Source: Bacillota bacterium (GTDB lineage: Bacteria > Bacillota > Clostridia > Ch29). Taken from it: a DNA stretch of 64,000 bases. The stretch is taken from positions 1 to 64,000 of the forward strand of contig JABVCK010000028.1 of assembly GCA_013540605.1 (NCBI GenBank), given 5' to 3'. Shown piece after piece: positions 1 to 64,000 of this stretch; positions within the stretch are counted from its first letter, which is position 1, and the number at the start of each line of letters is the position of its first letter. The notes below the pieces were generated by a model that saw only the letters and a program-made list of their open reading frames with translations, was not told where the DNA came from and searched no databases. The translations under genes and the position numbers were made by a program.

Positions 1-110
1 TTATCAATCCTTGCCATTGTGTTAACCACCATCCTATAAAATGTTTATGGTTAACATAATACAATAAAATGCATGGTTTGTGGTATGGATATTTTTACCT
101 TGTGATACCT

Positions 111-728
111 TTATCGTAATCTATATAGTAAATTGTTATCTAATCTATCACTATTATTAATCTTGTTTATATAATTAATAATTGTAAGAATTTTTGTGTC
201 TTCATCCCACTTTGTTTCAATTTTTAAAGCAGAAGTTATATCAAGTAATGGTATCATCGTCTTACCATTAATATTACTCATTGGTGAATCTAACTTGACA
301 TTCTCTCCATTAACAACGGCTTCATTCTTGCCATAATTTAGGCAAATTTCTATGCCATCCTTGACGATATTAACTGTCCTGGTGTATCCATCCCATTTCA
401 TTCCGATTCCTAAAGCATCACAGAATTCAACCAAAGAAATCATAATTTTACCGTTAGTATATCTAATATTTTCATTCGAAAAATCAAGGAGTGGTCTTTC
501 CTCTTCCTTTCTTTGCGGAAGAAGTACTTCTTCAGGTATCGGAAACAAAGGATTAGTTTCCGGTCTACGTGGACCGGGTTTAGATGCTTGAGAGGCTTCT
601 TCGAAATAAATGTCTATGTTATTAAGTCTTATGATTTTGGGCTTAGGATCTTCGTGTATTTTGCATGCAGTTATGAATAGCGTGACTGCTAATAATGTAG
701 CACATATTAAGGCAAGTTTTCGTCTCAT
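111..728 (-). CDS. Lipoprotein with copper-amine-oxidase-like stalk domain
   Basis: A 205-residue exported lipoprotein of unknown specific role. The N-terminus is a typical lipoprotein signal peptide: basic MRRK, a hydrophobic stretch, then the lipobox FITAC with the lipidated Cys at residue 22. A low-complexity, Pro/Glu-rich linker covers about residues 45-80. The C-terminal half (about 85-190) has the two-hairpin pattern of the copper amine oxidase N-terminal (stalk) domain, with phrases such as GKIMISLVEFCDALG, KWDGYTRTVNI, GKTMIPLLDI and KWDEDTKILTI. The start is supported by an AAGGAAGTGA ribosome site just upstream. These domains are common on Clostridial cell-surface proteins and generally act as non-catalytic modules. 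It lies downstream of cas3 and has no evident link to CRISPR. Confidence 0.8.
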   Translation of the reverse strand: MRRKLALICATLLAVTLFITACKIHEDPKPKIIRLNNIDIYFEEASQASKPGPRRPETNPLFPIPEEVLLPQRKEEERPLLDFSNENIRYTNGKIMISLVEFCDALGIGMKWDGYTRTVNIVKDGIEICLNYGKNEAVVNGENVKLDSPMSNINGKTMIPLLDITSALKIETKWDEDTKILTIINYINKINNSDRLDNNLLYRLR

Positions 729-940
729 CCAATCACTTCCTTCTTAGTTGACATTTGACAACAGTCTTCGTTCAACGAGAAACGACTTTTTGCTTATTGT
801 GCTGGCTGGTTCCTAAAGTATCCCGAAGGGTTATTGGGGTATCAATTGGGCTCCCGGCTGATGGGCGACGTCGTAAACGTTTTGCGTTAGCATTCGCCGT
901 GCTATTTTGGGATACGGGGGATACAATAATTAAAAGAGGG

Positions 941-975
941 AGTATGACAGGGGACAAACTGTTCTCTGTCATACT
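941..975 (+). repeat. Imperfect palindrome with GGGACA/TGTTCT arms
   Basis: A 16-bp stem (941-956 with 960-975) and 3-nt loop form a nearly perfect hairpin. The only two non-Watson-Crick positions are G-U pairs when read on the plus strand. It sits in the 254-nt gap between the lipoprotein gene and the end of cas3. The inner arms resemble the GGGACA/TGTCCC palindromes at 42274 and 49136, so it may belong to the same dispersed repeat family. It could also act as a terminator. I see nothing else in this gap. Confidence 0.55.
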
Positions 976-982
976 TGTGTTA

Positions 983-3286
983 TTAAAAGCACAAGAAGGT
1001 GTCATTATCTACTCTTTTGAAGCCACTAGTCTGGTCATACAGACCCTGTTGGATATTTCCATTCATTATAAATAATCCATTTTCCCGAATAAACAAACTG
1101 CTAAATTTTTCAGGTAGTGATAGAGTATAGTCCCTAAATTCGTTTTTTATATTTAGATATAGTTCTCTTTTCTTGAGGAAATCTTTTTCCTTCAACATAC
1201 AGCAATATTGCTCATAAACTTTTTGAGATACATCATCCAGGATGAATAGTACGTCTATATAATTCGGATTGCTTGAAATCAGAGAAAAACTCGAAACTGG
1301 GCTTTCGTTTTCTGAAAAGTTCAATGAAATTATTGAATTAATTAGTTTTTCAGATATATCTTTTGATTTGTTTTGCTGCACAGAATGAAAATAATCGTTA
1401 ACTAAACTGTAGTATTCTTTTTCATGTATTTCACCTTTATCTTTAATAATATCTCTTGTTATTTGTAATATAGTGCTACCATATATATATTTCCCGAAGC
1501 TTTTTCCATCATCATCTGTCAGATTATAAACGTATACTTTACCAATTTCCCTTTTCCCATTTCTATTGCACCTGCCGGCACACTGAATAATAGAATCTAT
1601 AGGACCGATATCCCTTATTATTACATCGAAGTCTAAATCTACCCCTGCTTCCACCACTTGTGTTGACACAAGAATTATCTTTTCCCCGTTTTCTAATTTT
1701 TCTTTTACTTCATTGATCCGTTGGCGTCTGTGAACAGGGAGGATATTTGTCGACAGATAAAACACTTTCTTAGCAAGTCCCTTTAAGCTTTCATAAACAT
1801 ACAAAGATTGTTTTATAGTATTGCATACAACTAAATAAGACTTATTTTCTAGGCTATGCTTGAACTCTTCCAGGAAACCATCCAGTGTCATCTTTTCAAG
1901 CTTTGGAATTATCTTTGTCCTATTAAAAACCTCAAAATATTTTTTGTTATCAGTTAATAGTTCCTTGGCTTCGGCTAAAAATATCGGCTTTGTAGCCGTC
2001 ATCATTATTATTTTCATGTCAAGAAATTCACAGGATTTCTTAAAGATAAAATCAACAAGCGGGAAATATTTTATATCTATGGCCTGGACCTCATCAAGTA
2101 GGACAATTGCTCCCCTCAAATTGATGAACTTCTTTAGCATCCTGTTTCTCGAACCAATCAATGTTTCAAGCAGTTGAACAAAAGTTGTAACCACAACCCC
2201 ACTTGTCCAGTTCTCAATCAGCATTTCGGCCTGAGATAGCGTATAGTCTGTTTGCTCGTCCTTATACTGAACATTGGCAAGATTATGATGTTTAATAATG
2301 TACCTGCTGTTATGCGCCTTAAAATCACCTATTGTTTCAAATAACTCATAAAGTCTATCATAGTTTTGTTCTATTATCGATGTAAACGGAAGGGCATATA
2401 TTATCTTTCTCTCGTTCCCTAATAATTGCCTTAACTTTAATGCAGCAAAAAATCCTGCATAAGTTTTGCCGGTACCAGTGGGGGAGGTTATAGAAAAAAC
2501 GCTTGATTTGTCAAAGCTCTCTTCTAAGGCCTGTTGGATTTTCTCAAATATCTCTTGCCTAACCAATCCAATCTCGTCAGTGCTACCTTTGAACTTACGT
2601 TTTCTTGCCTCATTAATAAACCCGTAATCAGGGCACATTTCATCAGGAATTATAGTATTGGAAGCTCCCAGTTTGTCGGCTGAGATAAGCGCTGAATACA
2701 AAAGCTGATGAGCAAAGTAATATTCCTCCGACTTGATTCTCTGTAGGACTACTTCAATACGCTTTAGTCTCTTAAGTATGTCCCTAATACAGGTTTCATC
2801 CAAGAATTCATTAAAGTAATCTTCATAACCTATCCCCCGTAAATCTTCTTCAACTATTCGCCTGTTCTTTCTTATATCGTCGATTTGTTTTTCTGCTATA
2901 TCTATCTTCTCAAGCAGGTCATAATCTTGGAAGGAAATGTCCTTGATACTGCAAGGTAAATCCGCAGAAGGATTCTTTAAATTCCCGTGATGATGCAATA
3001 CACAATTATATATCATTAAAGGTAATACTTTATAGCTATCGCCAAATACTTTAAGCGCTACATAAGCTGCAAAGATAGCCGAGATAAAGCCATGATTTGA
3101 CAGGTCACCAGTTCTGCGCCCCTTCAGATGTTCCTGGAAATAAGTTGTATACTTACCAAAATCATGACAGTAGGCAGCTACCTCATAAGCAAGTTTATAC
3201 TCCTCATCGATTTTTTCTATGCTTATTTGTCTTACCTCTTTTAAATGATCAATCAACCTTTTATCAGGATGTGAATAGTAAACCAA
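983..3286 (-). CDS. cas3: Type I-B CRISPR helicase-nuclease Cas3 (HD-fused)
   Basis: Cas3 is recruited by the DNA-bound Cascade complex and unwinds and degrades target DNA. The N-terminal HD nuclease shows CHDFGKYTTYF and a downstream HHHGN cluster. The superfamily 2 helicase follows: Walker A SPTGTGKT, Walker B LLDEVQAI (DEVQ in place of the usual DEAH/DECH), motif III TATKP, motif V STQVVEAGVDLD and motif VI QCAGRCNRNG. Nuclease and helicase are fused in one chain, as is usual. The reading frame extends up to a TTG at 3304 that has no ribosome site. I prefer the TTG at 3286, eight bases downstream of GGAG. It is the last gene of the I-B operon, separated from cas5 by a 113-nt gap (3287-3399) that holds a 13-bp inverted repeat. 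The motifs look intact, so it is probably active. Confidence 0.95.
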   Translation of the reverse strand: MVYYSHPDKRLIDHLKEVRQISIEKIDEEYKLAYEVAAYCHDFGKYTTYFQEHLKGRRTGDLSNHGFISAIFAAYVALKVFGDSYKVLPLMIYNCVLHHHGNLKNPSADLPCSIKDISFQDYDLLEKIDIAEKQIDDIRKNRRIVEEDLRGIGYEDYFNEFLDETCIRDILKRLKRIEVVLQRIKSEEYYFAHQLLYSALISADKLGASNTIIPDEMCPDYGFINEARKRKFKGSTDEIGLVRQEIFEKIQQALEESFDKSSVFSITSPTGTGKTYAGFFAALKLRQLLGNERKIIYALPFTSIIEQNYDRLYELFETIGDFKAHNSRYIIKHHNLANVQYKDEQTDYTLSQAEMLIENWTSGVVVTTFVQLLETLIGSRNRMLKKFINLRGAIVLLDEVQAIDIKYFPLVDFIFKKSCEFLDMKIIMMTATKPIFLAEAKELLTDNKKYFEVFNRTKIIPKLEKMTLDGFLEEFKHSLENKSYLVVCNTIKQSLYVYESLKGLAKKVFYLSTNILPVHRRQRINEVKEKLENGEKIILVSTQVVEAGVDLDFDVIIRDIGPIDSIIQCAGRCNRNGKREIGKVYVYNLTDDDGKSFGKYIYGSTILQITRDIIKDKGEIHEKEYYSLVNDYFHSVQQNKSKDISEKLINSIISLNFSENESPVSSFSLISSNPNYIDVLFILDDVSQKVYEQYCCMLKEKDFLKKRELYLNIKNEFRDYTLSLPEKFSSLFIRENGLFIMNGNIQQGLYDQTSGFKRVDNDTFLCF

Positions 3287-3323
3287 ATTATCATCTCCAG
3301 ACAAATCTACTATAGTTTATTTT

Positions 3324-3390
3324 ATGGCCGTTACAAAGCTGGCTAATTGTTAAATTTCTAATATTATTTATCTACCCTTGTAACGGCCAT
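3324..3390. repeat. 13-bp inverted repeat between cas5 and cas3
   Basis: ATGGCCGTTACAA (3324-3336) and its exact reverse complement (3378-3390) flank a 41-nt AT-rich loop. It fills most of the otherwise closely packed operon's only sizeable gap. It may be an mRNA hairpin that lowers cas3 expression relative to the Cascade genes, a regulator site, or a very small transposon remnant. The sequence alone does not decide. Confidence 0.6.
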
Positions 3391-3399
3391 CTTTATAAA

Positions 3400-4119
3400 C
3401 TAAAGAAACACTATATTCTCGTTATTTAGACTGAAATAACTTCTGTTGAGTTTTACTCTGAGTCCGAAACCATTTTCTTCATATAAATAGTCTGCTATCT
3501 CCTTTATTCTTCTGTCCCCTTCAAAATCCCTCGGCATCTTTTCCTTCATAATAGAAAGCTCGGCTGCAGTAATATCAAGCCCTCTTTCTTCAATGTAGTC
3601 TTGTTTAACCAAAGTCGAAATATATACATAATCATGACTTTCTCTCTCATTGGCAGTAAAACTGTCTATATATTCAACATTGCAATTAAAGGGGGCACTA
3701 CCCATATAAGGCGGATAAAAATATTTATTGTTTTCCAGTCTCTCACGAATATCTGCCAGAATAACACTATCACTATGACTTATATATACCCTATACTTAA
3801 CCCCCTTCTCACCGGTGACTATTTCAAAGGGTATTTGTGTATGCTCCTTTTGAGCAATCAGTTCACCAACTCCGGTTGCTTTTAAATAATTTAAAGTCTG
3901 CATAATCTTCCTGGTTCTACACAGCTTCTTTACTGCAATGTTCAGGTTATCCGGACCTAAAGCATCATAATAAGAATCCCTCTCTTTTCCTAATATTGCT
4001 GCGATCATCCCTTCCAGAACTGTTCTCGGAGGTACACAATAGGTAAGAGATGAAGAGTTAGTAAAGAATTTACGAAAATGAGCAAATCGACCGCATATAT
4101 CAAATATCAATACTTCCAT
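3400..4119 (-). CDS. cas5: Type I-B Cascade subunit Cas5
   Basis: Cas5 binds the 5' handle of the crRNA and connects it to the large subunit in Cascade. The protein has the Cas5 N-terminal signature, VLIFDICGRFAHFRKFF followed by SLTYCVPPRTVLEGMIAAILG, typical of the Cas5b/Cas5h group (about 240 residues). I start it at the ATG at 4119, preceded by AGGGTGA with normal spacing; an in-frame GTG nine bases earlier lies inside that ribosome site. It begins 11 bases after the end of cas7, so the two are translationally linked. The family is certain; the I-B subtype follows from its neighbours cas8b and cas7. Confidence 0.93.
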   Translation of the reverse strand: MEVLIFDICGRFAHFRKFFTNSSSLTYCVPPRTVLEGMIAAILGKERDSYYDALGPDNLNIAVKKLCRTRKIMQTLNYLKATGVGELIAQKEHTQIPFEIVTGEKGVKYRVYISHSDSVILADIRERLENNKYFYPPYMGSAPFNCNVEYIDSFTANERESHDYVYISTLVKQDYIEERGLDITAAELSIMKEKMPRDFEGDRRIKEIADYLYEENGFGLRVKLNRSYFSLNNENIVFL

Positions 4120-4129
4120 AATATTCACC

Positions 4130-5005
4130 CTATTTCAACTCTATGAGGTTAAATCCATCAAATGCCTCTGCGACACTTTTTGTACTGCCTTCTACTTTCA
4201 TCTCTAGGCTGGGGTCCCAAAAGTACCGTATACTTTTAATCTTGTTCCTATTCTTGTTGAAAAGATGTACTAATGCCCCAATTTCTATACTGCATTCCTT
4301 AATATCTCTTACATTTTCGTTCTTTTCCTCTAGGTAAATATAGTCGCGATAATCACCTAGCACAGTTTCTCTATCGACATACTCTACCCTGATATACAAT
4401 CTTGGATATTGGCCTATCTTGCTTCTGGTAGCTTGATTTGCTATTGCATGCACCATTGCTTCATCAAGCAACTCCAGATCTTCATCTGTTAGATTAGTCT
4501 TCTCTGCCCTGTTTCCACTAACAACCCCTGCAAATGCTAGAAGGGAGTATTTTACTCTGTAATCCTTGCCTATAGTCCCCTGAGTTGCATTCTCATTTGT
4601 TGAAAAATGAGAAGTAATGCTGGCTTCCAGCAACTCAACCTTGTTCAGCGAGTACCCCCAGTTAAACTGAACAGGCCCTATAAAAGTCTTATTATCCCCT
4701 TTAACAGGCATTGTCGCTCCAAAAAGCCTTACATCTATGAGAGTCCTCAATATCTCTTCATTAGTAAATTCCTTCAGGGCCGCAACTCTCTTTTCTGCAG
4801 TTACCGACTTATCATCAACTCTTCTTACAAATATATCGTAGCCTTTTTCATACAGGTAATCTCTGATATACCTTTTTAACCTCAGGTCAGATACCAGGTT
4901 TACCTCTCTTTCATAATCCATCCGAGGCCTGTTTTCCTCGTCAGGATCACCATTGGGATTTGTTAGCTTAGCATCATACAAGTACAGAATTTCTCCATTA
5001 TTCAT
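4130..5005 (-). CDS. cas7: Type I-B Cascade backbone subunit Cas7 (Csh2-like)
   Basis: Cas7 polymerises along the crRNA spacer to form the Cascade backbone. The 291-residue product opens with the Csh2-family signature: LYLYDAKLTNPNGDPD, then ENRPRMD and DLRLKRYIRDYL. The segment VRLFGATMPVKG and the TRSKIGQYPRLYIRVEY block are also typical. The start ATG has GGAGGGAAA upstream, which overlaps the last codons of cas8b, so the genes are translationally coupled. Length and motifs match intact I-B Cas7 proteins, with no sign of decay. Confidence 0.95.
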   Translation of the reverse strand: MNNGEILYLYDAKLTNPNGDPDEENRPRMDYEREVNLVSDLRLKRYIRDYLYEKGYDIFVRRVDDKSVTAEKRVAALKEFTNEEILRTLIDVRLFGATMPVKGDNKTFIGPVQFNWGYSLNKVELLEASITSHFSTNENATQGTIGKDYRVKYSLLAFAGVVSGNRAEKTNLTDEDLELLDEAMVHAIANQATRSKIGQYPRLYIRVEYVDRETVLGDYRDYIYLEEKNENVRDIKECSIEIGALVHLFNKNRNKIKSIRYFWDPSLEMKVEGSTKSVAEAFDGFNLIELK

Positions 5006-5006
5006 G

Positions 5007-6944
5007 TTACTTTCCCTCCTTCAATATAGGTTGAACCGTAGCAAAAGAATACCCAGATAAGATATAAAACAGATTCTCACTTTTGTTTAGTTTCCATGAA
5101 TGAAAGTTTGCATCCAGCAACTTTTTAAGTTCAAAATATTCTGTTTCATGGTAAACCCTTAGCTTTTTGTCGTTCGATTTTTCCTGGTTTAGTTTGTTAT
5201 ATACATCATTTACGAGCCTTTTTACTTTGGCTTTATCAATCCCATTAAAATTCAACTTGTTTAATATTGGTTTTTCACCATCCAGTCTTTTGTGCTGTGC
5301 ATTTCCAATCTCTCCAATAAGATATCCAAGAATAAACATAGCACTTTGCTGCTCATTATATCCCATTGTACCTATATAGTTTTTTAGTTTATCTTTTATA
5401 CTTAACTCTGATACATTCATTGCACTACCCTCCTTCAAACATCCCAGGTGCTCAAGAAACCTGAGAAAAGCATTTGACCTAATGATATAGAATTCAATCC
5501 CCTTTTCGTGCTGACTTAAGTTATAGCCTTCCTTCCCTAAGGCAATTACCTTCACTCCATTGACAATGTTCGAAATAATATGCTGTCTGTTAACTCGTTT
5601 TGAAGTGAATATGGCATCATATAGATTTAAAACGTCCCTGAATTCAGCAGTCTGCCCTTTTTTCACCCTTGTAGGGATCATATAATATACTGTCTCGAGC
5701 CCCAGAAAAACTTTCAAATTATCAGATACTGATTGTTTCATATCCGATATGGCATAAAATATTGCTTTTCCTATTCTCTCAAATACAGAAGGGTTAATAT
5801 CCTTTATTAATCTTTGGATTTTGGTTGCCAGATTGCTTGTTTTGTAAAACATGAAATTTAGCAGGAAATACGAGTCTTCATTCTTAAGGTCCAAGTTATT
5901 AACTATTTCGTTCCTAAAGTTCTTCACATCTTCGATATTCTTGACCGTATTAAAAGAGAAGTTTATCCTGTCCTTTACCTGTTCCAGCTCATTTTTGTCA
6001 AGGAGTTGGCCATACACAAAATGTGGTATTATGTAAACATTGAAATCCGCTAGTTTTGTATTAAGATTGTTCGTTACATAGGTTTCTCCGGAGAGTAATC
6101 TGTTAAGGCATTCTCCACAAACCTGAAAATTCTTGCAGTAATTCTTTTTGTCCAAGCTGCTGGCAAATATAATTTGGTTTGTTGTATAGAATTTCACCTT
6201 CATCTTTGTAAGGTCATCAGTTATGTTATTATGAGATCCGCAAATACTGCATACAGCCTGTTGGACTTTTTTCCCTTTAGTAACCGAAGGTTTGGGTTTC
6301 TTCGCCTCAAGTACTGCTTTCGTATATTCACCGTATTCCACAAGAGGCTTGCCATCAATTAATAATACATATAAGCCTATATCATTTTGATTTATGTCAA
6401 ATTCTGTTGATAAATACTGATTAAATTCTTTAAGTAGACTTTTTACCAGCTCTTTTCCTACTTTTTTACTGTCGGTTACCTCTCTCAAAGCCTTTTCGTA
6501 TAGTTCCGTCACTTCTTTATCTGCAATGTTAAATTTTTTTAAGTTTAACGCATAACGGTATTTTCTATTAATCCCTTCTCCGAGGTCAAGGAAAAAACTG
6601 TCAAGCACTTTCTTAATCTTATCGTTCAATTCTACTCCCAGGTCCATATCTGCAAGATTGGGTACAGTTTCTGTTAAAAAATAATTCAAGGAAGAACTTG
6701 AAGCAAACCATTGGGGTGAATTGGGCCCATCGGCTGACCCAACAAATAGATATTTCCCTGTAGAATTCTCATCCATTTCTTCTTTAACATCAACCTGAAG
6801 TATGGTATTAGAAACATCAAAGTTAAGCTTCAGTACGTGGAGCCTTTTCCCCATCCTTTCGCTTGGTACTTCCCTTATAAGATTGGATAAAAGATCTCCT
6901 CCTTCCAGGAGGGCCTGTCCTATTTGTATAATTCCTTCTATCAA
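5007..6944 (-). CDS. cas8b: Type I-B Cascade large subunit Cas8b (Csh1/TM1802 type)
   Basis: The large subunit of type I-B Cascade recognises the PAM and helps recruit Cas3. The 645-residue protein fits the usual length for Csh1/TM1802-type Cas8b. The clearest landmark is a putative zinc-binding region at about residues 230-285, with CSICG and, after a spacer, CKNFQVCGECL. Otherwise this family is poorly conserved, and the assignment leans on position between cas6 and cas7 and on the general sequence style. The start appears to be TTG behind AAGGTGA. A small-subunit gene is not seen; in I-B systems it can be made from an internal start within cas8b, which was not tested here. Confidence 0.9.
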   Translation of the reverse strand: MIEGIIQIGQALLEGGDLLSNLIREVPSERMGKRLHVLKLNFDVSNTILQVDVKEEMDENSTGKYLFVGSADGPNSPQWFASSSSLNYFLTETVPNLADMDLGVELNDKIKKVLDSFFLDLGEGINRKYRYALNLKKFNIADKEVTELYEKALREVTDSKKVGKELVKSLLKEFNQYLSTEFDINQNDIGLYVLLIDGKPLVEYGEYTKAVLEAKKPKPSVTKGKKVQQAVCSICGSHNNITDDLTKMKVKFYTTNQIIFASSLDKKNYCKNFQVCGECLNRLLSGETYVTNNLNTKLADFNVYIIPHFVYGQLLDKNELEQVKDRINFSFNTVKNIEDVKNFRNEIVNNLDLKNEDSYFLLNFMFYKTSNLATKIQRLIKDINPSVFERIGKAIFYAISDMKQSVSDNLKVFLGLETVYYMIPTRVKKGQTAEFRDVLNLYDAIFTSKRVNRQHIISNIVNGVKVIALGKEGYNLSQHEKGIEFYIIRSNAFLRFLEHLGCLKEGSAMNVSELSIKDKLKNYIGTMGYNEQQSAMFILGYLIGEIGNAQHKRLDGEKPILNKLNFNGIDKAKVKRLVNDVYNKLNQEKSNDKKLRVYHETEYFELKKLLDANFHSWKLNKSENLFYILSGYSFATVQPILKEGK

Positions 6945-6965
6945 ATTCTCACCTTCTCCCTTGCC

Positions 6966-7697
6966 TCATACCACTTCTACACACCCAAATCCCTGGCTGT
7001 TTTTGCTGCCCAGCCCTGCGTCCACTGCCATCTGAAGCAGTTCCCTTGGCCCGGTCAGCTCCATCTTACCCGAATACCCCTTTATCACTGTATCTTTGTA
7101 GCTCATTACATGCAGTTTAACCTCCCCTAGTTTCCTCACTTTCACCTCCCCTTCCGGTGCTTCTATCCCGTAAAATGCCTGGTGCTTTTTTCGCAGGTTG
7201 TTTTCTACCAGCCTATCATAGTCCGGTTCACCGGGCTGGAAGTAACAAGTGTATTTTCTGCCATCAGGCCGAAGAAAAGTGCTGTATACAACAATTGGAG
7301 ACAGAGTTCTTATTCTTACCTGCGGCTTGTCCACTTCATACTGCTGAACAATCATTTTTTCAGCCTCTACTCTATTGTTTCCAAAATTAAGCCATCTTTT
7401 AGTAAGCATGCCATTGGCAACCGAATTACAGAACTCATTGACCGGAGAAGATATTGTCATCCTTATATCATCACAAAACCTAATGCTGCCCTTATTCTTA
7501 TCTATTTCATACCTCCCCGTCAACCTGGAAAAAGCAAATAGCTTAAAACTTCGCCCCCCACTAGTAAAACCTTTTTCATGTAAGAAAGTGGCCAAATCCG
7601 GCTCTATCGCATTATATATTACACCTTGAAGGATATGGTTATATTGCTGTGGGATTTCCAGACCTTCATTGGGCTTAAAATGTAAAGTAATATGCAT
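6966..7697 (-). CDS. cas6: CRISPR RNA endoribonuclease Cas6
   Basis: Cas6 cuts the pre-crRNA within each repeat, leaving the 8-nt 5' handle, here predicted as ATTGAAAC. The 243-residue protein has two RAMP folds and ends with the diagnostic glycine-rich loop GLGSKNSQGFGCVEVV. A histidine at about residue 21 (QQYNHILQG) is in the position of the catalytic His of many Cas6 proteins (inference). The ATG at 7697 follows AGGGGG. It is the only cas6 in the window, so it probably serves both the type I-B and the type III-A complexes. Confidence 0.95.
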   Translation of the reverse strand: MHITLHFKPNEGLEIPQQYNHILQGVIYNAIEPDLATFLHEKGFTSGGRSFKLFAFSRLTGRYEIDKNKGSIRFCDDIRMTISSPVNEFCNSVANGMLTKRWLNFGNNRVEAEKMIVQQYEVDKPQVRIRTLSPIVVYSTFLRPDGRKYTCYFQPGEPDYDRLVENNLRKKHQAFYGIEAPEGEVKVRKLGEVKLHVMSYKDTVIKGYSGKMELTGPRELLQMAVDAGLGSKNSQGFGCVEVV

Positions 7698-7773
7698 TCG
7701 CTTGCCCCCTTCTGCAATAATAATATATCAATATTACCGACAAAGATGGTCGGGAACATATATTCTGTATTAT

Positions 7774-8784
7774 TTATTTCATATAAGTATTTAACATGCG
7801 TTCAGCTTCTTCCATAAGCTGCTTTCGCAGTTTCTCCGGATACAACACCTCGGCATGTCCGCCGAAACCAAGGACCCATCTCTTTACTTCACCCAGCCCG
7901 GATACCGTCATACGCAAAATGATTGAACCATCATGCTGGGATTCGATTTTCTGAGTATGATGCCAGCGTCTTTCTCGAATCCACCGCACTTGGTGCCTGT
8001 CGAAGCGGATACCTACTTCTTGAGCTTCTTTTCCGGTCTCTATACCTAAAGCGCTGGATAGATAATCCTCTAGAACAAAGTCATTCAGAAATATAAAGGA
8101 TTCCTTAGTATTCTTCAAGTCAAGTATCCTGTCCAATGCAAATATTCTTATTGCTTCTCTTAGATTACAGTATCCAATCAAATACCATGCCCCTTGGTGA
8201 TACCTAAGGTGATACGGGTCCACATACCGTTCATTTATCTTATCGCTGCTTGCGCTGTAATATCTCAGCCACACTTTTGTCTTATTTCCTATTGCAGCAG
8301 CAAGCCTGCTATAGTTCTGTACTACCCTCTCTTCGTCACCTCTCAAAGGCTTAACATCAAAGGATACAATATCGTTTATAGAATACAAATCGACTATCTC
8401 ATCTCCCGGTATTGCTGCGAGTATCTTTTCGAATGCATTTCGAATGGTTTTTTCAAAGGGAGTGCCCATAAACTGTGACAGCAGTCTTTGCCCTAAGAAT
8501 AAAGTAATAAGCTCCTCTTCCGTAATACTAAGAGGCGGTAGTTGAAATCCTTCTTTCTCATAATAATAACCTTTCTTTGAACGACAATAACAGATAGGAG
8601 CGCCTAACCGGTCGCGCATGTGCTCAATATCGCGTTCAACGGTTCTGGTGCTTACTTCAAATTTTTCTGCAATTTCGGCTATTCTAGGGTAGCGATTTGT
8701 GCTTAGGAGTTGATGGATATGATATATGCGGGCAAAATGAGCACGGTTGAAAGCTGTGGCGCGAGAGCTGTTACCAGATGCCAT
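7774..8784 (-). CDS. WYL-domain transcriptional regulator of the cas operon
   Basis: A helix-turn-helix plus WYL regulator. The N-terminus has a DeoR-type HTH (RYPRIAEIAEKFEVSTRTVERDI), the middle a WYL ligand-sensing domain (VDPYHLRYHQGAWYLIGYC followed by ALDRI), and the end a WCX-type domain (VKRWVLGFGGHAEVLYP). I start it at the ATG at 8784, which has GAGGGAG at good spacing; the ATG nine bases upstream is too close to that site. It is encoded 76 bases ahead of cas6 in the same direction. WYL proteins are frequent next to CRISPR loci and have been shown in some bacteria to control cas gene expression; that role here is inference. Ligand unknown. Confidence 0.85.
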   Translation of the reverse strand: MASGNSSRATAFNRAHFARIYHIHQLLSTNRYPRIAEIAEKFEVSTRTVERDIEHMRDRLGAPICYCRSKKGYYYEKEGFQLPPLSITEEELITLFLGQRLLSQFMGTPFEKTIRNAFEKILAAIPGDEIVDLYSINDIVSFDVKPLRGDEERVVQNYSRLAAAIGNKTKVWLRYYSASSDKINERYVDPYHLRYHQGAWYLIGYCNLREAIRIFALDRILDLKNTKESFIFLNDFVLEDYLSSALGIETGKEAQEVGIRFDRHQVRWIRERRWHHTQKIESQHDGSIILRMTVSGLGEVKRWVLGFGGHAEVLYPEKLRKQLMEEAERMLNTYMK

Positions 8785-8912
8785 TAACAACATCTCCCTC
8801 GTTTTGATAATAATGCACCAAACATCTCATAATTTACCACTAAGTAATTTTATTCGGCAAACTATGTAAATTTCCTCTATTTATCCATAAATTTCTATAT
8901 ATTTTTGATATT

Positions 8913-9317
8913 TTAAATGTAAAATTGGTCTTTTTCGTATAGCCTATACCTCCTGTGTGAAAATTTCCTATTCAGTTCTATTTCGCCATCCGTACCCACT
9001 TTCTCTTCACTCTTCCTCACAGTGGTTGAATATATGGGAATATACCCTTGTGAGAACGCCCAGTTGACCATTATATAAGTCGCTCCAAAATCGCCCTGCA
9101 CAAGAATATAATCTTCAGGTTCCACTTCGCTTTCTAGCCACTCTATTATTGGTTTTAAATATTCTTTCAAAGTGGGTATGTCTGGTGGCACATTTGACCA
9201 CAATTTCTGTAAATGCTCAGGAAGATATTTAACTCTTTTTGCTTTCAATTCTTCAATTGCTTGTTTTTCCTGAACCTCAGTTAACCTATGCGAAAATAAT
9301 AAATAAAGCTTTCTCAA
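8913..9317 (-). CDS. csx20: Csx20 family type III CRISPR ancillary protein (putative ring nuclease)
   Basis: A 134-residue protein matching my recollection of the Csx20 family: KLYLLFSHRLTEVQ at the start, then LPEHLQKLWSNVPP, EYLKPIIEWL, and the characteristic VQGDFGATYIMVNWAFSQG. The start is TTG behind AGGTGG. It follows csx1 by 39 bases at the end of the type III operon. Csx20 has been proposed as a ring nuclease that destroys cyclic oligoadenylate and so turns off Csx1-type effectors; I rely on that family-level proposal and cannot show activity from sequence. The pairing with a CARF-HEPN effector fits it. Confidence 0.78.
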   Translation of the reverse strand: MRKLYLLFSHRLTEVQEKQAIEELKAKRVKYLPEHLQKLWSNVPPDIPTLKEYLKPIIEWLESEVEPEDYILVQGDFGATYIMVNWAFSQGYIPIYSTTVRKSEEKVGTDGEIELNRKFSHRRYRLYEKDQFYI

Positions 9318-9356
9318 AGCGCTACCACCTGCCGTTGAGTTTTACTGCTAATCGCC

Positions 9357-10697
9357 TTAAAAGTTTGTATAAGGATATTCTTTGGGTATTTGCTTCATCT
9401 CGCCATTGTTAAAGACCAGTTTGTTAATACTATTTAAATAAGACCGAGATTCGCCAATATCCTTCTCAAAAGAGCCACTCCGCAGATAACCTGCATGTGC
9501 AATATCATTTCTTATTTCGCTTATCTCCTTAAATTTTTCGTTTAATTCTCTATATGATTCTTTTTTACTATATTGAAATTTATTGTTTATCAGTCTTTTA
9601 ATTTTATCTCGGTCATCTTTGCTTGTTCCTATCGTGCATCCGGCACCTTTATATATTTCAGCTATCCTGGTTACAATACACTCTGCCAAGCAGATGTATC
9701 CGCTGGAATATCTTTTGTTCTCAAAATACCACCTTGCAAGCTCAAATTGAAACTCGCTGTTTGAGTTTATACCCTTAAACCTTTTTATAAAACTACCCAA
9801 GTAAGGCATCAGATACTTAAAGACGCGAAACGAAGAAGTTTCACTGTTATTAATATAATACTCAAGGCTGTCGATCTCTCTTTTCAGGTCTGTTAGATAA
9901 TTTATATTTACAAGTTCCGAAATATTTTTAATCTTCGTCCTAATCCTGTCATCCTCAATCAAGTCTGCCATTAAATAACCATTTCCGTAGTTGATAAAGT
10001 TGTATACCCCTCTGGCCCATAAAGAAATATTAAATAGCGGGCTCAGATCAACAACGGGTGCATAACCAAACTCTCCGTTCGCTTCCAGCATGCCGTAATA
10101 TATTCCTGCCAGCTTTATTTCCTTTTCATAATTTAGGGTCTGTATGAAATCCATCATGAGATACATGAAGAGCGGTATTGAACGGAACGAATGGGTTATA
10201 TCGAGGTAAACTTCGTCACCGCGGTCCAGGTTGTTACCAATACTCATAAATATATCGAAATTATTCCACAATTCTCCTTCATCAATACCATAGCTTGTAA
10301 TATAGCAGCGTGAACCACCCAATGCATTTGGAGAAACATGTTTCAGGTAACTATCTATAACGCTATTTGTCATTTCTAAATGCTCTGTTTGTATTAACGA
10401 CTTTTTCGAATTAGAACTGCTCGACCTGTCTCCCAGACCGTACCAGTAGTCCATATCCTCATCCTGTCCACTTTCGTTAGCAAAGTACCTGTATACTTCT
10501 TCCCACATGGATTTTGCCGTGCCTATCAGGAATACCCTGTCCACATTAAGATGCGTGGCAAGGGCGGCTGCCACAAACGGAGTCCTGTACTCTTTCCCCT
10601 TTCCGCCACCCAAATCTAACCTGTACACTGCTTCGGGGTACCTTCTATCCTCTACTTTTTTACCTACTCCTAATGGAGAAATAAGCACTTTCGCCAT
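9357..10697 (-). CDS. csx1: CARF-HEPN ribonuclease of the Csx1/Csx2 (TM1812) family
   Basis: A cyclic-oligoadenylate-activated ribonuclease of the type III system. The N-terminal CARF domain begins KVLISPLGVG and contains the DxTHG-type motif YLDITHSFRSIP at about residue 163. The C-terminal HEPN domain has the catalytic R-x4-H signature in EIRNDIAHAGY (about R396 and H401). Both key features are intact, so RNase activity on activation by Cas10 product is expected. It lies 17 bases after csm5 with its own GGGGATG ribosome site, clearly in the csm operon. The exact cyclic oligoadenylate species it senses cannot be read from the sequence. Confidence 0.92.
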   Translation of the reverse strand: MAKVLISPLGVGKKVEDRRYPEAVYRLDLGGGKGKEYRTPFVAAALATHLNVDRVFLIGTAKSMWEEVYRYFANESGQDEDMDYWYGLGDRSSSSNSKKSLIQTEHLEMTNSVIDSYLKHVSPNALGGSRCYITSYGIDEGELWNNFDIFMSIGNNLDRGDEVYLDITHSFRSIPLFMYLMMDFIQTLNYEKEIKLAGIYYGMLEANGEFGYAPVVDLSPLFNISLWARGVYNFINYGNGYLMADLIEDDRIRTKIKNISELVNINYLTDLKREIDSLEYYINNSETSSFRVFKYLMPYLGSFIKRFKGINSNSEFQFELARWYFENKRYSSGYICLAECIVTRIAEIYKGAGCTIGTSKDDRDKIKRLINNKFQYSKKESYRELNEKFKEISEIRNDIAHAGYLRSGSFEKDIGESRSYLNSINKLVFNNGEMKQIPKEYPYTNF

Positions 10698-10714
10698 TTA
10701 CAGACATCCCCTTT

Positions 10715-11782
10715 TCATTCTTTAACGGTAACGGTTACCCAGCCCAAAACACTTTGGATTATGCCATTCCTTAACACTACCACCCTTGTGCTTGGAAATG
10801 GACTATAATTTCCATAACCTGCTGCACTTCTGATTTCCATCATCTGGCTAGGTGTAAATAGAGAAGCTATTGAATTGTCGTAGAAGGTTTTACCGGACCC
10901 CAGCCGCAGGACAGCACCCTCCCCTGTATCCTTTAACTGCAGCGCTTTGTTATATAGTCCTGTATAAAGGTTAATCAAAGCATCAAGCTTCTCGTGCTTT
11001 TTCTGGCATAGTTCGTCAATTTCCCTGTTTAGCTGTTCTGTGTAGAAGTTATTGACCTCGACTAATACCTCTTTTTCCCCGCCCTCATATAGATATTCGA
11101 ATCTATCCGCTAAAGAATGATATTTGGCTTTTGCCGTACAGGCAAGGTGAAATTCAAGAACAGTTCCTCCAGGTATTGCCTCTTTTATCACCGGAATTGT
11201 TGCTTTCCCGGTACTGATGTTTATCCTGCAAGTTTTCACAACCTCAATATTGTCATAGGGCAAAGGCAAGGTGTCCGATATATGAAGAAATTTAAGTACA
11301 TCTTTATCTATTGAACCAAACTCATCTTCTCCAACGTATGTTTTCTTGTCAGTAGTGGCTGTGCAGCCCTTATCAAGCAGATGTCTATAAAGTAGAGCAG
11401 TACGAAAGGCGCCTTTTATACTACTTCCGGGTACATATGGCCTATTGGACGTAGATATAGCTCTATGGATTTCTTCGTTTTTAAGCTCATCGCTAGCTCC
11501 TGTAATACGGCTTGAATAATCTTCAATATTAATCCCGTTTTCTGCTAAAAAGTCTTTAAGTTTATACTTATCCACTGTGTTTTTTTCTGTCTGAATATTG
11601 ACGATATTTATAAACCTATCCATTAATTCTTCTGCATTCTCTTTGCTATATATATAGCTTTGAAGTTTATTATGATCTATGTAATATACCCTGCCATTTT
11701 CGTATATATAGTCGCTATAAGGGGATAAAATCTCACCGTTTCCAATATGCAGTGGGGTCTCGGCATTCATTATCAACTTCAT
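10715..11782 (-). CDS. csm5: Type III-A Csm complex subunit Csm5
   Basis: Csm5 is the RAMP subunit that caps the 3' end of the crRNA in the Csm complex and takes part in crRNA maturation. The 355-residue protein begins AETPLHIGNGEILSPYSDYI, typical of Csm5, and contains the RAMP phrase YVPGSSIKGAFRTALLYR. The C-terminal glycine-rich segment VLRLGSGKTFYDNS is also typical. Its ATG directly follows the csm4 stop codon (TAGATG), indicating translational coupling. No obvious defects. Confidence 0.93.
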   Translation of the reverse strand: MKLIMNAETPLHIGNGEILSPYSDYIYENGRVYYIDHNKLQSYIYSKENAEELMDRFINIVNIQTEKNTVDKYKLKDFLAENGINIEDYSSRITGASDELKNEEIHRAISTSNRPYVPGSSIKGAFRTALLYRHLLDKGCTATTDKKTYVGEDEFGSIDKDVLKFLHISDTLPLPYDNIEVVKTCRINISTGKATIPVIKEAIPGGTVLEFHLACTAKAKYHSLADRFEYLYEGGEKEVLVEVNNFYTEQLNREIDELCQKKHEKLDALINLYTGLYNKALQLKDTGEGAVLRLGSGKTFYDNSIASLFTPSQMMEIRSAAGYGNYSPFPSTRVVVLRNGIIQSVLGWVTVTVKE

Positions 11783-12859
11783 CTATCTCCCACCCCCAAA
11801 CCCTATTAAGAACGACTTGCCGCAGAAATATATCCTGTGTTTGTCGAACCCTTGGGGTGTCAGTTCTATTATTTGACCAGAAACCGGCATATTAAAAATA
11901 CTCCCTTCCTTTAGTACCCTTATACTTCTTTTACGGAAGAGTTGTCGCCCTCCAGAAAAAATATATCCGTTCTTCTTATGTAATTCGTAGTTCATAATGC
12001 CGGCTGTTTCCTCTTGACCTGGGTAACAGGCAGAAAGGCTGACATAATATCTCCCATTATCTCGAAAATTATCAAACTGCTTTTCATCTGATTCCTCAAT
12101 ATGAGTAAAATATCCCATACCCATGCTCCTCATCCCGCCGATGCCCTCATCTGCCAAAAGACTTATTGAAGCCTTCAATTCTTTTGTCAAAGAACCATCA
12201 AACAGGAAATACATAAAAGGCTCAATTCTATAGCTATTAACTTCCGCGCGGCAGACTTCTAAATATTCTTGATAGTAAAAAACATTAGATTTATTACTAT
12301 TTCTGTTTATTGCAACCCGTGGCCGGGAGTTTTGTTTTATAAATTTTAACCCTTCTAGTTCTTCTACATTTACATCCAAGCCATGTAATTCCTCCTTCAT
12401 ATAGCCAAACTTGACATCTATTGTTGGAAGCCCCAACAGGTCAAAGGCAAAATTCCTTTTATCTTCATCCCATGAAGCCAGAAGTCTATCAAACGCGCCA
12501 GCAGATATGTACTCAATCCTCTTAATGCGTTTGGCCGCCCATATTTCGCTGCCTTCCATATTATTGAGGGAAATGCCACAAATCGGTTTAGGCAAAAAGT
12601 ATAAAGTTTTTTTCAGCTCCCCTGTGTCTCTTTCAATAATGTCTAATCCGTAATATATAGACGTAAACTTAGCTTCACCATTTTCGAAAATTGAGACAGT
12701 GTTATCCACAACATCACTTCCATATAACAATACCATATTGTTTATTAAGGCTGAAAACAACTGGTCCGATGAAAAATGGTCCGCTAGCTCATCCCGGCTA
12801 TCCCCAAAATGATACTTTCCCCTATCATTAATAAACAGCTTAAATGTTTTCATATCCAT
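11783..12859 (-). CDS. csm4: Type III-A Csm complex subunit Csm4
   Basis: Csm4 is the Cas5-like subunit that holds the crRNA 5' handle and contacts Cas10. The opening FKLFINDRGKYHFGDS, followed by HFSSDQLFSALINN, is typical of Csm4, and GIGGMRSMGMGYF is the expected RAMP glycine loop. The start is ambiguous: ATG codons occur at 12859 and 12853 and a TTG at 12868. All of them overlap the end of csm3, whose stop is at 12840-12842. The overlap implies coupled translation. At about 360 residues it is slightly longer than many Csm4 proteins. Confidence 0.92.
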   Translation of the reverse strand: MDMKTFKLFINDRGKYHFGDSRDELADHFSSDQLFSALINNMVLLYGSDVVDNTVSIFENGEAKFTSIYYGLDIIERDTGELKKTLYFLPKPICGISLNNMEGSEIWAAKRIKRIEYISAGAFDRLLASWDEDKRNFAFDLLGLPTIDVKFGYMKEELHGLDVNVEELEGLKFIKQNSRPRVAINRNSNKSNVFYYQEYLEVCRAEVNSYRIEPFMYFLFDGSLTKELKASISLLADEGIGGMRSMGMGYFTHIEESDEKQFDNFRDNGRYYVSLSACYPGQEETAGIMNYELHKKNGYIFSGGRQLFRKRSIRVLKEGSIFNMPVSGQIIELTPQGFDKHRIYFCGKSFLIGFGGGR

Positions 12860-13607
12860 CAATTCCAATCAGCTCAGAAATTTTTTGTTTTATCTGGCTA
12901 AAGCTAAGCCTGTCCAAGGTACCGTTGTAAACCTCCCTATCCTTGTTGTCACTCTCATAATCTTCAGTAGTCTTTATACTTATGCTTAAATCGTCGAATT
13001 TTATTCTTCCATACCCCCTTGAACCATTCCCTCCAAGATAATCATCCTCAAGCAGCCGCAGTGCCACAATAACATCTCCAAACCGTTCAATATCCTCGTT
13101 CTGAAGTATGTTAAATACAAGGTACAAATCAAATCTGGCACCGGCCGGAACCCTTTCCTGTTGTCTTGGATGGTCTGCCTTTGAGATTTTCCTGTCTATT
13201 ACATTCTCCCATTTGCTCTCGGTATAAGTAAGTTCAAGCTCAGCAAACATACCTTTCTTTTCTTCCATATCTTTTTTTGTTTCCCCATCAAGCATAGCAT
13301 CTCGGACATAAACTCTTGTTGGCCCCACCCTTAATTCTTCGTCTTCATTCCCCGCGCCTTTTCCAAAAATTGCGCATATATTGCAGTTGCCGCAGTTGCA
13401 TACCCTGTCTTTGCCTTTTTTCTTCTCTAACAAGCTCCGCATTTTACCTTTCAATGACGACCCCGGGATAAATGGTACCCCTTCGGAATCCTTTATTACG
13501 TTATTATCTATACCACCTATCACAACGTCAGTTTTTGAACCTCCTATTGCCAATCCCGTGATAACTTTAATCTTCCCTTTTATGAAAAGCTTAGCTACTA
13601 GTTTCAT
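12840..13607 (-). CDS. csm3: Type III-A Csm complex backbone RNase Csm3
   Basis: Csm3 forms the backbone and cleaves target RNA at 6-nt intervals. The 255-residue protein shows IGGIDNNVIKD, whose Asp (residue 34) matches the family's catalytic Asp, then FIPGSSLKGKMRSLLE and a four-cysteine cluster CNCGNCNIC that probably binds zinc. The C-terminal glycine loop LGGNGSRGYGRIKF is intact. The ATG lies about 12 bases from AAGGAG, a little far. Target RNA cleavage should be functional. Confidence 0.95.
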   Translation of the reverse strand: MKLVAKLFIKGKIKVITGLAIGGSKTDVVIGGIDNNVIKDSEGVPFIPGSSLKGKMRSLLEKKKGKDRVCNCGNCNICAIFGKGAGNEDEELRVGPTRVYVRDAMLDGETKKDMEEKKGMFAELELTYTESKWENVIDRKISKADHPRQQERVPAGARFDLYLVFNILQNEDIERFGDVIVALRLLEDDYLGGNGSRGYGRIKFDDLSISIKTTEDYESDNKDREVYNGTLDRLSFSQIKQKISELIGIDGYENI

Positions 13608-13633
13608 GTATAACCATGACTCCTTTCTATAAA

Positions 13634-14206
13634 TTATTCGTCATTACCAACGAATTTTCGGTAAGCCACTATAGCTTCCATGAACTTTTTGAAATTATCC
13701 ATCTGATCTTCGCTCTCAGGCACCATTTCTCTAACTAGATGGTCCAATATGTCCATGAACTCTTTCAGCTCTAACTTCTTTTCATTTCTTCCGGCAGTGT
13801 AGGCAAACTGTGGCCTTAGCATTTTAAGCTCTTTCGCATTTTTAGCATTCATCACCCTCGAATAAACCTTTCTAATCATTGAAGTTGTAACCTTACCGTA
13901 TCTCAGTTTTTCTGCATATTTTCTGGCATTATCGCAAAATTCATCATAATCAATTTCTTTCAGCCTGAGGACATTTTCTTTAAAATATGTGACTATTTCG
14001 TCTTCTTCTATTTTTACATCTACAGCGTGGGGTCCCCTTCTATCCTGAACCACCCTAAATATAACCCTGTCTCCCTTCCGTGGAGCACTGCCGCTAAAGC
14101 TGTCCGTGCCCATATGAATCTTTGAATCCTCGCCATCTTTTTTGATACGTCCATAGCCTTTTTTATCGTCATAAAACTCAACTGTACCTATGAATTGTTT
14201 AGACAT
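13634..14206 (-). CDS. csm2: Csm2 with N-terminal cold-shock domain fusion
   Basis: Csm2 is the small helical subunit of the Csm complex and is usually about 120-150 residues. This one has 190. Residues 5-66 look like a cold-shock domain: GTVEFYDDKKGYGRIKK (RNP1-like KGYGRI), SKIHMG at the RNP2 position, then RKGDRVIFRVVQDRRGPHA. Residues 68-190 are Csm2: ENVLRLKEIDYDEFCDNARKYA, TTSMIRKVYSRV, LRPQFAYTAGR and a last helix ending AIVAYRKFVG. The chain is continuous and the only good ribosome site (GGAGG) precedes the cold-shock part, so this is a genuine fusion rather than two genes. An added RNA/ssDNA-binding module in the complex is inferred. Confidence 0.9.
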   Translation of the reverse strand: MSKQFIGTVEFYDDKKGYGRIKKDGEDSKIHMGTDSFSGSAPRKGDRVIFRVVQDRRGPHAVDVKIEEDEIVTYFKENVLRLKEIDYDEFCDNARKYAEKLRYGKVTTSMIRKVYSRVMNAKNAKELKMLRPQFAYTAGRNEKKLELKEFMDILDHLVREMVPESEDQMDNFKKFMEAIVAYRKFVGNDE

Positions 14207-14209
14207 ACG

Positions 14210-16597
14210 TTAATCCTCCTCCCGGAATTTTCTGGTGGACAATTCAGCCCAGCGAATTGCAGCGGGTATAATCATTATGTTACTTATTTCACTGCATTCA
14301 GCTTTATTCATAAGGTTGTGAATTACTATCTTCCTATACTCCTCAATAAGCTTTTCTGCATAGTTTTTCTTATTCTTTACATCATCGGCCTTAACATCCC
14401 TCAAGTAATACGCAAGTCTCCAGAATCTAATGCTGTCAAATTTACCTTTGGTCGAATCCTTTAATATACGCTTGAAGCCTAAGGTACTCTTACTAACCTT
14501 ATAAAGAAGGCCCCTGCCATACCCCCCATCTGTCATCATTCTTTCCAACAGATTCTTTATTCTCTCAATGTACTTGAACTCTTCCCAATTAAATACCTCT
14601 CCTAAGAACGAAACTTTATTCTTTACCGGCATACCACTGTCCAGCATCTCTGAGCGCTTAGCGTCTTCAAGAGCTTCTTCTGTAATGCTGGCAGCCCGTG
14701 TAAGCGGATAGTGCGGTTTGAAGATGCCTATTCCGGCTGAAAATGTTAATTTACTGTTGTGACAGGTGTACTCCCTGAATTTTTCATAGAATTTTCCAGC
14801 AAACTCGAAGATCGCATCCCATCCTCCTAATACGAAAGTATCATCGCCACCAGAGAACACTACATAAAGCTGATTATTCCAGTGGTTTTCGACGATAATC
14901 TTATTTATGTATCCTTCAAAATAAAGGCTGAGCATTCTGCTCAATGCAGTGATTCTTGAAATGGATTTATTGTTCGGGAAACCCAAGGCAAAAATGGCTC
15001 CCAGATTATCCACATCAAGCTTTAGAAATCCCAGTTTCTTGTCTCCTATTCCATCCTTAACACTGGTACTGGACAGCTCATCAAAGGTTGTGATTTCACC
15101 ATTTGCATTAACAGGGAGGTTATAAGCCCCAAACTTAAAGCCATCACACCCTTCCTGGATAAAACTAGTAGAATTCAACATATACCATAGGGAATCGCTA
15201 TTATCATACTCCGGTCTGTAAGTTAAAAATTCTACCCTGTAACCAAACATAGCCAGCACATCATTATATGAATTAACGGCAGACGTGGTCAAATGTTGGG
15301 TTGGTACAAACCGGCAGTACATGGCATCTCTGAGCTGACTAGTGAGATCGATGAAACTGGCGCAGAGCGAACATATCTCAATCTCTCCATTATGGATTTC
15401 CAGTTTTCTTCGGCCACTTCCCGTTCCACAAACCTTGCAGATACCCTTTTCTCCTTCTCCTTTATCCAGAGGACCGAAGATTTTCTTATAATTTTCTGCA
15501 AGCCCCAGTTCACTCCATTTTTTCTGTTTGAGATCATTCACCTTTTTCTTAACGCTGTCCCAAAGATCTGAAAAGTTATCAAAATTCTTTGGCGATAAGA
15601 AAACACTTCCAAGGGCTAGATAGATGTCCCCTTCATGAACATTTAGGAGGGTACTTAAAATTTCTTTTTTTGCCTTTTCAAGCTCCGCTACTTTACACGC
15701 AGGCGCCAACAGATAAAAATTCCCTCCGCCACAATATAGTAGATTGGCCTTCTTTAAGTCCAGTGCGTCAAGAAGATAGTGGGCTATTGTTTCAGCCAAA
15801 ATACTGAGGTAGACTGAACGCCCTTTCAGACTCTTGGCAGCTCCTTTTGAAGGTATATTAAATATGAATTCTTGTATCCCGGACATATCGCCCTTAATCA
15901 ACATAAACTGTTCTTTATCGCTTTTAGTCTTTCGCTCAAGATCATTGGCAGAAAGTTGACCTTTCTGATACTGGTCATAAAGACACAATGCGATAGCAGC
16001 AGTTGTCTTAGAATGGTCAAACAAGGAAATGTCTGGAATATGGTGCCATGTTTGAGCAGGTACGCTCCATAAATATTTCTCCAGTAGATAATATAGCTGT
16101 GTCTCATTATTTGTTTTGCCAAGTTCGTCCAGAAAGCCATCCACAGCCTTCTTATATGCTGCTTCATTAACAACAGTATGGCTTCGAGGGAAAATATTGT
16201 TTAGAGCCAGAGGTTTTAGTTCGTAACTATACACATTGTTTGTATTTTGAGAGAATAATAAAGAAAATATAGATTGAAGTGGAGTACGGTTATATTTGTC
16301 AGAATTGGTTTCATCCTTCTCTCGCTCAGATGACGAAAGCCAATCTGCCAGCTGGATAATCCTTTGCCAGTCGTTAGTAGGTTGATGATGATATAATACA
16401 GCATCTGTTACTTTATCTGAATATTTTTCAAATAAGGGGTGTTCTTTTCTAAGTGTGGATAACAGTTGAGCTGAATATGCCGGATGCCCTTTCTCAACTT
16501 TTTTCAGATTATCATCTACCTTAAGACTCTTAGCCCTTTCAATAAATTTCCCAATATCATGAAGAAGAGCTGCCATATATATCTCATCTCGTCTCAA
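14210..16597 (-). CDS. cas10: Type III-A Cas10/Csm1: HD nuclease and cyclic oligoadenylate synthase
   Basis: The large subunit of the Csm complex. On target RNA binding it cuts ssDNA and makes cyclic oligoadenylates. The N-terminal HD domain has ALLHDIGKFIER (His13-Asp14). A zinc-ribbon region has CKVCGTGSG and, after a spacer, CSLCASF. The palm domain carries intact FSGGDDTFVLGG (GGDD at residues 583-586), so cyclase activity is expected, matching the CARF effector Csx1 in the same operon. The start is TTG at 16597 behind GGGTGAT; an internal ATG seven codons later is the alternative. It is the first gene of the type III operon and ends just before csm2. Confidence 0.95.
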   Translation of the reverse strand: MRRDEIYMAALLHDIGKFIERAKSLKVDDNLKKVEKGHPAYSAQLLSTLRKEHPLFEKYSDKVTDAVLYHHQPTNDWQRIIQLADWLSSSEREKDETNSDKYNRTPLQSIFSLLFSQNTNNVYSYELKPLALNNIFPRSHTVVNEAAYKKAVDGFLDELGKTNNETQLYYLLEKYLWSVPAQTWHHIPDISLFDHSKTTAAIALCLYDQYQKGQLSANDLERKTKSDKEQFMLIKGDMSGIQEFIFNIPSKGAAKSLKGRSVYLSILAETIAHYLLDALDLKKANLLYCGGGNFYLLAPACKVAELEKAKKEILSTLLNVHEGDIYLALGSVFLSPKNFDNFSDLWDSVKKKVNDLKQKKWSELGLAENYKKIFGPLDKGEGEKGICKVCGTGSGRRKLEIHNGEIEICSLCASFIDLTSQLRDAMYCRFVPTQHLTTSAVNSYNDVLAMFGYRVEFLTYRPEYDNSDSLWYMLNSTSFIQEGCDGFKFGAYNLPVNANGEITTFDELSSTSVKDGIGDKKLGFLKLDVDNLGAIFALGFPNNKSISRITALSRMLSLYFEGYINKIIVENHWNNQLYVVFSGGDDTFVLGGWDAIFEFAGKFYEKFREYTCHNSKLTFSAGIGIFKPHYPLTRAASITEEALEDAKRSEMLDSGMPVKNKVSFLGEVFNWEEFKYIERIKNLLERMMTDGGYGRGLLYKVSKSTLGFKRILKDSTKGKFDSIRFWRLAYYLRDVKADDVKNKKNYAEKLIEEYRKIVIHNLMNKAECSEISNIMIIPAAIRWAELSTRKFREED

Positions 16598-17020
16598 GTT
16601 TCTATATCACCCTTTCTTTGCCATTTTATATATTATTTCTACAATATGGCTATTTTCCCTTCATAGTGTCTAAAAAGTTATATATGGTTCTTCCTATATA
16701 CCAATTATTTCTACATCAGCGGGTATAACGTTACCAACTAAATACAATTCTAATTTCAATCCCTCATAGGCACGTTAAAATCTTTTACACGGTCTGACTT
16801 TTTATAATTCTTTTTATAATTCTTCATTGAACGGGTTTCATCAAATATTTAATCAGAATTTTTGGCTGACTTGCGTATGTAGTTATGTTTATGTCTTTAT
16901 CAAGTTTCTCTGTGGCTTTATTGACTTTTAAGCTACCTAAGTTTCGTACAAACAGATCAACTATAATTGGTCAATTAAGGAAACACAACTGAATATAATT
17001 CGGCTGTAACAGTGCTTCTG
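16598..17020. other. AT-rich promoter region before the type III operon
   Basis: About 420 bases with no credible gene. It should hold the promoter of the leftward csm operon. It contains the solitary CRISPR-like repeat at 16753-16782 and, just to its right, two tandem copies of an AATTCTTTTTAT-like unit (about 16801-16822). The far right part is probably the end of the transposon remnant that follows. Confidence 0.5.
16753..16782 (-). CRISPR. Solitary divergent CRISPR repeat
   Basis: Thirty bases match the array repeat at 25 of 30 positions and in the same orientation as the array. On the minus strand it reads GATTTTAACGTGCC then TATGAGGGATTGAAAT, so its last eight bases differ from the array handle ATTGAAAC only at the final position. 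It lies about 150 bases upstream of the cas10 start. No second repeat is visible on either side. It may be a cas-regulating mini-CRISPR of the CreR kind, or an old trailer-end repeat cut off from the array by the insertion sequences. Confidence 0.7.
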
Positions 17021-17278
17021 TCAGCAGTTCTGCCAGTTTACTAATGGGTGGAATGATACCTTAATACCCATAATGGTTCTTTCCACAAACCCTGTAATTC
17101 TGGAGCACTTTTTAACCAAAGTTTTTACCCCGACATCCTCAAGCTCAGTACCATGGAGTTTAATAGCCTTAAACCAGGTGATTAGGTTGTGGGTCATAAA
17201 CACCATCCATAGGAAGGTATAGATGCCGTAGAATTTACGGGTTCTAAGATTCTTAATACCATACGTATCTTTGGCCAT
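17021..17278 (-). pseudogene. C-terminal fragment of a DDE transposase
   Basis: An open frame of 85 codons whose translation (IKNLRTRKFYGIYTFLWM, then LITWFKAIKLHGTELEDVG and TLVKKCSRITGFVERTI) resembles the C-terminal end of IS1380/IS4-type DDE transposases, by general recollection only. The frame continues upstream for a few codons and then breaks about 25 bases from the left end of the IS1634-type element, so that insertion probably truncated it. No catalytic residues remain. Exact family not certain. Confidence 0.55.
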
Positions 17279-18151
17279 TTTAAACCTAAATTCCCGGTAA
17301 AATTATAACTATGTTTCCAGATTAATCCCCAAGCTTTCCAAAATATGACTCTGCGGTTTGGTAACCTCCGTAAGGATATGCCCGTACTTGCCTGAATAAC
17401 GGACTTTAGTCAGCGTCTCCATTTCCAAAAGGAGCTCGCGAGTCGTATATTTATCGATGAGCCCGGTGTCTCGCATCTTTTTACGCAGAGCACTTATGAA
17501 GATAAGCGCAATAAACTGGACAAAGAGCCTACCGTCCATGGATGCCGCACTATGGATGCGAAGTCGTTTCATGTCCAACTGGTTTTTTAGATCATCAAAG
17601 CATTTCTCGACGGTGTCTTTATTACGGTACACCCTGAGGGCTTCTACAGGGTCCTTGATATCATTGGTCAATAAGGCGTAGAAGCCAGCATACTGGTTGC
17701 GATATTTCTGGATGGTTTCGTTGTTAAAGAACACTTTACGACCTCGTACAGGTGTCTCTTTAATAACAAAGAAGGTTTTGTAGGCATCTTCATGATTACT
17801 AACCATTTGACCGCTTTCTAGTTCTTCTTTGTACGTCAGTAGTTCTTCAGTAAAACTATCTATAGCCTCTGCTGCAGCATGGGCATTGTAGTACAGATGC
17901 ACATAACAGCGTCTACGCTCTTTTCCCCAAGGATACAGCTTTGTGTGAACATATAAAATCTCACCATCCAGCTTCCGGTAACTTTCCGGATTCTGGATAG
18001 TGTCCCGGGTCTCATCAATGATATGTTGAACCCACTTAAGTCGGTTAGGAACTGCAAGGATAAATTTGTCCTTTGCTGCCAACAGTTCATCCACATTTTT
18101 TTGGCTGTAAAAACCTTTGTCCATCACCAGATGTAGCTTGGGCAGCTCTAG

Positions 18152-18806
18152 GTAACTAAACTACCACCTGCTGAAGCAGGTGGGTTACAAAATAAATTTT
18201 GTGCGAGTGAAACTCGCTTTTTAGGCTTAAGCCCACTTAAAGACCATCTGCTAAATGCAAGCTTAAATTTACGACTGAAACTCATTCTTCAATTTTAAAA
18301 TCATTATTCTCCTGCCTTCCCTGATTCTCTATATACTGCTTTATCATCTCTTCTGTTACGCTCCCTACTGTCGCACAAAAATATCCTCTTGACCACAAAT
18401 GCTGCCCCCAGTATCTTTTCTTAAGTTCTGGAAAATCATCCTGTAGCATCCTTGATGATCTCCCTTTTAAATACTGCATTATCTTCGCTGGGGCTATAGT
18501 AGGTGGGCATGATATTAGTATATGTATATGGTCTTTTCCCACACTACCTTTAATTATCACTATGTTTCTTGCCTCGCACCCTTGTATTATGAGGTCTCTT
18601 GCCCTTTTGGCTATTTCCCCTTTAAGTACTTTATATCTGTACTTTGTTGTCCAGATTACATGGTACTTTATATCGTATACTGCATGACTGTTTTTTCTGT
18701 ATTCCTTCACCTCTCTCACCTCAGCGCTATCTTATATGACAGTTCCTGCCTTGTCAATGCTCAAAGCTTTTCGCCTGAAAGGCGAAGGGTTTAGACCTGG
18801 TGCATT
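18152..18806 (-). mobile_element. IS200-type insertion sequence (tnpA only)
   Basis: About 655 bases, the usual size for IS200 elements, with one tnpA gene and a subterminal hairpin near each end: 18164-18183 (CCACCTGCT and AGCAGGTGG around a 2-nt loop) and 18770-18786 (TTCGCCT and AGGCGAA). No terminal inverted repeats or target duplication are seen, as expected for HUH/Y1 elements, which move as single-stranded DNA. Ends are placed from the interruption of the host transposase frame and may be off by a few bases. Confidence 0.85.
18282..18719 (-). CDS. tnpA: IS200/IS605 family Y1 transposase TnpA
   Basis: A 145-residue single-strand transposase. The HUH metal-binding motif is visible as DHIHILISCPP at about residues 64-74, and the catalytic Tyr is expected in the helix EEMIKQYIENQ near residue 129. 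The opening KNSHAVYDIKYHVIWTTKYR and the segment RYWGQHLWSRGYFCATVG are diagnostic. The likely start is GTG at 18719. Full length and apparently intact, so this element may still be mobile. There is no tnpB partner. Confidence 0.95.
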   Translation of the reverse strand: MREVKEYRKNSHAVYDIKYHVIWTTKYRYKVLKGEIAKRARDLIIQGCEARNIVIIKGSVGKDHIHILISCPPTIAPAKIMQYLKGRSSRMLQDDFPELKKRYWGQHLWSRGYFCATVGSVTEEMIKQYIENQGRQENNDFKIEE

Positions 18807-19685
18807 GATACTAAAAGTCTTCAAGAAGTGATGTAGGGTGCTGACGTCACTAATGTTTCCAGGCAAACGATGGTAATAAACGGGTAACTGACTTTTCTGG
18901 CCAAAGAGTAACGCTAGATTGATCTGTCGGAGTTTATCGCCATCCCGATTGTAGCCGTACTTGATGTATTCATTTAGTTCTCCATAGGAAGAAACGGAGG
19001 TGATATCATAACACAAATAGTCGTTTTCTAGTACACTTTCTCCCCACTTGGAAAAGAAGGTTTGTTGCCCGTCAATATTTAAGGACTGAAGGATTTCACT
19101 GATACGTTGACTTGTTAATGTTTTGTTGAATGGATGGGCATGACTTTTACTCCAAGCTTCACAGTGACTTAAGGAGCCGCCGTGCATAGCAAGATAGTAG
19201 GCCATACACAGAATTTGCTGGTACACTTTCGGGAAACAACTCTTTAATACTTTGTCTAGTTCCAGTTCAGCAGTAATACTGTCCAGCAACAATGTCGGTC
19301 CTATGATCTTTGCAGTGGCGCTCACAGCCGGATCACGAACAGCAGCTTGTTCGGGATTTAATCGTTTGGATGGAATAAATTCCCCTGTCTTGGGGTCAAG
19401 CTTCCCGATACAGACTTGCTTGTTGCGCGGTTGCTTCTTTTCTTTATCCCATACAGAGGTTGCTTCATAGATGTAAGTAACACCTGTTTTCTTATTAACT
19501 TGATGTACACGATAAGCCATGTTAAACCTCCCTCTCATGGTTATAATTATAACTATGTTTCAGGAGAATTACAACACAAAATATTGCTGTATACAGCTTA
19601 TTTGCAGACTTTTTTGCGACATAGTTATAAAGATTGCGGGAAGTTAGATAAGTATCGAATTATAAGCCGGATCACACATTGCTTT

Positions 19686-22600
19686 GTTTCAATTCCTCAT
19701 AGGTAGGCTAAAATCCGGGTTTCGATATTCTTCTTTGCCTTCCAGAGCATGTTTCAATTCCTCATAGGTAGGCTAAAATCCTTATTCAACACAAAATATC
19801 TTTAGCAACTATAACAAGTTTCAATTCCTCATAGGTAGGCTAAAATCTACCAGGATATCAATTGACAAAGCAAGCGATGAGGAGTTTCAATTCCTCATAG
19901 GTAGGCTAAAATCCGCAGAAGAAGGTTGCTATCGTTGGATGAGTTGATGGTTTCAATTCCTCATAGGTAGGCTAAAATCGAACCCTTATTCCGCATCCGG
20001 AGCAGGCGCCCGTAGGTTTCAATTCCTCATAGGTAGGCTAAAATCCATCATAGACGGCCTGAACGCATGGCTGGAGGATTATGTTTCAATTCCTCATAGG
20101 TAGGCTAAAATCTTGTCACAGGTGAAAGGTATAGGTCCGACCCTAGGCTGGTTTCAATTCCTCATAGGTAGGCTAAAATCAAGGTGGTTGGGAAGTCGTA
20201 TTCGAAACCGACAGGGGTTTCAATTCCTCATAGGTAGGCTAAAATCACCCAGTACCAGGGTGAGCCTATTATTGTGCCTATTGGTTTCAATTCCTCATAG
20301 GTAGGCTAAAATCCTCAGGCTCTTTTTTAGGACTTGCAAAACAAAATTCAGTTTCAATTCCTCATAGGTAGGCTAAAATCCCTTTGCGACCTTTAGCAAT
20401 ATTTTTTTATGTTTTGAGTTTCAATTCCTCATAGGTAGGCTAAAATCGGCAGCAGATCCGGCTGATTGTCTCGGGGAAGGACAAGTTTCAATTCCTCATA
20501 GGTAGGCTAAAATCAGCCGCAAAAGGAGGTTGAACACGATGCCTAAAGCGAGTTTCAATTCCTCATAGGTAGGCTAAAATCAGCCGCAAAAGGAGGTTGA
20601 ACACGATGCCTAAAGCGAGTTTCAATTCCTCATAGGTAGGCTAAAATCCAGCAGACATACAGGGTGATGAATTCGTAAACAGTGGGTTTCAATTCCTCAT
20701 AGGTAGGCTAAAATCGTGAAGCGGTACTCGGATACGCTGCTGATATTTTTGCGTTTCAATTCCTCATAGGTAGGCTAAAATCTAACCAACTACATCAACG
20801 ATACCGGAAAGAAAAACGTGTTTCAATTCCTCATAGGTAGGCTAAAATCGGTGTTTTGACAGTTACTCCTGCTATTTTAAGCATTTATGTTTCAATTCCT
20901 CATAGGTAGGCTAAAATCAATATAAATACATATAAACATAAATACATATATAGAGTTTCAATTCCTCATAGGTAGGCTAAAATCAAATATATTATTCTGA
21001 TGCTATGCAATGGCTATATTAGTTTCAATTCCTCATAGGTAGGCTAAAATCAATCAATATAGAGATAGGTTTGCGTTAGCATATTGTGGTTTCAATTCCT
21101 CATAGGTAGGCTAAAATCGATGTAAACAATCCCATAAATTCATCAGACATAAAGTTTCAATTCCTCATAGGTAGGCTAAAATCTTAAAAAGATTAAAAGA
21201 GCAAAAACCACCATATTCAAGTTTCAATTCCTCATAGGTAGGCTAAAATCGTTGAACCCGACATTCAGCACATCTGTATACAACTATGTTTCAATTCCTC
21301 ATAGGTAGGCTAAAATCTTCTGCCGTGGCGACGATGACTATATCTACTTCCAGGGTTTCAATTCCTCATAGGTAGGCTAAAATCCACAGCTGCCGGTGTG
21401 GCCCTCTTCGCCATGGCAAGGTTTCAATTCCTCATAGGTAGGCTAAAATCCTCGGCGGGGCTGTGATATGTGTGGGGATATCGGCTAGTTTCAATTCCTC
21501 ATAGGTAGGCTAAAATCTGCACCGTGCATTCGGAAAAGCTGTTGCTGATGGATGTTTCAATTCCTCATAGGTAGGCTAAAATCGCCAAATCAATTTGGCG
21601 CAAATTTCTTTTATCTCTGTTTCAATTCCTCATAGGTAGGCTAAAATCTATAATATAATGATATAAATATGTAAAAGGAGTTGATGTTTCAATTCCTCAT
21701 AGGTAGGCTAAAATCTCTGCCTTTCTCATTTCGGACAAAGGTAAGCATTTCTTGTTTCAATTCCTCATAGGTAGGCTAAAATCATTCCCAAAGAGTTATT
21801 GTCATACCACCTCCTACCATGTTTCAATTCCTCATAGGTAGGCTAAAATCGCACCGGAGTATTATGATATGGTGGTAGGGAATTTAGGTTTCAATTCCTC
21901 ATAGGTAGGCTAAAATCTGCGGTTTTCCGCGATATGCCGGCTGCTTCAGCGGCGTTTCAATTCCTCATAGGTAGGCTAAAATCTCCTAAAATTGATTTTA
22001 ATGTTGAAAAGTTTGAACATGTTTCAATTCCTCATAGGTAGGCTAAAATCAAACATATTCGTTATTCGCTATTTTATATTCAGGTTTCAATTCCTCATAG
22101 GTAGGCTAAAATCAATCGAAAAGGAGTTAACTAAAGCAGCATATATATAGTTTCAATTCCTCATAGGTAGGCTAAAATCCATGAAAAAGGTCTATCAGAC
22201 AATGATTTGAAACTTAGTTTCAATTCCTCATAGGTAGGCTAAAATCCCGGGCTATCATCTATGAGCGGTATTTTGCGGTCCAAAGTTTCAATTCCTCATA
22301 GGTAGGCTAAAATCGCATAGAACTTGCTGAACTTATAACCAATCTAATCATGTTTCAATTCCTCATAGGTAGGCTAAAATCTTTACAAAGAGTACAGCAA
22401 AAATGAATTTTATTATTGTTTCAATTCCTCATAGGTAGGCTAAAATCCAGTATGGTTGTTTATGTCCACAAGTTTTAGGATTAGTTTCAATTCCTCATAG
22501 GTAGGCTAAAATCCCTGTTATTTTATATTTTTATTTTACCACATGTAATGTTTCAATTCCTCATAGGTAGGCTAAAATCCTAAATAGCTCATCATCTTCA

Positions 22601-25600
22601 CCCTTTCATGAGGAGGGTTTCAATTCCTCATAGGTAGGCTAAAATCTCCGATGATACCTAAAATTGCGAAAGGTATAGCGGCGTTTCAATTCCTCATAGG
22701 TAGGCTAAAATCGGGTAGCAAGCTGGGCTGGTCCTTTTTGGGATGGAGTGTTTCAATTCCTCATAGGTAGGCTAAAATCAATATTAAAACTGAAATACAA
22801 GAGCGCTGGAATACGCGTTTCAATTCCTCATAGGTAGGCTAAAATCCCTCCTTCGTGCAAGGCTGACGCGAAAGGAGGATTTTGTTTCAATTCCTCATAG
22901 GTAGGCTAAAATCGTTATTTCTCGGGCTCAGGTGTATCGGTTAGTTACGGGTTTCAATTCCTCATAGGTAGGCTAAAATCCCATCAGATTTGAAAAACAT
23001 GCTGTATTGAAGTGGTGTTTCAATTCCTCATAGGTAGGCTAAAATCCGAAAAAGTTGCTTAGACTGTTGGAAAAGAAAAAGTGGTTTCAATTCCTCATAG
23101 GTAGGCTAAAATCTCCAACTCCAGATGGTCCAGCCTTTAATCCAATCGAGTTTCAATTCCTCATAGGTAGGCTAAAATCCTGTGTTCCAAGATAAGTTGA
23201 AACATCCATCTTTGGTTTCAATTCCTCATAGGTAGGCTAAAATCCAAAGGTTACCCCACTTTGGAATGGTGGAGGTACTGTGTTTCAATTCCTCATAGGT
23301 AGGCTAAAATCGATACAGTGAAACTGGTGCAACAACCGTTGAAATTGTGTTTCAATTCCTCATAGGTAGGCTAAAATCCATGACAGATTCACCAACAACC
23401 AGCCCAAGATGAACTGGTTTCAATTCCTCATAGGTAGGCTAAAATCCTGTTATTTCTTATAGGGGTGAAGAAAACTTTTTCGGGTTTCAATTCCTCATAG
23501 GTAGGCTAAAATCCAAAAATGATTGGTTGGAAAGAGATTGATGTTGTGTAGTTTCAATTCCTCATAGGTAGGCTAAAATCGTGGCTGGCGCAAGTTCATT
23601 GGCCGCGCCAAAACTAGGTTTCAATTCCTCATAGGTAGGCTAAAATCCCTCAGTCATAATCCTAATGGCCTTATCAGCTGGGATGTTTCAATTCCTCATA
23701 GGTAGGCTAAAATCCTCTTACTCTCGGTGGTCTCGGAATATGGACTCTTATGTTTCAATTCCTCATAGGTAGGCTAAAATCCATATCATCCCTGCGGCGT
23801 TCGCCGACAATGATTTCAGTTTCAATTCCTCATAGGTAGGCTAAAATCTTATTAAGTGCGGCCATGCGCGGCTTTGCATCTATCGGTTTCAATTCCTCAT
23901 AGGTAGGCTAAAATCATATGTAGTTACAACAGTCGTTAGCGATATGGCAGCTGTTTCAATTCCTCATAGGTAGGCTAAAATCTCCCAAGGCAGACTCTTC
24001 AGGACGCTTATGTTCATGGTTTCAATTCCTCATAGGTAGGCTAAAATCCTCTTACTCTCGGTGGTCTCGGAATATGGACTCTTATGTTTCAATTCCTCAT
24101 AGGTAGGCTAAAATCCTAGATCCAATATTTCTTCATTATCAAGGATTTTGTCGTTTCAATTCCTCATAGGTAGGCTAAAATCTCGTAAAGTTGTTCTAGG
24201 TACGCCTATTTCTTTTGCAAGTTTCAATTCCTCATAGGTAGGCTAAAATCGCGAACAAGAACCTGCAGTCATTTGACGAAGTGCATGTTTCAATTCCTCA
24301 TAGGTAGGCTAAAATCTCAGTAATTGGTGAAAGTTTAATTGGAACAACCTTAGTTTCAATTCCTCATAGGTAGGCTAAAATCAGTTGCCTTTGGAATTTA
24401 TGCTGGTGTTGCAAACCTGTTTCAATTCCTCATAGGTAGGCTAAAATCCCATTTGCCTTTGCCAGTGTAAACCCTGCATTTTTAGTTTCAATTCCTCATA
24501 GGTAGGCTAAAATCGGTGAGGACATTTTTATATAATATTATGGGTAATGAGTTTCAATTCCTCATAGGTAGGCTAAAATCCCAAGATTTCTGTTTCAGAT
24601 TATCAATACCCAAGTGGTTTCAATTCCTCATAGGTAGGCTAAAATCCTAGATCCAATATTTCTTCATTATCAAGGATTTTGTCGTTTCAATTCCTCATAG
24701 GTAGGCTAAAATCTCGTAAAGTTGTTCTAGGTACGCCTATTTCTTTTGCAAGTTTCAATTCCTCATAGGTAGGCTAAAATCGCGAACAAGAACCTGCAGT
24801 CATTTGACGAAGTGCATGTTTCAATTCCTCATAGGTAGGCTAAAATCCAGCGCACACTAAAGCAAATAGATGACACATACAAAGTGTTTCAATTCCTCAT
24901 AGGTAGGCTAAAATCTATCAAAACCAATGTGCAGGAGAAATGGGAAGCTCTGTTTCAATTCCTCATAGGTAGGCTAAAATCTACCAGCCCAATCAATTAC
25001 ATCCTGCCAAATTGCCGAGTTTCAATTCCTCATAGGTAGGCTAAAATCGGGTCGCCTATTTCATTTTCATCGTAGTTTATACCCTTGTTTCAATTCCTCA
25101 TAGGTAGGCTAAAATCCTGTAGTCATAACTCTTCCCATCCTTCGTAAATACGGGTTTCAATTCCTCATAGGTAGGCTAAAATCGAGGAAAAACCGACTGA
25201 AAACGTCGTCAAACCCAGCAAGTTTCAATTCCTCATAGGTAGGCTAAAATCTTAAGGCCTACAGTTATGGACAATATAGAGGAAATTGTTTCAATTCCTC
25301 ATAGGTAGGCTAAAATCTGCAATTGGATGGCGATGAAGTTGCATCATATAAATTGGTTTCAATTCCTCATAGGTAGGCTAAAATCGCGTACATGCTCTAC
25401 ACCTCCAAAAGTAGTGATAGGTTTCAATTCCTCATAGGTAGGCTAAAATCAACGATGGGTCATTTAAACCGCTTTCTAGTGATAGGTTTCAATTCCTCAT
25501 AGGTAGGCTAAAATCTCGGCCATTGAGGATGAGAATCGGGCTTTTGGGCTAAGTTTCAATTCCTCATAGGTAGGCTAAAATCTTACCTGAGGAGTTACTA

Positions 25601-28600
25601 CAAAAACGTGCAAGAGAGGAGTTTCAATTCCTCATAGGTAGGCTAAAATCCAGGGGTTACTCCATCCTGCCAATTTGTTTTTGTAGTTTCAATTCCTCAT
25701 AGGTAGGCTAAAATCATGATATGCAGCTATGGCAGAAGATATTGTGGTACCTGTTTCAATTCCTCATAGGTAGGCTAAAATCCAAAAGAAAAAATACTTG
25801 ATTCACGTCTTGTCAAGTAGTTTCAATTCCTCATAGGTAGGCTAAAATCCCAGTTTTAATAAATTAAGCCTTGCCTGATATTCAGGTTTCAATTCCTCAT
25901 AGGTAGGCTAAAATCCCCAAAAGAGAGCAAACCTTTCTGGTCTGGTAGTCGGTTTCAATTCCTCATAGGTAGGCTAAAATCCAGAAAGCCTGTTTGCAGT
26001 GTTTTTATTGACTGCACCGTTTCAATTCCTCATAGGTAGGCTAAAATCCCACCTTTTTGCCCAAGTAAAAAAGCCCCGAAGGGCTGTTTCAATTCCTCAT
26101 AGGTAGGCTAAAATCCTTCTTCCTCAGTATAGTAGCCTGCCTCCTTTTTCTGTTTCAATTCCTCATAGGTAGGCTAAAATCCCAAGAAGAGCTTTGTGCG
26201 GAAGGTGCAAAAGTTCTTGTTTCAATTCCTCATAGGTAGGCTAAAATCCGGGAGGCGGCCGATGCGCTGGAGGAATTAAGCCTGAGTTTCAATTCCTCAT
26301 AGGTAGGCTAAAATCCTGGGACGCTCAGAAATGCAGAGGTATAGCTCCCTTGTTTCAATTCCTCATAGGTAGGCTAAAATCTGAAAGTATATGACGAGGA
26401 CCCGAAGCAAAAGACCATGTTTCAATTCCTCATAGGTAGGCTAAAATCTAATATTTGTGTCTCGTCAATCTCCGACTGGCTGCCGGTTTCAATTCCTCAT
26501 AGGTAGGCTAAAATCCGTCCGGGTCCCGTGAAGATACCGCATGTTGGATGAAGTTTCAATTCCTCATAGGTAGGCTAAAATCCTGCCAACGGGTCCCGGC
26601 CTTGCATATGCAGTGGGGTTTCAATTCCTCATAGGTAGGCTAAAATCGTATATCCGCAGCCCTTTCCTGTCGCTGTAGCAACAGTTTCAATTCCTCATAG
26701 GTAGGCTAAAATCGTACATCTGGAGCCTGCGATACCAGATAGGCAGCAAGGTTTCAATTCCTCATAGGTAGGCTAAAATCGACAGCAGACCATACATAAC
26801 ATCCGGGCCCATGCAAGTTTCAATTCCTCATAGGTAGGCTAAAATCCACTGAACATATACAGCCATGCTCTGCGGTCAGCTGAGTTTCAATTCCTCATAG
26901 GTAGGCTAAAATCAACTGTGAGGTCAATAAGAAAGGAGAGTATATATGGGTTTCAATTCCTCATAGGTAGGCTAAAATCCTTTAGATGGCCCATTGCCGG
27001 CAGTATCCTGAGCTTGTTTCAATTCCTCATAGGTAGGCTAAAATCGAGAATGGGAGCAGGTTGATGATGAAGATTTCCCGGGTTTCAATTCCTCATAGGT
27101 AGGCTAAAATCATCGTGGCAAACCATTTTTCTTCCTCCATGTGATGTAGTTTCAATTCCTCATAGGTAGGCTAAAATCAACAACTAAGCCACCTAAAATG
27201 GTCATCTGCTGCACGGTTTCAATTCCTCATAGGTAGGCTAAAATCTAATATTTGTGTCTCGTCAATCTCCGACTGGCTGCCGGTTTCAATTCCTCATAGG
27301 TAGGCTAAAATCCTGCCGATTGTCCCATGTCATTTATTGCATCTACTATGTTTCAATTCCTCATAGGTAGGCTAAAATCTTGGATACGGTACGGAAAACA
27401 ATCCACCCGTTCCAGGTTTCAATTCCTCATAGGTAGGCTAAAATCTCTAAGTATCTGGTAGGATTAGTGCCATCAGACTCGTTTCAATTCCTCATAGGTA
27501 GGCTAAAATCCTGCCGGAAGGTGTTATAGAATTCCGTTGCCCAATCTCGTTTCAATTCCTCATAGGTAGGCTAAAATCGGTGTTCGTGAGATATAAGGCA
27601 AGCCACTACATCCTTGTTTCAATTCCTCATAGGTAGGCTAAAATCTATAGCGGTGGTGTGAGATTTCTCATAGATAGTGTGGGTTTCAATTCCTCATAGG
27701 TAGGCTAAAATCAAGCGATTATTATTACCTGCTGCCCAATGATTGCCCGGGTTTCAATTCCTCATAGGTAGGCTAAAATCGTCTTCTGCCGCATTAAATC
27801 CCAGAACCTTTGCTATGTTTCAATTCCTCATAGGTAGGCTAAAATCGCAGCGGAGGAAGTCTACCGTAGCAACGAGCCTATCAGTTTCAATTCCTCATAG
27901 GTAGGCTAAAATCGGGGCTTCATACCATTGATGGCTGGGTGATTATTCAAGTTTCAATTCCTCATAGGTAGGCTAAAATCTTGTGGGTATGCCACGGACC
28001 CCAAGTATGCAGAGAAGTGTTTCAATTCCTCATAGGTAGGCTAAAATCTCCATATACGCTGTGTAGAAATACTGGAATAAAACTGTTTCAATTCCTCATA
28101 GGTAGGCTAAAATCAGACTGCACCTGGAAGATGATTGAGGACAGCGAACTGGTTTCAATTCCTCATAGGTAGGCTAAAATCCAACTATCCAGACCCGGAG
28201 AGAAAAGGAGAGACGTTGTTTCAATTCCTCATAGGTAGGCTAAAATCAAACAACTGGTGGTTACTTGAAAGTTTGTGATACTGAGTTTCAATTCCTCATA
28301 GGTAGGCTAAAATCTGGGAGCACAAGGGAAGTTCCAACACAGCGACAAGAGTTTCAATTCCTCATAGGTAGGCTAAAATCAGTGTTTGTGATGCAGGATT
28401 TCATTTCTGCAAACAAGGTTTCAATTCCTCATAGGTAGGCTAAAATCTTTTCTTTCATCCACTTACAGCATTCAGGGGATACTTGTTTCAATTCCTCATA
28501 GGTAGGCTAAAATCGAGAATGGGAGCAGGTTGATGATGAAGATTTCCCGGGTTTCAATTCCTCATAGGTAGGCTAAAATCTTTTCAGTATGATTTTCAAT

Positions 28601-30373
28601 TTCAGTATCATCACTGGTTTCAATTCCTCATAGGTAGGCTAAAATCAAATCCTGTTAGCGAGGATTTCAACCGCATAGAAGGGTTTCAATTCCTCATAGG
28701 TAGGCTAAAATCTATGCCACCCCTACATTTTTTCTTCGCCTTCAATTTTGTTTCAATTCCTCATAGGTAGGCTAAAATCGCCGTAGAGATGGCCCGGGCA
28801 AGCTCAAAGTAACTTGTTTCAATTCCTCATAGGTAGGCTAAAATCACATCTGGAGCCTGCGATACCAGATAGGCAGCAAGGTTTCAATTCCTCATAGGTA
28901 GGCTAAAATCCCTGACACCAAAGATTGAGTGGTATGCAGTGGGCGAGTTTCAATTCCTCATAGGTAGGCTAAAATCCATAACGTCAAATTGGGGACAGTT
29001 TGGGGACAAAATAGTTTCAATTCCTCATAGGTAGGCTAAAATCGGCAGAAGTTGAGACGCCCAGTCCGGAGAAAAAGGGTTTCAATTCCTCATAGGTAGG
29101 CTAAAATCATTCGCTTATCCTTGTCCTTTAGCACCTTTTTTGGTAGTTTCAATTCCTCATAGGTAGGCTAAAATCTCCTGACACCAAAGATTGAGTGGTA
29201 TGCAGTGGGCGAGTTTCAATTCCTCATAGGTAGGCTAAAATCTACACAATGAGAAGCGCCCTCATAGGTTTGACCGGTGTTTCAATTCCTCATAGGTAGG
29301 CTAAAATCATATGCGGTGAATGCAGCGAAAATTACGAAAAGTAGTTTCAATTCCTCATAGGTAGGCTAAAATCTACGAAGGTGATATAGTTTACGACCAT
29401 CATAATGAGTTTCAATTCCTCATAGGTAGGCTAAAATCCTTGTTTGTCATGTATAGATGAATGGTTGGATGAAATGTTTCAATTCCTCATAGGTAGGCTA
29501 AAATCCGTCGGGGTCCTGTTGTGATACCGCTTCATCATGGCTGTTTCAATTCCTCATAGGTAGGCTAAAATCGAGCCGGCGCTGGACTTGGAGGACTTGG
29601 AATTAGCGGTTTCAATTCCTCATAGGTAGGCTAAAATCCTGTTGCAAAGTCCGGTATTTCCTTTACCAGTATTAAGTTTCAATTCCTCATAGGTAGGCTA
29701 AAATCCTCAATGCTCTTCCTCCCCCAAGTTAACTCTTTTTTAGTTTCAATTCCTCATAGGTAGGCTAAAATCCCCTATGGATTTTAAAAAGTAGTATAGG
29801 GTTATACTGTGTTTCAATTCCTCATAGGTAGGCTAAAATCGGGCTCCGCATAGTGAATACGCCTTCAATGTAGCCATGTTTCAATTCCTCATAGGTAGGC
29901 TAAAATCCGGTAGATGAGGATACCGGAGAAAAGTATGGTTGGGGGTTTCAATTCCTCATAGGTAGGCTAAAATCCAACATTGCAGCAGTGCTGGTTGCGT
30001 ATGCCGCCGAGTTTCAATTCCTCATAGGTAGGCTAAAATCATTGCAAAGGGACAGCTGCGAATTGTGCTTTTCCCGGTTTCAATTCCTCATAGGTAGGCT
30101 AAAATCTGATGCCGATTGTGAGTATATTCGGTGGGGGTGTCGGGTTTCAATTCCTCATAGGTAGGCTAAAATCTCATGGGCTGTAGTTGGGTATTCAAGT
30201 TTCTTTTCAGTTTCAATTCCTCATAGGTAGGCTAAAATCTAATAAATTGGCAAAACAGCATTTGCCGAGGGGCTAAGTTTCAATTCCTCATAGGTAGGCT
30301 AAAATCTGGTATTTTCGGTTGCGTACTCTTTGCCCAGGTCGTCGTTTCAATTCCTCATAGGTAGGCTAAAATC
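19686..30373 (-). CRISPR. Large CRISPR array: about 161 repeats and 160 spacers
   Basis: The 30-nt repeat on the plus strand begins GTTTCAATTCC and ends GGCTAAAATC; all copies I read are identical. Spacers are about 35-38 nt and the mean period is 66.6 bases. I counted 161 repeats by hand (error of one or two possible). The minus strand is the transcribed one: its repeat ends ATTGAAAC, the usual Cas6-generated handle, and an AT-rich leader with a promoter lies at the right end beside cas2. New spacers should therefore be at the 30.3 kb end. Several spacers are repeated, including a three-spacer block (24116-24286 and 24647-24817). The trailer repeat shows no decay and the IS1634-type element starts 55 bases beyond it. 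Confidence 0.99.
26066..26085 (-). terminator. Intrinsic-terminator-like sequence carried by a spacer
   Basis: Within the spacer at 26049-26085 the minus strand reads AGCCC-UUCG-GGGCU followed by a run of U. This is a 5-bp stem closed by a very stable UUCG loop plus a U tract, oriented with array transcription. It probably came from a terminator in the captured phage or plasmid. Whether it stops pre-crRNA transcription is untested, but about 95 older spacers lie downstream of it. Confidence 0.5.
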
Positions 30374-30493
30374 CCATTTCACCCTCTATTTTACTCGCTT
30401 TTTATTAATTCTTCAATCATTTAAATACTCCTTTTGGTTAAACACGTTTTTTTTATATGCATTGTATTTCTTAGCATTTTACCGAATCAAAAA
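30374..30493 (-). promoter_or_regulatory. CRISPR leader with array promoter
   Basis: A 120-base AT-rich leader between the first repeat and the cas2 terminator hairpin. On the minus strand TTGATT (30490-30485) and TACAAT (30466-30461) are separated by 18 bases, a good promoter pair directed into the array. The leader also contains a Shine-Dalgarno-like AAAGGAG followed by ATG and nine codons (30420-30391, reading MIEELIKSE), which is probably chance but notable just before the first repeat. Confidence 0.75.
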
Positions 30494-30541
30494 ATGTCGT
30501 CGCCCTCCAGCGGTTTTTACGCTACTAGGGGTCGACGACAT
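30489..30541 (-). terminator. Terminator hairpin after cas2
   Basis: Arms ATGTCGTCG-CCC (30494-30505) and GGGG-TCGACGACAT (30528-30541) pair with one bulge, with a small inner AGCG/CGCT stem. On the minus strand the structure is followed by a T run, so it probably ends cas4-cas1-cas2 transcription. The T run overlaps the -35 region of the array promoter. Confidence 0.7.
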
Positions 30542-30560
30542 AAAATCTATACAGATAACG

Positions 30561-30824
30561 CTATAGGAACATTTCTTCCCCGCCTTTTTTTACTCCCATT
30601 ATTTCAACCTCTGAATATTTGGTGGTCCTGAAGGTGTAAAAAATCACCGAATCCTCGTCCTCATTGATGACTTTTTTTAGCTCCATTTTGAGCTTTTTAA
30701 AGTTGGAATCGGAAATATCACCTTCCAGCACAGAGTTCTGTACCCAATACAAATACTTCCGCGCCCTTTTCAGCACCTTTCCTACCCTTTTCTCCCCCAC
30801 ATCATAAACAAGAATCACAAACAT
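30561..30824 (-). CDS. cas2: CRISPR adaptation protein Cas2
   Basis: The 87-residue partner of Cas1 in spacer integration. It starts MFVILVYDVGEKRVGKVLK, with the ferredoxin-fold first strand and conserved Asp (YDV), and continues ARKYLYWVQNSVLEGDIS, the usual Cas2 helix and second strand. The C-terminal part has SVIFYTFRTTKY. It ends 20 bases before the terminator hairpin that borders the leader and starts 23 bases after cas1. Normal length and intact. Confidence 0.96.
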   Translation of the reverse strand: MFVILVYDVGEKRVGKVLKRARKYLYWVQNSVLEGDISDSNFKKLKMELKKVINEDEDSVIFYTFRTTKYSEVEIMGVKKGGEEMFL

Positions 30825-30847
30825 AGCTCAGTTCCCCCATCCATTGA

Positions 30848-31840
30848 TCACCATCTCGAAACAAAGGGTTCAAAATCCTCTTCGCCGATTAGATGCTTCT
30901 CAAGTTTATAGAGCTCCATTCTGATAAGTCTCCTGTAAGATACTTCTCTTCCTAGTTTTCTGTGCTTAATTGTGGTTTTAAGCTTTTTGTCAAATTCTTC
31001 GACAAATGTTTTTCTTCCCTTTTCTTTCAACACTATACCGCCCATTTCTCTGTCGAAATCATTTTCATTCAACATCCTTTTTCCGATCAGAGTAAATATT
31101 ACCCTGTCGACAATTATTGGTTTAAATATTTCTGCAATATCAAGATTTAGAGTAAACCGCCGGAAATTAGTTGCATGCAGGAATCCTATGCGAGGGTCGA
31201 GATGTGTCTTGTAAATCTCTCCCAACACCAAAGTGTACAGCATAGAGTTGCCAAAGCTTATCAAAGCATTCAACTGATTCTTAGGCGGCCTCTTAGTTCT
31301 ACTGTCAAAAACAAATTCCGTATCTTCTAAGATAATATCGAAGCTCCTGTAATAATAATCTCTTATGTTTCCTTCTATCCCCATGAGCTCCGAAATGCTG
31401 CGGCATTCTTCCACACGGCCTTCAAGGTTGTCTATCGCTAATTCAATCTCCGATATATCCCTACCCCTATTTGAATAATACTTAATCACATTAGTTATGT
31501 TGCCAATACTTCCCGCGATGATTCTCTTCGCTATATCCATTCTTAGTTCTTCGGACAGATAGTGTTCCGCCTGTTTTAAGGTCATATAACCCGAATTCAT
31601 ATGTTCCCGCGGGTAAAAAGACCCTGTATAATACCCATAATAGTTGAAGAAATGAAGAATTATCTCCTTTTGCGCTATTAGCTCAAGGAACTTTTTATTT
31701 AAGCTGGTTTCACCAAAAACAAATATGTCGCTTACATCCTCTACCGGTATGAACTTTCTTCCTGCCTCCGATTCAAAGCACAGAGTGTTGTCTTTCCTCT
31801 TAAACTCGCCATCGTTAAAGACATAAATTGTTTTTTTCAT
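30848..31840 (-). CDS. cas1: CRISPR integrase Cas1
   Basis: The 330-residue integrase that inserts new spacers at the leader end. The C-terminal helical domain has all expected catalytic regions: the Glu in ISELMGIEGNIRDYYYRSF, and the His and Asp in FLHATNFRRFTLNLDIAEIF. It opens KKTIYVFNDGEFKRKDNTL, typical of the Cas1b branch found with I-B systems. It ends 23 bases before cas2 and begins 10 bases after cas4, so the three form one operon. Appears fully functional. Confidence 0.97.
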   Translation of the reverse strand: MKKTIYVFNDGEFKRKDNTLCFESEAGRKFIPVEDVSDIFVFGETSLNKKFLELIAQKEIILHFFNYYGYYTGSFYPREHMNSGYMTLKQAEHYLSEELRMDIAKRIIAGSIGNITNVIKYYSNRGRDISEIELAIDNLEGRVEECRSISELMGIEGNIRDYYYRSFDIILEDTEFVFDSRTKRPPKNQLNALISFGNSMLYTLVLGEIYKTHLDPRIGFLHATNFRRFTLNLDIAEIFKPIIVDRVIFTLIGKRMLNENDFDREMGGIVLKEKGRKTFVEEFDKKLKTTIKHRKLGREVSYRRLIRMELYKLEKHLIGEEDFEPFVSRW

Positions 31841-31850
31841 AGGTGACCCC

Positions 31851-32357
31851 CTAACTCCAACAGAATTCTCTGTATCCGCAATTGCTGCAAAACCGTGACT
31901 TCTCCACCTTCGGAGGTTTCTGCCTGTAAATTATATCAAGAATTGCCTCTCCTGCAGAAGCCAGTTCATCTCTTAATTCATCTGTCAGTATTACTTCTTC
32001 TCTTTTTTTCTCCCCGGGAAACATAAGCAGCCCAACAGCGTCTATTCCTTTATTCTTTAGTTCCAACAGGTAATATGCCAACTGCATCCTAGCGCTAGCT
32101 TCAAACTTTGAGCTCTTTTTCACTTCTCCAATTATTACTTGTCCGTCCACTTTCTTCAGGACGTCAAATTTCAAATTTCCTACTGAAATTTCTTTTTTGT
32201 CTCTTTGGTATGCATTTTCCTGTATGAAACGCCCCAGGTCAATATTGGGATTATCCTGGTCCGGACCTATATTGTGCGCCATAAGCCATACTTCCCGTTT
32301 GCAGATGTAATAGTACCATATAAGAGTACCGTTTACTTTAAGTTCTGTGTCTTCCAT
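31851..32357 (-). CDS. cas4: CRISPR adaptation exonuclease Cas4
   Basis: A RecB-fold nuclease that trims prespacers and sets PAM orientation. One Cys near the start (YYICKREVW) and three near the end (CSNCGYREFC) can hold a 4Fe-4S cluster. The nuclease core shows IIGEVKKSSKFE and later AYYLLELKNKGI. I start it at the ATG at 32357, nearest to GGGTGAT; GTG codons at 32366 and 32360 are alternatives. First gene of the adaptation operon. The presence of Cas4 fits I-B adaptation and defined spacer orientation. Confidence 0.95.
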   Translation of the reverse strand: MEDTELKVNGTLIWYYYICKREVWLMAHNIGPDQDNPNIDLGRFIQENAYQRDKKEISVGNLKFDVLKKVDGQVIIGEVKKSSKFEASARMQLAYYLLELKNKGIDAVGLLMFPGEKKREEVILTDELRDELASAGEAILDIIYRQKPPKVEKSRFCSNCGYREFCWS

Positions 32358-32551
32358 CACTATCACCCACTTTTATAGATGTGGTATTTATACATTTCTC
32401 CAGCGCGTATTAATTTCCTCCTTTTTTGGCTAATTGTGTCAAACAATCGTCGACATCGCCGTATCTTTTTATATTCTACGGAATCCCTCAACCTTCTACT
32501 GCCTTTTCTGTGTTATGATAATATATATGACTTCTATGGAGGGTTGCTCAA

Positions 32552-32698
32552 ATGGAAAATGCAGGAACATGGATAGCAGTGGTTGTATTTATAACTCTGG
32601 TAGTGTTATTTATACATAATCTGAAGAAGAAGGTCGACGAAGGCATCAACAGCATGGAAGAAATGGACCTTAAGTATAAGAACAAGACCCTGAAATAG
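32552..32698 (+). CDS. Small single-span membrane protein, 48 residues
   Basis: A short open frame starting ATG at 32552, nine or so bases after GGAGGG. The translation MENAGTWIAVVVFITLVVLF is a clear transmembrane segment, followed by a charged cytoplasmic tail (KKKVDEGINSMEEMDLKYKNK). It is followed immediately by a hairpin terminator. A -10-like TATGAT/GATAAT region lies about 30-40 bases upstream. It is encoded divergently from cas4 and convergently with the catabolic operon. Function unknown; no named family recognised. Confidence 0.6.
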   Translation: MENAGTWIAVVVFITLVVLFIHNLKKKVDEGINSMEEMDLKYKNKTLK

Positions 32699-32706
32699 GG
32701 TCTTTT
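32684..32706 (+). terminator. Terminator after the small membrane protein gene
   Basis: AAGACCC and GGGTCTT form a 7-bp stem around TGAAATA, followed by TT; the stop codon lies in the loop. A second hairpin, GAAGACC with GGTCTTC (32718-32736), follows at once and may end transcription of the convergent catabolic operon. Confidence 0.65.
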
Positions 32707-32802
32707 CAAATAGAAAAGAAGACCTTAACGGTCTTCAGATGGAGGTACAAGAATGAAGTTTTCTCTATATGATGAACACTTTTTTGATGTTTTTAGATTG
32801 AG

Positions 32803-33567
32803 TTATCTGCCTTTATATAAATCCTCCACTACCCTTTTGCAAGCGTCGTAGATAATCCCTACATCCACCGAATACGAGATATACTGCACGCCCAGCTCTA
32901 TCCACTTGTGTCCGGTCTTCACATCGTCAACAAAGGTCCCCACGTATTTGCCGCTGTTTTTTGCCTTCCGCACCACTTCAATCATCTTTTCTTCCACCAT
33001 GGGATGGTTGACCTGGCCGGGCACCCCCAGGGACTGCGACAGGTCGTACGGCCCGATGAAGATTATGTCTATCCCCTCAACCTCAAGTATTTCATCCAGA
33101 TTGTCTATGCCTTCCTGTCCTTCTATATGTACGATCACCATAGTCTCTTCGTTGGCCCTCTTGAAATAATCCGATTTATCCATGGCCGAATATTCCGCAG
33201 CCCTTACGAACCTGCATACCCCTCTTTCCCCCCTGGGCGCAAACTTGGCGGCCTTGACGGCCATTTCCGCATCCCGGCGGCTGCAAATCTGGGGTACCTG
33301 TACAGCATCCGCTCCGATATCCAGAGCCCTTGATATCATCGCCGGGTTGTTCTCGGTCACCCTGACAACGGCAGAGATGCCCGCGAGGTGCGCCGCCCTT
33401 ACCATATCTTCGGCAGCCAATACGTTAAGGGGTCCATGCTCACAGTCGATAATGGCATAATCAAACCCTGCAATTCCGACAATCTCAACTACCGCCGGCG
33501 CCGGCAGCTTCAAAAATGGACCCGCTACAAACTTTTGCAAGCCAAGTTTCTGTTTCAATCTGTTCAT
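32803..33567 (-). CDS. HpcH/HpaI family class II aldolase
   Basis: A metal-dependent aldolase that splits 2-keto-3-deoxy acids to pyruvate and an aldehyde, or a related citrate lyase/DDG aldolase type. Family features are YAIIDCEHGPLNV, GADAVQVPQICSRRDAEMAV, FAPRGERGVC, VHIEGQEGIDNLDEI (metal-binding Glu) and GPYDLSQSLGVPG (metal-binding Asp). I start at the ATG at 33567, preceded by GGGGAGGA; the upstream in-frame start lacks a site. It is the last gene of the long catabolic operon. The aldehyde it releases may be the substrate of the tungsten enzyme encoded upstream; this is inference. The exact substrate cannot be fixed. Confidence 0.88.
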   Translation of the reverse strand: MNRLKQKLGLQKFVAGPFLKLPAPAVVEIVGIAGFDYAIIDCEHGPLNVLAAEDMVRAAHLAGISAVVRVTENNPAMISRALDIGADAVQVPQICSRRDAEMAVKAAKFAPRGERGVCRFVRAAEYSAMDKSDYFKRANEETMVIVHIEGQEGIDNLDEILEVEGIDIIFIGPYDLSQSLGVPGQVNHPMVEEKMIEVVRKAKNSGKYVGTFVDDVKTGHKWIELGVQYISYSVDVGIIYDACKRVVEDLYKGR

Positions 33568-33592
33568 TTTTGCCGTCCTCCCCGCTACCATT

Positions 33593-34831
33593 TCAAAATA
33601 ACCTCGACGTAAAGATTTGTTTCAGCCCTGCTTTTGTAATATACTTGCCGGGCTCTTCAACCGCTCTGCCTGCCCTGATATCCCAATATACCATACCGGC
33701 ATAGCTGATATCGCCTGCAAAAGCGGCTCCAACGGGTTTTCCGTCCCGTATCACAATTTTGCGGTATACCTGCCTTCTTTCATCAAAATTACTGTACACT
33801 TCGCATCCCTTTATATCTTTCTCCCTTATGCTGCCGATAATGATGAAGGGCATGCCGTTTATTACAAAGGAGTTCATGCTCAATCCACCGGTATATTCCC
33901 TTTCAAGCCCAAGGATGCTGCCTGCCGCAATCCTGCCCTGCTGGGCCGCATCCGGCCACAGCGTGAACAGACCTGTACGGGTATTGAGGTAATCCATGGA
34001 CTGCGCTACATCTCCGGCAGCATAGACGCCCTTGACCGTGGTTTCCATCCCCGCATCCACAAGAATGCCCCGTTCCACTGCGATGCCTGTACCCTTTACT
34101 ATGTCAATATTTGGCTTTACGCCTTTGCCGGCTATGACCATATCGGCATCAATTACGGTGCCGTCTTCAAGCGCCACATACCTTACACCCTGGCCGTTAC
34201 CGCCGATTTGCTTTATGCTGGCGCCTAAGCGTATATCTATTCCCTCTGCCGAAAGGCTGCCGAATATCAATCTCGAAACCGTCTCGTCGGCTATTGCGGA
34301 CAGCAGCCGTGAGGATGCAACTATAAGTTTTACCTGTGCTCCCGATTTTTTTACGGCGGTTGCAGCTTTTAGGGCCACAAGGCCCCCTCCCAGTACAACG
34401 CAGCTCTTTGCTCTTTTTGCCCGGTCTTTTATACCCTCCGCATCCTCCAGATCCCTCAGGTAAAACACACCCGGGAGATGCTCCCCATCAACGTTCACGC
34501 CCGTCGGGGAAGCGCCCGCTGTTATGATCAGCCTGTCGTAACGGACCGTGTTCCCGCTGTTAAGTCTAAGTTCCTTGTTGTCTGCGTCTACAGCAAGCAC
34601 CGCTTCATTTACAACGCTGACCCTCCTGTCATCAACCAGGTCGCGGGATGCAAAGAACAAATCCTTTTTCTCCAGCTCGCCGGAAATATAATTCGGCAGC
34701 AGTACCCTTGAGTAGAACAAATCCCTGTCCCTCGTAACAATTATAACCCTGTCCTCTTTTTTCATGCCCGGAAGGAGGGTTTCCAGGGCACTCTTAGAGG
34801 CAATACTGCTGCCGATTATTACGATTACCAT
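33593..34831 (-). CDS. FAD-dependent pyridine nucleotide-disulphide oxidoreductase
   Basis: A 412-residue NAD(P)H:acceptor oxidoreductase of the NirB/rubredoxin-reductase type. The FAD-binding Rossmann site is VIIGSSIASKSALETL (lacking the third Gly of GxGxxG), the NAD(P) site is SCVVLGGGLVALKAA, and GVYAAGDVAQSMDY is the second FAD motif. No redox-active CxxC is seen. Its start overlaps the end of the ferredoxin gene. In such clusters the protein probably passes electrons between the ferredoxins of the aldehyde oxidoreductase and NAD(P); that is inferred from context. Confidence 0.85.
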   Translation of the reverse strand: MVIVIIGSSIASKSALETLLPGMKKEDRVIIVTRDRDLFYSRVLLPNYISGELEKKDLFFASRDLVDDRRVSVVNEAVLAVDADNKELRLNSGNTVRYDRLIITAGASPTGVNVDGEHLPGVFYLRDLEDAEGIKDRAKRAKSCVVLGGGLVALKAATAVKKSGAQVKLIVASSRLLSAIADETVSRLIFGSLSAEGIDIRLGASIKQIGGNGQGVRYVALEDGTVIDADMVIAGKGVKPNIDIVKGTGIAVERGILVDAGMETTVKGVYAAGDVAQSMDYLNTRTGLFTLWPDAAQQGRIAAGSILGLEREYTGGLSMNSFVINGMPFIIIGSIREKDIKGCEVYSNFDERRQVYRKIVIRDGKPVGAAFAGDISYAGMVYWDIRAGRAVEEPGKYITKAGLKQIFTSRLF

Positions 34832-35307
34832 TTCTCCTTACCTCCGGTTTTTGCAGTCAAAAGCCCTGCCAGTTTCCTGCGCTTGTTTGCTCTGCTGTGG
34901 GCCGGCTTTTCAAACTGTATTGCACCATGCGGACATATTCGAGCGCATTTTTCAAGGTGGTTGCAGGTGTCGCATTTAAAATTCCTATCGCCCATACGCC
35001 CGATAGCGCAAAAGGGACACACCATCACGCACATATTGCAGCCTACGCATTTTTCACTATTCAGCAAAATGTACCCGTCTTCCCTTCTCCGCACTAAAGC
35101 GCCGGCCGGACAGGCATCAAGGCAGGGAGCCTCTTCACAATTTCTGCAGATGTTAGGGTAAAAACCGCTTTCGTCTCCATCCAATATCCAGATCCGCGAA
35201 GCATTGGGGTTGAATACCCCGTTCTTATCAAAGGAGCATGCAAGCCGGCACAGGCCGCAGCCCGTGCATTTATCCTTTTGTATACTCACTGTCACTGAAC
35301 CGCTCAA
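34825..35307 (-). CDS. Poly-4Fe-4S ferredoxin (aldehyde oxidoreductase electron carrier)
   Basis: A 160-residue iron-sulphur protein with up to four clusters: CTGCGLCRLACSF, CRNCEEAPCLDACP, CVGCNMCVMVCP and CDTCNHLEKCARICP. This arrangement is like the HycB/AorX electron-transfer subunits. The start is TTG behind GGAGG, which lies in the last codons of the MoaD-like gene. It is one of two similar ferredoxins in the operon (the other at 36260-36751). Cytoplasmic, no signal peptide. The likely role is to take electrons from the tungsten enzyme. Confidence 0.88.
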   Translation of the reverse strand: MSGSVTVSIQKDKCTGCGLCRLACSFDKNGVFNPNASRIWILDGDESGFYPNICRNCEEAPCLDACPAGALVRRREDGYILLNSEKCVGCNMCVMVCPFCAIGRMGDRNFKCDTCNHLEKCARICPHGAIQFEKPAHSRANKRRKLAGLLTAKTGGKEKW

Positions 35308-35311
35308 TCCG

Positions 35312-35587
35312 TTAACCTCCCATGATGTGAGGCATTATCAACACCTCTGAGTTTTCACACAAAGCAGTCCCGGAACCTCTTAGGGTGTGGACGTTTCGCC
35401 TGTCTACCAGAATCACGATATCCTTTGATACATCTCCCTTTTCATCCAGGAGGACTCTCATTTTAGGCCCAAAATCCTCGATCAGTATTTCACAGAGCTC
35501 TCCAACATTTTCCGCCTTTATATGCACTTTCTCTTTGCCGGCTATATCGGTGAACGGGGAGACAAACCTAACCAATGCCAAGCGCAA
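35312..35587 (-). CDS. MoaD/ThiS-like ubiquitin-fold sulphur carrier
   Basis: A 91-residue protein ending with the diagnostic GG (LIMPHIMGG), the point at which sulphur is attached as a thiocarboxylate. The fold pattern (VRFVSPFTDIAGKEKV near the start, EVLIMPHI at the end) matches MoaD. MoaD donates sulphur for molybdopterin, and the AOR tungsten site needs two pterins, so a dedicated copy beside AOR makes sense (inference). The start is a TTG at 35587 or 35581. It overlaps the ribosome site of the ferredoxin that follows. Confidence 0.85.
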   Translation of the reverse strand: MRLALVRFVSPFTDIAGKEKVHIKAENVGELCEILIEDFGPKMRVLLDEKGDVSKDIVILVDRRNVHTLRGSGTALCENSEVLIMPHIMGG

Positions 35588-35598
35588 TCACTCCCACA

Positions 35599-36267
35599 TT
35601 ACAGCGTCCTGCCGGACAACAGGATCGCCGTCTGCCCTATCCTTCTGCCCAGCATAACAGCCTGTTTGATCCCTTCGTCATCCGCCAGCACGGCATCTTT
35701 CTTGGCTCCCTCCAGGCCCATCTGCCAGCCGGCAGCGCCGACATAGCCCCCTTCATGTCCCGGGGCCACCGTAACAAACTTATTTAGCAGCAGGAAATGC
35801 AGCATTGTCGACAACGCCGTTTCCTGTCCCCCGTTCCTGTCATACCCGACGGTAACGGCGCCTGCTGCGGTCCTGGTCCAGTCGGGCACCGGGTGAGGGA
35901 AATCGGGATGCCATATCGCCTTCACAAGGGATGTCCACCTCTCCATAAATGCCCTCATCTGGGCGTTCACATTGAAGAAGTACACCGGCGCCCCAAGAAC
36001 AACGCCGTTTGGAACGGGGTCAACAAAATTTTTAACTACTTCCAGCCAGTCGTCCTTCAATATACAATAGGAGAGTTTTCTGACACACCCGTCACAGTTT
36101 ATGCAAGGCTGAATTTTTTTGCCTGCCAATGACAATAGCACAACCTCCGCGCCATAGCCCCTGTTTTCGGCTTCTTCTTTTGCCGCCAGCAGCGCTTTTT
36201 CAACCAGTATTTCGGTATTTGCATGCCTGGGACTGGAACTCAGCCCTACAAACCGCAGCTTATCCAT
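35599..36267 (-). CDS. Flavodoxin-fold NADPH-dependent FMN reductase family protein
   Basis: A flavodoxin-like redox protein. The FMN phosphate loop is LSSSPRHANTEILVEKAL, and PNGVVLGAPVYFFNVNAQMRAFMERW is the conserved second flavin-binding segment. A cysteine-rich stretch CINCDGCVRKLSYC (about residues 55-70) is typical of iron-sulphur flavoprotein-like members and could bind a cluster. The ATG at 36267 lies within the end of the preceding ferredoxin gene and follows GGTGGG. Its partner is probably one of the two ferredoxins. Confidence 0.82.
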   Translation of the reverse strand: MDKLRFVGLSSSPRHANTEILVEKALLAAKEEAENRGYGAEVVLLSLAGKKIQPCINCDGCVRKLSYCILKDDWLEVVKNFVDPVPNGVVLGAPVYFFNVNAQMRAFMERWTSLVKAIWHPDFPHPVPDWTRTAAGAVTVGYDRNGGQETALSTMLHFLLLNKFVTVAPGHEGGYVGAAGWQMGLEGAKKDAVLADDEGIKQAVMLGRRIGQTAILLSGRTL

Positions 36268-36751
36268 TCTGCATCCCACCGTCCTTTTGGTTTAGTACCT
36301 TGTAGAATGTCTTCTCTCTCTTTTTGTTGTTTATCCTATTCTCGTCCACATAATCGATTGCCTTTTCCCTGCACACCTCTATGCATTTCGGCTGCCCGGA
36401 ACAAAGGTCGCAGATGCTTATGTTGGTGCTCCTCTCCTTCCTGACCAGCGAAACGCACCCAAAGGGACACGCGATAACGCACGCCTTGCACCTGATGCAT
36501 CTGTCCTTGTCCCATAAAACCGCTCCTGTCTCCAGGTCCTTGAACAGTGCCCTGGTGACACATGACGCAATGCAAGGGGCATCATCGCACTGCATGCATT
36601 TTACAGGAACATTGAGGGCCCGGTCTTCATCATTCTCCACTCTTATGTTTGACAGCTCTCTGTTAAAAACGCCATGTTTGTTAAAGGAACAGGCAAGCTC
36701 ACACAGATGACAGCCGGTACATTTTTCCGGGTTGACCATGAAAAGCTTCAT
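36260..36751 (-). CDS. Poly-4Fe-4S ferredoxin
   Basis: A 163-residue protein built like the one at 34825-35307, with CTGCHLCELACSF, CMQCDDAPCIASC, CIRCKACVIACPFGC and CDLCSGQPKCIEVC. The two share their opening phrase (LACSFxKxGVFN) and are probably ancient duplicates. It starts 13 bases after the aldehyde oxidoreductase gene, with GGGGGGT upstream, so it is the most likely direct electron partner of that enzyme. Confidence 0.88.
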   Translation of the reverse strand: MKLFMVNPEKCTGCHLCELACSFNKHGVFNRELSNIRVENDEDRALNVPVKCMQCDDAPCIASCVTRALFKDLETGAVLWDKDRCIRCKACVIACPFGCVSLVRKERSTNISICDLCSGQPKCIEVCREKAIDYVDENRINNKKREKTFYKVLNQKDGGMQNG

Positions 36752-36764
36752 CCGGATACCCCCC

Positions 36765-38684
36765 TTACTTAAGCTCTATATAGCCGGTTATTTTTTCTAT
36801 CAGATCTCCCATGCCCAGTTCGCAAAGAGTTTCTTTGGTGGGCAGCCCCTTTTCAATATCCCAGCAGTGCAGCGCATAATACTCGTCCTTCATCTTATCC
36901 AGCAGCTCCGCTGAATTTATTGCGTTATCATGCATAGCGTCATGCTGGATCTCGTTCATCAGCCTATACGGCAGGACATCGTCCTCCCGCGTATGACCAA
37001 GCATAGCATTGAAGCAGCGCTCCATTACTATCATTCTTCGTCCTGCCCGCATCATGTCCTCGTGACTGACTTCGATACCGGTGAAATTGCGGAACAGACC
37101 GGCCAAATCCCACTCATCCATCCAGAACTGGGCGGTTGTCGGGAACGCACAAATACCGAGGGCATCGCTGGCGCCATAAATATCTTCGTGCCATCTTACA
37201 ATATCCGCCCTTTTTTCCGTAGTATGCGGGTATGCGTACTCCTCGCTTCCGGTTATCCGCTTGATCAGCGCCCTCGCTTCGGGACTCCCTCCAAACTCCG
37301 CAAGGCATTCGGTATTCAGATGGTCCGGTCCCCTGGAATTCACTGCAAAGGCCAGGGCGTATCCGAATGCAGACCGCGTTTCCACTCTGGACTGTTCCAA
37401 TCCCCTTGCCTGGATTGCCCATTTATATGAATCCCTGCCTAGCTCCTCGCTGGCCGCTTTCAGTCCCTTGGCAAGCAGGTCGCCGATCCCTTGCCTGTGG
37501 GCAATTTTCCCTACCAGGTCGATTATTGTTTCAGAGTTGCCCCACGTCAGGTCCAATCCACCGGCATCTCCATCGGACACTACCCCCCGCTGCTTGCACT
37601 CCATCAGCCATTGGATGCAGTTCCCTGTGGATATGGTATCAAGACCGAGGATGTTGCACAATTCATTTGCCTTAATGACCCCCGCCGTATCTGTCGACAG
37701 GCACCCGCCCCCAAGGGCCGACAGCGTTTCGTACTCGGGGCCCCCTGTATAAACACCCCTGTACTTTCCTTCATCAACCGTTACGAACCTGTGGCATGCC
37801 ACGGGGCAGGAATAGCATGAGATCTTTCTTTTAAGGAAGCCTCCTTCTACAAGATAGGTCCCCGTAAGGTATTTCACATTATCGATGTTGCCCTGCTGGT
37901 AGTTCTTAACAGGAAATGCGCCGATTGCATTGGTCGATTCAATTCCTATACTTGTTCCATAGTCCGAAAGGGGCTTAACACCTGACACTTCATTCATCTT
38001 ATTCCATAATCCGGCGACGGTTTCCATAAATTTCTCAGGGTGGGCGGCTCTGATCCCCTTTGTCCCTTTGGCAGCTACCGCTTTCAGGTTCTTGTCGCCC
38101 ATAACCGCTCCACCGCCGCCCCTGCCGGCAGCGTTATATATGGAAACCTGTATCGATGCATATACAACCTTGTTCTCCCCGGCAGGCCCGATGCATGCGA
38201 GCTGCACTTCCGGGTCATCATTTTCTTTCCTGACCAGCCTGTTTGTTTCCCTGACGTCCTTACCCCAGAGATGTGATGCATCCCTTATTTCCACCCTGTC
38301 GTCCTCAATATATAAGTATACGGGTTTTTCCGCCCTGCCCTTCACTACCAGAATATCGTAACCGGCAAACTTAAGCTGGGCTCCGAAATGCCCTCCGACA
38401 TTCGTTTTGAACAGCCTGCCGGTGGCAGGGCTCTTGAACAATACCGTTGTCCTCCCGGAGCACGGTACAATCGTCCCCGTGAGCACCCCCGGCGCAAATA
38501 CTATTGGACTTTCCGGACTGTATGGGTCAACCTCCGGGTCCATGCTGCTGAGCAAGCTATAGGTGGCTATGCCGCGGCCTCCTATATACTTCTTGATAAG
38601 TTCCACATCTTCGATTTTATCCCTGGTAATTTCCCGGGAACTCAAGTCAACCGTTAAAATTTCTACGGGCTTCACTGCTTGCAT
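36765..38684 (-). CDS. Aldehyde ferredoxin oxidoreductase (tungsten type)
   Basis: Oxidises aldehydes to acids with reduction of ferredoxin, using a tungsten (or molybdenum) bis-pterin and a 4Fe-4S cluster. It shows the family signatures YIGGRGIATYSL near the start, GRGGGGAVMGDKNLKAVA in the pterin-binding domain, CYSCPVACHR plus a later Cys in LDTISTGNCIQW for the cluster, and FAVNSRGPDHLN. About 640 residues from the ATG at 38684 (SD GAGGGGGTGA); the frame remains open 22 codons upstream but without a site. It follows the ABC transporter and precedes its accessory redox genes. Confidence 0.93.
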   Translation of the reverse strand: MQAVKPVEILTVDLSSREITRDKIEDVELIKKYIGGRGIATYSLLSSMDPEVDPYSPESPIVFAPGVLTGTIVPCSGRTTVLFKSPATGRLFKTNVGGHFGAQLKFAGYDILVVKGRAEKPVYLYIEDDRVEIRDASHLWGKDVRETNRLVRKENDDPEVQLACIGPAGENKVVYASIQVSIYNAAGRGGGGAVMGDKNLKAVAAKGTKGIRAAHPEKFMETVAGLWNKMNEVSGVKPLSDYGTSIGIESTNAIGAFPVKNYQQGNIDNVKYLTGTYLVEGGFLKRKISCYSCPVACHRFVTVDEGKYRGVYTGGPEYETLSALGGGCLSTDTAGVIKANELCNILGLDTISTGNCIQWLMECKQRGVVSDGDAGGLDLTWGNSETIIDLVGKIAHRQGIGDLLAKGLKAASEELGRDSYKWAIQARGLEQSRVETRSAFGYALAFAVNSRGPDHLNTECLAEFGGSPEARALIKRITGSEEYAYPHTTEKRADIVRWHEDIYGASDALGICAFPTTAQFWMDEWDLAGLFRNFTGIEVSHEDMMRAGRRMIVMERCFNAMLGHTREDDVLPYRLMNEIQHDAMHDNAINSAELLDKMKDEYYALHCWDIEKGLPTKETLCELGMGDLIEKITGYIELK

Positions 38685-38697
38685 ACGCTCACCCCCT

Positions 38698-39681
38698 CTA
38701 TAATTTAACCCTAAGCTTCTGTCCGAGAACAACCGATAATACCACCGCAAATATTACTACAGTACCCTTGGTGATGTATTGAAAATAGTACGGCACATTC
38801 AACATTGTAAGACCATTATTCATCATGCTTATGATCAAAGCGCCGACAAAGGTTCCGCTTCCCGTTGGCTCGCCATCGCCGAACATGGTTGTACTTAAGA
38901 AGACAACCGATATGGCGTCCAGCAGGAACTCTTCCCCCGCCAGGGGCTGGGCGGAACCAAGCCGGGATGTCAGGATAACCGAAGCTATTGCAACGCTTAA
39001 ACCGGATACTATAAAGGTAATCAGCCTATATCTTTTTACGTTGATACCGGCATAAAGGGATGCAATGGAGTTGCCTCCTATCGCATATACGCGCCTTCCC
39101 AGACTGGTTTTGTTCAATATAAAAATTGCAAGCCCTACAAAGAAGGCCATCAGTATTACCGGAAAAGGTATGGGCCCTACGTATCCCTGGCCGATAAAGA
39201 AGAAAATTTTGGGTACAGTATCATTGAAGAAAATGGGATTTCCTTTCGTTATGAGCATCTTTACCCCATAAATTATCGACCCTACCGCGAACGTCCCTAT
39301 AAAATCGGGCAAACCTATATAGGCTACCAGTGTCCCGTTCAGCACCCCTATGGTAACCCCTACCAGCAGCGCTGCCAGCAGCGCTATCCAGAAACTATTG
39401 GTATTTAATATCACTATGGCAAAGATGATGTTGATCAATCCCGTTGCGTTGCCGATCGACATGTCAAAGCCCCCTGCACCCATAACGAATGTGAATCCCA
39501 ACGAAATAATCGTCAGCATACTCATTTGTCTGAGCAGCATGAGCAGGTTGGTTGAAGTGAAAAAATTCCTGGCTGTAAGCGAAAACACCGTAAATATTAT
39601 CAAGGCACCCATTACTGTACCGTATTTTCTCAAAAACTCTTTCTTATCGACACTGCCGACGTTCAGCTTTTTCCCAATCAA
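38698..39681 (-). CDS. Ribose/sugar-type ABC transporter permease (RbsC-like)
   Basis: A 327-residue membrane protein of the RbsC/XylH/branched-chain-like permease family with about eight to ten hydrophobic segments. Typical phrases are LGFTFVMGAGGFDMSIG, TLVAYIGLPDFIGTFAVG, GRRVYAIGGNSIASLYAGIN and LAGEEFLLDAISVVFLSTTMFGDGEPTGSG. Its start overlaps the end of the ATPase gene by four bases. With the ATPase and the binding protein it forms a complete importer, probably for a monosaccharide or a related sugar acid. Confidence 0.92.
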   Translation of the reverse strand: MIGKKLNVGSVDKKEFLRKYGTVMGALIIFTVFSLTARNFFTSTNLLMLLRQMSMLTIISLGFTFVMGAGGFDMSIGNATGLINIIFAIVILNTNSFWIALLAALLVGVTIGVLNGTLVAYIGLPDFIGTFAVGSIIYGVKMLITKGNPIFFNDTVPKIFFFIGQGYVGPIPFPVILMAFFVGLAIFILNKTSLGRRVYAIGGNSIASLYAGINVKRYRLITFIVSGLSVAIASVILTSRLGSAQPLAGEEFLLDAISVVFLSTTMFGDGEPTGSGTFVGALIISMMNNGLTMLNVPYYFQYITKGTVVIFAVVLSVVLGQKLRVKL

Positions 39682-41207
39682 GCCACTCTACCTCCTAACA
39701 TTGCGTGCATTATCTTCTCCTTGGCATTGTCTTCTTTCGGATCGAACTCTCCAACCAGCTCTCCTTCATGCACAACTATTATTCTATCGCTTATGCTGAG
39801 AAGTTCAGGAAGATAGGACGATAAAACGATTATGGCCTTGCCTTCTCTCGCCAGTTGGTCCATAAGACCGTAAATATCCTCTTTGGCCTTTACATCTATA
39901 CCTTTAGTCGGTTCATCAAATAATCCGATTTTAAAATCTCCATTGAGCCATCTCGACAGTATCACTTTCTGCTGGTTGCCGCCGCTCAGGAACTTGACCA
40001 GTTGAGCATAGCCGGTAGTTTTAATCGACATGAGATCTATATACTCTCTGGCTGTTTCGATTTCACGGTCACTGTCCATTACTCCTCTGCTGCACCACTT
40101 ATTCAGGTAGGTAAGAGTGATGTTCTTCATAACAGAATAATTCGGTATCAAACCCTGGGCCTGCCTTTCTTCGGGTACCAGCGCTATACCGTTTTCAATC
40201 GCCCTCTGGCAGGATGGCTGGTACCTGCCGCCGTACAGCTGAATTTCACCTTTTTGGATTTTATCCAGGCCAAAGATGGCTTTGGCAATCTCAGTCTTGC
40301 CTGCCCCGACAACACCGGCTATACCCAGGATTTCACCCTTGTGTACGGAAAAGTTAATTCCTTTAAGTTTATCAGTGCTGAGATTTTTCACGTCGATGAA
40401 GACTTCACTGCACTTATAACACTCTTCTCTTTTGTATTCATTATAGGATTTATGCCCGATCATCATAGATACGATCTTCTCCGGAGCGGCCTCGCTCCTG
40501 TCCATGGTATCTATCCTGCAGCCGTCCCTGAAAACCGTTATGCGGTCGGATATTTCCATTACTTCCTCAAGGTTATGGGAAATATAGATAATCCCTATGC
40601 CGGTCTTTTTTAACCCCTTTATAATCTCAAGCAGCCTTTTCCTTTCTTCCTCGCCAAGGGAAGTCGTCGGTTCGTCAAATATAATCACTCTGGGGCTGTG
40701 GACGAGCACTTTGCTGATCTCCACAATCCTTTGCATCGAAGCGTTAAGAAGATGCGCGGGCTTGTTGACGTCAAGCCTCACGCCCAGCCTTTCAATGACT
40801 TCCTTGGCTTTCCTTTTCATTTGCCTGTCGTCCAGCACGCCTATCCCCAGGATATTCTTTTTCTGTTCAGTACCGATAAATATATTCTCGTATACGTTAA
40901 AAAACGGAACCAGGTTGATTTCCTGGTGGACGGTTCTAATCCCGAAGGATTCGCTGTGCCTTACGTTATGAAATGTTATGGGCGATCCATCAATCTTGAT
41001 GCTTCCGGAGGACGGCTGGTAAACGCCGGACAGTATCTTTATAAATGTGGATTTCCCTGCACCGTTTTCCCCGACAAGGGAATGTATTTCCCCCGGCCTG
41101 AGGGAAAAATCTATGTCCTTCAGTACCCACACGCCGTTAAACTCTTTCCCTACCCCTTCGGTTTCTATAATATTTGCTGCTTTAACTGTCTTATCCGCTG
41201 GCATCAT
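39678..41207 (-). CDS. Sugar ABC transporter ATPase with two nucleotide-binding domains (RbsA-like)
   Basis: A 509-residue double ATPase. The first domain has Walker A GENGAGKSTFIKILSG and Walker B VIIFDEPTTSLG. The second has the typically degenerate Walker A VVGAGKTEIAKAIFG, the signature LSGGNQQKVILSRWL and a Walker B-like IGLFDEPTKGID. This is the standard RbsA/MglA layout. It starts at ATG 41207 or 41204 after GGAGGGG and is separated from the binding-protein gene by a long hairpin. Confidence 0.94.
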   Translation of the reverse strand: MMPADKTVKAANIIETEGVGKEFNGVWVLKDIDFSLRPGEIHSLVGENGAGKSTFIKILSGVYQPSSGSIKIDGSPITFHNVRHSESFGIRTVHQEINLVPFFNVYENIFIGTEQKKNILGIGVLDDRQMKRKAKEVIERLGVRLDVNKPAHLLNASMQRIVEISKVLVHSPRVIIFDEPTTSLGEEERKRLLEIIKGLKKTGIGIIYISHNLEEVMEISDRITVFRDGCRIDTMDRSEAAPEKIVSMMIGHKSYNEYKREECYKCSEVFIDVKNLSTDKLKGINFSVHKGEILGIAGVVGAGKTEIAKAIFGLDKIQKGEIQLYGGRYQPSCQRAIENGIALVPEERQAQGLIPNYSVMKNITLTYLNKWCSRGVMDSDREIETAREYIDLMSIKTTGYAQLVKFLSGGNQQKVILSRWLNGDFKIGLFDEPTKGIDVKAKEDIYGLMDQLAREGKAIIVLSSYLPELLSISDRIIVVHEGELVGEFDPKEDNAKEKIMHAMLGGRVA

Positions 41208-41235
41208 ATTACCCCTCCCAACAATCGGATTTAAT

Positions 41236-41275
41236 TATCGGATGATAAGCGGGAAAACCCGCTTATCATCCGATA
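41236..41275 (-). terminator. 18-bp stem-loop between binding-protein and ATPase genes
   Basis: A perfect 18-bp stem (41236-41253 with 41258-41275) and an AAAA loop on the plus strand. Such hairpins after solute-binding-protein genes usually act as partial attenuators or mRNA stabilisers that keep the binding protein in excess over the membrane parts. Confidence 0.75.
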
Positions 41276-41287
41276 TGCTAATGGGTT

Positions 41288-42247
41288 TTATTGCTCCGGA
41301 GGTATGTTGTCCTTGGTTATCAGTATACCGGGAATATATATGTGCCTTTCAGCCAGCTGTTTGCCATTAAGGAGCTCAAATACCTTATCGACCACCGTTC
41401 GTGCTATGGTCTCCGGATCCTGTGCCATTGTAGCTATGAACGGGCTGTCTTCCTTCCTCATCTCCTTGTAAGCCTCAGGGTCGCCATCTATGCCCACAAC
41501 GGCGATATGTTCCTGCAAGCCGGCTTCCCTGATAGCCTGCGCAGCTGCTATGCCTACTCCGTCAAAGGTCGCAAAAACGCCCACTATTTCACCTGGATTC
41601 GGATGAGCCTGCAGAACCGCTTCCATCTTTGCTTTGGCGTCCGGGAAGAAGTCCGGCCAAGCGTATACAAAGCTTGCTGCAATCTCTACTTCAGGATATT
41701 TGGCCGCGACGTCATGCATGGCATTTTTCCTGACCCTGATCATCGAGCCTGCATCGTTTATGATTTCTACGATTTTGCCCTTTCCTCCGATATGCTCCAT
41801 CAGGATTTCGGCTGCTTTTGTCCCCAACTGGTGATTATCCGACTCTACAAATACATCAACAAAGTCTGCATCTCCTGCATCCATGGAACCTATTATTATG
41901 CCCTGTTTCTTTGCTTCCATCAGTACCGGCGCGACCTGGTTGATATCCCCTTCTTCTATGATTATTGCATCCACACCCTGGGCTATCATGTTTTCGATGG
42001 CTGCTGTCCTGCTCGGCACGTCGGCGGTTACCGTAGAGATTACCTTTCCACCGTTTTTCTCAATCTGGTCGATCATTGATTCCCTGCCTATCCTGGCAAA
42101 GAAGTTAGCCTGTCCGAAGTTATTTATAGCTACTACAAACTGCTTTTGTTCATCCTGTGCCGGTGCCTGCTCCTGTGGCTTGCTACATGCGGCAAGCGCC
42201 CCCACAACAAGTAATGCGGCCAGCATTAATGCAAAAAATCTTCTCAT
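41288..42247 (-). CDS. Sugar ABC transporter solute-binding lipoprotein (RbsB-like)
   Basis: A periplasmic-binding-protein-like lipoprotein. The start at 42247 gives MRRFFALMLAALLVVGALAAC, a lipoprotein signal with lipobox LAAC. The mature part is a type 1 binding fold (peripla_BP_4): VVAINNFGQANFFARIGRE, AIENMIAQGVDAIIIEEGD, AIREAGLQEHIAVVGIDGDPEA and IATMAQDPETIARTVVD. AAGGAGG precedes the ATG. Ligand not determinable; the surrounding genes suggest a sugar or sugar-derived acid. Confidence 0.92.
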   Translation of the reverse strand: MRRFFALMLAALLVVGALAACSKPQEQAPAQDEQKQFVVAINNFGQANFFARIGRESMIDQIEKNGGKVISTVTADVPSRTAAIENMIAQGVDAIIIEEGDINQVAPVLMEAKKQGIIIGSMDAGDADFVDVFVESDNHQLGTKAAEILMEHIGGKGKIVEIINDAGSMIRVRKNAMHDVAAKYPEVEIAASFVYAWPDFFPDAKAKMEAVLQAHPNPGEIVGVFATFDGVGIAAAQAIREAGLQEHIAVVGIDGDPEAYKEMRKEDSPFIATMAQDPETIARTVVDKVFELLNGKQLAERHIYIPGILITKDNIPPEQ

Positions 42248-42273
42248 TCTTTTTGCCCTCCTTTTATTTTTTC

Positions 42274-42289
42274 CTGTCCCGTGGGACAG
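42274..42289. repeat. CTGTCCC/GGGACAG palindrome
   Basis: A 7-bp perfect stem around a 2-nt loop in the short gap between the DUF917 gene and the binding-protein gene. It resembles the dispersed palindromes at 941-975 and 49136-49252 and may be a remnant of the same repeat, or a small mRNA hairpin in front of the ribosome site. Confidence 0.5.
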
Positions 42290-42301
42290 AACAAACTGCA
42301 C

Positions 42302-43429
42302 CTAGCCATTGAGTCTTTCTATGGGTATGTATTCCAGTTCCGGGTGCCCGTACCTGCTTCCGCCCATGGCTGCTTTACCTGCGTCTGTAGCCATGGCTTC
42401 CCTCAATCTTTCGTGGCATGGGATTCCCACTATTGTAACATACAGGCCGGGCTTCATGTCAACGCTCATGACCCCTTCACCGCTGTCGCTGTACAATGCG
42501 CATACCAGATCGGGGAATACAGCCTTGACTGCTCCATCCTTCCACACCGCCATGTATTCGTTCTTGACGACCATATCCAATCTGCTGCCCCTATACTCTT
42601 CATCCCCTTCAACCTTTATCCTGGTGAGATAAAATCCGCCTTTATCCTCTCCAATCACCTCCTCAACTTTACCTTTATACAGCTTCATTCCGCCTGTTGC
42701 ATCCATAAATGCATCGACCGGGTTATTTCCCGCTTTCCTGGCGGCGATAACTGCCTTGCCAATTCTTATCGCATCGGTTATACATCCGGGTACGCAGCTC
42801 TTCTTCAACTGTTTGCCTGTCATGGGATAATGCGAATTGCCGCCAAATCCTCCGCCCCTTGTTACTACAACACGCCCCATTTCATCTGCATACGTAGAGC
42901 TGTTTGCTCTTTTAACCACAATGGTATTCCCCTGACTGTCCACCAGAGGCATCGGATATAGGGAAACACCGTGGCCGATAAAACTGGTCATCTGGGTCTC
43001 AGGGGCTGACCTTCCAAGAGCATCCCCGTTTATCACAGGGATTCCCAACCTCGCGGCAAGGGACATAATCACCGGAGTATTAATTCCCCCTGCCTCGAAG
43101 GGTATGACATAATCCAATTTCTTTCCGGTGATATCTTCCATTTCTTTGAATGCTTTGATCAGCACGAAGTCATCTTCCCATCCGGCGACAATTTCGCCGT
43201 ATGACATACCCTCCAATGCTTTCACCGAGCCCATAATGCCGCCGCTGCAGATAAAAGCGCCGTCATCAACGTCCTCGGGATCTGCGATATAATATTTCCG
43301 CCCCTTGTTGAAATCGTTCTCGATTACTATCTTCCCCCATCTGGGGTCCCCGCCTCCCCCGGTGCCTAAAATGCCAAGACCTAAGAGTAAAGCGTCAACG
43401 TCATCTTTCTTCAATTCCCTAATGGCCAT
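42302..43429 (-). CDS. DUF917 family protein
   Basis: A 375-residue protein of the DUF917 family, whose members are often found next to hydantoinase/oxoprolinase-like genes and have no settled function. Diagnostic parts are LLLGLGILGTGGGGDP near the start, DVDDGAFICSGGIMGS, and IPFEAGGINTPVIMSLAARLGIPVINGDALGRSAPETQM. The ATG follows GGAGGCG. It sits between the flavin reductase-like gene and the transporter, so it is presumably part of processing the imported compound. It is usual length and complete. Confidence 0.85.
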   Translation of the reverse strand: MAIRELKKDDVDALLLGLGILGTGGGGDPRWGKIVIENDFNKGRKYYIADPEDVDDGAFICSGGIMGSVKALEGMSYGEIVAGWEDDFVLIKAFKEMEDITGKKLDYVIPFEAGGINTPVIMSLAARLGIPVINGDALGRSAPETQMTSFIGHGVSLYPMPLVDSQGNTIVVKRANSSTYADEMGRVVVTRGGGFGGNSHYPMTGKQLKKSCVPGCITDAIRIGKAVIAARKAGNNPVDAFMDATGGMKLYKGKVEEVIGEDKGGFYLTRIKVEGDEEYRGSRLDMVVKNEYMAVWKDGAVKAVFPDLVCALYSDSGEGVMSVDMKPGLYVTIVGIPCHERLREAMATDAGKAAMGGSRYGHPELEYIPIERLNG

Positions 43430-43445
43430 ATATACGCCTCCCTAT

Positions 43446-44096
43446 TTATTCTTCATTAATATCCATCTTTGAGGTGCCCCCGGCATAGCTTTTTTTGTAA
43501 GGAACTTCGGTCACGTGTGCGCCGCCGGGTTTTAAGAATACATGGATTTGTGATTCTTCAAGGTTATAGTTCAGCACGTGTATCGCCGGACTAAACTTAT
43601 CAAGCTTTATCATGAGGTTTGGGCTGTAAGCTTCCCCGTCATACCTTGCATGCACAATATCTGCAATCAGCAGCGTATGGTCTCCGGTGACAACCCGGGA
43701 GTACAGTTTGCATTCCAGATGAGCTTTGCATTCCAGTATGCCGGGAGGCTGAACCTTCAGCGATTCAAGCCTTTTAAACCCTGACCTTTCAAATTTGTTT
43801 TCTCCGGATTTTGTTTTGTACGAGCACTCTACCAATTTATCAGCAAAATCCAAGGAAGGGATGTTTATAACAAATTCTCCGGTCCTCTCAATGTTCTCAA
43901 GGCTGTGCTGTTTCCTGGGACTATTCAGCAAAGCCAACGCAAGCCTGGGGGGCTTATGGGATACGGGATTAACCCAGCTGAACGGAGCTACATGGTCGGA
44001 CCCGTCTTCGTTTTTCGTAGTGCATAGTATGGGCCTGCTTGGCTGAAGCAGAAAAACGCTGTCATGTATTCTCTCTGCTAAGATATCTGTTTTCAT
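43446..44096 (-). CDS. Flavin reductase-like domain protein
   Basis: A protein of about 216 residues with the flavin reductase-like (FMN-binding split barrel) fold: VFLLQPSRPILCTTKNEDGS, SWVNPVSHKPPRLALALLN, and RTGEFVINIPSLDFADKLVECS. It probably binds FMN; whether it reduces flavin or acts on another substrate is not clear. The ATG at 44096 has GGGAGGG six bases upstream, and the farther in-frame starts are less good. It starts 19 bases after the aminotransferase ends. Confidence 0.84.
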   Translation of the reverse strand: MKTDILAERIHDSVFLLQPSRPILCTTKNEDGSDHVAPFSWVNPVSHKPPRLALALLNSPRKQHSLENIERTGEFVINIPSLDFADKLVECSYKTKSGENKFERSGFKRLESLKVQPPGILECKAHLECKLYSRVVTGDHTLLIADIVHARYDGEAYSPNLMIKLDKFSPAIHVLNYNLEESQIHVFLKPGGAHVTEVPYKKSYAGGTSKMDINEE

Positions 44097-44115
44097 AAGC
44101 ATCCCTCCCGGAAAA

Positions 44116-45285
44116 TTATCTATCAATAGCGTTCATATACTCCTCAATCCTTCTCAAACCTTCGCATATGTTTTCTTCAGAGGTCGCATACGAAATCCTT
44201 ACATATCCTTCCCCGGATTCCCCAAAGGCTGTCCCGGGTATCAGGCACACCTTTTTCTTCTTCAGAAGGTCCAGGGCAAATTCCTCACTGGAAATTCCGG
44301 AACTTTTTATGTTTGCAAAGGCATAGAAGCTTCCCTTCGGTTTGCTGCACTTTATGCCTGCTATCCGGTTAAGCCCGTCGATCAGTATTTCTCTTCTTGC
44401 CCTATACTTCTCAATCATGTTTTCAAGCTGGTCCTGAGGACCTTCCAAAGCTTCTATCGCCGCTTTTTGAGATACGGTGCTGACGCATGCCACTATATGC
44501 TCCTGAAGTTTTGTCATCTGGCCGATGATTTCACTGTTTCCTGCAGCAAAGCCTACCCTCCACCCGGTCATTGCATAGGATTTGGAGAAGCTGTTTATCA
44601 ATATTGTCCTGTCAGCAACGGAACTTATTGATGCGATGCTGAAATGCTCAGCGCCATCATATGTAAACTTCTCATACACCTCGTCCGTCACTATGAAAAG
44701 TCCGTATTCTTTGACCAGTTTTGCAATCTTGTGCATCTCATCTCTATTGATCACTGCACCGGTGGGATTTGCAGGCGAGTTTATCAGCAATACCTTGCTT
44801 TTTGGTGTTATCCTTTGTTCAATATCCTCCGCCGTCAGCATAAAACCATTCTCTTCTCTCAGGGGGACATATACGGGTTTTCCCCCGGCCAGAATTACAT
44901 GGGATGTATAATTGCACCAGCTGGGATCCGGAAGAATTACCTCATCGTTTTTCTCTACCAGCGTAAGCATTGCCAGGGACAGTGCCCCCATGCCCCCGCT
45001 GGTTACAATGATGCCGTTGACCGGGTCAGCCTTTATTCCGTTATCTCTTTCAAGCTTCCTGGCAATAGCTTCTCTAAGCTCGATCAGCCCGGCATTAGCG
45101 GTATAATGGGTATATCCTTCATCCATGGCTCTCTTCGCAGCTTCCAGAATATTGCCCGGCGTGTCGAAATCCGGCTCGCCGATGCCAAAGTTTATAACAC
45201 CGTCCAGCTTGCTTGCTATATTGAACATCTTTCTTATACTCGAATGGGGTACTGCGAGAACGTTCGATGAAATAATATTGGCCAA
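44116..45285 (-). CDS. Class I/II pyridoxal-phosphate aminotransferase
   Basis: An aspartate-aminotransferase-type enzyme (fold type I, about 390 residues). It shows INFGIGEPDFDTP, IIVTSGGMGALSLAMLTL, LINSPANPTGAVINRDE, VTDEVYEKFTYD and the PLP-lysine site INSFSKSYAMTGWRVGF, plus the substrate-binding Arg in EGYVRISYATSEENI. The start is probably the TTG at 45285 (eight bases from GGGAGG) or GTG at 45291. It lies in the sugar-acid operon, so it may handle an amino-containing substrate or generate a keto acid; specificity is unknown. Confidence 0.9.
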   Translation of the reverse strand: MANIISSNVLAVPHSSIRKMFNIASKLDGVINFGIGEPDFDTPGNILEAAKRAMDEGYTHYTANAGLIELREAIARKLERDNGIKADPVNGIIVTSGGMGALSLAMLTLVEKNDEVILPDPSWCNYTSHVILAGGKPVYVPLREENGFMLTAEDIEQRITPKSKVLLINSPANPTGAVINRDEMHKIAKLVKEYGLFIVTDEVYEKFTYDGAEHFSIASISSVADRTILINSFSKSYAMTGWRVGFAAGNSEIIGQMTKLQEHIVACVSTVSQKAAIEALEGPQDQLENMIEKYRARREILIDGLNRIAGIKCSKPKGSFYAFANIKSSGISSEEFALDLLKKKKVCLIPGTAFGESGEGYVRISYATSEENICEGLRRIEEYMNAIDR

Positions 45286-45339
45286 GGCCACAACCTCCCT
45301 TCGTTACTCCGTTATGATGTCAGCTTTAATAGTATACCT

Positions 45340-46365
45340 CTACCTCTGAACCCTTCCCGACCCGTCGCCCTTCATCAGGCTGGTTACCTCCGCAACCGTA
45401 ACATGGTTGAAGTCGCCGGGAATAGTATGCTTCAGACATGAAGCCGCCGCTGCGAATTCCACCGAGTTCTGGCTGTCATATCCGTTCAATAGCGCGTATA
45501 TCAGCCCTCCGGCAAAGGCATCTCCACCACCGACCCTGTCGACGATATGGACATCATATTTCCTGGAAAAGTAATATCCCGCACCGTCATAGAGCATTAC
45601 CGACCAGCCGTTGTCGCTGGCTGAATGGCTCTCCCTGAGGGTAATGGCCGCCATCTTCAGCCCGAACCTTTCCACCAGTTTTCTTGCCACATCCTTGTAA
45701 CCTTCCTTGCTCAGTTCTCCTGAAACAATATCCGAATCCTCCGCCCTGATTCCGAAAACCTTCTCTGCATCCTCTTCATTGCCAATACAAATATCTACAT
45801 ACTTAACGAGTTCACTCATCACCCTGTTGGCCTTATCTGTGCTCCAGAGCTTTTTCCTGTAGTTCAGGTCGCAGCTGACGGTTAATCCCGCTTGTTTCGC
45901 CGTCTTCACAGCTTCAAGGGTTGCTTCGGCAGCACTATCGCTTAGAGCCGGGGTAATACCTGTAAAATGAAACCATTTTGCTCCTTCGAATACTTTTTCC
46001 CAGTCAATTTCGCCGGGTTTGATACTGGATATTGAAGAATATGCCCTGTCGTATATTACCTTCGAAGGCCGCTGTGAAGCGCCGCTTTCCAGAAAATATA
46101 TGCCCAGCCTTTCACCGCCGCGAATTATGTACTCTGTTTTCACTCCGTATCTTCTAAGATGATTCAGTGCGGCGTCGCCGATTGGATTGTCCGGAAGTTT
46201 AGTTACATAGCAGGCTTCCAGTCCAAAATTGGCCAAAGAAGCCGCCACATTTGCTTCTCCTCCGCCATAGGTTGCATCAAAACTATCTGCCTGCACAAAC
46301 CTCCGGTATTCCGGTGTAGATAACCTCAGCATGATTTCACCAAAGCAGACCACCCTATTTGACAT
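45340..46365 (-). CDS. kdgK: PfkB family sugar kinase, probably 2-keto-3-deoxygluconate kinase
   Basis: A ribokinase-family kinase of 341 residues. RVVCFGEIMLRLSTPEYRRF is the KdgK-style opening, YGGGEANVAASLANFG the substrate-binding region, and DRVGGGDAFAGGLIYALL the anion hole with catalytic Asp. It overlaps the end of the aldolase gene by 11 bases, strongly suggesting the pair kdgK-eda: phosphorylation of 2-keto-3-deoxygluconate, then cleavage to pyruvate and glyceraldehyde-3-phosphate. Substrate is inferred from this pairing. Confidence 0.88.
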   Translation of the reverse strand: MSNRVVCFGEIMLRLSTPEYRRFVQADSFDATYGGGEANVAASLANFGLEACYVTKLPDNPIGDAALNHLRRYGVKTEYIIRGGERLGIYFLESGASQRPSKVIYDRAYSSISSIKPGEIDWEKVFEGAKWFHFTGITPALSDSAAEATLEAVKTAKQAGLTVSCDLNYRKKLWSTDKANRVMSELVKYVDICIGNEEDAEKVFGIRAEDSDIVSGELSKEGYKDVARKLVERFGLKMAAITLRESHSASDNGWSVMLYDGAGYYFSRKYDVHIVDRVGGGDAFAGGLIYALLNGYDSQNSVEFAAAASCLKHTIPGDFNHVTVAEVTSLMKGDGSGRVQR

Positions 46366-47011
46366 TGCTATTCCCCCTAAAATCGCTGATAACCCTTACG
46401 AACTCTCTGGCAGTTTCAGTAACCCTATTATAGTCTCCGGTTTTAGCCCCGGCGGTCAGCGAGCTGCCTGCCCCCAGAGCTATACTGCCTGCCTTCAGCC
46501 ATTCTACGGCGTTAGACAGTTCTACTCCGCCGGTTGGCATTAGCGAAGCCTGCGGCAAAGGCCCCTTGATTGCCTTTATTACTTCCGGCCCGAAAACGCT
46601 TCCCGGAAATATTTTGATTATGTCAGCTCCGGCTTCCATTGCCATAATTACCTCCCTGACCGTCATGGCTCCAGGCATGCATGGGACCTGGTACCTGTTG
46701 CACAGTTTCATGGTATCGAGGTTTAACGCCGGGCTCACAATATAGCTTGCTCCGCTCAGGATAGCAGCCCTGGCCGTCTCCGCATCAAGAACAGTACCTG
46801 CCCCAAGCAGGACATCCTGGCCGTGGAACCTTTTTGAAAGGTCTTCGATAAGCCTGTGCGCTGCCGGTACGGTAAAGGTAATCTCAATACTGTTTATTCC
46901 GCCCTCCAGGCAGGCCTCTGTAATCCGGATGGCTTTTTCGCTGCTTTCCGCCCTTATTACGGCAACGATTCCCTTCTCCACAATTTTTTCTAAAATTCTG
47001 TACTTGTACAT
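46355..47011 (-). CDS. eda: KDPG/KHG aldolase family enzyme
   Basis: A class I aldolase of 218 residues: IVAVIRAESSEKAIRITEACLEGG near the start, ITFTVPAAHRLIEDL, GAGTVLDAETARAAI, and the Schiff-base lysine in ADIIKIFPGS with PTGGVELSNAVEWLKAG. It splits 2-keto-3-deoxy-6-phosphogluconate (or a near relative) to pyruvate and glyceraldehyde-3-phosphate. The ATG follows GGAGGAG. First catabolic gene after the regulator; a palindrome 16 bases upstream of the start is a candidate operator. Confidence 0.92.
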   Translation of the reverse strand: MYKYRILEKIVEKGIVAVIRAESSEKAIRITEACLEGGINSIEITFTVPAAHRLIEDLSKRFHGQDVLLGAGTVLDAETARAAILSGASYIVSPALNLDTMKLCNRYQVPCMPGAMTVREVIMAMEAGADIIKIFPGSVFGPEVIKAIKGPLPQASLMPTGGVELSNAVEWLKAGSIALGAGSSLTAGAKTGDYNRVTETAREFVRVISDFRGNSNVK

Positions 47012-47026
47012 AGCACTCCTCCTGGC

Positions 47027-47045
47027 TGTTTCATATTATGATACA
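47027..47045. promoter_or_regulatory. Candidate IclR/KdgR operator
   Basis: TGTTTCATATTATGATACA is a 19-bp palindrome with one mismatched pair. Its arms (TTTCAT and ATGAtA) resemble KdgR/IclR-type sites. It lies just before the aldolase gene's ribosome site and downstream of the IclR-type regulator gene. No second copy was noticed in the window. Confidence 0.5.
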
Positions 47046-47146
47046 TCGTTTTATTGCTTGATGCTTAAAGAGCTTTGCCTGATCAGCAAAGTCCAAAATC
47101 TTACTCCTATTAATACTTATGCTGCATGTCCAATGTATAGACCTGA

Positions 47147-47908
47147 CTAAGCCATATATCCCATTCTTGCTGAAATCTTTTGTGCTGTAGCCATTACATG
47201 TTTTTTTAATTCCTCTATAACTTCGTAAGTAAAAGCCTCCACCGGTCCGGAAGTGCTTATGGCAGCTATTACTTTCCCCCGGTAATCCATAATAGGTGCC
47301 GCAACACACCTTATTCCCACTTCGTTCTCCTCGTCGTCCAGGGCATATCCCCTTTGCCTGGTCAGCTTCAGTTCCTCTAAAAACCTGTTTTTGTCTACTA
47401 TAGTTTTTTCAGTAACCCGGACGAGGCCCCTGTTCCCGATAATCTCTTCGACTTCAATGATATTAAAATGTGCCGCCATCGCTTTGCCGAGTGCAGTACA
47501 GTGAACCGGAACCCTTCGCCCTATCTGGGAGTACATTCTTATGCTGTTTATTACGTCCACCTTTTCTATGTATATTACTTGTCCGTCCTCCAACCTGGCC
47601 AGGTGAACAGGCTGCTGGCTTTTTTCCCTTAGTTCCCTCAAATAGGGCAGCGCCTCGGTCTTAAGTTCGATGTTGTTGAGATATATGCTGCCTATATCTA
47701 TGATCTTCATCCCAAGCCTGTACCGGTCATCTTCACTGTTCTTCTCCACATAACCCCATTCAGCAAAAGTCGCAAGCATCCTGTGGACAGTGCTCTTGTG
47801 AAGGCCCACTCTCTGGCTCAGTTCGGTTACCCCGAGACCCCTGCCCTCCACTGCCAGTGTTTCCAGTATCTCCAAGGCTCTATCCAGTGACTGCACCGTA
47901 TTAGCCAT
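47147..47908 (-). CDS. IclR family transcriptional regulator (KdgR-like)
   Basis: A 253-residue IclR-type regulator. The N-terminal winged HTH has LGVTELSQRVGLHKSTVHRM followed by AEWGYVEKN; the C-terminal effector domain has YSQIGRRVPVHCTALGKAMA, GYALDDEENEVGIRCVAAPI and VIAAISTSGPVEAF. The ATG follows GAGGTGA. It leads the catabolic cluster and probably represses it until a 2-keto-3-deoxy acid or similar effector binds. About 135 bases separate it from the aldolase gene and contain the candidate operator. Confidence 0.92.
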   Translation of the reverse strand: MANTVQSLDRALEILETLAVEGRGLGVTELSQRVGLHKSTVHRMLATFAEWGYVEKNSEDDRYRLGMKIIDIGSIYLNNIELKTEALPYLRELREKSQQPVHLARLEDGQVIYIEKVDVINSIRMYSQIGRRVPVHCTALGKAMAAHFNIIEVEEIIGNRGLVRVTEKTIVDKNRFLEELKLTRQRGYALDDEENEVGIRCVAAPIMDYRGKVIAAISTSGPVEAFTYEVIEELKKHVMATAQKISARMGYMA

Positions 47909-48047
47909 ATTTTCACCTCTGTCCTGTATGATGAAACCGTGTTTTATTAAGCAAAATTATATTATTTTTCCCAATCAATATCAAGATTATTCTAAGAATT
48001 TTTTTGTTAATATTTTGTCATTCACCTCTAGTCTACTACATAATAAA

Positions 48048-48079
48048 ATAAGGTACCGGAATTTCTCCCTGTACCTTAT
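48048..48079 (-). terminator. Terminator of the HD-domain gene
   Basis: ATAAGGTAC and GTACCTTAT form a 9-bp stem, with a T-rich stretch following on the minus strand. It lies just after the stop codon of the HD-domain gene and 140 bases before the regulator gene. Confidence 0.7.
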
Positions 48080-48092
48080 CTTATTACAATTC

Positions 48093-48665
48093 TCATTTCA
48101 GCCCGATTTCCTCGGCTACCTTTTTCATTCCCTCAATCGTTTCTTCAATAACCTTTTCTAGGTCCATTCCCAGCATCTCAACGCCTTCCTCGATAACTTC
48201 CCTGTTAACACCTGCTGCAAATCCTCTCTGTTTCCATTTCTTTTTGACCGATTTAGCCTCCATATCTAGGATACTCTTGCTTGGCCTCATTAATGCCGTT
48301 GCATTTATCAACCCGGTTAGTTCGTCAATAGCATACAATACTTTTTCCATTCTTTCGACAGGTTCAACGTCGCTGCACAATTTCCAACCGTGGCTTTCGA
48401 CCGCCCTTATGTAGTCTTCAGGCCAGTTCTCTTCTTCCATGATTTCCCGTACTTTTTTACAGTGCTGATCGGGATACATCTCATAATCCAGGTCGTGCAC
48501 CAGCCCGATCACTCCCCATTTTTCCCTATCCTTTTCGCCCAATTTTTCCGCAAAATGAAGCATAACGGATTCGACGGCCAGAGCGTGCCGTATCAAACTT
48601 TCATTTTTGTTGTACTTTTTCAGAAGTTCATAAGCCTCCTGTCTGGTCGGAATACTTTTCTCCAC
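48093..48665 (-). CDS. HD-domain phosphohydrolase
   Basis: A 190-residue HD-superfamily metal-dependent hydrolase. The metal ligands are visible as RHALAVESVMLHFAE (His), IGLVHDLDYEMYPDQH (His-Asp) and VESHGWKL (His). It is like the small HD hydrolases often annotated as HDIG-domain proteins of unknown substrate, probably a nucleotide or phosphate ester. The start is GTG behind GAAGG. It has its own terminator and is not clearly part of the sugar-acid operon. Confidence 0.85.
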   Translation of the reverse strand: MEKSIPTRQEAYELLKKYNKNESLIRHALAVESVMLHFAEKLGEKDREKWGVIGLVHDLDYEMYPDQHCKKVREIMEEENWPEDYIRAVESHGWKLCSDVEPVERMEKVLYAIDELTGLINATALMRPSKSILDMEAKSVKKKWKQRGFAAGVNREVIEEGVEMLGMDLEKVIEETIEGMKKVAEEIGLK

Positions 48666-48805
48666 TGTAAAACCTTCTTTCTTTAATATTTTTGTATAAC
48701 ACCCGGACCTATTAGTTTTACATTCTAAACATTTTTTAGGATGGTGTCAAGCCCCTACCGGCAGCTTTTAACATGGCAGCTCACATATAAAAACAAAACA
48801 GGGTA

Positions 48806-48834
48806 TTGACACGGGCTAATTTCATGTATATAAT
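48806..48834 (+). promoter_or_regulatory. Consensus sigma-A promoter of the cysKE T-box operon
   Basis: TTGACA (48806-48811), a 17-base spacer and TATAAT (48829-48834): a perfect match to the housekeeping promoter. Transcription should start near 48841, at the beginning of the T-box leader. The 140 bases between it and the HD-domain gene show nothing else. Confidence 0.92.
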
Positions 48835-48841
48835 CAAACTA

Positions 48842-49128
48842 TAGTATTCCTATTATTTTACTAGGATTTAAAGACTGTGAAGGAGTAAAGTAGACTGGAA
48901 GGAGCCTCAAAGAGAGGGATTGTCACGGCTGAAAGCAATCCTGCGGCAAAACCGGTCGAAGTGCGCTCCGGAGTTGTGGGCCGAAAGTGCAAGTAGGCCT
49001 TTACCGGGATACGCCCGTTACAGCGTTAGGGCATAGCGCTGTGCCTGAAATGAGATGAACCATATGGTTCAACAAGAGTGGGACCGCGAAATTAAACTTT
49101 CGCCTCTTAAAGGGGTGGAAGTTTTTTT
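48842..49128 (+). promoter_or_regulatory. T-box riboswitch, cysteine-responsive
   Basis: A 5' leader that senses uncharged tRNA. The T-box motif AGAGTGGGACCGCG is at 49075-49088. It is followed by an alternative terminator (49094-49128: AAACTTTC paired with GGAAGTTT, then a run of T). Stem I occupies about 48880-48985 with AGAGAGGGA-type internal motifs. The likely specifier is TGC at 48962-48964 (in GAAGTGCGCTCC), a cysteine codon, in agreement with the cysK-cysE genes downstream. When tRNA-Cys is uncharged the antiterminator forms and the operon is read. Confidence 0.92.
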
Positions 49129-49135
49129 ATTATGT

Positions 49136-49252
49136 CCCCCGTCCCCCGCCGGTTTCAGAAGGGTGGGACAGGGGGGGACAGGGGGACACCGGGGACACCG
49201 GGGACGGTTCCTTCTGTCCCAATGGGACACGGGGACGGTTCCTTCTGTCCCA
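49136..49252 (+). repeat. GGGGACGG/TGTCCC REP-like repeat cluster
   Basis: Several GGGGACA and GGGACAGG units end in two identical 22-base copies (49200-49221 and 49231-49252) that start GGGGACGGTTCC and end TCTGTCCCA, with TGTCCCAATGGGACA as a palindrome between. Repeats of this kind are dispersed in Clostridial genomes. Here they lie between the T-box terminator and cysK and will be transcribed in the leader mRNA. Confidence 0.8.
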
Positions 49253-49285
49253 AAAACGCAAAGAGAATAGAAAGGAGATTATTAA

Positions 49286-50200
49286 ATGCAGATTGCAGGA
49301 AATGTTACGGAGCTTATTGGCTCAACCCCCGTGGTGAGGTTAAACAAGCTGGTAAAAAAAGGCGATGCTGAGGTCCTCGTTAAGTTGGAGTATTTCAACC
49401 CCGGCGGAAGCGTGAAGGACAGGATCGCGCTGAATATGATACTCGAAGCTGAAAAACAGGGCAAAATCAACAAGAATACGGTTATTGTGGAGCCGACGAG
49501 CGGCAACACAGGCATAGGCCTGGCGATGGTAGCGGCGGCCAGGGGCTATAAGCTGCTGCTGGTGATGCCCGATACCATGAGCGAGGAGCGGAGAAAACTG
49601 ATGAAGGCCCTGGGAGCGGATTTCCTTCTTACCCCCGGCGAAGAAGGGATGAAGGGAGCAGTGAAAAAAGCCGAAGAGTTGACCGCCCAAAACCCCAATT
49701 ATTTCATGCCCCAGCAGTTCAACAACCCCGCCAACCCGGCAGTTCATGCCCGAACAACCGCCCGGGAAATACTGGCCCAGGTTGACGGCAAACTCGATGC
49801 CTTTGTTGCAGGTGTGGGTACAGGGGGCACAATAACGGGTGTTGGCAAGGTCCTTAAGCAGGAAATACCCCATATCAGAATCATTGCAGTGGAGCCTGAA
49901 AAGTCGCCGGTACTTTCGGGCGGAACTCCGGGCCCCCACAAGATACAGGGTATCGGGGCAGGGTTCATACCACGGGTGCTGGACAAATCCATCATTGATG
50001 AAATAATCACCGTCAAAGATGAAGACGCCCTGGAAACTGCGAGGAATCTGGCTTCTATGGAGGGACTGCTTACCGGCATCTCTTCGGGAGCGGCGGTATG
50101 GTCGGCCTTAAAGGCCGCCGATGAGTTGGGCCAGGGGAAAAGGGTCCTGGCCATAGCCCCTGATACCGGGGAAAGATATCTCAGCATGGGACTTTATTAA
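49286..50200 (+). CDS. cysK: O-acetylserine sulfhydrylase (cysteine synthase A)
   Basis: Makes cysteine from O-acetylserine and sulphide with PLP. The 304-residue protein has the PLP-lysine motif [15 protein letters not shown] (Lys about 42), the substrate loop [13 protein letters not shown], the phosphate-binding [12 protein letters not shown], and [12 protein letters not shown]. Start ATG follows AAAGGAG. First gene after the cysteine T-box and 15 bases before cysE, so the two catalyse consecutive steps and are controlled by cysteine supply. Confidence 0.96.
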
Positions 50201-50215
50201 GGGATTAGGAAGAAG

Positions 50216-50776
50216 GTGAATAATTTGTTCAAAGGTCTTAGGGAGGATATAAAGGCTGTCTTCGAAAACGACCCGGCGGTCAAAAACATAGCCGAAGTGC
50301 TGCTGTGCTACCCGGGATTGCACGCCATACTGCTTCACAGGCCTGCCCATTGGCTTTACAACAGAAGGCGTTTTGTGCTTGCCAGGATAATATCCAACTT
50401 CAGCAGGTTTATGACCGGGATAGAGATTCATCCCGGAGCCAGGATCGGAAAGGGCTTCTTTATTGACCATGGCATGGGTATAGTTATAGGGGAAACGGCG
50501 GAAATAGGCGATAATGTTGTCATGTACCACGGTGCAACCCTGGGGGGTACCGGCAAAGACAAGGGCAAACGCCATCCGACGGTTGGGAACAACGTGATGA
50601 TCGGAGCAGGGGCAAAGATCCTCGGCCCAATAACCATCGGGAATAATGTAAAAATAGGGGCTGGTTCGGTGGTCGTTAAGTCGGTGCCGGACAATTGTAC
50701 TGCCGTAGGCTGCCCTGCCAAAATCGTAAGACGCAGATATAACCGGGAGAACAACGTTCTTTCCTGGGTGATTTAA
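50216..50776 (+). CDS. cysE: Serine O-acetyltransferase
   Basis: Acetylates serine with acetyl-CoA, the first step of cysteine synthesis. The 186-residue protein is the short CysE/EpsC type: an N-terminal helical part ([20 protein letters not shown]) and a left-handed beta-helix of hexapeptide repeats ([52 protein letters not shown]). Starts with GTG after GAAGGTG. The ending [18 protein letters not shown] is complete. A terminator follows. Confidence 0.95.
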
Positions 50777-50779
50777 GTG

Positions 50780-50802
50780 TAGCCCACCATAAGGGTGGGC
50801 TA
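50780..50802. terminator. Terminator between cysE and the ATPase gene
   Basis: TAGCCCACC and GGTGGGCTA form a 9-bp stem with a 5-nt loop. It lies between convergent genes with only a weak T run, so it may serve both directions. Confidence 0.6.
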
Positions 50803-50806
50803 CCAA

Positions 50807-52216
50807 TTATTCCTCAAACAGCATATCCAAAGTAACGAGTTTCAAATTTGAATAAGTTTCTTCCAATCGCCTTGCGGCATCGGAATATGGCATCTTTGAG
50901 AAGAGCATGAAATAATATTCCTCGTACCCGGGAAACAGGTATGTCTTTTCCATAAGCGCTTTTATTTCCGATACATCGTCAAGGTTATTTCTCCACTTGC
51001 ATTCACCAAGCAAGATTTTCTTATCCGCTTTGCTATCGGCAACCACATCAACATCCGCTTGTTTTTTCTCCTTGTGGTCATTGCCCCACCAGCAGCCAAA
51101 GTCGGTTGCAATGAAGGGCAGCCTTCCCTGCCTGTTTTGCCGTATTACATATTGCCTGCAGATATCTTCAAAGGGCGGCTTACCTATATACGCCGGCAGA
51201 TTGGGAAATACGTTTTTTTCAGCGATAACCCCGCCGACCCCTTGCTCAATGCCCGGCTTGTTGGGAAATATGAAGCGGTACCAGAAGCTATAGCAATTAT
51301 CGGATATTTTGTAAATACCTTTCCTGCTGTTTGCCGGATTATCCCCAAAAGGAAATTCCTTACGTAAAATTTTCAGGTTCAGGAGGGTATTAATGTACTT
51401 TATTGTTTTTGCCGTATCCTCGCCTATCCTTGTGGAAATATCGTTGAGCCTGCTGGCGCCTGATGCAATGGCGGATATAATGGAATTATACATAGCAGGT
51501 TCCCGCAGCTCTTGCTGAAGCAGCATCATCGGTTCATCATACAGGTAACCGGCCACATTAAAATACAACTCTTTCATATTATCTTCAAAGCTCAAAGAAT
51601 GATCAATCTGCGACAGGTAATGTGGTGTTCCACCGATACAGCTATACAGCTTTATCTTATCCTCATTGCCGTAACCGGTCATAAGCCTTGCGGCATCATA
51701 ATAATCAAAACCTTCGATTTTTAATTGGGCTGTCCTTCTCCCAAACAAAGGGCTTTTATATCCCAGCACATCATTTTCCATAAAGCTAATCTGGCTGCCG
51801 CACAATATCATAAAAAGATTTGTGTTTTTCAGCTTATGGTCAATGACATTTTGCAGTATTGACTTAAGGCTTTTGTTTCCCGATGCAGCATATGGGAATT
51901 CATCAATTACAAGAATAAAACGCTTCTCTTTTGCTTTCTCTGCAATAAAATCAAAAGCGTCCGCCCAGTTTTTAAAGCTCCCTGTTGAAAGCGGGATATC
52001 AAAAAAACCGTATATTTTTTGGGAGAACATCTCAATATTGATAAAATCATTTGCCTCCCCGGCTACAAAGAAAATAGAGGGTTTATTTTTAATAAACTCA
52101 TTAATCAATGTTGTTTTACCGACACGCCTGCGCCCATACATTACAACAAGCTGAAAGCTGTCCCTGGCGTACAGCTTTTCAAGAGCGCTTAATTCATCTT
52201 TCCTGCCTACAAACAA
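50807..52216 (-). CDS. AAA ATPase with DUF234-type C-terminal nuclease-like domain
   Basis: A protein of about 470 residues from the archaeal-type ATPase/DUF234 family. Walker A is MYGRRRVGKTTLINEF and Walker B RFILVIDEFPYA; a winged-helix segment follows (LNDISTRIGEDTAKTIKYI), and the C-terminal DUF234 region has WGNDHKEKKQADVDVVA and LLGECKWRNN, a PD-(D/E)xK-like arrangement (D...ExK). The best start is the TTG at 52216 (GGAGTGA upstream, giving LFVGRKDELSALEKLY); the frame is open 16 codons earlier. Function unknown; such genes are often accessory and may be defence- or plasmid-related. Confidence 0.85.
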   Translation of the reverse strand: MFVGRKDELSALEKLYARDSFQLVVMYGRRRVGKTTLINEFIKNKPSIFFVAGEANDFINIEMFSQKIYGFFDIPLSTGSFKNWADAFDFIAEKAKEKRFILVIDEFPYAASGNKSLKSILQNVIDHKLKNTNLFMILCGSQISFMENDVLGYKSPLFGRRTAQLKIEGFDYYDAARLMTGYGNEDKIKLYSCIGGTPHYLSQIDHSLSFEDNMKELYFNVAGYLYDEPMMLLQQELREPAMYNSIISAIASGASRLNDISTRIGEDTAKTIKYINTLLNLKILRKEFPFGDNPANSRKGIYKISDNCYSFWYRFIFPNKPGIEQGVGGVIAEKNVFPNLPAYIGKPPFEDICRQYVIRQNRQGRLPFIATDFGCWWGNDHKEKKQADVDVVADSKADKKILLGECKWRNNLDDVSEIKALMEKTYLFPGYEEYYFMLFSKMPYSDAARRLEETYSNLKLVTLDMLFEE

Positions 52217-52341
52217 CGTTCTCACTCCACTTACTGAATTATAATTATTATACTCATGTTTCAATTAAATTATACGTTGCGTTACGGCTAAAGTCAATAC
52301 TCCTTTTGTCAGAATAAGCTCCGATTGCAAATAAAATACAC

Positions 52342-52380
52342 AGAAGCCACCCTCGGGCAATCGAAGATGGCTTCTGTTTT
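52342..52380 (+). terminator. Hairpin AGAAGCCA/TGGCTTCT
   Basis: An 8-bp stem with a long loop followed by a T run on the plus strand. There is no plus-strand gene just upstream, so it may work in the other direction as the end of the vapBC transcript. It is in the 337-base stretch between the ATPase gene start (52216) and vapC; the rest of that stretch is AT-rich plus the duplicated fragment at 52404. Confidence 0.45.
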
Positions 52381-52403
52381 TATTTTATCAGTTTATTATC
52401 AGG

Positions 52404-52532
52404 CTATTTTACTATTTCCACGCTCCTTGTTTCCGGCAGCCAGTTGACCGAAGCCCCTAAGGCCTCGGAGATGTAGCGCACCGGCACCAGGGTGCGGCCT
52501 TCCACTATCCGGGCCGGCACATCCAGGCCTGC
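52404..52532 (-). pseudogene. Duplicated 3' end of a stalk-domain gene
   Basis: Bases 52405-52532 match 53351-53478 over 128 bases at a constant offset of 946, with two mismatches. The sequence encodes the last 40 or so residues of the stalk domain (DVPARIVEGRT, YISEALGASVNWLPETR) with a stop at 52404-52406. Homology ends abruptly 22 bases before the vapC stop codon. The fragment has no start of its own. Confidence 0.85.
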
Positions 52533-52553
52533 CTCCGTTTTTACCTGGTCTGA

Positions 52554-52970
52554 TTACCGTATCCAATCGAATTTAATACCCTCCTGCTGTTCTACTACAT
52601 CAAACTCATGATGATCGGATGACAGCAACGTTGCATTCCTGATAACAGTCTCACCGAGGGCAATAGAGTCCGCAAGGGACATCTTGTATTTTGATTTCAG
52701 TCTTGCCGCTTCTATAAACACATCATCGCCAAAGGTATCAATAATGTTGATAGGCTGTTTTTGTATTAGCATGTATGTCTCATCGGCCTTGGTCTGCCCT
52801 TCAATGTGGTATATACCATAATAGACTTCATACACATTGATTTTGCTCATGTACACTTCAACGTTTCCACTAAGTGCGTCTCTCAATACAGCTTCAACCC
52901 TATCAGCACCTTGCTCATTGTTAATAAGAGCCAACAAAGCACATGCATCCAGGACATACACATCACTCAT
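52554..52970 (-). CDS. vapC: PIN-domain ribonuclease toxin VapC
   Basis: A 138-residue PIN-domain protein. Acidic active-site residues are visible: VLDACALLALINNE (Asp), SKINVYEVYYGI (Glu) and KMSLADSIALGETV (Asp). It starts at 52970 and overlaps the end of the antitoxin gene by four bases, the usual toxin-antitoxin layout. As a toxin it probably cuts a tRNA or rRNA. The PIN residues are intact, so it is probably active and held by the upstream antitoxin. Confidence 0.9.
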   Translation of the reverse strand: MSDVYVLDACALLALINNEQGADRVEAVLRDALSGNVEVYMSKINVYEVYYGIYHIEGQTKADETYMLIQKQPINIIDTFGDDVFIEAARLKSKYKMSLADSIALGETVIRNATLLSSDHHEFDVVEQQEGIKFDWIR

Positions 52971-53188
52971 TGTTCAAGCTCCTTATCCTGGTATTTCTGC
53001 TTTAAGTAAGCTTCTGTTGTAAACTTGCTTCCCTCGAGGAAACCCCTAAGTTCTTTAATAGGGTCTTCTACTGGCTTAATGAGTATCCCTTCATTTGTTT
53101 CAACAAATTCTATTTTACGCCCTTTTAGCTTCTTGGCAATATGTTCAGGAAGGTTCAATTGTTCAACTTTGAATACCGTTACAGCCAT
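52967..53188 (-). CDS. vapB: AbrB/MazE-like antitoxin VapB
   Basis: A 73-residue protein with an N-terminal swapped-hairpin DNA-binding domain (LNLPEHIAKKLKGRKIEF, GILIKPVED) and a C-terminal flexible tail (LRGFLEGSKFTTEAYLKQKY) that would wrap the toxin. It starts with ATG behind GGAGGTG. It overlaps vapC and would repress its own promoter in the 160-base region upstream. Confidence 0.85.
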   Translation of the reverse strand: MAVTVFKVEQLNLPEHIAKKLKGRKIEFVETNEGILIKPVEDPIKELRGFLEGSKFTTEAYLKQKYQDKELEQ

Positions 53189-53310
53189 TTAATACACCTC
53201 CATTAATTGATGTTCTTCCTCACTATATAATATATTATACCGCTTAAAGACAGTTTTGAAAAATCATACTTTGCAGATGGATAGCGAGCAAAAGCCTGCC
53301 TCATATAGAA

Positions 53311-53344
53311 AAAGCCCCTCCTTACTTGGTAAGAGAGGGACTTT
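53311..53344 (-). terminator. Terminator of the stalk-domain gene
   Basis: AAAGCCCCTCCTTAC (53311-53325) pairs with GTAAGAGAGGGACTTT (53329-53344) with a few non-pairing positions; on the minus strand a T run follows. It lies directly after the stop at 53350-53352 and before vapB. Confidence 0.75.
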
Positions 53345-53349
53345 CCTTC

Positions 53350-55318
53350 TTATTTTACTATTTCCACGCTCCTTGTTTCCGGCAGCCAGTTGACCGAAGC
53401 CCCTAAGGCCTCGGAGATGTAGCGCACCGGTACCATGGTGCGGCCTTCCACTATCCGGGCCGGCACATCCAGGCCTGCGGCTTCATCCCTCTGGCCGATG
53501 ACCAGGTTCAGCACTTTTTCGCCCAGGGTTATGCGAACCGTTGATGTCTTTCCGTTCCATTCCACATCGGCGCCCATGCTTTCTGCAACAAACCTCGCAG
53601 GCACCATGGTGCGGTCGTCTATGATGGACGGAGGCACATCCAGGGATAAAGGCTTGCCGTTAACCCTGGATTCCATACTGCCTATGGTCAGGACTATGGC
53701 AAGACGCTGCCGCATCACGGTGTAGAGGCTGAATCTGTCGGTGTAGAAGGTGAAGGTCTTGGTATCCGGATCGTAACTGCCGCCCAGCGAAACCGGCACG
53801 ACATTGCCCTGCTCGTCCTTTTCCAGCCTTATGCCTGTGAGCTGGCCTATCTGCTCATCGGTCAACTCACCCAGGTGGGACAGGTCGATGGTCACCGCCA
53901 CCGGCTTGCCGAGCTCCTCTATTTTTTCTATGTTGCCGTCTCCGGCTTTAACCAGGGCGGTGAGGCCGAATATCCTGCCGCCTATTTCGAAGAGACCGCT
54001 GCTCTGTCCCGGCGGGGTCTCCGCCAAAATGCGCTGCTTTTCGCTCCCGGTGACTTCCCTGGCCCCGACTACAACGGCAGCACCGCTGCCCGCGCCGGTG
54101 ACCTGCTCCACATCCAGCGACCGGTGGTCGAATTCCAGCCTTACGACGGTGTTCTCCACGGTGAAGGGCTCTTTGTGCTGGGCCAGCCGTCCGATAACGG
54201 CGGGGGATATTTCGGCGGAGCTTTTGCCGCCCGAGAGGGACAGCAGGGCCTTGCCCGTGTAGATGAGGGCTTTGTCCAGCAGCTTATCCCCGCCGGTCTC
54301 CGCCACGTCGGTGATGATGGATTTTTTCGGGATAGTGGTTCTGCTGCTGCCGCTGCTGGATGAATTGGTGGTGACGCTACATTCGCCGGACCAGTCGGAC
54401 TCGTTGCCTGCCTCGTCTACTGCCATGGCTCTGAAGACGTAGGTGGCGGATGAGGCCAGGCCGGTCTTGGTAAAGGAGTTAGTGGTTGGAGTACCGACCT
54501 GCGTCCATTCGCCGCTCCCGTGTTTCATCTGCACCATGTAGTAGGTTTGGCTGTACTCCAGCGGTGCTGACGGTGTGATGGTAATTACCTTCTTGTCACC
54601 ATCAATATCGGCAGTGAAGCCGACACCATCACCATTGACGTCATCCTTCCTTAACGTCACCAGTGAAGCAAGATCATTGCCGGTGATTGTGGAACCATCA
54701 GTCTTGTAGACGGACTCGTCAAAGCTGATGACAGGCTCAACGTTCACCGAAACACCCGTCGTCTCATCTTCAGGGTCAAAGGTTGCCACGGGTCTGGCCT
54801 TGTCGATGTCGAATGTTTGTTCAAATGATACCTTGCCGCATCCAGCTGGTCCGCACTGTGATGATGAAGGGGTCGCCCGGTTCTCCCGATCCGTCGGAAA
54901 ACACGGCATTGACTACTGGTCGATCCTCAAAGGTCTCCAGTGCACCGGTATCAACTGCAATCACATCGCCCTCCGTGTAGCTGACGGTGACCGAATCGCC
55001 GTACTCAATAGGTCCCCCATCAATGGTGAGTATGATCCTTTTATCATTGGTATCCAGGGCGGCCCCGCTGAAGTATACCGCTTCCGTTACCGTGGAAGCT
55101 GTAAACTGCCCATGCTTGCCATCCGGGTTAGCCATCGCCTTGTCAAAGATAAGGATGATCGCTGTCCCGTCCCCGTTGGTGGCTGCCCGCACCAGCACCG
55201 GCGGGTCGGCGGCTAAAGCAGGCACGGCAAATGCGATGCACAGAACCGCAACAACCGCCAGAACGGCCAGATGCCTCCACCTCGCAGAATAAATATTAAT
55301 GTTTCGCAAAACCCTCAC
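53350..55318 (-). pseudogene. Exported multi-domain stalk protein, frameshifted
   Basis: Two overlapping frames together give one secreted protein. The first (55318 or 55309 down to 54821) has a signal peptide (HLAVLAVVAVLCIAFAVPALA) and a SwmB-like repeat (ALDTNDKRIILTIDGGPIEY). The second (from about 54850 to 53350) has a Big_5-like Ig domain, an FN3-like segment (NESDWSGECSVT), a region without a family match that I recognise, and two stalk hairpin units (PPSIIDDRTMVPARFVAESM, DVPARIVEGRTMVPVRYIS). The frame changes in about 54821-54860. It could be a real mutation or a sequencing error. The first-frame start is GTG or TTG behind GAGGAG. Confidence 0.75.
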
Positions 55319-55510
55319 TCCTCTTTTTAAAGGTATATTTATTATTAATGCAACTAATGCAGCGCGCACCGGATGCGGCTGCGGTATAAGCAATTATTCT
55401 TAATTATAAACAACCCGCTACCACCAAAAGTAACACCAAAACTGAATTTTTTGAAAAAAATGGCGTAAAACAAAAAACAGGAGGTGGTATCCTCCTGCGC
55501 AGCTTAATCT

Positions 55511-55827
55511 TTATTTTATTATTTTATCCGCATTTCTGCCGCTATATATTACCCTTCTAGCTTCCATTACATCGTCAATAACTACGTAGTAGACAGTAAA
55601 ATTATCTACATAAATCCGATAATAGGGATTCTTTCTTTTTCTATTTGACTGAAACGGCTCAAAAGCTAACGGGCAATTCAATCTTTCTTCTATTGCGTTT
55701 TCTATTTTTTTACCAGATTCATTGCACTGTCCGGATTACGCAGCTTAAATACTATATAATCAACAATCTCATTTAAATCTTCTTCAAATCTGGGAGTGTA
55801 TCTTAAGCTAAAATTACCGCCCAGCAT
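55511..55827 (-). pseudogene. ParE/RelE-type toxin gene with a one-base homopolymer frameshift
   Basis: Reads MLGGNFSLRYTPRFEEDLNE, then IVDYIVFKLRNPDSAMNLV and stops at a run of seven A. With one more A the frame continues as KKIENAIEERLNCPLAFEPF and YRIYVDNFTVYYVVIDDV, ending RVIYSGRNADKIIK at 55511. These are typical of ParE/RelE toxins (about 105 residues). The single missing base may be a true inactivation, phase variation in the A run, or a sequencing error. The start overlaps the end of the antitoxin remnant by 14 bases. Confidence 0.75.
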
Positions 55828-55966
55828 CAACCCTTGCCCTCACTCTAGAGAAGACTTCATCATGCGTATATCTTACATCGGTTGAATCCGCCTCTCTATC
55901 AGCTTCATCAAGTTTAAGCTCTATACCGTCCGTTAGTTCCGCATATTTTTCAATACTTAATCTCCC
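55814..55966 (-). pseudogene. Antitoxin remnant lacking its 5' end
   Basis: In-frame codons read IEKYAELTDGIELKLDEADR and then TRYTHDEVFSRVRARV-like sequence (exactly VRYTHDEVFSRVRARVDAGR) up to a stop at 55814. The C-terminal part is like RelB/ParD-type antitoxins that precede ParE/RelE toxins. No start codon is found upstream; the frame runs into the end of the regulator remnant at 55957-55970, so the promoter and first codons are missing. Confidence 0.6.
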
Positions 55967-57755
55967 ATGAAAAAGCAGACCGCTGTCAGGTAGCGTTCAA
56001 ACCACGCTTTAACCCGCAAGTCGCCGCAGACGGAGCATTTCTCGATCATGGCGCGGGTAAGCTCCAGGGCGGCGTTCAATTGGGAGGTCAGAGTGAGGTT
56101 GTAGATTTTTTCGATGACAACTGCATACAATGTCGCCATGGGCTGACCTTCCAGCAAAGGCAGCAGGATGCCAAGGCAGCGGCTGCTTTCCTCGAAGGAC
56201 ACGTTGTTACGCAGTACCCTGGCCTTGTGGGTCATGGCATACAGGTAAACGGCCCGCTCCTCGCTGCGTATCTGGTCTGCGGCGGCGCTTAGGTCTCTGT
56301 CCGCCTCGAAGAAATTGCCCCGGCTGGACAGGTACATGCCCCTGGCCAGCAGGACACGGGGGGTCAGCTCTGTATGGTGAGCCTCCAGACAGTCGAAGTA
56401 TTCCTTAAGGCGCCGGTATCTGCCGCCGGCAAAGGGCCTTCCCAGGGCGGCACTGATACAGTCATGGATAAATTTTGCATCATCGGCAAGCAGTGCGTAA
56501 TCGGCAGCGTGCTCGTAATCTCCCCTGTCAAAATGCCAGGCCATAGCCCTGCGCACCGTTTCCAGGCCGCTGCCGTCGTCATTCTGCTGCAAAAAGTCAC
56601 GTAACAGTTCGTGGTAACGGTAGGTAGAGCCAGAAATGCACAGAGTGAAGATATTTCGGCTGACCAGTTCCTCCAGGATGTCCCGTGAGTTCCCGATACC
56701 CAGGAGGCTGTCGCACATGCGGACCTCCAGATTGGGCAGCAGGGAGGTGCATAGCAAGAAACGCCGTATTTCCGGAGATAGTCTCCCGAAGATTTCATCC
56801 ATTAAATAGCGGTGGATGTCCCTGTCGGCGCGGATCTTTGATATGGAGAGATCCGGATTGCCCTCCGCAGCCATGCGGTAGGACTGCATGGCCAGAACCC
56901 AGCCCTCGGTGGCCGTATAAGCGGCTTCATCGAAAAATCCCCAGAATTCTTCCGCTTCCTCCCGGTTGAAGCACAAATCCGTCCTGGTCAGCTCGGAGAC
57001 TCGGCCTTCCAGCTTGATTCTCATCAGCCCGCTCCACAGCTCATGGCGGCTTGCCATGATGAGGGCGAGGTTTGGCGGGCAACCCCTTACCCATTCGCTC
57101 AGCAGCCCTGTCACCGCCTGGCCGGAGAGCAGATGCACATCGTCCAGGATGATGGTCAGCTTCCGGGAGCCGAAGGCCCGAAGCAAGGCGGACAGTACCA
57201 TTGGTAAAAATAAGTCTTATTCTGCAAAGGGGATATAATCGGTGGCGTGGAAGTCAAATTGCGTCAGCTTCTCCCTGGCAGCCTTTTCCAGGTGCCGGAG
57301 GAAGGTGAAAACATCACCGTCTTTTTTCTCCAGTGAGAGCCACTATACGTCGCTGCGCCCATAAGAATACTGGAGCAGCAGGGTGGTTTTGCCGTAGCCC
57401 GCATCGGCGTGTATGTAGGTAAGCTTTGCTCCCTGTGGGGCGATTTTGTCAAGCAGGCGCGGACGGAGGACCCATGGTCGGGCGGCACCGGGATGAAAGA
57501 AGGGATCCCCTTCGTTTCCGGCTGCGGCATTGAGTCTGCTGCTTCGGCCGCGGCTGTCAACGACTGTCGGCCGCTTTTAATATATATGCCTGTCTTAATT
57601 CTTGCATCCTTTGGTTTTTCTGCCTCCGCGGGGATCAACCATATACCGCCGTGGCGCTCTGCCCCCTCGATTCTGCCCTGTCCGCAGAGAAGATGCACAC
57701 GGCGCTGCGATATCCCCCACTTTTCGGCAGCTTCCTTCGGCGTGATATACTTCAT
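55957..57755 (-). pseudogene. Decayed MalT/LuxR-type ATP-dependent regulator
   Basis: The 5' part (57755 downward) encodes a small HTH (YITPKEAAEKWGISQRRVHL) joined by a linker to a STAND-type ATPase, but the ATPase continues in another frame: LLDKIAPQGAKLTYIHADAG followed by the Walker A YGKTTLLLQYS. Stops occur after GRSDV (about 57345) and after DYIPFAE (about 57220). The following open part (57201-55957) has a Walker B LTIILDDVHLLSG and the helical arm of MalT-like proteins (YRYHELLRDFLQQ). The usual C-terminal LuxR DNA-binding domain is missing; the frame ends where the antitoxin remnant begins. Confidence 0.8.
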
Positions 57756-57817
57756 CGTGCATACCCCACAATTTCTCAGTTTGTTAGCCAGATTACATAC
57801 GAAAAATGGAATAATAT

Positions 57818-58978
57818 TTATCTGTCGTTGTAGGCTTTTTTGAACAGCGCAAGGTAACCGGCCCTGTCAATCGGTCTGGGATTGCTCCCGGTCGACAGGT
57901 TTCTTTCGGACATTTCCGAAAGGATTTCAAAATCTTCTTCCTTCACGCCCAGGCTGTCAAATCCCGGCAGCCCGATATCCCTGGATATACTCTTCACAGC
58001 CTCTATGCAGAGAACAGCAGCCTTCCTGTCATCCCTTTCCTCTATGCCCATTGCCCTCGCTATCCTCGCATACTTATATTCAGCGTCGGGAAGATTGTAC
58101 TCCATCACATAGGGCAGCAGTATAGCATTGCAAAGCCCGTGGGGCGCATCGTACATGCCGCCTAACGCCTCGGCCATGCAATGCACCGATGCAACGTCGG
58201 AGTGGCTGAAGGATAGTCCTGCCAGCAAGCTGCCCAGCATCATACCGGACCTTGCCTCCAGGCTTCTCCCGTTTGCAACCGCTTCTCTGATATTCTTCGA
58301 AATAAGCTCCACAGCATACAGCCCCAGTGCCTCTGCTATGGGTTCTGTTACGGTTGCCGTGTATCCTTCAATGGCATGGGTCAGGGCGTCCACGCCGGTT
58401 GAAGCGGTTACCGCCGGCGGAACCGGCAGCGTTAGTTCGGGGTCCACCAACGCCGTCTTTGCTGCTATGGCAGGGCTTTTAATCGTGAACTTGAAGTTTT
58501 CCTTTGTATCGGTTATGACGGATGAGAAGGTGACCTCACTGCCCGTCCCGGCTGTAGTAGGTATGGCTATCAAGGGAAGGCACTCCCCCCTAATTGTACC
58601 CCTACCTCTGTAATCTCCTGCCTTGCCGCCCTGCTTGGCAAGCACGCATACGGCCTTAGCTGCGTCTATAGGGCTTCCACCTCCGACCGCGACCAAACAG
58701 TCTACACCCGATACCCTTGCCTCTTCCGCGGCTTCTTCCACGTTGTAATCCTTCGGATTCGGTTCCACACCATCATATACGACGTAGTCGAAGCCTGATG
58801 CCCTCAGCAGCCCCGACACCCTGTCGCACAGACCTGCTCTGACTATCCCCCTGTCGGTAACAACCATCACTCTGCTGACTCCCAGTGCCCTGAGTTCATC
58901 GCCCAGATGTTTTACAGCCCCTACCCCGTACTTTATACGGGAAGGGAGAATAAATTCAAAACCATCCAATACTCCCAT
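57818..58978 (-). CDS. Iron-containing (group III) alcohol dehydrogenase
   Basis: An NAD(P)-dependent Fe-ADH of about 386 residues. The nucleotide site is VAVGGGSPIDAAKAVC; metal-binding residues are in THAIEGYTATVTEPIAEALG (Asp is earlier, in GVDALTHAIE), SHSDVASVHCMAEALGGM and YDAPHGLCNAILLPYVMEYN (His). SVITDTKENFKF and PTTAGTGSEVTFSS are also family-typical. The start is the ATG at 58978, six to seven bases from GAGGAGG; the ATG two codons earlier lies too close. It follows the pseudogene region and has no clear operon partner. Likely an aldehyde or alcohol reductase. Confidence 0.93.
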   Translation of the reverse strand: MGVLDGFEFILPSRIKYGVGAVKHLGDELRALGVSRVMVVTDRGIVRAGLCDRVSGLLRASGFDYVVYDGVEPNPKDYNVEEAAEEARVSGVDCLVAVGGGSPIDAAKAVCVLAKQGGKAGDYRGRGTIRGECLPLIAIPTTAGTGSEVTFSSVITDTKENFKFTIKSPAIAAKTALVDPELTLPVPPAVTASTGVDALTHAIEGYTATVTEPIAEALGLYAVELISKNIREAVANGRSLEARSGMMLGSLLAGLSFSHSDVASVHCMAEALGGMYDAPHGLCNAILLPYVMEYNLPDAEYKYARIARAMGIEERDDRKAAVLCIEAVKSISRDIGLPGFDSLGVKEEDFEILSEMSERNLSTGSNPRPIDRAGYLALFKKAYNDR

Positions 58979-59103
58979 AATCATCCCTCCTCTTTGATTA
59001 TTTCTACACTAACTTAGGATTCCCCTTTATGATGCTATTATAAAAAATATACTGGAGCGGCACGTCAAGATACCTGCTAAGGGTACCGTTCATGCCAAAA
59101 ATA

Positions 59104-59130
59104 TAGGGCCTGCAGCTGCTGCAGGCCCCT
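59104..59130 (-). terminator. Terminator after the M28 peptidase gene
   Basis: GGGCCTGCAG and CTGCAGGCCC form a perfect 10-bp stem around CTG. The minus strand continues TATATTTTTGG, giving the U tract. It lies 12-38 bases after the peptidase stop codon. Confidence 0.85.
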
Positions 59131-59141
59131 TCGTCGGCCAA

Positions 59142-60515
59142 TTATTTCATATATACCTTTTCGCCCTTGACCACAGAATGAAGTTTGGCAGCTTTGGCCT
59201 TCAATCCTTTAGGAGACTTGGGCATGGGTGTTTTTGCTATCTGATACAGCACACTGGCTACCAAAGTCCCGGTATTGTACATGTCTTCCTCCTGAATTTT
59301 ATCAATGCTGTCTTCATCGGTATGGTAATAGGGATCGGGCCGATAGCTCAAGAAAGTAGTCGGTATCCCGAACCATTCGAAATTTGCATGGTCACTTCTA
59401 TCGCTGTAATCCGTATCGTACTGCAATCCCAGAATTTGGGCTGAAGCGATGAACTGCTCCTGCAGCCATGTGGGAGTTTCCTCGTATGCCATGTAGAACA
59501 CCAGGGTATCCCCGACACCCACCATATCCAGGTTGATCATGGCAACTATGTCTTCAATCTCTCCGTTCTCTTCCAGTTCAAGCACGTACTCTTCCGAGCC
59601 CACCAGCCCTGTCTCCTCGGCGCCGAACGCAATAAACTTGACATCATAGGCAAGCTTTTTGTCGGCCATGAGCCTGGCCACTTCCATTATGGTGGCGGTT
59701 CCCGAAGCGTTATCGTTTGCACCGGGTGTGTCGACGCTGTCGTAATGGGCTCCCAGCACAATAGTCTGCGTGTTTCTGCCTTTACCCCTGTCAGCAAGTT
59801 TTGTTGCAATTACGTTCTGGGAATAGCTTTCTTCTATAATGGTCTGGATGTTCATGTTGACCTTGACCGTATTACCTTCTTCGAGCAGTCCGACAAGATT
59901 CTCGCCGTCTTCCTGCAGGATAGCTAAAGCAGGTATGTCGGTCGGGGTGCTCAATGTACCATTTATGATACCATCGGTATTGTTGAATATTATAGCCCCG
60001 ATAGCTCCGGCCGCAGCTGCATTCTGAACCTTTTGATAGAATGTAAATGCGCCCCTTCTTATTAAGGCTATTTTCCCTGTGAAATCCTTCCCGGCAAAAT
60101 CCTCCGGATACCCCAGTCCTGCATAAGCCAATTCTGCCGTTAAGCCGCCTTCCGGGGTCGACGGGGAGTACATGAAGGTTTTGGTCTCAAATTCCGCAAC
60201 CGAGGGTTCCAGCATGGTCAGCTCTGAACCCAGGTCCTTAAACAATATCATCGGGAAGGTTTGCCTTTCTACCTGCAGTCCCAGCTCCTCAAAGTAGTCT
60301 GCAATGTAATCCGCAGCCCTATGCTCTCCTTCGGTTCCGGCCTCCCGGGCATCGTCGGTGGCTGCCAGCACCTCTATATGCCCTATCGCGTCGTCTGCAG
60401 AATAGTCGCTGAATATGTCCTTGTGCACCGGTTCGGCATAAACCGTAGCCGAAACAAGCAGTGTAAGGGCAATGACCAGCATCAGAACCCTATTTTGTTT
60501 TAGAACTTTCATCAT
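59142..60515 (-). CDS. Secreted M28 family zinc aminopeptidase with PA domain
   Basis: A 457-residue exported metallopeptidase. Signal peptide: MMKVLKQNRVLMLVIALTLL, ending about VYA-EP. A PA (protease-associated) insert covers about residues 125-220 (FTGKIALIRRGAFTFYQK, AGAIGAIIFNNTDG). The M28 domain has all zinc and catalytic residues: LGAHYDSVDTPGANDNASG (His, Asp), AFGAEETGLVGS (Glu-Glu), MINLDMVG (Asp) and YYHTDEDSID (His). Start ATG follows GGAGGGG. It probably trims extracellular peptides. A terminator follows and there is no operon partner. Confidence 0.94.
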   Translation of the reverse strand: MMKVLKQNRVLMLVIALTLLVSATVYAEPVHKDIFSDYSADDAIGHIEVLAATDDAREAGTEGEHRAADYIADYFEELGLQVERQTFPMILFKDLGSELTMLEPSVAEFETKTFMYSPSTPEGGLTAELAYAGLGYPEDFAGKDFTGKIALIRRGAFTFYQKVQNAAAAGAIGAIIFNNTDGIINGTLSTPTDIPALAILQEDGENLVGLLEEGNTVKVNMNIQTIIEESYSQNVIATKLADRGKGRNTQTIVLGAHYDSVDTPGANDNASGTATIMEVARLMADKKLAYDVKFIAFGAEETGLVGSEEYVLELEENGEIEDIVAMINLDMVGVGDTLVFYMAYEETPTWLQEQFIASAQILGLQYDTDYSDRSDHANFEWFGIPTTFLSYRPDPYYHTDEDSIDKIQEEDMYNTGTLVASVLYQIAKTPMPKSPKGLKAKAAKLHSVVKGEKVYMK

Positions 60516-60807
60516 CAGATATCCCCTCCGTATAATTTTATTTGGTGTCCAAGTATACTTAAAATTATAAATGGACCGGAGAGGAAATTTTGTTAAAAGG
60601 CCTGACCGTCAATCATCTTTTTTCCTACAGATTACGCCTGAAGGATACCAATAACGCAATCCATTCTTTCAATGTGACAAGCCGGGGGAAAAAATCGTGT
60701 CAAAGTTTTCACTTTCATGGCACAACTTTATATTAATACATGTTTGTAAATATATATTTACCGCCCTTTCTACAATAACTCCAGAGAATAAGCAGCTTAT
60801 TACAAAC
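60516..60807. other. Intergenic region, no gene seen
   Basis: The 343 bases between the M28 peptidase start and the cyclodeaminase stop are AT-rich and should hold the peptidase promoter. No open frame here has a good ribosome site or recognisable product. The only clear structure is the hairpin at 60808-60823. Confidence 0.5.
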
Positions 60808-60823
60808 GCCCCTTTAAAGGGGC
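60808..60823 (-). terminator. Terminator after the cyclodeaminase-family gene
   Basis: A 16-base perfect palindrome GCCCCTTTAAAGGGGC followed on the minus strand by GTTTGTAAT. It lies 36 bases after the stop of the gene at 60859. Confidence 0.65.
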
Positions 60824-60858
60824 AGTTTAACACCGTGCAGGTGGGATTTTTGCCCTCT

Positions 60859-61887
60859 TTACAGCGGAAGCTTAACTCCAAGGCCCATCTCCAGTGCACG
60901 GTCAAGTACCGCCCTGGCCATTACTACATCTTCCACCGCCATACCTATATTACTGGCAACTATCAACTCATCCTTGCGCTCACGTCCTGCCTTGATTCCC
61001 GCAACCACTTCTCCCGTCTCGGCGTAGATATTCTCCGGCATACCGTAGGGGTAGTACCCTGCCTCCTCAAAATGCCTATGCTGGCCTATATCATCAACGA
61101 TGAATTTGTCCGCTCTTCTCATGGTCTCAATCTCCCAGAAGGAATCCAGATCGCAGATCAGCAGTGTCTGGCCCTTCTGCAGCCATTCGTCCTTGACCTG
61201 GGGATCGGGTTTTTCAAGGATTACCGTAGCGGAGGCCAAGACTTCACAGCTTTTGACCACTTGTTCCACCGAACTGCCCTTGATGATTTCTGCGCCAATC
61301 TCCGGTTGGAGTTCTTCAATAAGGCTGTCCATCCTGCTTGGTGATATGTCGTATACGTATATCTTCTTAAGTTTTTTCATCTCATGGGGCATAAACCTTA
61401 CGTGCTCAACCCCCTGGACCCCACAGCCGAACATGCCGAAGGTCTCGGCGTCAGGGTTTGCCAGGTGCCTGGCGGATAATGCGGACACGGCCGGAGTCCT
61501 CTTGGCCGTTATCCATATTGCATCCATAATGGCTAATGGAAAGCCCGATTCCATGTCGTTGAATATCAGCAAACCGGAGGTCTGGGCAAGGTTAAACCTT
61601 GCCGGGTTCTGCGGAAAACACTCCACCCACTTCATCCCGCAGGCGTTCTGACCCGGTACCAGTGCCGGCATAGCATGGAAAAAGGTGTTCTTAAGAGGAT
61701 GTATTCCTATCTTTGCGGGCATCTCGGTCTCTTTTTTCCCGTGCGCCTCGAGGGCCGACCGGGTAATCGATATTATTTCCTTTGTATCCAGCCCTGTGCT
61801 CATACATTCTTCCTTGGTTAGATAAAGCACCTCTTTACCTATTGCCAGTTTCTTCCCTATTGTTTCCCTGTAAGCCAGACTGTCCAT
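60859..61887 (-). CDS. Ornithine cyclodeaminase/mu-crystallin family protein
   Basis: A 342-residue NAD(P)-dependent enzyme of the OCD/mu-crystallin family, which includes ornithine cyclodeaminase, alanine dehydrogenase and imine reductases. Family parts are MPAKIGIHPLKNTFFHAMPA, CGMKWVECFPQNP (substrate Lys region), GLLIFNDMESGFPLAIMDA, the Rossmann loop FGMFGCGVQGVEHV, and ELIVASNIGMAVEDVVMA. The ATG at 61887 follows AGGGGG at moderate spacing. Substrate cannot be decided. Stand-alone gene. Confidence 0.9.
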   Translation of the reverse strand: MDSLAYRETIGKKLAIGKEVLYLTKEECMSTGLDTKEIISITRSALEAHGKKETEMPAKIGIHPLKNTFFHAMPALVPGQNACGMKWVECFPQNPARFNLAQTSGLLIFNDMESGFPLAIMDAIWITAKRTPAVSALSARHLANPDAETFGMFGCGVQGVEHVRFMPHEMKKLKKIYVYDISPSRMDSLIEELQPEIGAEIIKGSSVEQVVKSCEVLASATVILEKPDPQVKDEWLQKGQTLLICDLDSFWEIETMRRADKFIVDDIGQHRHFEEAGYYPYGMPENIYAETGEVVAGIKAGRERKDELIVASNIGMAVEDVVMARAVLDRALEMGLGVKLPL

Positions 61888-61968
61888 CAATATACCCCCT
61901 TGTTATTGGATGATATATAGGTATTTCTATGTATAGTATAAAAACCCTTTAAGTATTTCTAAAAAAAT

Positions 61969-63356
61969 CTACAAAACATTTTCCGGCATCAATCCGTCAA
62001 ACTGGGCGTTATACAGGCGCGAGTATAAGCCTCCCTTTGCCAGCAATGCCTCATGGCTGCCCTTTTCCTCTATGCCCTTCTCGGACATCACTATGATTTC
62101 CCTGGCGTGCTGTATGGTGCTCAGCCTGTGGGCAATAACAAAGGTGGTCCTGTTTTTGGAAAGCCTCTCAAGGGAATCCTGTATAATCCTTTCACTCTCG
62201 TTGTCCAGCGACGAAGTTGCCTCGTCAAGTATCAGTATCGGCGGATTCTTCAGGAACACCCGGGCTATGGAGATCCTCTGCTTCTGCCCGCCCGAGAGCT
62301 TGACGCCCTTTTCCCCTACATTGGTGTCGTACCCGTTGGGCAGCTGCATTATAAAGTCATGGGCGTTTGCGTCCTTTGCCGCCTCGATTATCTCTTCATC
62401 GGATGCACCCGGCCTTCCATAGGCGATATTTTCCCTTACCGTTCCGGTAAACAGGAACACGTCCTGCTGCACTATGCCCACTTTTTCCCTCAAGGATTTC
62501 AGCCGGATATCCCGGACATCCATCCCGTCCACAAGTATAGCCCCTTCCTGCACATCATAGAACCTGGGTATAAGGCTGCACAGCGTTGACTTCCCCACGC
62601 CGGAGGGGCCTACAAGGGCAGATGCAATAACCAGCAGTATTGTGAAGTCCTCCGCAAAAATGGTCGCGGACATGAACGCTGCCAGGTACTTCAGCACGCC
62701 GGCATAGGATTCATAATAATAGTCGTTGTCCTTGTCGAATCTTTCTTTTTCATAACCTTCCCTGGTGAACGACTGTACAACCCTGATCCCCGCTATCGTA
62801 TTCTCAAGCCGGTGGTTTATTTCGGCTACTGCCCTGTTCACCCTTCTGAAACCGCTGAACATCCTGGCTCCGAATTTTATAGAAAACCAAAAAAGAACCG
62901 GGACGGGCAAAAAGGTTATCAATGCCAGTTTCAGATTGAGGGATACGAGGAAAATAAAAGAACCGCCTATCATCAGTACGGAAGAGAAAATATCTTCAGG
63001 CGCGTGGTTGGACATATCGTTAACCTTTGAAATATCGTTCGTCACCCTTGACATGATATCCCCGGTCTTCCGGTCGTCAAAAAACGCAAAGGAAAGCTTT
63101 TGTAGATGATAAAAAAACTCTCTTCTCATGTCCCGTTCCAGTTTCTGCGCCAAAATATGCCCGTAGTATGACTGCCCAAACCGGAAAACAGCTTTCAGCG
63201 CAAAAAGCAGGGAAAGGACAGCCGATACCAGCATAATACCCCGCAGGTCCCTTTGAGGGATTATGTCGTCTATCAATCTCTGCAAAATGACCGGCAGTAT
63301 CAGAGACAGCGCCGAAAAGGCCAAAACCGAAACGATATCAATGGCAAGCAGCTTCC
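61969..63356 (-). pseudogene. ABC exporter (MsbA/BmrA type) with internal deletion and missing 5' end
   Basis: The membrane domain is recognisable from RKLLAIDIV-type sequence near 63350 (AFSALSLILPVILQRLID, FFDDRKTGDIMSRVTNDISK, ENTIAGIRVVQSFTREGYEK). It jumps from ...TILLVIAS directly to ALVGPSGVGKSTLCSLIPRF, the Walker A of the ATPase. In normal exporters about 130 residues (last membrane helix, linker, first ATPase strands) lie between, so an in-frame deletion is indicated. The rest of the ATPase is intact (LSGGQKQRISIARVFL, ILILDEATSSLDNESE, VIAHRLSTIQHA). The first 15-20 codons are also missing at the junction with the plus-strand gene. It is unlikely to work. Confidence 0.85.
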
Positions 63357-63869
63357 GTGGAAGTATTAGGAAGACTTGGAAGTTGGTATGTGGTTCATCT
63401 TAACGACGATACGGTCGGAGCTATTGCAAGCTGGTATACAAAACCTTACCAATCCCAGCAGGCAGTGTCTCCCGCACAGACAGCGGCAAGCCAGGAAGAA
63501 CTCCAAATGCTTCAGCTTATCAATAAGGAAAGAGCAAATGCGGGTTTAAAACCATTGGAAATGGACATGGAGCTTGTAAAACTGGCTAGAATGAAATCAA
63601 AGGATATGACAGACAACAATTATTTCGCCCATAATTCCCCAACCTATGGTTCACCCTTTGATATGATGAAAAATTACGGGATTAAGTACACGTATGCCGG
63701 TGAAAACCTTGCCGGCAACCAATCGGTTGAAGCAGCGCATAAATCATTGATGAACTCACCGGGTCACAGGGCGAACATCCTTAAGGCCGAATACAATTAT
63801 ATCGGTATAGGCATCGTCAACGGCGGACCATATGGGAAAATGTTCACCCAGTTGTTCGTCGGCAGATAA
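63357..63869 (+). CDS. CAP/SCP-domain (YkwD-like) protein, 5' truncated
   Basis: The C-terminal CAP domain (about residues 45-170) is complete: LQLINKERANAGLKPLEMD, KDMTDNNYFAHNSPTYGSPF (His), YTYAGENLAGNQSVEAAH (Glu), HKSLMNSPGHRANIL (His). The start of the frame, VLGRLGSWYVVHLNDDTVGA, is the end of an SH3-like or stalk module. No signal peptide or further 5' part is present, and the only start is a GTG without a ribosome site. I conclude the gene lost its 5' end at the same breakpoint as the ABC exporter. Related intact proteins are secreted, often with a role in the envelope or spore. Confidence 0.8.
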   Translation: MEVLGRLGSWYVVHLNDDTVGAIASWYTKPYQSQQAVSPAQTAASQEELQMLQLINKERANAGLKPLEMDMELVKLARMKSKDMTDNNYFAHNSPTYGSPFDMMKNYGIKYTYAGENLAGNQSVEAAHKSLMNSPGHRANILKAEYNYIGIGIVNGGPYGKMFTQLFVGR

Positions 63870-63898
63870 CCAAAAAAGGATAACAAAAGGAGAAATGG

Positions 63899-63932
63899 GA
63901 AATCCTGCCGCTTATGGCAGGATTTCTTTATT
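63899..63932 (+). terminator. Terminator after the CAP-domain gene
   Basis: GAAATCCTGCC and GGCAGGATTTC form an 11-bp perfect stem with a 6-nt loop, followed by TTTATT. It also overlaps the last codons of the minus-strand partial gene at the window edge. Confidence 0.85.
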
Positions 63933-64000
63933 CACCATTTCTCTCAGCCTGTTCACAACTTCAAAGTAGTCCCTGGCTTTCAGGGAATCGACGGTTTCCT
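63912..64000 (-). CDS. C-terminal end of an unidentified gene (runs off the window)
   Basis: Twenty-eight in-frame codons on the minus strand read ETVDSLKARDYFEVVNRLRE then MVNKEILP, with a stop at 63912-63914. The sequence is an amphipathic helix with no rare codons, consistent with the end of a real protein, but too short to identify. Its end overlaps the terminator hairpin of the convergent CAP-domain gene. Confidence 0.45.
   Translation of the reverse strand, partial: ETVDSLKARDYFEVVNRLREMVNKEILP

Follow-up and report, generated by a model that had tools for sequence, protein, structure and literature searches.

A cold-shock domain (CSD) and Csm2 are encoded as one continuous protein in a type III-A CRISPR operon of a Bacillota bacterium, within the 64,000-nucleotide stretch of DNA analysed here (the window). 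The fusion itself is observed, and from its modelled folds the product is predicted to be a working Csm2 carrying an N-terminal cold-shock (OB-type) domain. It is poorly understood how type III complexes locate structured transcripts and open them, and a multi-copy subunit with an RNA-chaperone-type domain, together with natural sisters that have no such domain, offers a direct test of structured-transcript handling. The minus-strand position of the gene, the occurrence of the fusion across a lineage, and a CSD-Cmr6 with a solved structure all go beyond the first-pass annotation of this DNA.

The fusion gene and its operon

The plus strand of positions 13634-14206 is closed, and the coding frame lies on the minus strand, where the fusion starts as GGAGGAGG-ATTAACGT-ATG, 3 bases past the cas10 stop codon. 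The features of the locus are as follows.

19684..29906, strand not assigned: CRISPR array, 30-nt repeat GTTTCAATTCCTCATAGGTAGGCTAAAATC, >100 units
14210..16597, minus: cas10/csm1, HDIGK and SGGDD intact (profile and motifs)
14215..14222, minus: Shine-Dalgarno sequence GGAGGAGG 5' of the fusion ATG
13634..14206, minus: csd-csm2 fusion gene, single frame from ATG to stop, 190 aa (Pfam, NCBIfam, model)
14009..14194, minus: CSD, residues 5-66 (PF00313, model and fold match)
13637..14005, minus: Csm2 domain, residues 68-190 (PF03750, TIGR01870, fold match, conserved R112/Y136/R140)
12840..13607, minus: csm3 (NCBIfam; D34 aligned with S. epidermidis Csm3 D32)
11783..12868, minus: csm4 (NCBIfam)
10715..11782, minus: csm5 (NCBIfam)
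9357..10697, minus: CARF-HEPN ribonuclease of Csx1/Csm6 type (TIGR02221)
8913..9317, minus: Csx20 (NCBIfam)

The first-pass annotation had read a cold-shock pattern in residues 5-66 and Csm2 in residues 68-190, in one frame behind one ribosome site, and profile searches bear out both assignments. Residues 7-65 match CSD PF00313 (E 2.1e-7, 31.1 bits against the Pfam curated cut-off of 27), residues 86-188 match Csm2_III-A PF03750 (E 1e-18, 68.6 bits against 24.8), and the NCBIfam Csm2 model TIGR01870 is passed with 59.7 against 30.6 bits. An HMM built from 23 free-standing housekeeping Csps of related genomes, and from these alone, also finds the fusion CSD (E 1.7e-11). The equivalog cut-offs of NCBIfam CspE (27.4 vs 120 bits) and CspD (26.2 vs 115) are not reached, so the domain is called a CSD and not a Csp, and the retron Se72 model of NCBIfam matches the fusion under its cut-off only. 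Scanning of the window gene revealed no Shine-Dalgarno-preceded start between CSD and Csm2, and the whole genome holds one Csm2 match, with no second csm2. Production of free Csm2 by internal initiation was thus rejected, and all Csm2 copies should therefore bear the CSD. An assembly artefact or single-genome oddity was also ruled out, because 13 homologous fusions occur in other genomes.

The type III-A context named by the first-pass annotation is that of a complete cas10-csm2-csm3-csm4-csm5 effector operon with catalytic motifs present, continuing into the genes for the CARF-HEPN ribonuclease and Csx20 and then a WYL regulator (Pfam), downstream of which lie same-strand genes that are type I-B-like as judged by translation. 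As Cas10 has kept HDIGK and SGGDD, and Csm3 D34 matches D32, the Csm complex looks functional from its genes and motifs. The array, at ~19.7-30 kb, lies upstream of the csm operon and runs to, or past, the end of the scanned stretch. Transposase-like ORFs occupy the interval between them (17021-19538), one being of IS200 type as judged by sequence.

The AlphaFold2 model of the fusion (alignment of 18 homologues) has a pLDDT of 92.2 and a pTM of 0.74. The modelled CSD is a five-strand barrel (strands 4-13, 18-23, 29-33, 47-55 and 58-66) whose best match among solved Csps is 5jx4 (Z 12.8, rmsd 1.1 over 65 residues), and the modelled Csm2 part is a helical bundle with helices within 70-187, residues 67-187 matching Csm2 chain 6muu_B (Z 12.8, rmsd 2.8 over 116). 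R112, Y136 and R140 correspond to SeCsm2 R49, Y87 and R91 via T. onnurineus Csm2 R96/Y129/K133, a correspondence that relies on published equivalences between the T. onnurineus and S. epidermidis proteins and on an alignment to T. onnurineus Csm2. These target-RNA-contacting or cleavage positions of solved Csm2 are invariant in 14/14 fusions.

Distribution and ancestry

CSD-Csm2 was found 14 times, in scattered Bacillota, and 12 of these fusions are supported by sequence: besides the window, 10 match the Pfam CSD at E <=1.6e-5 and one at 0.009. The remaining two, L091 and L092, show no sequence match to CSD, yet their alignment is in register with the fusions. In the same class, 19 of 391 genomes have Csm2, and the window alone carries the CSD (1/19), the other 18 frames having been read without finding one. 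In a phylum-wide sample of 398 genomes, 46 had Csm2 above the cut-off and 6 of these a CSD; of the other frames, one was cut by a contig end, and the rest were covered by reading or scanning or, at <=158 aa, had no room for both domains. With the CSD in a minority of genomes in both surveys, the view that it is an ordinary extension of all or most Csm2 proteins was rejected. Further hosts emerged when 84,980 species were scanned, among them Anaeromonas gelatinilytica, Candidatus Frackibacter, a Halanaerobiaceae MAG, Thermacetogenium, Tepidanaerobacter, Tissierellia and Fervidibacillus. A phage or plasmid origin was rejected, as viral contigs and phage records gave no match and plasmids held only unfused Csm2 or Csp.

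In a tree of the Csm2 core, all 14 fusions fall in one clade of 18 (support 99/98), the other four members having basic flexible tails in place of the CSD. A single clade of fusions is not rejected by the Csm2 tree (p-AU 0.19). In the tree of the 65-residue CSDs alone, the window CSD sits among Csps on a long branch, and because this tree does not separate the two histories, a single gain followed by losses is as compatible with it as multiple gains are. One gain and ~3 losses is the simplest count, and the patchy spread suggests horizontal transfer. On a contig titled as a Bacteroidales MAG (L083), csd-csm2 is nested among Bacillota sequences, which could reflect misbinning or transfer. At two CSD-Csm2 loci, the Cas10 (L079:4514-6718 and L080:5592-7967) has lost the HD motif and kept GGDD, unlike the window Cas10.

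The nucleic-acid face of the CSD and its possible role

The window CSD has KGYGRI, IHMG and RRGPHA, as first read. In Bs-CspB numbering, it retains aromatics at 8, 9 and 15 together with K13, G14, G16, H29 and R56, and its binding face carries the replacements F17R, F27K, F30M and F38 to G. As these four phenylalanines are replaced, ordinary base-stacking by the window CSD may be weak. Bs-CspB, Tm-Csp and CspA share with it the five-strand fold, RNP1 KGYG, H29 and a basic residue at 56, but they are free-standing, whereas the window CSD is fused and has none of F17, F27, F30 and F38.

Most of RNP1/RNP2 survives in the relatives, though little of it in the most divergent ones, and different members have kept different parts of the face. 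The L079 (Anaeromonas) and L080 CSDs retain F17, F27 and H29, and a large subgroup of fusions keeps F/Y15, F17 and Y27, but has N29. W8, F9, F30 and F38 are not conserved family-wide, and L086, L091 and L092 have degenerate CSD sequences from which most binding residues are lost. The RNP positions F15, F17, F27 and H29 exceed random columns in conservation at a nominal P of 0.006 in 11 clear members, a subset chosen post hoc, and at P 0.20 with all 14 fusions. Between two close relatives, the substitution rates (CSD dN 0.10/dS 1.30; Csm2 0.075/1.38), with dS near saturation, indicate purifying selection on the CSD. The pattern of RNP conservation implies that the CSD in most members probably still contacts nucleic acid, by an altered mode, and in a few members it may have turned structural.

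Published structures contain 2-5 Csm2 copies per complex, lying along the target RNA as the first-pass annotation had it, and Csm2 helices a2/a3 touch that RNA (PMC10289348). In apo complexes Csm2 is loosely bound (PMC8964682, PMC13060164). Intact complexes have been purified through N-terminal His tags on Csm2 (PMC13060164, PMC9762709, PMC8964682), so the Csm2 N-terminus tolerates additions. Because several Csm2 copies line each complex, a row of CSDs would be expected beside the target-RNA channel. Most likely, each CSD is an auxiliary, largely sequence-independent RNA-contact module that would aid the capture or holding of single-stranded RNA, either the target before or during pairing or its flanks, and would steady the loosely held Csm2 ridge. 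It would thereby be a folded substitute for the basic low-complexity N-terminal tails of many other Csm2s. In the window CSD, phosphate contacts would be likelier than classical base stacking, since its face is more cationic than aromatic. We give this role, RNA contact with ridge support in place of basic tails, about an even chance of being correct. In its favour are the CSD profile and fold, the 14 fusions in one clade, selection, RNP conservation, the RNA contacts, loose binding and tag tolerance of Csm2, and the CSD-Cmr6 and mostly net-positive extensions or zinc-ribbon-like N-termini of unfused Csm2s described below; against it are the loss of F17, F27, F30 and F38 in the window, the lack of family-wide conservation at W8, F9, F30 and F38, the four clade members without a CSD and the three degenerate members. 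The first-pass annotation suggested that the domain might unfold structured transcripts, hold non-target RNA or protect from cleavage, roles that are conjectural for this fusion.

A serious rival, although one that we hold to be rather unlikely, is that the CSD is a structural brace packing on a neighbouring Csm2, on Cas10 domain 4 or on Csm5 and thereby stabilising the Csm2 ridge, with RNA binding secondary or lost. The binding-face residues are indeed conserved unevenly, apo complexes show instability of Csm2 (PMC8964682), and the model of L092 (Fervidibacillus) keeps the CSD fold with its RNP residues gone (pLDDT 90, Z 8.5 to Csp), a model that is biased because its alignment contained CSD members. 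Yet within the face of the 11 clear members it is the RNP1 and RNP2 positions that are better conserved, and the ridge needs no brace, as the CSD-less sister proteins carry flexible tails only. A more specific proposal, that the CSDs on each Csm2 form a repeated RNA-chaperone ridge that captures and melts structured transcripts, with a parallel device in CSD-Cmr6, is entertained as a doubtful possibility.

That the window CSD is merely decaying in this genome, as a relic not under selection for any role, seems very improbable: several of its binding residues are lost and the clade shows repeated loss and degeneration, but the domain exceeds the Pfam cut-off, has a confident barrel and an intact frame, and the substitutions on its face are charged rather than random. 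CSDs bind ssDNA besides RNA, and the window Cas10 has an intact HD motif, so that the CSD could bind ssDNA of the transcription bubble, feeding the Cas10 HD nuclease or shielding the DNA from it. Such DNA handling cannot be the general role, because L079 and L080, among the clearest fusions, have Cas10 without the HD motif, and the proposal as a whole is judged very improbable. Recruitment of a further protein to the complex, for example RNA polymerase or a ribonuclease of the host, is the faintest of the candidates, prompted by host nucleases that act with Csm complexes (PMC9762709).

CSD-Cmr6 and other Csm2 N-termini

Sequence search of solved structures surfaced 9arw_H, 'CSD domain-containing protein Cmr6', which was absent among the matches listed in the fold searches; 9z7q, 9z7v and 9z7x are further PDB entries with a CSD-Cmr6 chain. 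Among 29 Bacillota Cmr6 frames, four have a clear N-terminal CSD (L115, L120, L122 and L128), one matches weakly (L107) and L105 appears OB-like by eye. L122 matches 9arw_H over its full length (E 5e-78), so a CSD on a type III subunit has a precedent, at minimum in the form of a deposited structure. As in CSD-Csm2, the CSD of this type III-B protein is N-terminal and in one chain with an effector subunit. In CSD-Cmr6, however, the partner is the single-copy, Cas7-like Cmr6 and the RNP motifs are textbook, whereas the partner here is the multi-copy small subunit Csm2. In the open-access literature searched, no paper on the CSD-Cmr6 structures and no description of CSD-Csm2 or a cold-shock Cmr6 was found. 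The novelty supposed by the first-pass annotation thus stands for the CSD on multi-copy Csm2, which is apparently undescribed in that literature, but not for the CSD on type III subunits at large. Together, CSD-Csm2 and CSD-Cmr6 suggest repeated recruitment of one RNA-binding fold to different positions of type III complexes, and CSD-Csm2 variants could be useful components of Csm tools for RNA targeting or diagnostics. A separate Cmr6 group (L119, L123) has a conserved N-terminal extension of ~100 residues with no Pfam match.

Ordinary Csm2 (PF03750, TIGR01870) has the helical fold, operon position and R/Y/R contact residues in common with the fusion, but its N-terminus is short or a basic flexible tail in place of the CSD. 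T. onnurineus Csm2 (6mur, 6muu, 6iqw) resembles the fusion in that an extension of ~50 residues precedes the core, but it is alignable to the fusion only from ~residue 48-52, and no CSD match is reported for it. Basic, low-complexity tails are common at the N-terminus of unfused Csm2s, whose N-terminal extensions are net positive in 17/24 cases and net negative in 1. In addition, a Cys4 zinc-ribbon-like N-terminus occurs on two other Csm2 proteins. From these tails, the zinc-ribbon-like N-termini and the tolerance of tags, we infer that the Csm2 N-terminus is a recurrent add-on site for RNA affinity. In one frame of 365 aa (L160, G422:C9:34339-35055, minus strand), the Cys4 zinc-ribbon-like N-terminus is followed by a tandem pair of Csm2 domains, and in a second genome (L161) the motif precedes one Csm2. 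Finally, a 603-aa frame (L042, G329:C1:829281-829580) runs from a truncated Cas10 straight into Csm2, which could reflect a fusion or a deletion.

Follow-up and report, generated by a model that had tools for sequence, protein, structure and literature searches.

A spacer resembling an intrinsic terminator faces the direction of transcription in a 160-spacer Bacillota CRISPR array

Background

Both Rho-dependent termination and boxA antitermination have been described for bacterial CRISPR arrays (Stringer et al. 2020, eLife, as cited in PMC10883916). Rho-independent terminators have been described upstream of type II-C arrays, where they insulate the array, according to PMC12080349. Transcription signals can also lie within spacers themselves, as in the Sulfolobales, for which PMC10883916 treats cryptic promoters in spacers together with Cbp1-Cren7.

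The array described here contains a spacer with the anatomy of an intrinsic terminator, oriented with array transcription. It shares with the Rho- and boxA-regulated arrays the common problem of premature termination inside a long array, but its putative stop is intrinsic and spacer-encoded, and leaders of its kind show no boxA enrichment. The type II-C terminators are likewise intrinsic terminators adjoining CRISPR repeats, whereas the element reported here lies inside the array, in a spacer, and its effect on transcription is predicted. Sulfolobales spacers also burden the array with unwanted signals for transcription, although these are promoters, accompanied by an archaeal repeat-binding protein, rather than a terminator. 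In the literature searched, with partial coverage, we found no description of a terminator function for a spacer.

Results

The window, a 64,000-nt stretch of contig JABVCK010000028.1 from a Bacillota bacterium of the class Clostridia, contains a CRISPR array on the minus strand (19686-30373) in which 160 spacers, 81 of them 37 nt long, alternate with 161 identical 30-nt repeats. Seven spacer sequences are present twice, leaving 153 distinct ones. The seven comprise a three-spacer block duplicated identically (24116-24286 and 24647-24817) and four further pairs (20515/20582, 23715/24049, 26449/27246 and 27046/28515), all signs of within-array recombination. To the right lie a leader (30374-30560) and the adaptation genes cas2 (30561-30824; TIGR01573), cas1 of I-B type (30848-31840; TIGR03641) and cas4 (31851-32366; TIGR00372). 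To the left are transposase genes, then a type III-A csm operon (9357-16597) consisting of a TM1812-family gene, csm5, csm4, csm3, csm2 with a cold-shock domain and csm1/cas10, and a type I-B module (983-7697) with cas3, cas5, cas7, cas8b/Csh1 and cas6. The minus strand encodes all of these cas genes and is also the crRNA strand of the array. Read on that strand, the repeat ends in ATTGAAAC, which we take to be the usual 8-nt handle for this repeat group, and across our survey the handle rule agreed with the strand of the adjacent cas1 in 139 of the 142 arrays where both were readable. Minus-strand transcription from a leader on the right, as the sequence-only reading had assumed, is thus well supported, since the handle, the strand of cas4-cas1-cas2 and the conserved right-hand leader all agree.

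The spacer in question (26049-26085, minus strand, 37 nt) sits between identical repeats as number 65 of 160 counted from the leader, with 64 younger spacers on one side and 95 older ones on the other (19686-26048); the sequence-only reading had these counts right. Its minus-strand sequence is AGCCCTTCGGGGCTTTTTTACTTGGGCAAAAAGGTGG, and on the crRNA strand it contains AGCCC-UUCG-GGGCU-UUUUUA, confirming the hairpin and U run first noted and their terminator-like anatomy. As is typical of intrinsic terminators, a G+C-rich stem closed by a short, stable loop runs directly into a U-tract. The hairpin (26072-26085) has a predicted energy of -7.9 kcal/mol at 37 C, equalled by 6 of 200 shuffled sequences, and its short stem of 4-5 bp retains only -3.8 kcal/mol at 60 C. 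The U run (26067-26072) comprises six U after a 4-bp core stem, or five if the outer A-U pairs. Folding in the context of the repeats indicated that the end of the preceding repeat, AUUGAAAC, is able to pair with the U-tract and lengthen the stem.

The d'Aubenton-Carafa formula scores intrinsic terminators. Using our own implementation in this style, which combines hairpin and U-tract and misses bulged stems, we obtained a score of 29.5 for spacer 65, while the runner-up among the 320 spacer strands of the array scored 3.7. By the same measure, the terminator of a T-box leader identified by Rfam (49096-49122) scored 40.1, and three more sites outside the listed open reading frames, one of them 67 nt past a stop codon, scored 20-41. 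Spacer 65 therefore ranks by score with what are likely the window's native terminators. A loose consensus scan of positions 19000-31500 found 11 terminator-like sites against 11.2 +/- 3.6 expected, so it is the strength of this element, and not the presence of a hairpin, that is unusual. We conclude that spacer 65 is a real, strong terminator-like element in the sense direction, with termination itself being a prediction.

A self-origin of the spacer was considered and rejected, as the element is found nowhere else in the genome: its 19-mer occurs once in the window with up to three mismatches (0.01 expected by shuffling) and once in the whole genome with up to two.

We surveyed 150 arrays located beside relatives of Cas1 in the same class and phylum, the window's array included, which gave 7,166 distinct oriented spacers. 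Cas1 was searched for in 391 genomes of the class and 398 of the phylum, drawn evenly from larger groups; of the places listed (the window's own genome and one already-taken place excluded), 60 of 69 and 80 of 142 were used, mainly the best-scoring and with some at contig ends left out, plus 12 further loci. Identical spacers were counted once and those containing N were dropped. Eight arrays without a clear handle were oriented by the cas1 strand, and the handle was kept in three cases of conflict. At a score above 20, terminators lying entirely within spacers numbered 6 in the sense and 11 in the antisense direction, compared with means of 0.7 and 0.6 over ten dinucleotide shuffles. Spacers thus do carry real terminators, roughly tenfold over shuffles, an excess expected if spacers derive from mobile DNA. 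The six sense cases are spacer 65 of the window, two in L084 and one each in L152, L157 and L183, a rate of about 1 per 1,000 spacers in these Bacillota I-B/III arrays. For 160 spacers, the survey shuffles predict about 0.016 such cases; the other real arrays, with 5 in 7,013 distinct spacers (7,166 less 153), predict about 0.11, so that an array of this length has roughly a one-in-nine chance of holding one. A sense-terminator spacer is an uncommon yet recurrent accident of adaptation, arising at a low rate in long arrays.

Sense and antisense counts of spacer-internal terminators did not differ significantly (p=0.33), nor did the two orientations differ in distance from the leader. When the repeat was allowed to supply the stem or T-tract, 8 sense and 14 antisense cases scored above 20 (shuffle means 2.2 and 1.1); in this category sense cases are rarer than the shuffle ratio predicts (p=0.005), while a test of symmetric capture gave p=0.13, and such tests overall gave p=0.09-0.43. 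Selection purging sense terminators is possible, being suggested by the repeat-assisted category alone.

Capture from a phage or plasmid terminator, the origin first proposed for spacer 65, is its natural reading and holds up as a kind of event, given near matches in phages and the survey excess, but is putative for this spacer, whose protospacer was not found. A search of the whole array against phages returned no protospacer, and a distant-mode search of phages and plasmids with just the spacer returned only short hairpin-plus-T matches (best E 0.01). Neither a 21-mer nor a 24-letter degenerate pattern matched viral contigs, a 17-mer had three matches there with flanks unlike the spacer, and a 23-mer had no match in genome contigs. 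At E up to 10, 532 phage records contained sequence close to the hairpin and T-run. The best matches were in Paenibacillus larvae phages (27-28 of 32 bases), where the element is intergenic or follows closely on a stop codon. In phages Rani and Callan, an intergenic AGCCCTTCGGGGC stem-loop is followed by a T-run, as in spacer 65, which differs in sitting between repeats of a CRISPR array; the overall likeness is weak (E 0.01-0.5) and mostly confined to hairpin and T-run.

The window's leader contains two candidate promoters, each matching 9 of 12 consensus positions on the minus strand: TTGATT-18-TACAAT (30490-30461) and TTGAAG-17-TAAAAT (30416-30388), at respective distances of 87 and 14 nt from repeat 1. 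Overlapping a candidate -35, a short reading frame with a GGAG that resembles a ribosome-binding site runs leftwards from 30420. Across leaders with a 9-of-12 promoter, the -10 lay within 60 nt of repeat 1 in 38 of 89, compared with 15 of 57 shuffled; promoter-like pairs concentrated this close to repeat 1 would leave little leader RNA. The best boxA match in the window's leader was 7/9, and matches of at least 8/9 were not enriched in the surveyed leaders (8/67 sense versus 6/67 antisense). NusB is encoded. The suggestion that such a spacer would select for antitermination in the leader is accordingly not supported, boxA being unenriched and the leader RNA in this group probably short.

Discussion

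We consider it reasonably probable that spacer 65 is a captured mobile-element terminator which faces array transcription, terminates it in part, has called for no dedicated antitermination and has persisted. Under this proposal, the intrinsic (Rho-independent) terminator of a mobile element would have been acquired as an ordinary spacer, by chance in the sense orientation. RNA polymerase starting from the leader would transcribe 64 spacers, whereupon the AGCCC-UUCG-GGGCU hairpin would form and the enzyme would pause on the U-run. Judging from anatomy and score, some fraction of transcripts may end at spacer 65, which would then yield few full crRNAs; as its crRNA starts with a stable hairpin, it is probably a poor guide in any case. 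A polar effect on the 95 older spacers is plausible from the sequence. Polymerases that read through might still supply these spacers, perhaps aided by weak promoters arising where the repeat's TTGAAA meets a -10-like spacer sequence, in which case dedicated antitermination would not be needed. Terminator spacers may be retained because little depends on old, distal spacers and because their loss is slow.

Counting each distinct array spacer once, we found 13 in which a -10-like hexamer, matching in four or more of its six bases, lies 16-18 nt downstream of TTGAAA in the repeat. Seven of them are distal to spacer 65, and a restart of transcription beyond it from these promoter-spaced hexamers is conceivable. 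The repeat end provides a -35-like TTGAAA ahead of 5,393 survey spacers. Among these, all six bases of TATAAT occurred at promoter spacing in 18 cases versus 7.75 in shuffles, and at least four of six in 441 versus 415; internal promoters are not depleted relative to shuffles in this set.

If adaptation can insert a working stop, one bad spacer could disable all older memory in any long array. The survey supplies both a rate and the loci (the window, L084 twice, L152, L157 and L183) at which the effect could be measured.

The same sequence could also be a terminator look-alike that barely acts in place, leaving the polar effect nil or hidden in the gradient from leader to tail, and we give this a minor though appreciable share of the probability. 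The short stem, pairing between the U-tract and the repeat handle, elongation-favouring factors or a scarcity of transcription past 64 spacers might each be responsible. A stem of just 4-5 bp that is weak at high temperature fits this explanation, as do gradients in crRNA abundance, reported as leader-proximal in C. difficile (PMC3649979) and as declining within the 3' half of long arrays in Sulfolobales (PMC10883916). Against such gradients, a small step down at position 65 might go unnoticed. None of the 96 repeats distal to spacer 65 is mutated, which also favours this explanation, but repeat integrity has low power: every repeat is unmutated in 24 of the 58 survey arrays that have 50 or more, and intact distal repeats therefore say little about a polar effect. 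Against inactivity stands the score, which falls among those of likely native terminators in the window, T-box included.

Could the terminator instead have been kept by selection, confining expression to the youngest ~65 spacers and leaving new crRNAs undiluted? Premature termination has been suggested to be advantageous in long arrays (work cited in PMC10883916), and related modelling exists (PMC5749868). This would lead one to look for an excess of sense over antisense terminators or a common position from the leader; with 6 against 11 and no shared position, we regard it as very improbable. We attach equally little weight to chance, by which an ordinary coding spacer happens to form a hairpin and U-run: the shuffles do yield 0.7 sense cases per 7,166 spacers, but the observed 6 sense and 11 antisense cases exceed shuffles about tenfold, and the element is of a common phage terminator type. 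Partial termination by a captured terminator remains our preferred explanation.

The effector complex of the csm operon has a further feature. In the product of csm2 (13634-14206, minus strand), the Csm2 part (residues 86-188) is fused to a cold-shock domain at the N-terminus (Pfam CSD at residues 7-65, 31.1 bits against a cut-off of 27). Five more Bacillota Csm2 genes (L229-L233) share this architecture, with the domain above the cut-off in four and weak in L230, while those of L234, L235, L236 and L242 are without it. The cold-shock fold has members that melt terminator hairpins. One could imagine an array cut in two by the terminator, its young part expressed and its 95 older spacers a largely silent archive, with the cold-shock-domain Csm2 effector promoting read-through of its own array; we find this highly unlikely. 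Among the 33 genomes with Csm2 matches, from a sample that need not include every genome with a sense-terminator array, only that of the window has such an array, and no link between these arrays and the fusion was seen. Genome G008 was among those searched for Csm2 and gave no match.

The window's leader also contains a conserved hairpin, TGTCGTCGAC..TARYGYAAAAA..GTCGACGACA (30494-30539, minus strand), 121 nt before repeat 1 and followed by a T-run. An ungapped 46-nt match (threshold at least 25) was present in 81 of 138 leaders (L071-L222); where the handle is TTGAAA, 67 of 93 leaders had it. Its distance to repeat 1 was ~95-150 nt in most and ranged overall from 54 to 202 nt. The stem covaries, with pair 4-43 being C-G in 55 and T-A in 17 of 76 distinct sequences, and the loop is conserved. 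The hairpin is nearly palindromic, so the reverse strand scores too (69/138). An Rfam search of the leader returned nothing meaningful, the hairpin itself having no match. Extra arrays in the same stretch carry their own copies (three in L164, two in L183), indicating that the hairpin goes with leaders and not with cas2; it may serve integration or transcription. At the other end of the locus, 2.9 kb left of the array and between csm1 and the transposase genes, a lone degenerate repeat with five mismatches (16753-16782) is possibly a remnant left when insertions broke up a longer array.
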